Virus record (IMG/VR): IMGVR_UViG_3300046810_000153
Coordinates: 1 to 26,731 of that record
Strand: one strand, 5' to 3'
DNA from: a virus
Length of the DNA stretch: 26,731 bases
Position 1 is the first letter of the stretch. The number at the start of each line of letters is the position of its first letter. Both the position numbers and the translations under genes were made by a program. Under the pieces are notes generated by a model, which saw only the letters and a list, made by a program, of their open reading frames with translations, was not told where the DNA came from and ran no database searches. Of the stretch, positions 1-26,731 are shown piece after piece.

Positions 1-1
1 T

Positions 2-445
2 CAACTCATCGACATCGTGCGCAACGTCGCGGGTGATTCGTACACGCCTGGTCGTGTGGTGCGCCTGACCGACCGGCAACTGCTGGATGCGACCAATCCC
101 GACTGGCACACGATGAAAAAGTCGGCATCGATCCGTCACTACACCTACGACGATCGCACGCCGGCCATTTTCTACGTCTACCCGCCTGCCATGCCCAACA
201 CGATGGTTGAGGCCTTGCTGTCGGTCCTGCCGGTCGCGGCTGACGCCGAGGCTGATTACCTGTCGGTGAACGTCGAGTTTTCCGACTCCATCCTCAACTA
301 CATGCTGTATCGCGCCTTCGGCAAAGACAACGAGTACGCCAACGCGGCCATGGCCACCGGTTACTACCAGGCGTTCATCGCCTCGATGGGCACGGGCGAG
401 CAGGGCGAGCAGACCACAACCCCGACCAATAAGGTGCCGGCATGA
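2..445 (+). CDS. DUF6682-type phage virion adaptor protein, 5'-truncated by the window edge
   Basis: The frame is open to the left edge, so only the C-terminal ~147 residues are present; the GTG at 17 is probably an internal valine codon. The visible part has the order I associate with the DUF6682 phage family: an IDIVRNV segment, PGRVVRLTDRQLLDATNPDWH, a Tyr-rich HYTYDDRTPAIFYVYPP segment, and a helical tail (SILNYMLYRAFGKDNEYA...YYQAF). Proteins of this family sit in phage head-tail gene clusters and probably act as an adaptor or connector; the exact structural role is not established from sequence. The last residues are a polar Gly/Thr-rich tail. The stop TGA overlaps the next gene's ATG (ATGA), so the two are translationally coupled. 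Family assignment rests on remembered motif order, not a search. Confidence 0.75.
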   Translation, partial: QLIDIVRNVAGDSYTPGRVVRLTDRQLLDATNPDWHTMKKSASIRHYTYDDRTPAIFYVYPPAMPNTMVEALLSVLPVAADAEADYLSVNVEFSDSILNYMLYRAFGKDNEYANAAMATGYYQAFIASMGTGEQGEQTTTPTNKVPA

Positions 446-1059
446 TCGAGCCAGACGTTTTCCTGCCGAAAATCCTGCCGTATGCGCCCGGTGTGGCTGA
501 GCCAACCGCCTTGGCCGCCGTCATTGTCGCCGCGCAACGCTTCTGTGAGCGCACGCGGCTGTGGCGCGACTGCGACACCTTCACGGTGACGCCGGACAGT
601 TGCGACGTGGTGTGCGTGCCGGTTGACGCGGTGCTGTTCGAGATCGAAAGCGCCCGGTTCAACGACTCGAAGATTGACCCGGTGTCGCTGGACTGGCTGG
701 AAACCCGTGAGCCGAACTGGCGCCTGCGCCAAGGCGACGTGGCGCGCTGGATTACCCAGTTGACCACCGGCAGCGTGCGCGTGATTCCGGTGTGTAGCGG
801 CACCTTGTCGCTGTCGACCGTGCTACGTCCGGCCGACGAGGCGCAAACCCTCCCGGACTTTCTCGGCACCTTGTACAGCACGGCCATTGCTGACGGTGCG
901 CTGGCTGAAATCCTCATGACGCCGGCCCGGCAGTTCACCGACGTCAACCGCGCTGCCTTCTACGCCGCCCGTTTCGACCAGCGCATTAACGAGCTGACCG
1001 GCATCAACGTTCGAGGCCAGCACAACGCCCCCTATCGCACCAAGGCTCAATTTTTCTAA
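442..1059 (+). CDS. Phage head-tail connector-like structural protein, hypothetical
   Basis: 205 residues. The ATG overlaps the previous stop, with AAGGTG (431-436) five bases upstream as ribosome binding site. The N-terminal half (VFLPKILPYAPGVAEPTALAAVIVAAQRFCERTRLWR) is a helix typical of small connector or tail-completion proteins, where a conserved amphipathic helix precedes a beta-rich part (DTFTVTPDSCDVVCVPVDAVLFEIESARFN). The C-terminus (DVNRAAFYAARFDQRINELTG) is helical again. No enzyme motif is visible. Its place directly after the DUF6682 gene and before the tail-fibre genes supports a structural, head-tail joining role. The family is not firmly recognised; a tail completion protein is the main alternative. 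Confidence 0.65.
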   Translation: MIEPDVFLPKILPYAPGVAEPTALAAVIVAAQRFCERTRLWRDCDTFTVTPDSCDVVCVPVDAVLFEIESARFNDSKIDPVSLDWLETREPNWRLRQGDVARWITQLTTGSVRVIPVCSGTLSLSTVLRPADEAQTLPDFLGTLYSTAIADGALAEILMTPARQFTDVNRAAFYAARFDQRINELTGINVRGQHNAPYRTKAQFF

Positions 1060-1070
1060 GGAGTGCCGAT

Positions 1071-1493
1071 ATGTCCGCAGCAACTGACTACCTCGAAAAC
1101 AAGCTGGCCGACCACATCTACCGCAACACGCCGTACACGTCGCCGCTCAAGACCTACGTGGCCTTGCACACGGCTGACCCTGGTGAAACCGGCGCGCTGA
1201 ATGAAGTGGCGACCGCTGTGTGGTCGACCTACGCACGCCAAGACGCCGCGAAAGGTGCGGCACAGAACACCGCATGGACCGCTCCGGCCAACGGCGTGTG
1301 CAAGAACTCCTTGCAACTGCTGTACGCCATGTACAACGGCGCAGCGGCCTTAACCGTGACCCACTTCAGTATTTGGGACGCGGAGACGGCCGGTAATGCC
1401 CTGGTGTATGCACCCTTGGCGTCGGCCCGCACGATCAACCCGGGCGATGTGTTCGTGGTCGACGTGCAGAAACTGACGGGCCAGGTGCTCTAA
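1071..1493 (+). CDS. Phage tail fibre family protein (Gp80-like)
   Basis: 140 residues with a strong AAGGAG site (1058-1063) seven bases before the ATG; that site overlaps the upstream stop. The sequence follows a pattern I recognise from Gp80-like phage proteins: an N-terminal helix (DYLENKLADHIYR), then PYTSPLKTYVALHTADP, an acidic VATAVWSTYARQ segment, a conserved VTHFSIWDAETAGNALVYAPL strand-turn-strand and a closing INPGDVFVVDVQKL strand. These proteins are annotated as tail fibre or virion structural components in diverse phages; biochemical function is not known. It ends one base before the next ATG, so coupling is likely. Confidence 0.75.
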   Translation: MSAATDYLENKLADHIYRNTPYTSPLKTYVALHTADPGETGALNEVATAVWSTYARQDAAKGAAQNTAWTAPANGVCKNSLQLLYAMYNGAAALTVTHFSIWDAETAGNALVYAPLASARTINPGDVFVVDVQKLTGQVL

Positions 1494-2348
1494 ATGAACC
1501 GCTTTGCCCTCGATGGCGGCGTGCTGAATGGTGATCCTCAAGTCCTGATGGGCGATGAGGTGGTTGCGCTCGCCCTCGGGCTGGACGGCAGCATCGCCAA
1601 CGGCATCGTGGGGCAAGGCGCGTTCCCATTGCACCTGGACACACTCGGCGACCTGAACATGCTGGCGGCGCTGGAAGGCACCGCCACCATCGACAGCGCG
1701 GCGAGTGGCGTACTGATGATCGGCCTGACGCTGATTGGACAGTCCGACACGGTGTTGACGCTGCAAGGCGACCTGATTCGTTGGGGCATGATCGTCGGCC
1801 AAGTTGACGTCGTGGTGGGGCTGGACGGCGACATCGTAGTGGTTCCGCCCATCAGTGCCACCTTCACCTTGCAACTGGAAGGCGTGCTGGACCTGCATAT
1901 CGCCAAGGGCCAACAGATCATTGGCACCTTGCCGGTGGTGCTCGATGGCGTGCTCGATGGCTGGATTGGTCACGGCCAGGAACTCGAAAGCCCACCGGGC
2001 AACATTCAGGTGGAGGTCGGGCAGTGGGGCACCGCAAACCTGATCGCCCAGTCTGCGCCGGCCGAGTTCCCCACGGTGCTCCGGCTCGACGGCGCCGGCC
2101 GACTCGGCGCACATCCTGAGCTGGCCGGTTATCTACCGCTGTCGACCCACGTTCAGTGCGAGCTGACGGTGTGGCACTACGTCTACGCCAGTGGCGAGCT
2201 GTCGATTCAGCTCAAGCTGGTCGACAACGCCTACGGACTGCCGGCGCTACCACCGGATCATTACATCGAAGCGCCAAGCATCCGCATCTTGCGCGTAGGC
2301 GCTGAGCACCGCGGCTTCTTGGTGCCGCCAGACAGGAGAGCGCTGTAA
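1494..2348 (+). CDS. Glycine-rich beta-repeat phage structural protein, hypothetical
   Basis: 284 residues beginning immediately after the previous stop, with AGGTG (1483-1487) as ribosome binding site inside the upstream gene. Residues ~20-165 are an irregular series of short strands ending in Gly-rich turns (LGLDGSI, LTLQGDL, VGLDGDI, LQLEGVL, VVLDGVL), which suggests a beta-solenoid or fibre shaft. The second half is less repetitive and ends with a basic RILRVGAEHRGFLVPPDRRAL tail. Similar C-termini occur, to my recollection, in proteins encoded just before fibre-tail adaptors. It lies between a Gp80-like protein and the fibre-tail adaptor, which supports a role in the tail or fibre. No catalytic residues are evident. 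TAATG overlap with the next gene. Confidence 0.6.
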   Translation: MNRFALDGGVLNGDPQVLMGDEVVALALGLDGSIANGIVGQGAFPLHLDTLGDLNMLAALEGTATIDSAASGVLMIGLTLIGQSDTVLTLQGDLIRWGMIVGQVDVVVGLDGDIVVVPPISATFTLQLEGVLDLHIAKGQQIIGTLPVVLDGVLDGWIGHGQELESPPGNIQVEVGQWGTANLIAQSAPAEFPTVLRLDGAGRLGAHPELAGYLPLSTHVQCELTVWHYVYASGELSIQLKLVDNAYGLPALPPDHYIEAPSIRILRVGAEHRGFLVPPDRRAL

Positions 2349-2623
2349 TGCTGGGATCAGTGCGCAAGCGCGACGACGACCGTCTGGACTACGACGTCGA
2401 CTTTATCAAGTGGCTGACCGATGACGACCACATCACCGGGGCCACGGCTGTGGCCGACTCGACCGACATCCTGGTCGAAGGCGTGGAAATCCACGACAAG
2501 ATCGTCAAGGTCTGGCTGTCAGGCGGGGTGGTCGGCGCCTCCTATTCAATCAACGTGACGGCGACGACCGATGTCGGGCGCGTCAAGGAAGTCACCTTTA
2601 ACCTTCGGGTCACGGAGTGCTGA
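2348..2623 (+). CDS. Phage fibre-tail adaptor protein
   Basis: 91 residues. The start shares one base with the upstream stop (TAATG) and has AGGAGAG (2334-2340) seven bases upstream. The protein matches the pattern of small phage fibre-tail adaptors: an acidic LDYDVDFIKWL start followed by a single immunoglobulin-like fold (ITGATAVAD...VWLSGGVVGASYSINVTATTDVGRVKEVTFNLRVTE), where WLSGG and the final alternating strand are the most typical parts. The likely role is to attach the tail fibre encoded by the next gene. The assignment is from memory of the family; the gene order agrees with it. Confidence 0.72.
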   Translation: MLGSVRKRDDDRLDYDVDFIKWLTDDDHITGATAVADSTDILVEGVEIHDKIVKVWLSGGVVGASYSINVTATTDVGRVKEVTFNLRVTEC

Positions 2624-2624
2624 T

Positions 2625-3767
2625 ATGTCAGTCCTGTTAACGAACAACGCCACCACGCAACTGGCCACGTCGCTGACCACCGGCACGACCACGCTGTCGG
2701 TCACGGCTGGCACGGGCGGAAAATTTCCGGCACCGGGTCCGAGCCAATGGTTCCCGGTCACGCTGGTCAAGGCCAATGGCACACTGGAAATCTGCCGCTG
2801 TACTTCGCGGTCGGGTGACGTCCTCACCGTGGCGCGTGCGCAGGAAGGCACGGCGGCGCAGGCCTTTGCGGCCGGCGATCGCGTGGAATTGCGCCTGACC
2901 AACGCGGCCATGTCCGAGTTTGCGCAGACCACCGTGAGCAATAACTGGTCGCAACAGCAGACGTTTGCGGGCGGGTTCGCCTCCGGCTCGACCGGCCGTT
3001 TTGTCAGCGGCGTGCCCGAATCGCCAAGGCTCTATTTTGCCAACTCTGGCCGTTCGGCGAACATGGACCTGTCCGGTGGTGTGTGGCGGCTTTTTTCGGA
3101 AGACAACAGCCCGGCGCAAGTTGGGCTTCAGCTCAGTTTTGGCGACGGCTCGTTTCTGGTGTTCGGCAACAACGTCTGGCACACCGGCAACTTGAACCCG
3201 GCCGCTTACCTGCCGCTTGGGGCCAAGGCGGCCGACTCTGACCTGCTCGACGGCAGGGATAGCAGCGGCTATCTGATGAAGGCTGCGAGCAACGTCAATT
3301 GCGAAAGCACTCGCATTACCAGCGCCATCGTTCCGAACATTTCTGCGGCGCAGCAAAACCAAACAGCGCTGGCGATTGACAACGGCGCTAATACGTATTC
3401 CTCAGCGTCGATTGAACTCCATCGTCTCGGCCAATTCATCGCTTTCTTCGGTATTGACACGGATAACCAACTCAAGGTGGGTGGTGGTTCGTTTGGCGCT
3501 GTCGCCTATCCCATCTGGACCGACTACAACGGCAATCTGAAGGCCACCAACGCGCAAGCGGCCTTGCCGGTGGGCTCTGTGGGCTCCTATGCGTTCTGCC
3601 GCAACCTGAACGGCATCACTCTTGGCGCGGGCGCCGTTCTGTCGGGCGCCGAACTGCGCTACACCGACACCTCGAACGCGGGGGGTATTGCGCCACCGAG
3701 CGGTTCGTGGCGCTCCATGGGTGAATGCCGGTCTGGCTACAGCTCGCTTTGGCTTCGCTACGCATAA
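2625..3767 (+). CDS. Phage tail fibre protein
   Basis: 380 residues from the ATG at 2625, preferred over an upstream in-frame ATG at 2571 because GGAG (2614-2617) lies seven bases before it and the upstream start would overlap the adaptor gene by 53 bases. Residues 1-100 (TTLSVTAGTGGKFPAP...LEICRCTSRSGDVLTVARAQEGTAAQAFAAGDRVELRLT) are an anchor module common at the base of phage fibres. Fibre-type motifs follow: VFGNNVWHTGNLNPAAYL and DSDLLDGRDSSGYL. The rest is Ser/Gly/Asn-rich and beta-predicted, ending in RSGYSSLWLRYA. The C-terminal part probably forms the receptor-binding tip. It is followed by a fibre-assembly-type gene. Confidence 0.85.
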   Translation: MSVLLTNNATTQLATSLTTGTTTLSVTAGTGGKFPAPGPSQWFPVTLVKANGTLEICRCTSRSGDVLTVARAQEGTAAQAFAAGDRVELRLTNAAMSEFAQTTVSNNWSQQQTFAGGFASGSTGRFVSGVPESPRLYFANSGRSANMDLSGGVWRLFSEDNSPAQVGLQLSFGDGSFLVFGNNVWHTGNLNPAAYLPLGAKAADSDLLDGRDSSGYLMKAASNVNCESTRITSAIVPNISAAQQNQTALAIDNGANTYSSASIELHRLGQFIAFFGIDTDNQLKVGGGSFGAVAYPIWTDYNGNLKATNAQAALPVGSVGSYAFCRNLNGITLGAGAVLSGAELRYTDTSNAGGIAPPSGSWRSMGECRSGYSSLWLRYA

Positions 3768-3774
3768 GGAATGA

Positions 3775-4290
3775 ATGATGACTGACGAAATTGATTTTTC
3801 CACCTACGATCCGCCGCCGCCGCCTGTCATTCCCGAGCGCGCCGTGCGCAACCCGGTTCACAACGCCGATGCGTCGATCAATTGCGAAATCGAGCATGAG
3901 ACTTTCGGCTGGATTCCGTACACCGCGACCGCTGAAGACACCGACCCTTACGGGGCATTGCTGTACCAGGCGCTGATCAATGGCGAGCACGGGGCGATTG
4001 GTCCTTACGCGCCATCGCCTGCGCGATCCCGCGCACTGCGCAATTTTGACCGTGACCGACTGGTGGAGCAGATCCAGGTGACGACGCTTGCCGGCAACGT
4101 CTTCAACGGTGACGAGGACAGCCAGAACCGTATCTCCCGCGCCATCGTGATCTTGAGGGGCAAGCCGGCCGGGACCACCATCAAATGGGTGATGGCGAAC
4201 AACGCGGTGGTTAACGTGACCTTGGCCGAGTTTGTGGAAGCCCTGACGGCGGCCTTTGCGGCGCAGACAGCCATCTGGACGCAACCGTAG
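3775..4290 (+). CDS. DUF4376-type tail fibre assembly protein
   Basis: 171 residues, or 170 from the second ATG at 3778; AAGGA just upstream is closer to 3775. The N-terminal part has a Pro-rich linker (YDPPPPPVIPERA) and a small conserved segment (INCEIEHETFGWIPYTATAEDTDPYGALLYQAL). The C-terminal ~75 residues (VFNGDEDSQNRISRAIVIL...IKWVMANNAVVNVTLAEFVEALTAAFAAQTAIW) match the DUF4376 pattern found in tail fibre assembly or tail-tip-associated proteins. It follows the tail fibre gene directly, the usual place for a fibre chaperone. The chaperone role is inferred from position and family, not from a catalytic motif. Confidence 0.75.
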   Translation: MMTDEIDFSTYDPPPPPVIPERAVRNPVHNADASINCEIEHETFGWIPYTATAEDTDPYGALLYQALINGEHGAIGPYAPSPARSRALRNFDRDRLVEQIQVTTLAGNVFNGDEDSQNRISRAIVILRGKPAGTTIKWVMANNAVVNVTLAEFVEALTAAFAAQTAIWTQP

Positions 4291-4300
4291 GGAACGCCTC

Positions 4301-6052
4301 ATGTCGACCCTGAAGTTCATTGGCTTTGTAGGTGAAAGCCCGAAAATCATCCCGCGCCTGCTGCCCGACATGGCGGCGCAGATTGCCCACAACTCGCGGT
4401 TGGACGACGGCGGGCTGACGCCTGTGCGGCAAATGCACGCCGAGTACCAGTTCCCCAGCGTGCCGGCCGGTGGCTACAAAACCATCTACAAATGGGGCAC
4501 CACCTGGATGGGCTGGCCGGGCGACGTGTACGCGGTGCCGGGACCGGTGGCGGATGATCGCCTGTACATCATGGGCGACGGCCCGCCCAAGATGATTGTC
4601 GGCGGTGCCACCTACCCGCTGGCAGTGCCATTCCCTCCCACGGCGCTGACGGCGAGCTTGAGCGGCACGGCCACACCGGGCGCGCAGGGCACCACGCGCA
4701 TCTACGTGTACACCTATGTGACGGCTTTCGGCGAAGAGTCGGAGCCTTGCCCGCCGAGCGCTGACGTGTTTTGGACACCGGGGCAGACGGTCACATTGTC
4801 CGGCTTCCTGGTGCCACCGGCCGGGCGCAACATCACCCTGCAACGCATCTACCGGGCACAGACCGGCAAGACCGGCACAAGCCTGTACTTCATTGCTGAA
4901 CGTCCGGTTTCGGCGAACAACTTTGTCGATAACGTCAGTCCCGAGTCGCTGCAAGAGGTCATTCCCTCGGTGGGTTGGACCGCGCCACCGGACGACCTGA
5001 CCGGCCTTATCTCCTTGCCCAACGGCATGATGGCCGCGTTCCACGGCAAGGAGCTGTGCTTTAGCGAGCCGTGGCGGCCGCATGCGTGGCCGGATGCCTA
5101 CAAGCTGACCATGGATTACCCCATTGTCGGCCTCGGCGCCTTCGGCTCGTCCGTGGTGGTCACGACCAAGGGCACGCCCTACATCGTGACCGGCACCGAA
5201 CCGGAGAGCATGGCCAGCGAACGGATTGAAGAGAATCTGCCGTGTATCAACGCACGCGGCATTGTCGACTTGGGGTACATGGTGGTCTATCCGTCCGGCG
5301 ACGGCCTGGTACAAGTCACCAGCGCAGGCGCACGGATTTTCAGTACCAGCCTGTTTTCCCGTGACGACTGGCTGCGCCTGAACCCGGCGAACATGGCGGC
5401 CTCGCACTACAACGGCCGCTACTTCACGACCTATGGCTACTCGGACTTGGCCAACAACGAGTACATCGGCGCTTTCATCATCGACATGACCGGCGAACAG
5501 CCGTATTTGCTGCGCACCAACTCACGCGGCGATGCGCTGTATTACGACCTGCCGAGCGGCCAACTTTACATGCTGGTGGGTGCGGTGGTGTACGAGTGGG
5601 ACTCGCTGCAAATGCCCAACGCGATCCAGCAATGGAAATCGAAGTTGGTGGTGATGCCCAAGCCGACCAACTTCGGCGCGATCCTGGTGGAGGCCGACAC
5701 GGGCATGACGCCCGAGGAAGAAGCGAAGCTGGAAGCGCTGATCGCACAGATTCAGGCCTACAACAATGCGCTGTTCGACGACCCGAGCATTGGCGGTGAA
5801 GTGGACGGTTCGGCCCTGAATGCCTACCCGCTGGGCGGTGACGCCTTGCTGCCGCTGCCAACCAGTGGGCAAACCGTGTCGGTGAACGTCTACGCCGGCC
5901 GCACGCTGGTGGCCACCGTGGGTGTGGTCAACAAGATGGCCCGTCTGCCGTCTGGTTTCCTCGATCAACTGTGGGAAGTCGAAGTGGTGGGCAACCTGGC
6001 AATCACACAGGTAACGCTGGCCACGACCGGCGCCGAGCTGGCAGGAGTGTGA
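4301..6052 (+). CDS. Large beta-rich phage tail protein, hypothetical
   Basis: 583 residues from the ATG at 4301 (AGGGA at 4289-4293, seven bases upstream). The in-frame upstream start at 4256 would run into the previous gene and has no comparable site. The N-terminus (ESPKIIPRLLPDMAAQIAHNSRLDDGGLTPVRQ) is followed by an Fn3/Ig-like stretch (residues ~105-170, RIYVYTYVTAFGEESEPCPPS). A long beta-propeller-like middle (residues ~225-410) has DLTGLISLPNGMMAAFHGKELCFSEPWRPHAWP. The C-terminus holds a short acidic coiled helix (MTPEEEAKLEALIAQIQAYN). Similar proteins lie beside fibre genes in podovirus-like prophages and may form the tail hub or nozzle, but I cannot name the exact part. Stop at 6052, four bases before the next gene. 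Confidence 0.6.
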   Translation: MSTLKFIGFVGESPKIIPRLLPDMAAQIAHNSRLDDGGLTPVRQMHAEYQFPSVPAGGYKTIYKWGTTWMGWPGDVYAVPGPVADDRLYIMGDGPPKMIVGGATYPLAVPFPPTALTASLSGTATPGAQGTTRIYVYTYVTAFGEESEPCPPSADVFWTPGQTVTLSGFLVPPAGRNITLQRIYRAQTGKTGTSLYFIAERPVSANNFVDNVSPESLQEVIPSVGWTAPPDDLTGLISLPNGMMAAFHGKELCFSEPWRPHAWPDAYKLTMDYPIVGLGAFGSSVVVTTKGTPYIVTGTEPESMASERIEENLPCINARGIVDLGYMVVYPSGDGLVQVTSAGARIFSTSLFSRDDWLRLNPANMAASHYNGRYFTTYGYSDLANNEYIGAFIIDMTGEQPYLLRTNSRGDALYYDLPSGQLYMLVGAVVYEWDSLQMPNAIQQWKSKLVVMPKPTNFGAILVEADTGMTPEEEAKLEALIAQIQAYNNALFDDPSIGGEVDGSALNAYPLGGDALLPLPTSGQTVSVNVYAGRTLVATVGVVNKMARLPSGFLDQLWEVEVVGNLAITQVTLATTGAELAGV

Positions 6053-6056
6053 CGAC

Positions 6057-6254
6057 ATGACCATGACGCCCATTGAAAAACAGAAGCTGGAAGTGCTGAA
6101 CGGCGATCGCGGCCCCATCGAACAGCACGCCATGCGCATGGCGGCCGCCAAAGCGCTGGTCAACAACCTGCCGGTCGCTCCCACGGGAGACGCGGCGAAA
6201 GACATTCAGGCGCTGTACGCGGCGATCAACGCCATGCGTATCGCCCTGCAATGA
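6057..6254 (+). CDS. Small hypothetical phage protein
   Basis: 65 residues with AGGAG (6043-6047) nine bases upstream of ATG 6057; ATG 6063 is a possible alternative. It is predicted mostly helical (IEKQKLEVLNGDRGPIEQHAMRMAAAKALVNN; DIQALYAAINAMRIALQ) with a short flexible linker (LPVAPTGDAAK). It is not recognised beyond being a conserved-looking small gene of the late operon. There is no membrane segment or signal peptide. It ends the first run of tightly spaced genes; the 47-base gap after it holds an inverted repeat and a possible promoter. Confidence 0.6.
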   Translation: MTMTPIEKQKLEVLNGDRGPIEQHAMRMAAAKALVNNLPVAPTGDAAKDIQALYAAINAMRIALQ

Positions 6255-6258
6255 CGCT

Positions 6259-6296
6259 GGTTATATACTCGTTCCAATGGTTCTAGAATCGGAACG
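6259..6296 (+). promoter_or_regulatory. AT-rich element plus inverted repeat in the gap before the GNAT gene
   Basis: This is one of only two structured gaps in the (+) operon. GGTTATATAC (6259-6268) contains a -10-like TATACT without a convincing -35. It is followed by CGTTCC (6270-6275) and GGAACG (6291-6296), inverted with a 15-base spacer that contains TTCTAGAA. A hairpin is possible but has no T-run, so it is not a clear terminator. The 3' half (TAGAATCGGAAC) resembles repeats in the gap before the giant gene at 10281-10316. Either an internal promoter/operator or a processing site is plausible. Confidence 0.35.
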
Positions 6297-6301
6297 CCGC
6301 C

Positions 6302-6730
6302 ATGATAAAGATTGTGTACGACGACCAACCGGGCCTGCTGGCCTGGGCCGCCAAGCGCATTGGCCTGAGTGGCTTCAAGTCGGACGCCAAGGCCTTCGGC
6401 GTGACCAGTAACGGCGTGCTGCGTGCGGTGGTCGCCTACGACAATTTCATGGAAGCGGACGTGGCTATGCACGTCGCCAGTGAGGGGGACGGGCATTGGT
6501 TGACCCGGCGCGTGCTGTTACAGGCGTTCGGTTATCCGTTCATTGACCTGAATCTGCGCCGCGTCACGGCGCTGATTCCGATGAAGAAGACGGCCGCGAT
6601 CCGCTTTAACGAACACCTGGGCTTCAAGCTGGAAGGCTTGTGTCCCGAAGCGATGCCAGACGACGACATTCAGATTCGCGGCATGCTCAGACGAGAGTGC
6701 CGCTTTATTCCCCCGGAGTATCGCCAATGA
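6302..6730 (+). CDS. GNAT-family N-acetyltransferase, phage-encoded
   Basis: 142 residues. The C-terminal half has the GNAT shape: a helix (HWLTRRVLLQAFGYPFIDLNLRRVTALIP) followed by KKTAAIRFNEHLGFKLEGLCPEAM, in which NEHLGFKLEG is the typical last conserved strand-helix element of the fold. The acetyl-CoA motif A is weak, so the protein may have unusual cofactor binding or may have lost activity. Start: ATG 6302 with only a weak GGAA (6291-6294) upstream, in the stem of the inverted repeat. The stop overlaps the next ATG (ATGA). Small GNATs next to internal virion protein genes occur in other phages. The substrate is unknown; a host protein, tRNA or small molecule are all possible. Confidence 0.75.
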   Translation: MIKIVYDDQPGLLAWAAKRIGLSGFKSDAKAFGVTSNGVLRAVVAYDNFMEADVAMHVASEGDGHWLTRRVLLQAFGYPFIDLNLRRVTALIPMKKTAAIRFNEHLGFKLEGLCPEAMPDDDIQIRGMLRRECRFIPPEYRQ

Positions 6731-7662
6731 TTATGGATTTCTGGAATACGGCCGAGCTGGAGCCTGGCAGTCTGCCCACTCGCCCGTCGAAACTGGATCA
6801 GCACTTGGCGGTGCTCGTAGTCGGCCGGCACATTTGCTTCGGTAAGAGCAGCGGTGGTGGTGGTGGTACGGCCGCTGACCCACAAGTCGGCAAGGCCGCG
6901 CTTATGCAGGCCAAGACCGGTGACGACTGGCTGAATTTCTCGAAAGAGACATTCGCCAAAACCGAAGCGCGCCAGGATAAAACCGACGCGCTGACGGCCG
7001 ATGTCACCAACCAGCAACTGGCCGACATGCGCAAGGCCAGCTCCCGCTCAGACAGTGAGTGGGACCGTTACAACACGGTGTTCAAGCCCGTCGAAGACCG
7101 CATGGTCAACGATGCGCTGACCTACGACACGCCCGAGGCACAGGCCGCCGCCGCTGCAACGGCCAAGGCCGACGTCATGTCGAACGCCTCGCAGGCGGCG
7201 CAGCAAAACTCCCGGCAGATGTCGAGCATGGGCATTAACCCCAACAGCGGCCGCTATGCCAGTGTCGACCGCAATGCCGACCTGTCGACCGCATTGGCCT
7301 CGGCCGGCGCACAGAACAACGCACGCGAACAAGTCAAAGCCACCGGCATGGCGCTGCGCGAAGGCATCGCGAACTTCGGCAAGGGCGCCACGTCGACCGC
7401 TGCGCAACAGGTCGGACTGGGGTTGAACGCCGGCAACTCGGCGGCCGGCAACCAACTGGCCACCGACAACAGCTATCGTGCCAACTCGCAAATCATGTCG
7501 CAGGGCTTCCAAGGTGCGCAGGCCGGCTATGCTGGGCAGGCCAACACCTTGACCAACCAACGACAACAGAACCTCGCGGCGGCGAACATGAATAACTCTG
7601 GCAGTGCCTCGGCGGTGTCGGGAATCGTGGGGCTTGCCTCGGCGGCAGCGGTGGCCTACTGA
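6727..7662 (+). CDS. Phage internal virion (ejection-type) protein, Ala/Gly/Gln-rich
   Basis: 311 residues from ATG 6727 (ATGA overlap, GGAG at 6715-6718). The start at 6640 would overlap the acetyltransferase gene by 90 bases and is not preferred. After ~40 residues comes a Ser/Gly run (GKSSGGGGGTAADPQVGKAAL). A long helical part follows (residues ~50-280), rich in Ala, Gln and Asn (DDWLNFSKETFAKTEARQDKTDALTADVTNQQLADM; SRQMSSMGINPNSGRYASVDR), with a hydrophobic end (SAVSGIVGLASAAAVAY). I recall this pattern from hypothetical proteins beside lysozyme-like ejection proteins in proteobacterial prophages. It probably sits in the capsid and is ejected with the DNA. The next gene overlaps by one base. 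Confidence 0.65.
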   Translation: MIMDFWNTAELEPGSLPTRPSKLDQHLAVLVVGRHICFGKSSGGGGGTAADPQVGKAALMQAKTGDDWLNFSKETFAKTEARQDKTDALTADVTNQQLADMRKASSRSDSEWDRYNTVFKPVEDRMVNDALTYDTPEAQAAAAATAKADVMSNASQAAQQNSRQMSSMGINPNSGRYASVDRNADLSTALASAGAQNNAREQVKATGMALREGIANFGKGATSTAAQQVGLGLNAGNSAAGNQLATDNSYRANSQIMSQGFQGAQAGYAGQANTLTNQRQQNLAAANMNNSGSASAVSGIVGLASAAAVAY

Positions 7663-9032
7663 TGATTGAAGCGATCGACCACGCGACAGACCTGGCCCTG
7701 AGCAAGGGCATTCGGGTACTGCAAACCGGCTTTGTGGGTGGCAGCCAGGCTGCGCACGTCGCGAACCTGCTGGAATGGCTGGACCCCGAGCCCTACGCGC
7801 ACATCATCGACGCCGGTTGCGGTGTGGGGGAGGTGGCCAAGCTCATGCATGCCGCACGCCCCGACCTGACCTTTGACCTGGTGAACATCAGCGAGCACCA
7901 ACTGGGCCATGCGCCCATGGGCGAGGCGTTCACGCATTGCCTCGGTGACTTCACGCGCAACAAGCTACCCAGCGAATGCGCCGACGTGGTGATGTTCAAC
8001 AGCGCACTGTGTCAGATGCCGATCAATCAGGCCTTGAGCGAAGCCCGGCGCCTGCTGAAACCGGATGGCGTGCTGTTTGTGTGCGACCTGTCGATTGCCG
8101 AGTACCGGGAGTTTCCCGAGTTTTACGCAACCTTCATGTCGGCCTACGAATGGGAAGACGTGATTACGCGCCATGGCTTCGAGCACACGAAAACCGTGCT
8201 CCAAGACGGCGACATGACGCACTTTGCCGGCGAATTTGAGGACTTCGAGCAGTCTTTGCCCGATGCCCTGGTGTACATCGCGCAGTTCCGCAAGCAGGAG
8301 CCGGGCGAACATATGGAAGCGGTGCTGGATCGGCACCAGCGCATTGGATTTCAATTCAGCGGGGGCAAGGACTCGCTCGCGGCGCTGCTACAGGTCCGGC
8401 AACACTGGTCACGGATGACCGTCTATTGGACGAACACGGGCGACCCGGTGCCGGAGGTTCAGGCGGTGGTCGATCGTGTGCGCGCCGTGGTGCCGCACTT
8501 TGTCGAGATTGCCGGGCGCGTGAAAGAGCAGATCGCCGAGTATGGCTTGCCGTCCGACCTGATGCCGACCACTTCGACGTTGTTGGGCCTGCGCGATGCC
8601 GGGGGCACGATCGCCCTGCAAGACCGGTTCACCTGCTGTTATCACTCGCTGATGAAGCCTATGCACGATCGCATGAAGGCTGACGGCGTGACGCTGATCA
8701 TTCGCGGGCAGAAGAGCGCCGACCGGATGAAGTCGCCGCTACGTTCCGGGGCTTTGGATGACGGTGTGGAGCTGCTGTTTCCGCTGGAGCACTGGACCGA
8801 TGCCGAAGTGTTCGTGTACCTGGAGGCGAACTCCTTTGTGCCCGACTTCTATCAGCACCTGGCCGCGTCACCCGATTGCCTGACGTGCTCCGCGTACTGG
8901 AACGAAGGCCGCGCCTACTGGTTACACACCGCGCACCCCGAGGCCTATCAGGTGTACCAGGAGAAGCTGGACATCATCCGGGAGGCGGTGATGCCGCACA
9001 TTGCCCTATTCAATTTGGAGGTCAGCACATGA
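7662..9032 (+). CDS. SAM-dependent methyltransferase fused to a PAPS-reductase-like ATP pyrophosphatase
   Basis: 456 residues. Residues ~25-200 form a class I methyltransferase (motif I DAGCGVGE at 50-57; NSALCQMPINQALSEARRLLKPDGVLFVCDL at 113-143), close to small-molecule methyltransferases. Residues ~218-450 are a CysH-like domain with the PP-loop SGGKDS (233-238), RGQKSADR (348-355) and HWTDAEVFVYL (377-387). Cysteines 325-326 (CC) and 406/409 (CLTC) reproduce the [4Fe-4S] cluster motif of assimilatory APS reductases. The C-terminal catalytic cysteine of those enzymes (ECG-H tail) is absent, so sulfonucleotide reduction by the usual route is unlikely; activation by ATP for a sulfur- or nucleotide-transfer step is more likely (inference). 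The ORF is continuous across both domains; an internal start at Met218 cannot be excluded. It lies between two internal virion protein genes, which is an odd place for a metabolic enzyme. Confidence 0.85.
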   Translation: MIEAIDHATDLALSKGIRVLQTGFVGGSQAAHVANLLEWLDPEPYAHIIDAGCGVGEVAKLMHAARPDLTFDLVNISEHQLGHAPMGEAFTHCLGDFTRNKLPSECADVVMFNSALCQMPINQALSEARRLLKPDGVLFVCDLSIAEYREFPEFYATFMSAYEWEDVITRHGFEHTKTVLQDGDMTHFAGEFEDFEQSLPDALVYIAQFRKQEPGEHMEAVLDRHQRIGFQFSGGKDSLAALLQVRQHWSRMTVYWTNTGDPVPEVQAVVDRVRAVVPHFVEIAGRVKEQIAEYGLPSDLMPTTSTLLGLRDAGGTIALQDRFTCCYHSLMKPMHDRMKADGVTLIIRGQKSADRMKSPLRSGALDDGVELLFPLEHWTDAEVFVYLEANSFVPDFYQHLAASPDCLTCSAYWNEGRAYWLHTAHPEAYQVYQEKLDIIREAVMPHIALFNLEVST

Positions 9033-10258
9033 ACGGTTTTCAGATCGGGGCGGCTTTCAACGGGCTGTCGCAAGGCCTGCAACTGGGCACCAACATTCGC
9101 AAGGCGATGGATGAGTCTGAGGTGCGTAACGTCATGGCCGAAGGGCTGGACACGGCCAAGCAGGCCCGCGCCGACGACATCGCCGCCAATACCCAAGTGG
9201 GCAGCAAGGCCAACGCTGACGACACCATGACCGTGCCGACCTACGACGACACACGCGGCAACAGCTACGCCGATGCCGACGCGCAGAAGAAGGGCGCCGA
9301 GAAGAACGCGCCCAGCATGGACGAGCTGTACATGAAAAACGTCGTGCCGAAGATCAAAGAGGCGTACATCGCCCAAGGCAACATGGCGGCTGCCGACAAG
9401 TGGGATGAGTGGACGCAGGACAAGAACACCCGCACTGCGCTGGGCCACTTGAGCAAGGCCACCATTGCCGGGCGCATGGGCGACTTCGGTGCCTATGCCG
9501 ACAACATGATCAAGACCTACAACACCCCCGGGTATTACGAGGACGGTATCCACGCCGAGGGTTACGACCTGATCAAGGACAAGGACGGCAACACCACGGG
9601 CGTCAACCTCAAGCTGAAGAACAAGGAAACCGGGCAAGAGTTCACGCAGGCCGTCAACGGCACCGATGACATGCTGAACCTGGGGATTGCCGCCCTCGAT
9701 CCGCGCAAAGGTTTCGAGCTGAGCATGGCGCGGCAGACGGCACGGGATGCCAGCGCGGCCAAGATCGCCGAGAAAGGCATGGACGCCCAATACGGCATGC
9801 TGCGCGACACCAACAAGGAAGTGGTGAAGGCCAAGGCCCAATCTGCCCTGCAAGACCAGAAGGCCGGCGACAAGGAAGCAGAAGTTCGCCTGACCAAGCA
9901 ACTGGAGGGGGAGAACAAGCAAAAGGAACTGGAAACCAGGGCGACGGCCGGGTTGCTGTACAAGAAAGGCGCCTCGCCGCAGGAAGCCCATCGCATGCTG
10001 GTACAGAGTATGGCCGGCAAATTCGTCGACTACGCCGGCAAGCCGACGATGAGCCCGGGGGAAATGTCCGCGATCGCCACGCAGATGGTCGAGGAAACCT
10101 ACGGCAAAGGCGCCTTGGCCAACCCGATGGCCAACGGTTTGCCCGGCACGCAGACCACCCAAGCACCAGGCGTAGCACCGGCCGCAAGGCCAGCCGCTGC
10201 CCCCGGGAAAGGGGTTGTTCGCCTGGACACGAAGACCGGTCAAGTGTTGCCGATGTAG
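9029..10258 (+). CDS. Phage internal virion (ejection-type) protein
   Basis: 409 residues from ATG 9029 (ATGA overlap with the fusion gene; excellent GGAGGT at 9017-9022). The longer ORF from 8876 would overlap the previous gene by over 150 bases and is rejected. The protein is largely helical and charged: FQIGAAFNGLSQGLQLGTNIRKAMDE at the N-terminus, a Lys/Glu/Ala-rich coiled stretch (EKGMDAQYGMLRDTNKEVVKAKAQSALQDQKAGDKEAEVRLTKQ, residues ~245-290) and a Pro/Ala-rich tail ending GKGVVRLDTKTGQVLPM. There are no enzymatic motifs. Its place just upstream of the transglycosylase-containing giant protein resembles the consecutive internal virion proteins of podoviruses. The role as an ejection protein is inferred. 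Confidence 0.65.
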   Translation: MNGFQIGAAFNGLSQGLQLGTNIRKAMDESEVRNVMAEGLDTAKQARADDIAANTQVGSKANADDTMTVPTYDDTRGNSYADADAQKKGAEKNAPSMDELYMKNVVPKIKEAYIAQGNMAAADKWDEWTQDKNTRTALGHLSKATIAGRMGDFGAYADNMIKTYNTPGYYEDGIHAEGYDLIKDKDGNTTGVNLKLKNKETGQEFTQAVNGTDDMLNLGIAALDPRKGFELSMARQTARDASAAKIAEKGMDAQYGMLRDTNKEVVKAKAQSALQDQKAGDKEAEVRLTKQLEGENKQKELETRATAGLLYKKGASPQEAHRMLVQSMAGKFVDYAGKPTMSPGEMSAIATQMVEETYGKGALANPMANGLPGTQTTQAPGVAPAARPAAAPGKGVVRLDTKTGQVLPM

Positions 10259-10269
10259 CGGTGGCCTTA

Positions 10270-10320
10270 GCGCGGAATTGGATTTAGAATCGAACCACTT
10301 GATTCAGAATCCAACCGCGC
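10270..10320 (+). promoter_or_regulatory. Long hairpin with embedded direct repeat in the leader of the giant gene
   Basis: The 75-base gap before the giant gene contains a hairpin of about 18 base pairs. GCGCGG (10270-10275) pairs with CCGCGC (10315-10320), TTGGATT (10278-10284) with AATCCAA (10308-10314), and GAATC (10287-10291) with GATTC (10301-10305), around a 9-base loop. A near-perfect direct repeat with 20-base spacing, GATTTAGAATCGAACC and GATTCAGAATCCAACC (14 of 16 identical), occupies 10281-10296 and 10301-10316. TAGAAT (10285-10290) could be a -10 element. No T-run follows, so a standard terminator is unlikely. The hairpin ends 13 bases before the GTG start and may control expression of the giant gene. 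Confidence 0.5.
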
Positions 10321-10333
10321 CGAGGGCACACCC

Positions 10334-13300
10334 GTGGCAGAAAACCTCTTTCTCAAGACGCCGACAACCGCTACTGGTTCGGTGCCCGTCGCGCCCCCGG
10401 TCCCTGAATTCAACTTTTCCAGCCGGCGTTCCTCCCCGGATGCTGGGGGTATGCCCAGTGCGGCTGCCAGCCTGTCCCAAGGCATGCTCCCCCCGCCTGA
10501 CCTGCAACCGCTCTTCGAGCAAGCCTCGTCGACCTACGGCGTGCCCATCAACGTCTTGGCGGCACTGGCGCAGCAGGAATCGAGTTACCGCGCCGATGCC
10601 GTGGGTGTCGATACCAAGTGGGGCAAGGCCAAAGGCCTGATGCAATACATCGACCCGACCGCGAAGGGCATGGGCATCAATGCCATGGACGCCGCGCAGT
10701 CGATCGATGCCGCCGCCAAACAGTTCAAGGACCGCTTGGACAAAGGCTATACGGTGCAAGAGGCGATCGCCGCGCACCATGGCGGCGATGACCGCGCCCA
10801 GTGGGGACCGAAGACCGCCAAGTACGTTCAGGACGTCATGGGCAAGGCCGGCACCATCGATCAGGAAATGACGGCCGGCAAGATTCTGAGCGAGGCGCAG
10901 AACCAGCAGGACATCCCCGGCCTGCAAGCGCAAGCCGACGCCGAAGAGCCCGGCCGCTACAAGGTGATGACCGAAGCCGACGCCGCGCATTACATCAAGC
11001 GCCAAGACTTGGCCAGCGGCAAAGGTGCGCTGGAGAACGCGAAGAACGCCATCGGCGGGTATGACGCGCCGTCGCCGCTGACGATCCCGATTCAGCAGCG
11101 CGCTGAAGAGCTGGTGAACGGGCAACAACCGCCGTCGCCGCTGACTGTCACCAATCAGGCGCGTGCGAAGGCTGGCTTTGGGCCGCGTGACGACCTGCCG
11201 CCTGATGACTTCATGGCGGCCACCAGCAAGCAGTTGCAGAACTTCGGGCCGCACATGCGCAACGCCGTGGGCGGCATGATCCGCTCCTACGGCGAACAGG
11301 TGGACGACCAGACCCTGGTGTCCAACGCACAGAACGCCGGCATCATCGATCGCATGAAGGACAGCGGCGCCCTGACCATGGTTCAGGACGAGCGCGGTAA
11401 CTTCACACCGACCCTGCCGGACGGCAAACCGGCCGATGTTTCCGCCATGGCGGCCTACATCCGCCAGAACGCCCCGGACCTGATGACCCCGGACGAAGCC
11501 GGCACCATGCTGGGCATGAAGCCCAACGAAGTGTCGGCCTACGGCCGCAAGATGAGCAAAGAGGCGCGCCGCGACGAGCTGAAGGTGAACCCGGACGGGC
11601 CGCTGGCCAAGTACGGCAGCATGATCATCGGTTCGACCGCCGAAATGGCCCCGGCGATCCTGACCGGCATGGTGACGCGCAACCCGAAACTGGCGCTGTC
11701 GATGATTGGCGGCCAAGTCTATGGCCAGAGCTACAACGAAGCGCGGGGCAAACTGAACCCGCAGGATGCCGCGACCTACGCGATTTTGCAGGCCGCCGCC
11801 GAGGCGATCCCGGAAGCCTTGCCGCTTCATTACATCCTCAAGCCCGGCGTGAACATCTTCAAAGGCATGCTCAAAGCCGGCACCGCCGAGGCCTTGCAGG
11901 AAGAGTTCACCCAGCTCATCCAGACCGGTCTGGACAAAGGTTCGATCAACCCGAACATGACCTGGGAAGAGGCGCGTCAGCAACTGATCGACGCGCCGAT
12001 CGTGGGTTTTGGCTCCGGTGCGGCCATGCATGCCGGTGCGCAAGGCTTGCAGAAGGGCGCCGAGGCGCTGAAAAGCCCGGGCGCCAAGTTGGGCGACGTG
12101 CTCAACGATGAGGTCAACCGGACTGATATTTCTGGTGGCACCAGTGAAGAAGCGGTGCGCCGCCTCGATCCGAACAACTACCAGGGCGAGCAGACCGGCC
12201 CCGGTGAACAGGTGTGGAACCCGGGCGAAAAACCAGCGCCTGGCCCGGTCGGTTCGCTGGCCCACGCTGCCAGTCTGGCCACGCAAAGCCAAGACGCGCA
12301 GCGCGTCACCGTGCAAACCCCGACCGGTCCCGTCACCGGCACCCTCGAATCGTATCAACCCGGGCAGAAAGATTCGTGGGAAGCCCGCGTGCTCTCCGAC
12401 GATGGCCAGTATTACCACTACACCGACAAGGACGGCGTGACCATCACGCCGGAAGGTCCGGCGCCTGGCGAAACACCGCTGGCCAGCGAGCCGGCCGCCG
12501 ATGAGCAACCGATGGCCAGCGACACGCTGAGCCCCTTCGAGCGCAACCAACTGCGCGCTGCCGGCTACGACGATGATCAACTGGGCGCGATGACGGACGA
12601 AGAGGGCCAACAAGCCCTGTGGCAGATGGAGCTGGACGGCTCGCACATTCCGACACTGACCGATGAGGTGGACATTCCCACCCTGACCGACCGTGTGGAC
12701 GGCCCGATTCCAACCCTGACCGACGTTGTGAAAAAGGGCGTGGACATTCCGACCCTCACGGACGTCGTGAAGCCTGGCCCGATCCCGACCCTCACGGATG
12801 TCGTGAAAAAAGGTGTGGAAATCCCCACCCTTCACGATGAGGTGGAAGTCCCGACGCTGACGGACGTGGTGGAAAAGGGTGTGGAAATTCCGACCCTGAC
12901 CGAGGAAGTGCCGACCCTGAAGAACGTGGTCGCGCCGCCCGGCACCCCGGACTACACGGCGATGGACTTCCCGCAGTTGCGCGCCGCACTGAAGGAAACC
13001 GCCGCCGACATCAAGGTTGCGCCGAAAAACGCCTCTCTCCAGGTGAAGCGCAAGGCGATTGAAAAGGCGATCCTCGCCAAGTCGAAAGAGGTGGCCAAGC
13101 CCGTCGAGCCGGCAAATGCCGAGGCACAACCGGCAAATGCCGAGGCACAACCGGCAAATGCCGCTGAGCCCGTGGCGAATGTGGCGAAAGCGGCGAAAAC
13201 CGAAGAGACGACCAAGCCCGTCAAGTGGTTTGGAAGCCGCGCCAAGGCCGAAGGCTACATCTTCGCCAAAGACATGCGCGACACCCATGAAGTGGTCGAC

Positions 13301-16300
13301 GTGGGCAAGTCGCGCTTTGAAGTGCGCGAAATTGGCCAGGCTGAGCCGGTCGAGGCTGAACCGGCCGGCAAGCCGGACTCCCGTGCGGAGCGCAGAAAGC
13401 TGCCTTCGGCGGTAGAGGGTGAATTGCATACGGCACTTCACACGCTGAACATGGCCGAGGAACGCCTAAAGCGTGCGTTCAGGGCACGCGGCAAAGATGA
13501 TCCGGTGGTTCAGGCGTTGGTGGAAGAGTTGCGCCCCGGCATTGCCAAGGCCCGCGAAACCCTGCGCAAGGTCGAGCGCAGCGCAGTCGAAAGCGGCGCC
13601 GACTACAACAAGGTGCTCGCTGAAACCGATGGCGTACCCGACCTGTCGGCTTATGGCCTCGATGATAGTCCTGCCGAAGCAGCCCCTGAAGCCAAGCCGG
13701 TCGAAGCCGCCCCCGCCGTGGAAAAGGCCGCCGCCAAAACCCCACAGCAGAAGGCCAAAGTCCTCAAGGCCAAGCGCCAAGAGGAAACCCGCGTCACGCT
13801 GGGCGTGAAGGAAGGCGAGAAGTTCACCATGTCGGCCGACGTCGGCTATGCCACGGCCGGGCGCACCTACACCCTGGACACGATCGGCAGCGATGGTGTC
13901 GCCTACGTCAGCGGCGAAGGCGGCAGCACCACCAACCTGTCGCGTGCTGACCTGATCAGCGCCGTCAACAAAGGCGTGACCTTCAGCAAGATCGGCGAGG
14001 CCAGCAACACCGAGGCTGAGAAACCCAAGGCGCCAGTCAGCACCGCGCCCGAGCATGCCCATGTCGGTGTCGACGATCGCGAGCTGGGCGAGATTGTGGC
14101 CGAGTTCGACGCCGCGCTGGAGGAATCGCAAGATCCCGACGACCAGGTACATCACCTGTTCGACGCGCCGGCCAAAAACGAAGTGGTACGCCTGAAGGAC
14201 AAGGCGATGGTCTACCAAAAGGACCACGGGTGGATGACGCTGGACGAGGCCAAGGCGCAAATTGCCGAGTGGAAGGCGCACACCAACGCGCAATACGACG
14301 ACCAAGACAGCCGTATTGCCAACAGCGAGCGGGTGGTGTTGTCGTTCTTTGACCTGTCGGGCAAGTGGTCGCAACCATGGGAAGAGGCCGGTTATCAAGT
14401 CTACCGGTTCGACATCCAGGACGACCCGGTAATGGGCGACGTTCACAATTTCTCGACCGAGTTTTTCAACGACTGGTTTGGCAACTTCGAGGGCCAGGAC
14501 GTCTACGCCATTCTGTCGGCCAACCCTTGCACTGACTTTGCTGTGTCGGGAGCGCGCCACTTTGCCGCCAAGGATGCGGACGGGCGCACCGTCGCCTCGG
14601 TCAAGTTGGTTCACCAGACCTTGGCCGCGATCGAGTATTTCAAGCCGGCGATTTGGGCGATTGAAAACCCGGTCGGGCGCATCGAGAAACTGGGCAGCCT
14701 GCCGCCTTGGCGCCTGTCGTTCGACCCGTACCACCTGGGCGACCCCTACACCAAGAAGACCTTGATTTGGGGCCGCTTCAACGCGGACCTGCCGGTTGCC
14801 CCGGTGGAGCCTACCGAAGGCTCGAAAATGCACAGCCAGTACGGCGGCAAGAGCATCGCCACCAAAAACGCGCGCAGTGCGACCCCGGAAGGTTTCTCCT
14901 ACGGCTTCTTCATGGCCAACAACGCCATTGATAACCCGGTCATGGCGATCAGCAACAAATACGATCGTCTCGACCCCGACGCGATCGCGGGTGCTGTCGA
15001 CGCCGGCATGACCGAGCAAGACATCGATGAGGTGGTGGAAGACTTCTACTACCAAGACCTCGACGACGCGGCCGCCAATGAGGCGCTGCGCGAAGCCACC
15101 GCCGAGCGCACCGACGAGGATGTCGAAGACGCCGAAGTGGTTGAACCGGCCGAAGCGCCGGCCGCTGAGCCTGAACCGGGCGACCTGATTGGCCAGGAAA
15201 TCGAGAAGGCCAAGCAGCGCATGATGCGGCTGCGCCGTGAAGGTGCTGATCAGACCAAGTTGCTTGCCGCAGAAACCCGCTTGCGCAAAATGCGCACGGC
15301 CGCCGTTCAAGCGGACGACTGGATCGAGGCCGCCCGTGCGGGTGATGAAAGCGCACTGGCCAAGCTGGAAGAGGCCGGTTTTATCGACACGGCCGACGCC
15401 TTGCGTGCCGAGCCGAAGAGTAAGACAGCCCTGCTGGCCGAGCTTAAAACCGAACTTGGCGCCTTGGCGGATCGCGCCATGGATGCCGGCCAAGGCAAGA
15501 TGTCTGGCCAGCTTCGCGGCTTTACGCTTGGCATGAAGGCTACCGATAGCAACCTGTCTCGCGCTTGGGTAGACGAGGTAGTGGCCGATTCCAAAAAGCG
15601 CGTAGAGCGGGCAGAGAAAGCGAGCGCCAAGACCAAACCGGAGAAAGCGCCGGCACCGGCACCGAAGAAAGGCCCGAAAGCGCTGGGCAAAAACAGCGAC
15701 GGCAAGGTGGTGTTCGAGGACGAGAACGGCGTGCGTTCCGTGGCCGACAGCGGTGTTCGCATCGAAGAGAAGGTGACGCTGCGCCCGACCCGCGCCGGCA
15801 TGCAGGTATCGATCGAGGACCGCGAAGACCGGTTCAAGACCACCGAAGAGCTGGCCGCCGAGCAGGCGCAAGCAGCGCCGGCAGAAGCGCCGAAGCCGGT
15901 CGAAAACACGATTTTCACCGAGGACGCCGCCGCCAAGGCCCGCGCCATCCTGAAAGCCAAGCTCAACGGCTCGCAGTTGAACAGCGGGATCGACCCGGAA
16001 ATCTTGCAGGCAGGCATTACGCTGGCCGGCTACCATATCGAAAAAGGGGCGCGCTCCTTTGCCGCTTATGCCAAGGCCATGGTCGAAGACCTGGGCGACG
16101 TGGTAAAACCGTACCTGAAGTCGTGGTACATGGGCGTTAAATACGACCCGCGTGCCACCGGCTTTACCGGCATGAGCAGTGCCGGCGACGTGGAAGACTT
16201 CGACGTCGATGCCGTTAACACCGATGAGGCAACACCTGATGACATCAGCACAGCTAAGGCAGATGGTTCTGCAAATGCTGACGGACAGCAACCCGACGAC

Positions 16301-19300
16301 CGTCAAGCGGATGGAACGAGCGGGAACACTGGTGCCGTTGGTAAACGGCCTGATGGCGGACTACGCGGAGAGCGTGGAGAGCGCCCGGCAGATGGCGCTA
16401 AGCCAACAAGCGGGAAATCGCGACCTGGACAAACTGAACTACCAGTTTCAGACGATTCCCGAAGTGGCCCTGCAACAGGTGCAAGAGCGGATCAACGCAA
16501 CTACCGGATTCAGCCAGGCGAGCTGAAGCGCACCGGTTCGTGGAAAGCCACGGCCGAGCAGAACGTCAAAATCGTTGAGCTGGTCAAGCAGATCCTGAGC
16601 GAGAATCGCCAGGCCACGCCTGAAGAAAAGGCACTGCTGACCAAGTTTACCGGCTGGGGCGCCTCGGAAATCGCCAACGGCGTGTTCCCCGACAAGTACG
16701 GTCGCTACAAAGACCCGAGCTGGCAAGCGCTGGGCGAACGCCTGAAAGCGGCGATGACCCCGGAAGAATACGCCCAAGCCCGCCGTTCGACCCAATACGC
16801 GCACTACACCAGCGAGCCCATCATCCGCAGCGTCTACGCCGCGCTTGATCGCCTTGGCTTCAACGGTGGCCAAGTGTTGGAGCCGGGCATGGGTATCGGC
16901 CTGTTCAACGGCCTGATGCCGGACGCGATCGCCAGCAACAGCTCCTACACGGGTGTCGAGTACGACACCTTCACCGGCAACATCGGCAAGTTGCTGTACC
17001 CGCAAAGCAACATCCTCATCGGCGATTACGCGCAGACCAAGTTGCCGCGTGACTTCTTCGACGCTGCGATCGGCAACCCGCCATTCAGCCAGACCAAGGT
17101 TCAGGGCGACCCCGAGTACCGCAAACAAGCGTTCTTGCTCCATGACTACTTCTTTGCCAAGACCATCGACCGCGTGAAACCGGGCGGCCTGCTGGTGTTC
17201 GTCACCAGCAAGGGCACCATGGACAAGGCCAGCGATCGAGCGCGCAAGTACCTGATGGAACGGGCCGACCTGGTGGGTGCGATCCGCCTGCCGCAGACCG
17301 CGTTCAAGGACAACGCCGGCACCGAAGTGGTCACGGACGTGATTTTCCTGCGCAAACGCGACACCGACGAGTTGCCGCTGGGCAAGGAGTGGGGCGGCCT
17401 CGCCGAAGTGCCGACCGCGCAAGGCCCGGCGATGGTCAACCAATACTTCGCCGCACACCCGGAAATGGTCCTCGGCCGTCACGCCAAGACCGGCAGCATG
17501 TACCGTGCTGACGAATACACCGTGGAGCCGATCGAGGGCGGCGACATCGAGCAGCAGTTCGCCAAGGCGATCGAGAACCTGCCGGAAAACATCTACCGGC
17601 CACCACAAGGCAGCCCGGCCGAAGCGGCCGCCGTGCAACGTCGCGACTACGACCCGAAAATCAAGAAGGAAGGCGGGGTATACGTCGCGGACGACGGCAC
17701 GCTGATGCAAGTCAGCAGTGGCCAAGGTACGCCGCTGGTCAATCGCATGGGCAGCAACGGCCAGGACATCGACCTCAAACCGCGTGAAGTGGAGTGGTTG
17801 AAAGGCTGGGCCGGCGTGCGTGATGCGCTGAAACAGGCGCAATACGACCAGTTGAACGACGGCCCGTGGGAGAAGTCGCTGAAGGCCTTGAACAAGACCT
17901 ACGACGCCTTCACCAAAACCCACGGCCCGCTGATGTCGCACACCATCAGCGAGCGTGAGAGCGAGAACGAAGACGGCACCGTCACCACCACCGTCATGCG
18001 CCGCTTCAAGAATGACCCGTTGATTCGTCTGGATGTCGAGGGGCCGCTGGCTTCTGCCCTGGAGAACTACGACACCGAGGGCAACATCAGCAAGGCGCCG
18101 GTCCTGCTTGGTCGCACCATCAACAAGCCAAGCGCGCCGACCATTACCAGCACGCAGGACGCGATGTTTGTCTCGCTCAACGATCTTGGCCGCTTTGACC
18201 TGGCGCACGTCGCCAAGTTGGCCGGCAAGACCGAGGCCGAAGCCATCGACGAGCTGGGTACGGCGATCTATCAAGACCCGTCTGCCGGCTGGACAACGGC
18301 CGACGACTACCTGTCGGGCAACGTGCGCCGCAAACTCCATGAAGCCGAAGCCGCGGCGCGCCTGAACAAGGACTACGCACGCAACGTTGAGCCGTTGAAG
18401 AACGTGCAACCGCGTGCCTTGGCCCCGCAGGACATCACCGTACAACTGGGCTCCGCATGGGTGCCACCGACCGACATCGAGAACTTTGCCGCCGAAGTCA
18501 TGGGCGAGAAGTACAGCATCCGCTACCTGCCGAAGGCGGCGCAGTGGACCGTCGACGGTGCGTCAAGCCGTGTCTCGGAGTGGGGCACGGGTGACAAGAA
18601 GTCGGGTGACATCCTCGAAGGCGTGTTGAACAACCGCCAGATGAAGGTCACGTACAAGGACGCGGAAGGCAAGACCCACACCGACGCCGAAGGCACGGAG
18701 AAGGTCAACGACATCGCCAAGAAACTGCGCGCCGAGTTCAAGCGCTGGATTTGGAAGGACAAGCACCGCGCTGACCGGCTGGCCACCTACTACAACGAAA
18801 ACTACAACAACATCGCGCCGCGTGAGTTCGACGGCAGCCACCTGACCCTGCCCGGCGTGTCGGCGCGCTTTAACTTGCGTCCGCACCAGAAGCGCGGCAT
18901 CTGGCGCACCATTCAGCAGGGCGACACCTACTACGCGCACGCGGTCGGTGCCGGCAAGACCTTCACCATGATCGCGGCCGGCATGGAAGAGCGCCGCCTG
19001 GGCTTGTCCAAGAAGCCGATGTACGTGGTGCCCAACCATATGCTCGCGCAATTCTCCAAAGAGTTCCTGGAGCTGTACCCGACTGCGCAGATCATGGTCG
19101 CGGATGAACAGAATTTTCACACCAACAACCGCCGCAAGTTCGTCGCGCAAGCGGCCTTGAACGACCCGGACGCGATCGTTATCACCCACTCGGCCTTCGG
19201 GCGCATTGGCATGAGCCCCGAGTTCAGCCAGCGCTTTATCACCGAGCAGATTGACGATTGGAAAGCGGCACTGGACGAGGCCGACAAGAGCGATCGTGTC

Positions 19301-22300
19301 ACCGTCAAACACATCGAGGCGGCCATCGAGCGGCTGGAAAACCGCCTGAAGAAGATCATTGCCGGCGAAGACAAGGACAAGGTGCTCAACTTTGAAGACC
19401 TGGGCGTGGACCGCCTGTTTGTCGACGAAGGCCATGAGTTCCGCAAGCTGGATTTCCCGACCAATCGCGGCAGCGTGAAGGGCATCACGTCCAAAGGTTC
19501 GCAGCGCGCCATGGACCTGTACATGAAGGTCAGCCACCTGCGCGAGAAAAACCCGGGGCGTGCCCTGGTGATGGCTTCGGGTACGCCCGTGACCAACACC
19601 ATGGGCGAGCTGTTCACCGTGCAACGCTTCTTCCAGCCGGAACAACTGGAAGAAGACGGCGACGGCACCTTTGACGCATGGGCCAACCACTACGGCGAAG
19701 TCGTGGACGGCTTGGAGCAGAACGCGGCCGGGGGCTATGAATCGGTGGCCCGCTTCGCCAAGTTCATCAACGTGCCGGAACTGATGAGCCGTGTCCGCTC
19801 CTTCATGGACATTCTCACCAGCAACCAACTGGGCGACCTGGTGGTGCGCCCCGACGTCGAGGGCGGCGGCCGCAACATCATGGTCACGCCGACCCCGGAC
19901 GGTTACAAGGCCTACCAAAAAGACCTGGAAAACCGGATCAAGGCCATCCGCGCACGCAAAGGCCCGCCAAAAGCCGGCGACGACATCATCCTGAGCGTGA
20001 TTTCGGACGGGCGTTTCTCGGCGATCGACATGCGCTTTGTTGATCCCAAGTTGCCGAGCGACCCGAACAGCAAGCTGAACGTGGTTATCGACAACATGAT
20101 CAAGGCCTACCACGACACGGCCAGCAACCAATACAGCAGCAACGGCAAGGTTGACGAGCTGCCGGGCGCCTCGCAAATGCTGTTTGTCGACATCGGGTTG
20201 GGCGAGCAGTCGGCCGAGAATCGCGGCTTCGACATGAAAGCCTGGATCAAGCGGCGCCTGATCGAGGGCGGCGTGAAGGCGGATCACATCGCGTTCATGC
20301 GCGACAACAAAGCCCACTCGAAAAAGGAACGGCTGTTTGACGACCTGCGTTCGGGCCGCAAACGCATTCTGATTGGCGGCAAGGACATGGAAACCGGCGT
20401 CAACGCGCAAAAGCGCCTGAGCCACCTTCACCACCTGGACGCGCCATGGTTCCCGGCGTCCGTCGAGCAGCGCGAAGGGCGGATCATTCGCCAAGGCAAC
20501 CAGAACCTCAACGTCAACATCAATGCCTACGCCTCGAAGGGTAGCTACGACTCGACGATGTGGGGCATGAATGCCCGCAAGGCGCGCTTCATCGAGCAGG
20601 CCATGACCGGCGATACCAGCCTGCGCTCCATGGATGACGTCAGCGAAGCGAGCGCCTTTGAAATGGCCGCCGCGCTGGCTTCGGGTGATGAACGCTACCT
20701 GCAACTGGCCGGGCTCAAGGGCGACGTGGAACGCTTGAACCGCCTGTACTCGGCGCACATCGATGACCAACGCCGCCTGCGCACCGAGAAGATGGGCACC
20801 GAATCGACCCTCAAGCACAACACCCAGCAGGTGAAGGCGCTTCAGGACGCGATCGACAAGCGCGAGCCGATCAAGGCCGGCGAGTTTGCCGGGAAAGTGG
20901 GCAAAACCACCTACGACAAGCGCGACGAGTTCAGCGTGGCCTTGCACAACGAGTTCAAGGCGCTGGCCGAGTCGTACACCCCGGGCGAGCAGGTGCTGGG
21001 CAGCATCGGCGGTTTCCCGATCCTGTACAACGGCGTGGAGCTGCGCGGGGGCAACTTCGCCGCTGATGCGTCGATCGACGTTGCCGGCAACCCTGACCCG
21101 TTGATTGTGTTCCCGATCGAGCCCAACGCCGCTATCAACGGGATTGCCACCCGTGCCGCTAACCAGGTGAACGGCCTCGAATACCAGATGAGCCGGCGCA
21201 AAGAGCAGATGGCCGAGGCCGAGGACAAGCTGAAGAAGATCGATCGCCGGTTGGGCGCAGCGTTCCCGGAAATGAGCGAGCTGGCCGAGAAGCGCGAACA
21301 ACTGCAAGACCTGGAAAGCGAGCTGGAAGCCGAAAGCAAGGCCAACGCGGCCGCCGAATCGGCCGGTGCCCCGGTGCCCGGCAGCGAAATCGCCGGAGCG
21401 GTGAACCCTGCCGCGAAAATGTCGGTGCGTGAAGACCTGCCGGCGACACCAGAGAGCACGGGCGTGCGCGAAGCAATCACTCGAGGCGAGTTTGGCCCGC
21501 AAGTGCGCAAGCTGATCGATGCTGGGCAGGTGGTTATTCATGACACCGAGAAAACCTTGCCAGCGTCTGCCGGCAAGGTCAGCGGCATTCAGGCCGTGAC
21601 CACTCCCGATGGGGTTGTCCATCTGGTGGCCAGCAACCTGACGCCGGCCACAGCCCCGGGCGTGTTGCTCCATGAAATGTTCCACAGCGGCGCCAAGTCC
21701 CTACTCGGCACGCCACGTTGGAACGCGATGATGAATCGTTTGGACGCTTTGCTGCGCCAGGCCAAGCAATCGACCGGCAAAGCCCGCAATGTCTATGACC
21801 GGGCCGCCGAGCGTGTCGCCAAGGCCCAAGCGCGTGGCGCTGTGCCGGCTGACTTGACGGCTGAAGAGTTCGGCGCCTACGCGATCGAGGAATACGAGAA
21901 GCTGCCGGCCGCGTTCAAGAAGTGGGCCGACGACGTGGTGGGCATGCTCAAACACTGGCTCCTGAATCGCTTCGGCCTGCAAGCGGGCCGCGTGACCCCG
22001 GGGCAACTGCGCGCCCTGGCCGTTGACGCTTTGCGCTCCAAGGTCGCCGAGCAAACTCACGAAGATTCAGTGATTCCAGATCCTCGCTACTCCGTGCTGT
22101 CGGACAACACCGCCTTGGCCGATGCCACGGCCGCGCTGACCGCGCCAAAGCAGATCAAGCCGGACGCCATCGGGCAATTGAGTGACGACATCGGCCGCGT
22201 GGCGAAGTTTGTCCTTCACCCTCGCCAGATCGCGTCCTTGCACAAGCCTTTCACGCCGGTCTACAACACCGCGATCCAACAGTTTGAAATGCGTGATGCG

Positions 22301-25075
22301 CTGATCGATGAGCTGCAACGCGACCACAAGGCCTATGACCTGCTGCCACAGGCGAGCAAAGCCAAGGTCAACGCCGTGCTGGAGCTGGGCCGCCTGTACA
22401 ACGCGACCTACCACGACAAGGCGCTGAAAGCCGGCATTGCCCACACCGGCACCAAAACCGTGGTCAAGAAGGACGAGGACGGCAAGCCGTACCGCGTGCA
22501 AGAGCCGGTACAGGCGCTGCTGTCGGTGCGCGGCGAAGTGCATAAGCTCAACGACGCTGAAGTCGAGGCGTACCTGGGCTTGCGCGATATGTTCGACAAC
22601 GCCCTGGACAAGTTCCGCGATCAAACCCTGACCGACTTCGGTTTCCCGGAACTGGCGGGCATGAAAAACCCGTCTGAAGCGCTGAAGGCCATGATCACCC
22701 CGGATATGTCGCCGCTCAAGCAAACCCGCATCGAAGGCGTGGCGCGCTTTATTGGGGAGATCGAGCAAGCCAAGCGTGGCGGGTACGTGCCGTTTGCCCG
22801 CTACGGCGATTACGTGGTCGCGGTCAAGGAACAAGAGCTGCCGCTGAACCTGATCAAGGACACGTTCAACGGTGGTTGGATCACCCGCGACCTGCCCAAG
22901 GCGTACCACCAGTTCCTCGAAGACCTGGGCGCCAAGTACGACAACTCGGAAGAGGGCTACCGCCTCGATGAGGCCCAGCGCAAGGCGCTGATCGGCGAGA
23001 ACGAGAAGACGGTACACAGCACCAAAGTGGAGTTCACGCTGAAAGACAAGGCGCTGATCAAGGCCGGGCGCCCGGTGCAAGAGCTGCCGAGCGTGAAAAA
23101 AGCGCTGGCCGATGCCGAGAAAATGAAGGAGGGCAAGCCGAACCGGCGCGTGGTGGCGTTTGAAGCGATCCAGAAACAGCCTGACGGCGGCGTGAAGTTG
23201 GCTGATGTCGACGCGCTGGCCGAGGTGGCCATGCTGGACACTGACACTTGGGATGCCGTGCGCGAGCAGTTGGGCGATGCGATCAAGGGCCGCTCGTTCC
23301 GCAAACACTTCTTCCAGTCCGACAACGTACCCGGCTACACCGGAGACTTTGAACGGGCGATCGCCGACTACATGGCCGGCATGTCCGGCTACCTGGCTCG
23401 CCGGCACTACAACAACGCATGGGACAACGCGCTGACCAAGGTCAAGGCGCCGCGCCTGTTCGACTACGCGAGCAAGTACCGCGCCTACGTCAACGAGCCG
23501 CATGAAGAGCTGGCCATGCTGCGCCAAGTGGGTTTCCTCTCCTACATCGCGGGTGTGCCGGCGACGGCATTTGCCAACCTGACCCAACCGCTCCTGCTGA
23601 CGCTGCCGGTGCTGGGCCAGATTGCCCCGCAGCACCTGGTCATGCGCGAAATGGCCCGGGCGTACAAAGATGCCCTGGCCATGGCCCGTGTGAACAAAAA
23701 GACCGGCTTGGACTTCTTCGACCCGGACGCCGCGCCGGCTGACCTCAAAGGCACCCTGCGCGAGGCGTGGGCCGAGGGCATGTTCGTGCCGCTGCAAACC
23801 TACGAGGTCATGGCCACCGCCCGTACCGGCAACGCCAAGGGCCGGAAACTGGCTCGCCGGTTTAACAAGGTGGTGGAAGCCACGGCCGCGCTGTTTTCCT
23901 TTGCCGAACGCTTGAACCGGCTGGTCACGTTCATGACGGCGGCTCGCTTGTCCCAGCGCCCGGCCGTCAAAGCCAACATGCAGAAGGTCTACGGCAAAAA
24001 CCCGCTGGCCAAGGCCATGATGCGCAACTGGAGCGCCAAGGCACTGGGCGAGTTCATGATTGATGAAACCCAGTTCCGCATGGGCAAGGCCAACCGGCCG
24101 GTGGTGTCGCGTGGTGTCGGCTCTGCGCTCATGCAGTTCAAGGGCTTCATGATGCAATCGCTGGAAACCTGGTTCCGTCTGGCCACGCAAAACGGCAAGC
24201 AAGGCGTTAAGGCCGCTGCGCTGTCGATTGGCCTGATGGCATTGCTGGGCGGGTTGTGGGGCATGCCCGGGGCCGACGACCTGCGCGACATCATCGAGAA
24301 GGTGTACAAGCAGATCACCAAGCAGGACTTGGACCTCAAGACCGAGTTGCGCCAGGCGCTGTACGAGCTGACCGGGCAGCGCTGGATTGGCGAAGTCGCG
24401 AGCAAAGGCGCGACCTATCCGTTCGGCCTCGACCTGTCGCGTATCGGCATGGGCAACATCGCGCCGGACAGTCCATTGCAGATGTTTGGTATCCCGGCAG
24501 ACCTGTTTATTGGGCGTGGCGGCCGGGCCTTTGAAAAAGGCTCGCACGGCGATTTACTCGGCGCCGCAGGGGAGTTCCTGCCGAACTTCCTGAAAAATCC
24601 GATCACGGCCTACGGCTGGAGCCAAGACGGCGTGCGTGACAGCGCGGGGCGGATGTCCCTCGGGGCTGACCAGATCGGTGCCGGCGAAGTGGCGTCCAAG
24701 GCTTTGGGCTTCCAACCCACGCAGATTACCAACGTGCGTGACTACGAGTACGCCCAACGGCGCATGGAAACCGCCAACGACAAGCTGAAGGCCGATTACG
24801 TGGCGCGCATTGCCAAGGCGATCGCCACTGCCGAGAAACACCCGGATAAAGCGGCCGAGGCGCAGGCTGAACTTGCAGAGATTAACCAGGAGCTGGAAGA
24901 GCGCAACGCGAACGCCACGCCAGAGAATCAAATTCTGCTAGGGCGCACGGCGATCAAAAATCGCATTCAGCGTGAAATGGGCGGTGTTGGGGAAACATGG
25001 GGTCATGAGCGCAAACAGGCACGGGGCGCTTCGGAGCAAATGCGCAAGGCGTTTGGGCTGAGCAAACCCGAATAA
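10334..25075 (+). CDS. Giant polyvalent phage protein (4913 residues): lytic transglycosylase, two DNA methyltransferases, SNF2 helicase and metallopeptidase-like domain
   Basis: One uninterrupted frame. Start GTG 10334 has GAGGG (10322-10326) seven bases upstream. Domains in order: SLT transglycosylase (~55-172); hydrophobic helical section (~430-590); nine [IV]PTL repeats (772-866) and Pro/Ala linkers; C5-cytosine methyltransferase (~1325-1530); a conserved helical module ending YLKSWYMGVKYDP (~1862-1940); a low-complexity linker; N6-adenine methyltransferase with NPPF (~2056-2330); SNF2-type helicase (~2855-3430); coiled coil (~3615-3680); HEMFH peptidase-like domain (3780-3784); and a C-terminal region with hydrophobic segments (~4398-4435, ~4625-4646). 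This matches the polyvalent protein concept of Iyer and colleagues (2017): virion proteins injected with DNA carry protective and host-targeting enzymes. The P1 DarB antirestriction protein has a similar methylase-helicase core. Likely role: a packaged protein that opens peptidoglycan and shields phage DNA from restriction (inference). It could be cleaved after translation. Confidence 0.92.
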   Translation: MAENLFLKTPTTATGSVPVAPPVPEFNFSSRRSSPDAGGMPSAAASLSQGMLPPPDLQPLFEQASSTYGVPINVLAALAQQESSYRADAVGVDTKWGKAKGLMQYIDPTAKGMGINAMDAAQSIDAAAKQFKDRLDKGYTVQEAIAAHHGGDDRAQWGPKTAKYVQDVMGKAGTIDQEMTAGKILSEAQNQQDIPGLQAQADAEEPGRYKVMTEADAAHYIKRQDLASGKGALENAKNAIGGYDAPSPLTIPIQQRAEELVNGQQPPSPLTVTNQARAKAGFGPRDDLPPDDFMAATSKQLQNFGPHMRNAVGGMIRSYGEQVDDQTLVSNAQNAGIIDRMKDSGALTMVQDERGNFTPTLPDGKPADVSAMAAYIRQNAPDLMTPDEAGTMLGMKPNEVSAYGRKMSKEARRDELKVNPDGPLAKYGSMIIGSTAEMAPAILTGMVTRNPKLALSMIGGQVYGQSYNEARGKLNPQDAATYAILQAAAEAIPEALPLHYILKPGVNIFKGMLKAGTAEALQEEFTQLIQTGLDKGSINPNMTWEEARQQLIDAPIVGFGSGAAMHAGAQGLQKGAEALKSPGAKLGDVLNDEVNRTDISGGTSEEAVRRLDPNNYQGEQTGPGEQVWNPGEKPAPGPVGSLAHAASLATQSQDAQRVTVQTPTGPVTGTLESYQPGQKDSWEARVLSDDGQYYHYTDKDGVTITPEGPAPGETPLASEPAADEQPMASDTLSPFERNQLRAAGYDDDQLGAMTDEEGQQALWQMELDGSHIPTLTDEVDIPTLTDRVDGPIPTLTDVVKKGVDIPTLTDVVKPGPIPTLTDVVKKGVEIPTLHDEVEVPTLTDVVEKGVEIPTLTEEVPTLKNVVAPPGTPDYTAMDFPQLRAALKETAADIKVAPKNASLQVKRKAIEKAILAKSKEVAKPVEPANAEAQPANAEAQPANAAEPVANVAKAAKTEETTKPVKWFGSRAKAEGYIFAKDMRDTHEVVDVGKSRFEVREIGQAEPVEAEPAGKPDSRAERRKLPSAVEGELHTALHTLNMAEERLKRAFRARGKDDPVVQALVEELRPGIAKARETLRKVERSAVESGADYNKVLAETDGVPDLSAYGLDDSPAEAAPEAKPVEAAPAVEKAAAKTPQQKAKVLKAKRQEETRVTLGVKEGEKFTMSADVGYATAGRTYTLDTIGSDGVAYVSGEGGSTTNLSRADLISAVNKGVTFSKIGEASNTEAEKPKAPVSTAPEHAHVGVDDRELGEIVAEFDAALEESQDPDDQVHHLFDAPAKNEVVRLKDKAMVYQKDHGWMTLDEAKAQIAEWKAHTNAQYDDQDSRIANSERVVLSFFDLSGKWSQPWEEAGYQVYRFDIQDDPVMGDVHNFSTEFFNDWFGNFEGQDVYAILSANPCTDFAVSGARHFAAKDADGRTVASVKLVHQTLAAIEYFKPAIWAIENPVGRIEKLGSLPPWRLSFDPYHLGDPYTKKTLIWGRFNADLPVAPVEPTEGSKMHSQYGGKSIATKNARSATPEGFSYGFFMANNAIDNPVMAISNKYDRLDPDAIAGAVDAGMTEQDIDEVVEDFYYQDLDDAAANEALREATAERTDEDVEDAEVVEPAEAPAAEPEPGDLIGQEIEKAKQRMMRLRREGADQTKLLAAETRLRKMRTAAVQADDWIEAARAGDESALAKLEEAGFIDTADALRAEPKSKTALLAELKTELGALADRAMDAGQGKMSGQLRGFTLGMKATDSNLSRAWVDEVVADSKKRVERAEKASAKTKPEKAPAPAPKKGPKALGKNSDGKVVFEDENGVRSVADSGVRIEEKVTLRPTRAGMQVSIEDREDRFKTTEELAAEQAQAAPAEAPKPVENTIFTEDAAAKARAILKAKLNGSQLNSGIDPEILQAGITLAGYHIEKGARSFAAYAKAMVEDLGDVVKPYLKSWYMGVKYDPRATGFTGMSSAGDVEDFDVDAVNTDEATPDDISTAKADGSANADGQQPDDRQADGTSGNTGAVGKRPDGGLRGERGERPADGAKPTSGKSRPGQTELPVSDDSRSGPATGARADQRNYRIQPGELKRTGSWKATAEQNVKIVELVKQILSENRQATPEEKALLTKFTGWGASEIANGVFPDKYGRYKDPSWQALGERLKAAMTPEEYAQARRSTQYAHYTSEPIIRSVYAALDRLGFNGGQVLEPGMGIGLFNGLMPDAIASNSSYTGVEYDTFTGNIGKLLYPQSNILIGDYAQTKLPRDFFDAAIGNPPFSQTKVQGDPEYRKQAFLLHDYFFAKTIDRVKPGGLLVFVTSKGTMDKASDRARKYLMERADLVGAIRLPQTAFKDNAGTEVVTDVIFLRKRDTDELPLGKEWGGLAEVPTAQGPAMVNQYFAAHPEMVLGRHAKTGSMYRADEYTVEPIEGGDIEQQFAKAIENLPENIYRPPQGSPAEAAAVQRRDYDPKIKKEGGVYVADDGTLMQVSSGQGTPLVNRMGSNGQDIDLKPREVEWLKGWAGVRDALKQAQYDQLNDGPWEKSLKALNKTYDAFTKTHGPLMSHTISERESENEDGTVTTTVMRRFKNDPLIRLDVEGPLASALENYDTEGNISKAPVLLGRTINKPSAPTITSTQDAMFVSLNDLGRFDLAHVAKLAGKTEAEAIDELGTAIYQDPSAGWTTADDYLSGNVRRKLHEAEAAARLNKDYARNVEPLKNVQPRALAPQDITVQLGSAWVPPTDIENFAAEVMGEKYSIRYLPKAAQWTVDGASSRVSEWGTGDKKSGDILEGVLNNRQMKVTYKDAEGKTHTDAEGTEKVNDIAKKLRAEFKRWIWKDKHRADRLATYYNENYNNIAPREFDGSHLTLPGVSARFNLRPHQKRGIWRTIQQGDTYYAHAVGAGKTFTMIAAGMEERRLGLSKKPMYVVPNHMLAQFSKEFLELYPTAQIMVADEQNFHTNNRRKFVAQAALNDPDAIVITHSAFGRIGMSPEFSQRFITEQIDDWKAALDEADKSDRVTVKHIEAAIERLENRLKKIIAGEDKDKVLNFEDLGVDRLFVDEGHEFRKLDFPTNRGSVKGITSKGSQRAMDLYMKVSHLREKNPGRALVMASGTPVTNTMGELFTVQRFFQPEQLEEDGDGTFDAWANHYGEVVDGLEQNAAGGYESVARFAKFINVPELMSRVRSFMDILTSNQLGDLVVRPDVEGGGRNIMVTPTPDGYKAYQKDLENRIKAIRARKGPPKAGDDIILSVISDGRFSAIDMRFVDPKLPSDPNSKLNVVIDNMIKAYHDTASNQYSSNGKVDELPGASQMLFVDIGLGEQSAENRGFDMKAWIKRRLIEGGVKADHIAFMRDNKAHSKKERLFDDLRSGRKRILIGGKDMETGVNAQKRLSHLHHLDAPWFPASVEQREGRIIRQGNQNLNVNINAYASKGSYDSTMWGMNARKARFIEQAMTGDTSLRSMDDVSEASAFEMAAALASGDERYLQLAGLKGDVERLNRLYSAHIDDQRRLRTEKMGTESTLKHNTQQVKALQDAIDKREPIKAGEFAGKVGKTTYDKRDEFSVALHNEFKALAESYTPGEQVLGSIGGFPILYNGVELRGGNFAADASIDVAGNPDPLIVFPIEPNAAINGIATRAANQVNGLEYQMSRRKEQMAEAEDKLKKIDRRLGAAFPEMSELAEKREQLQDLESELEAESKANAAAESAGAPVPGSEIAGAVNPAAKMSVREDLPATPESTGVREAITRGEFGPQVRKLIDAGQVVIHDTEKTLPASAGKVSGIQAVTTPDGVVHLVASNLTPATAPGVLLHEMFHSGAKSLLGTPRWNAMMNRLDALLRQAKQSTGKARNVYDRAAERVAKAQARGAVPADLTAEEFGAYAIEEYEKLPAAFKKWADDVVGMLKHWLLNRFGLQAGRVTPGQLRALAVDALRSKVAEQTHEDSVIPDPRYSVLSDNTALADATAALTAPKQIKPDAIGQLSDDIGRVAKFVLHPRQIASLHKPFTPVYNTAIQQFEMRDALIDELQRDHKAYDLLPQASKAKVNAVLELGRLYNATYHDKALKAGIAHTGTKTVVKKDEDGKPYRVQEPVQALLSVRGEVHKLNDAEVEAYLGLRDMFDNALDKFRDQTLTDFGFPELAGMKNPSEALKAMITPDMSPLKQTRIEGVARFIGEIEQAKRGGYVPFARYGDYVVAVKEQELPLNLIKDTFNGGWITRDLPKAYHQFLEDLGAKYDNSEEGYRLDEAQRKALIGENEKTVHSTKVEFTLKDKALIKAGRPVQELPSVKKALADAEKMKEGKPNRRVVAFEAIQKQPDGGVKLADVDALAEVAMLDTDTWDAVREQLGDAIKGRSFRKHFFQSDNVPGYTGDFERAIADYMAGMSGYLARRHYNNAWDNALTKVKAPRLFDYASKYRAYVNEPHEELAMLRQVGFLSYIAGVPATAFANLTQPLLLTLPVLGQIAPQHLVMREMARAYKDALAMARVNKKTGLDFFDPDAAPADLKGTLREAWAEGMFVPLQTYEVMATARTGNAKGRKLARRFNKVVEATAALFSFAERLNRLVTFMTAARLSQRPAVKANMQKVYGKNPLAKAMMRNWSAKALGEFMIDETQFRMGKANRPVVSRGVGSALMQFKGFMMQSLETWFRLATQNGKQGVKAAALSIGLMALLGGLWGMPGADDLRDIIEKVYKQITKQDLDLKTELRQALYELTGQRWIGEVASKGATYPFGLDLSRIGMGNIAPDSPLQMFGIPADLFIGRGGRAFEKGSHGDLLGAAGEFLPNFLKNPITAYGWSQDGVRDSAGRMSLGADQIGAGEVASKALGFQPTQITNVRDYEYAQRRMETANDKLKADYVARIAKAIATAEKHPDKAAEAQAELAEINQELEERNANATPENQILLGRTAIKNRIQREMGGVGETWGHERKQARGASEQMRKAFGLSKPE
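10496..10849 (+). other. Domain: SLT-type lytic transglycosylase (giant protein residues ~55-172)
   Basis: The region reads PLFEQASSTYGVPINVLAALAQQESSYRADAVG, in which E82-S83 is the catalytic Glu-Ser pair of SLT domains. It is followed by GLMQYIDPTA (101-110; family consensus GLMQ) and AHHGGD (147-152), which takes the place of the usual AYNAG, with a late Tyr (Y164). The domain would cut peptidoglycan during genome entry, as internal virion transglycosylases do. Its N-terminal place in a virion-type protein is typical. The replacement in the AYNAG motif is mild and should keep the fold. Confidence 0.85.
11621..12103 (+). other. Domain: hydrophobic helical region of giant protein (residues ~430-590)
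   Basis: Residues 430-470 run MIIGSTAEMAPAILTGM, then a short polar hinge, then LALSMIGGQVYGQSYNEAR. They are followed by helices QDAATYAILQAAAEAIPEALPLHYIL and TAEALQEEFTQLIQTGLDKG, and a glycine-rich end (IVGFGSGAAMHAGAQG). Small residues (Gly, Ala, Ser) dominate and two segments are hydrophobic enough to insert into a membrane. Similar sections occur in polyvalent and tape-measure-like ejected proteins, where they may form a membrane passage. Function here is inferred from composition only. Confidence 0.45.
12647..12931 (+). repeat. Nine-copy [IV]PTL(T/H)(D/E/N)xV peptide repeat inside the giant gene
   Basis: Residues 772-866 hold nine copies of a short unit: IPTLTDEV, IPTLTDRV, IPTLTDVV (three times), IPTLHDEV, VPTLTDVV, IPTLTEEV (shared boundary) and VPTLKNVV. 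Spacers of 1-5 residues are often KKGVD/E or a single acidic residue. At DNA level copies diverge in third positions, so the array is old or kept by selection at protein level. The unit would form an extended or beta-strand array and is probably a spacer or a binding array. I do not recognise it as a named domain. Confidence 0.8.
13109..13163 (+). repeat. 21-bp tandem repeat encoding PANAEAQ units
   Basis: Two identical 21-base units (13109-13129 and 13130-13150) and a partial third (13151-13163) encode PANAEAQ-PANAEAQ-PANA. Because the unit is a multiple of three the frame is kept, and near-perfect DNA identity points to recent slippage. It lies in a Pro/Ala-rich linker between the PTL-repeat section and the next folded part of the giant protein. 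Copy number may vary between related elements. Confidence 0.85.
14306..14923 (+). other. Domain: C5-cytosine DNA methyltransferase (giant protein residues ~1325-1530)
   Basis: VLSFFDLSG (1336-1343, with D1340 in the SAM motif I), WEEAGYQVYRFDIQDD (motif II), ANPCTDFA with P1398-C1399 as catalytic motif IV, and AIENPVG with E1444-N1445-P1446 as motif VI are all in the correct order and spacing. LGDPYTKKTLIWG follows as in phage Dcm-like enzymes. There is no obvious long target recognition domain or QRR motif VIII, so specificity may be relaxed or may depend on a neighbouring part of the polyprotein. The likely product is 5-methylcytosine in the phage DNA, protecting it from restriction. Confidence 0.85.
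16239..16526 (+). CDS. Nested out-of-frame ORF (95 codons) inside the giant gene
   Basis: ATG 16239 is preceded by GAGG (16226-16229) with nine bases between, and the ORF runs in the +1 frame relative to the giant gene. The product (TSAQLRQMVLQMLTDSNPTT..., LDKLNYQFQTIPEVALQQV) reads like a compact helical protein rich in Gln, Leu and Met. By my hand count about 70 of its 95 codons end in G or C. In the same stretch only about 32 of 87 giant-gene codons do, although the giant gene is strongly G/C-ending on both sides. The giant frame here encodes a low-complexity Gly/Arg/Asp/Pro linker. This is the pattern expected of a real gene overlapped by a linker. The family is not recognised; expression is unproven. 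Confidence 0.6.
   Translation: MTSAQLRQMVLQMLTDSNPTTVKRMERAGTLVPLVNGLMADYAESVESARQMALSQQAGNRDLDKLNYQFQTIPEVALQQVQERINATTGFSQAS
16499..17323 (+). other. Domain: N6-adenine DNA methyltransferase, DarB-like (giant protein residues ~2056-2330)
   Basis: The domain starts NYRIQPGELKRTGSW and includes LTKFTGWGASEIANGVFP, which is characteristic of the DarB-type methylase region. SAM motif I is LEPGMGIGLF (2182-2191). The catalytic motif is NPPF (2248-2251), followed by VKPGGLLVFVTSKGTMDK and VGAIRLPQTAFKDNAGTEV. NPPF/NPPY enzymes methylate exocyclic amino groups, usually N6 of adenine. Fused to a helicase this resembles P1 DarB, which protects DNA from type I restriction in cis after injection. Target sequence unknown. 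Confidence 0.85.
18896..20623 (+). other. Domain: SNF2/SF2-type helicase-like ATPase (giant protein residues ~2855-3430)
   Basis: Motifs in order: LRPHQKRGIW (Q-motif region), Walker A VGAGKT (2871-2876), MYVVPNHMLAQFSKEFLELYP (motif Ia), VDEGH (D3031-E3032-G3033-H3034, motif II), SGTPVTN (3082-3088, motif III), and EQREGRIIRQGNQN (motif VI, starting around E3378). All catalytic elements are present. DNA translocation with the linked methyltransferase would allow fast modification or displacement of host restriction complexes from entering DNA (inference from DarB-like architecture). A Lys/Glu-rich helical section follows. Confidence 0.88.
21431..22063 (+). other. Domain: HExxH metallopeptidase-like (giant protein residues ~3700-3910)
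   Basis: The core is VVHLVASNLTPATAPGVLLHEMFHSGAKSLLG with H3780-E3781-M-F-H3784, a zincin motif that places two metal ligands and the catalytic Glu. The third ligand is not certain; candidates lie in the following helices, such as EEFGAYAIEEY. The domain follows the helicase and a coiled coil. It may release domains of the polyprotein or cleave host proteins after injection. Metallopeptidase-like domains are known in polyvalent proteins. Confidence 0.65.
23501..24313 (+). other. Domain: hydrophobic C-terminal part of giant protein (LPD38-like)
   Basis: Residues ~4390-4660 contain LSYIAGVPATAFANLTQPLLLTLPVLGQI, SALMQFKGFMMQSLETWFRLATQ and AAALSIGLMALLGGLWGMPG, with hydrophobic segments separated by amphipathic helices. 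I recall this pattern from the C-termini of large polyvalent proteins (possibly Pfam LPD38), but I cannot confirm the number. It may anchor the protein to the inner membrane or to the internal core of the virion. Confidence 0.45.
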
Positions 25076-25090
25076 CCACGTATGATGTCT

Positions 25091-25130
25091 CGTACCGATG
25101 GTGGGCACCCTCGGGTGTCCACCAGATACG
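25091..25130. repeat. Inverted repeat between convergent genes, candidate terminator or structured element
   Basis: GGTGGGCACCC (25100-25110) and GGGTGTCCACC (25113-25123) form an 11-base imperfect palindrome around two bases, extended outward by CGTA (25091-25094) and TACG (25127-25130). It begins 15 bases after the giant gene's stop. It lacks a T-run on either strand, so a classical intrinsic terminator is not supported; a factor-dependent stop, mRNA end protection or a protein-binding palindrome is possible. Confidence 0.5.
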
Positions 25131-25166
25131 TCCTGAGAACTGGCGCGTAATCCGGCCTCGGGACGT

Positions 25167-25192
25167 CCAACATGCGGCGGTGCGCGTGTTGG
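25167..25192. repeat. Second inverted repeat in the convergent gap
   Basis: CCAACATGCG (25167-25176) pairs with CGCGTGTTGG (25183-25192): ten base pairs including one G-T, with the six-base loop GCGGTG. A weaker third repeat, CGGTG/CACCG, lies at 25202-25219. Together with the palindrome at 25091-25130 these fill most of the 170 bases between the giant gene and the alpA-like gene. No small ORF with a good start is seen here. Confidence 0.45.
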
Positions 25193-25245
25193 GCCTCTCA
25201 ACGGTGACGGTCGCCACCGAATTACGCTCTAGCGACCACCATTTC

Positions 25246-25446
25246 CTATGCGTCGTTGTGCGCGTCCAGTTGCGCGGCGACCCACGCCTGAACTGCCGCC
25301 GAGTCCCAGCCAACGGCATGCGCCCCAGCGATGCGAACACCCTTGGGAAACCGGCCTTCTTTGATCAGGTTGTAGATTTTGGTGCGACCCAAGCCAGTTG
25401 CGGCTTTGACGTTTGGGAGACGCCAAATCACTCGCTGTGCTGTCAT
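25246..25446 (-). CDS. AlpA-family DNA-binding regulator / excisionase-like
   Basis: 66 residues. The sequence WRLPNVKAATGLGRTKIYNLIKEGRFPKGVRIAGAHAVGWDSAAVQAWVAAQLDA is a clear MerR-like winged helix of the AlpA family. KAATGLGRTKIYNLIKEGRFP is the helix-turn-helix with its wing, and VGWDSAAVQAWVAAQL is the conserved closing helix. AlpA proteins act as transcription activators of integrase genes or as excisionase-like regulators on prophages and plasmids. The start ATG has AGGGA upstream (11 bases, through an eight-A run). It is transcribed in the same direction as the rep gene, 112 bases downstream of it. No integrase is visible in the window, so a regulatory role in replication or the phage switch is the main inference. 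Confidence 0.85.
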   Translation of the reverse strand: MTAQRVIWRLPNVKAATGLGRTKIYNLIKEGRFPKGVRIAGAHAVGWDSAAVQAWVAAQLDAHNDA

Positions 25447-25558
25447 TTTTTTTTATTTCCCTATGGCTTGCTCGGAACTGTCACGGACTTTAGCAGAAAG
25501 TCGTATGACAACGAAACAGACCATAAGTTTTACCGGCCAATCAATTATTTTCGTCCGG

Positions 25559-26608
25559 TCAGTCAGCTTGTTCGGGCTGCGCCCACTCATCCTCCTTGAG
25601 CACGTTTTTCAAATGATCCATTGATTTCCTGTAGACCATGACTAGGAGCGGGCCTTTGCGTCCCGCTTTTTCGACCAGGTGATACTCCGGCAGGTCGTTA
25701 GTCTCGATGACTGCGCGCAGCATCCGGTTGAACTCCGATGTCCTGGCATTGCTCCCGCTGCGCACATGCAGCAAGTCAAACCCCCACGTCGCAAAATCCT
25801 TGCCCGCTGCTTGGCGTGCGAGCCGGTACACGAAGCGGCCTAACGCCACATCAATCAAAAAGTAGTCAGGGTGAACCGTCAGCACGCCGGGCGTGATGTT
25901 TTGGGTAATTTCCTTGTACATCCACTCGGCGATCGTTATCTCGACTTGTTCGACTTTATCGGTCGTGGCGTGGGAGGTCAGTTTGAACGAGCCAATCAGG
26001 GATTGGGGCTCCATTACCCGCAGCCGGCCTTTCTCAGTGGGGCGCTCGACCAGCAACACGGTTGTGTACAACCGCATGAGCGCGCCTTTCAATGACTCTT
26101 TCTGTTTGCCTCCGGCGTCCCTGCGGCAAAACTTGAGGATGTCAGCAACGTGAGCCGTGAAGACCTGCGGCGGCTTTTCACCCTTGCCTTCGCGAAAGCG
26201 GTTCATCGCCTCTGTCAGGTGAGATATGGCCATCAGCACAAGATCGTAATCCCACACGGAGGCCATGCCGTAGGGGCCGGACGACACCTCGATAAATCCG
26301 TCTGGCAAGTCGTAGCGGATGATGGTGTTGGCCCGTTTCTCCTTCTTCGACAGGCGAAAGACCGCTACGTCCATGAGTGCGCGATGGTCGCGTGTGCCGA
26401 CCTCGTACAAGGGCGGGGCAAAGAAATCGCCTTGTGCGTCCCCTCGGGGCTTGGGTCGAAGGCTGGTTTTTGGCTTTGCAGGCTTTTCCACCGGGACAGA
26501 TGCCGTGACCTTGGGCTTAGGCGGTTTCTCCCGCGTACGACGGGCAGCGGACTTCGCCTGAAGCTGGTTCAGGGACTGCTCTAATCTGGTGGGGGCAGGT
26601 GACGTCAT
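25559..26608 (-). CDS. Plasmid replication initiator protein, RPA family
   Basis: 349 residues. Residues 1-60 are a Lys/Pro/Arg-rich flexible arm (REKPPKPKVTASVPVEKPAKPKTS). From residue 61 the protein follows the RPA (replication initiator protein A) pattern: DFFAPPLYEVGTRDHRALMDVAVFRLSKKEKR, IEVSSGPYGMASVWDYDLVLMAISHLTEAMNR (106-137), FTAHVADILKFCRRDAGG, a beta stretch with VEITIAEWMYKEI, LTVHPDYFLIDVALGRFVYRLARQAAG and a final winged-helix part WGFDLLHVRSGSNARTSEFNRMLRAVIETNDLPEYHLV. RPA proteins bind iterons and start theta replication of plasmids. Two iteron-like repeats lie behind its start (26676-26725), which fits. Start: ATG at 26606-26608 with only a weak GAAG-like site, so expression may be low, as is usual for initiators. 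Confidence 0.85.
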   Translation of the reverse strand: MTSPAPTRLEQSLNQLQAKSAARRTREKPPKPKVTASVPVEKPAKPKTSLRPKPRGDAQGDFFAPPLYEVGTRDHRALMDVAVFRLSKKEKRANTIIRYDLPDGFIEVSSGPYGMASVWDYDLVLMAISHLTEAMNRFREGKGEKPPQVFTAHVADILKFCRRDAGGKQKESLKGALMRLYTTVLLVERPTEKGRLRVMEPQSLIGSFKLTSHATTDKVEQVEITIAEWMYKEITQNITPGVLTVHPDYFLIDVALGRFVYRLARQAAGKDFATWGFDLLHVRSGSNARTSEFNRMLRAVIETNDLPEYHLVEKAGRKGPLLVMVYRKSMDHLKNVLKEDEWAQPEQAD

Positions 26609-26640
26609 ATGGCTTCAACCGGTTATATACCTTCCAGTTG
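26609..26640 (-). promoter_or_regulatory. Putative promoter/operator of the rep gene
   Basis: Read on the (-) strand the sequence just upstream of rep contains GGTATATAACC, giving a -10-like TATATA within a near-palindrome, about 10 bases from the ATG. The same ten bases on the (+) strand (GGTTATATAC, 26621-26630) recur at 6259-6268. The core also resembles the TAATATAC end of the second iteron, so Rep could bind here and control itself. No clear -35 hexamer is seen. Confidence 0.35.
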
Positions 26641-26675
26641 TAGCAGGACCGGTCGTCGACATCAAGAAATATCAG

Positions 26676-26725
26676 GGCGGTGTGTAATGTACGACTACGG
26701 ACGCAAAGGCGGTGTGTAATATACG
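26676..26725 (+). repeat. Two iteron-like direct repeats, edge of a probable replication origin
   Basis: GGCGGTGTGTAATGTACG (26676-26693) and GGCGGTGTGTAATATACG (26708-26725) agree in 17 of 18 bases. Their starts are 32 bases apart, about three helical turns, so both face the same side of the DNA. Direct repeats of this size behind a rep start are the usual signature of iteron-controlled plasmid origins. The window ends six bases after the second copy, so more copies and the AT-rich opening region may lie outside. Confidence 0.7.
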
Positions 26726-26731
26726 GAATTT

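Follow-up and report, generated by a model that had tools for sequence, protein, structure and literature searches.

The Dar proteins of phage P1 are packaged, are co-ejected with the phage DNA and shield it in cis from type I restriction; their mechanism is debated in the literature, and physical obstruction has been proposed (PMC12707154, PMC12810830). Iyer et al. 2017 proposed that, in polyvalent proteins, a motor-coupled N6-adenine methyltransferase (N6 MTase) modifies the DNA as it enters and that the proteins themselves are processed by zincin domains (PMC5512222). In phage JC1, mass spectrometry of CsCl-purified virions identified 51 unique peptides of gp69, a homologue of the protein described here (PMC9144972). 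POI1126, a phage of the same group, persists as a plasmid, and its DNA gave EcoRI and EcoRV digests as predicted for unmodified DNA (PMC5492332).

Here we analyse a 26,731-bp viral contig, the whole of which we call the window, and the giant protein that it encodes. The kind of protein is already known: it is a DarB-like polyvalent virion antirestriction protein of Bcep22-type podophages. The less usual part is an extra C5-cytosine methyltransferase (C5) domain, which is, judging from how its sequence is distributed, a cassette swapped among giant proteins and some bacterial plasmids.

The giant gene and its genomic setting

The frame of the giant gene (Table 1) has no internal stop, and GAGGG lies about 9 nt 5′ of its start codon. 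An independent contig of 61,279 bp (IMGVR_UViG_3300046458_000047) encodes the protein at full length (residues 1–4913, 96.9% identity; 91.7–97.5% DNA identity to the window in aligned blocks), so the giant gene is not an assembly artefact. Giant open reading frames (ORFs) of 3,400–6,300 codons are also present in dozens of contigs and in named phages.

One named phage has a different annotation at this gene. The record of Pseudomonas phage Itty13 (L003, MW460249) shows three antisense frames (on the minus strand of the locus) across positions 11579–22837, and the opposite strand has an unannotated frame, 4,112 codons or more in length, that is homologous to the giant. The Itty13 record is probably misannotated here.

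Upstream of the giant gene are genes for SU10-type adaptors, a GP4-type fibre and adaptor (gp80/gp77) and virion structural proteins. The gene therefore sits after the virion genes and before rep, in a late and structural gene context; polyvalent proteins are characteristically encoded in such a context or next to genes for conjugation. The rep product is a plasmid-type initiator that is kept in a relative contig, and the iteron-like repeats upstream of rep have a counterpart at the equivalent site of that contig, where 21-bp iteron copies stand in tandem (L095:9293-9424). A plasmid replication initiator and iterons within a phage genome are the features expected of a POI1126-like phage-plasmid. 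Because of this initiator, these repeats and the plasmid persistence of POI1126, the window probably derives from a phage-plasmid.

Two further frames deserve mention. Positions 7662–9032 (+) encode a 456-aa protein in which a class I methyltransferase (Methyltransf_11, E=2e-10) is fused to a PAPS-reductase domain (E=2.7e-7); at the equivalent place JC1 has a PAPS reductase alone (PMC9144972). Between the giant gene and rep, a short frame (25246–25446, −) encodes a product that by eye resembles DNA-binding proteins of the AlpA/excisionase type.

Table 1 Features of the window
Feature	Position	Strand	Details
Giant polyvalent (DarB-like) protein gene	10334..25075	+	4913 aa, GTG start; phrog_10089 E=0
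SLT lytic transglycosylase domain	10511..10795	+	Residues 60-154; QES 81-83, GLMQ 101-104; Pfam PF01464 E=3.5e-11
Tandem (PIPTLTDVV)-type repeats	12645..12836	+	TRF; between SLT and C5
C5-cytosine DNA methyltransferase domain	14318..14941	+	Residues 1329-1536; PC 1398-1399, ENP 1444-1446; phrog_757 E=3.5e-42
LPD36-like GxGU motif, then N6-adenine methyltransferase	16559..17713	+	GWGA, residues 2107-2110; NPPF at 2248; Eco57I PF07669 E=7e-6
SWI2/SNF2-type SF2 helicase/translocase	18725..20803	+	GAGKT 2872, DEGH 3031, QREGRIIRQG 3379; Helicase_C E=3.7e-6, ResIII, SNF2-rel
Putative zincin-like metallopeptidase domain	21521..22093	+	HEMFH 3780-3784, downstream E3845
PLxRFG C-terminal domain	23246..24925	+	Residues 4305-4864; NF032893 E=1.6e-61, above cut-off
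Replication initiator protein A (RPA), plasmid type	25559..26608	-	PF10134 E=1.3e-60; kept in relative contig
Iteron-like direct repeats GGCGGTGTGTAATRTACG	26676..26725	.	Upstream of rep gene

Domain architecture

Like other polyvalent proteins, the giant joins unrelated enzymatic domains in one very large chain. From N to C terminus these are SLT, a repeat linker, C5, an LPD36-type GWGA motif, N6 MTase, SNF2 helicase, a zincin-like HEMFH region and PLxRFG. A first-pass annotation had read the SLT, C5, N6 MTase, SNF2 helicase and HEMFH elements in this single frame and had linked the protein to DarB and to polyvalent proteins. Pfam and PHROGs matches and conserved catalytic residues bear out the domain reading, to which the PLxRFG C terminus can now be added, and the kinship is confirmed by homology to P1 DarB and by the match of the MTase–helicase core to phrog_10089 (‘DarB-like antirestriction’, E=0). 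The catalytic residues of the motifs PC, ENP, NPP[FY], GKT, DE.H and QR.GR..RQG show almost no variation, or none, among the homologues.

The E, S, G and Q residues of the SLT domain are 100% conserved in six homologues, and a search of PDB sequences shows that the region resembles the phage gp41 tape measure protein 9b45 (E=4e-8). Between SLT and C5, the PIPTLTDVV-type repeats are accompanied by a second in-frame tandem repeat at positions 13109–13163, made of PANAEAQ units. Both are probably flexible or disordered spacers.

The core combines the elements that define DarB-like proteins: the GxGU motif of LPD36, as described by Iyer et al. (PMC5512222), an N6 MTase of the EcoKI/TaqI type with NPP(Y/F), and a SWI2/SNF2 helicase. 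A phmmer search with this core gave no match among PDB sequences.

The HEMFH region is a putative zincin-like peptidase domain. Its HExxH motif and downstream Glu (H81, E82, H85 and E146 of the aligned segment) are invariant in 24 homologues, and DUF6782, a putative metallopeptidase family, weakly matches three homologues of the region. An AlphaFold2 (AF2) model of the region (pLDDT 72) has a helix/three-strand/helix topology and no Foldseek match in the PDB at E<=0.001, zincins included; the corresponding profile retrieved nothing useful from PDB sequences. Structure prediction for individual domains, which the first-pass annotation had put forward as a check, agrees with its reading of the C5 domain (below) and gave no structural confirmation of the peptidase.

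Identity and selection of the C5 domain

PF00145 matches the window protein alone below the cut-off (E=0.0011), and all 39 of 39 homologous C5 domains, with a best value of 1.5e-8. Foldseek pairs an AF2 model of the domain, built on the homologue alignment (pLDDT 85.5, pTM 0.87), with M.HaeIII and M.HhaI (E=7.1e-5, probability 1.00, TM ~0.42) over about 195–200 columns of enzymes of 324–327 aa. A search of PDB sequences with the C5 profile returned just chance matches to GCN4 and coiled coils, and the identification rests on Pfam over the homologues together with Foldseek. The catalytic Pro-Cys and ENP are invariant in about 40 divergent homologues, and the domain has the features that define its class, a class I MTase fold with the catalytic Pro-Cys and EN(V/P). 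On this profile and model evidence, the C5 domain is a genuine cytosine-methyltransferase domain. In C5 enzymes a large target-recognition domain lies between motifs VIII and IX. Here only about 48 residues separate the motif VIII-like GDPYTKKTLIWG from FFMANN, whereas the recognition domain of M.HhaI is much larger.

Comparison of C5 homologues with the window gives dN values mostly of 0.13–0.25, and dS is near saturation. Because dN is low while synonymous sites are near-saturated, the domain is under purifying selection.

Distribution and exchange of the C5 domain

More than 30 giant ORFs, among them those of Pseudomonas phage 8P and a circular Massilia plasmid, contain the C5 domain; it is absent from the giant homologues of JC1, Skulduggery and POI1126. 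Phage 8P alone, of 50,697 cultured phage records, has a close embedded copy; approximately 1,430 others contain more distant C5 relatives, which among the matches listed are separately annotated short genes. The 41 C5 loci recovered from IMG/VR lie almost all within giant frames. Bacterial giants with an embedded C5 are found on an 87-kb plasmid of Massilia violaceinigra and in Janthinobacterium and Xenophilus. Free C5 enzymes, of about 360–410 aa, are found on Pseudomonas, Cupriavidus and Acetobacter replicons, and some of the plasmids are conjugative.

On the conjugative P. putida plasmid pIEC33019 (L114:743-4181), a stand-alone C5 relative lies near a replication initiator protein A gene, an arrangement that echoes the C5-giant/RPA neighbourhood of the window.

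The first-pass annotation had suggested that the exact domain order may be special. The order C5, N6 MTase, helicase is shared by phage 8P, the Massilia plasmid and around 19 giants among the fetched loci, and SLT, C5, N6 MTase, helicase and peptidase are found together in two loci (L037 and L098). Because the combination recurs in 8P, on the Massilia plasmid and in numerous viral contigs, a unique architecture is ruled out.

In the 19 giants that have all three domains, identity in the N6 MTase is strongly correlated with identity in the helicase (Spearman 0.91), whereas C5 identity shows no relationship to that of the N6 MTase or the helicase (Spearman −0.09 and 0.00, respectively), in a test that is weakened because similarity in C5 was the criterion for picking most loci, and this compresses the range of C5 values. 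Pairs such as L047 and L043, with 96% identity in C5 and 29% in the helicase, are independent of that selection. Because C5 is uncoupled while the N6 MTase and helicase diverge together, we interpret C5 as a swapped cassette, and not as the fixed part of a single device that had been envisaged for it. In giants for which BLAST finds no MTase–helicase dyad, C5 stands beside InPase, ART-PolyVal, RadC, ddrB-ParB, MuF-C and LPD domains. These domains are hallmarks of polyvalent proteins.

Recent transfer can be ruled out as the cause of the high C5 identity in pairs formed with the window (the near-identical contig L039 apart), because synonymous sites are near saturation despite the high protein identity. 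Embedded and free forms are poorly resolved in the C5 tree, which has four label changes and may be compatible with a single origin.

In their main text, Iyer et al. 2017 list no cytosine MTase among the domains of polyvalent proteins; the word is present once, in a reference title (PMC5512222). We found no description of a C5 MTase in polyvalent proteins, or of its swapping, in the open-access literature, where absence is not proof.

Proposed role of the giant protein

We propose that the giant belongs to the DarB-like polyvalent virion proteins and comes from a temperate podophage of the Bcep22/POI1126 type, which is probably a phage-plasmid; we give this reading, including the following course of action, a probability of about 0.72. 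The protein would be expressed late and incorporated in or on the virion, as its JC1 homologue is; the JC1 peptides also lend support to the packaging assumed in the first-pass annotation. At infection the N-terminal SLT domain would help to open the peptidoglycan during ejection, and the giant, or pieces freed by its own metallopeptidase domain, would enter with the DNA, by analogy with P1 Dar and the polyvalent family. The SNF2-type motor would translocate on the incoming DNA, which would be shielded in cis from type I restriction by the coupled N6 MTase and by physical occlusion, in the manner suggested for P1 DarB. C5 would be an accessory cassette whose cytosine methylation widens protection to restriction systems that are blocked by m5C. 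The swapping of C5 cassettes between giants and plasmids would plausibly match them to the restriction systems of current hosts.

The digests of POI1126 DNA count against simple methylation, but the POI1126 homologue has the N6 MTase–helicase core without C5, and two enzymes sample few sites.

An alternative is that methylation takes place not after entry but in the producing cell or in the lysogen, where phage or plasmid DNA would be marked before packaging, and that the virion location serves mainly the transglycosylase and structural roles. Stand-alone plasmid relatives of C5 work without a virion, and methylation of a whole genome during entry would be a race against restriction. Against this, both activities are fused to a protein that is packaged in a homologous phage, P1 Dar is effective solely in cis on packaged DNA, and POI1126 virion DNA appeared unmodified with two enzymes. 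We consider action in the producing cell unlikely, although a serious contender.

The debate over the Dar mechanism, and the physical obstruction proposed for it, would also fit a protein whose C5 and N6 domains no longer modify DNA and persist as DNA-binding modules while coating or occlusion protects. However, PC, ENP and NPP[FY] are kept across some 40–60 divergent homologues and C5 has a low dN relative to its near-saturated dS, and we judge the loss of both activities improbable. The idea that genes were fused by sequencing error, or that the frame is a chance one in GC-rich DNA, has a negligible probability: long antisense frames (826–1045 aa) do overlie the gene, as is frequent in GC-rich coding DNA, but they show no gene-like signs, and the intact orthologue and the many giant ORFs of other contigs and phages refute it.

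We tentatively suggest a more specific role for C5, while holding it to be less likely than not: the C5 MTase may be a previously unlisted hub domain of polyvalent proteins, an in-frame cassette that is exchanged between otherwise unrelated giants and plasmid enzymes, is carried in the virion and methylates cytosines of the incoming DNA within moments of entry. Should C5 be active in the injected giant, DNA modification would arrive with the virion, and which cassette is chosen would be predictable from sequence. The pattern of swapping allows one to ask directly whether giant virion proteins are put together as toolkits that counter host restriction, and the domain connects phage entry proteins with plasmid cytosine methyltransferases.

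Comparison with known systems

P1 DarB is a packaged antirestriction protein of 2,255 aa with a homologous MTase–helicase dyad. Its residues 91–288 align with the N6 MTase (30% identity) and residues 784–1621 with the helicase, the local matches covering residues 2157–2352, 2798–3176 and 3332–3490 of the window protein (30%, 25% and 30% identity, respectively). DarB has no match to the SLT, C5, metallopeptidase or PLxRFG regions.

The Burkholderia Bcep22-type phages (JC1 gp69, DC1 and BcepIL02) share the SLT domain, the N6 MTase (COG0827/COG4646-type), the SNF2 helicase and the zincin-like domain, as well as the late-gene position, and their core is 60–65% identical to that of the window protein. 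The N-terminal half and the C terminus of these homologues are strongly divergent, and JC1 gp69 is shorter (4,515 aa versus 4,913 aa) and lacks C5.

The 5,145-aa ‘structural protein’ of Pseudomonas phage 8P has C5 (52–57% identity), N6 MTase, helicase, peptidase-like and PLxRFG-like regions in the same order, but its core is just 38–39% identical and BLAST finds no SLT domain in it. Massilia violaceinigra WP_099883082 (5,555 aa, PLxRFG) is encoded in a phage-like late-gene setting on the 87-kb circular plasmid. BLAST detects neither SLT nor peptidase in this protein, whereas identity reaches 84% in C5, 50% in the N6 MTase and 53% in the helicase. The stand-alone plasmid C5 MTases, exemplified by WP_015272388 of P. 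putida pIEC33019, are free enzymes of about 360–410 aa outside any virion protein, and their C5 sequence is 72–80% identical to that embedded in the giant.
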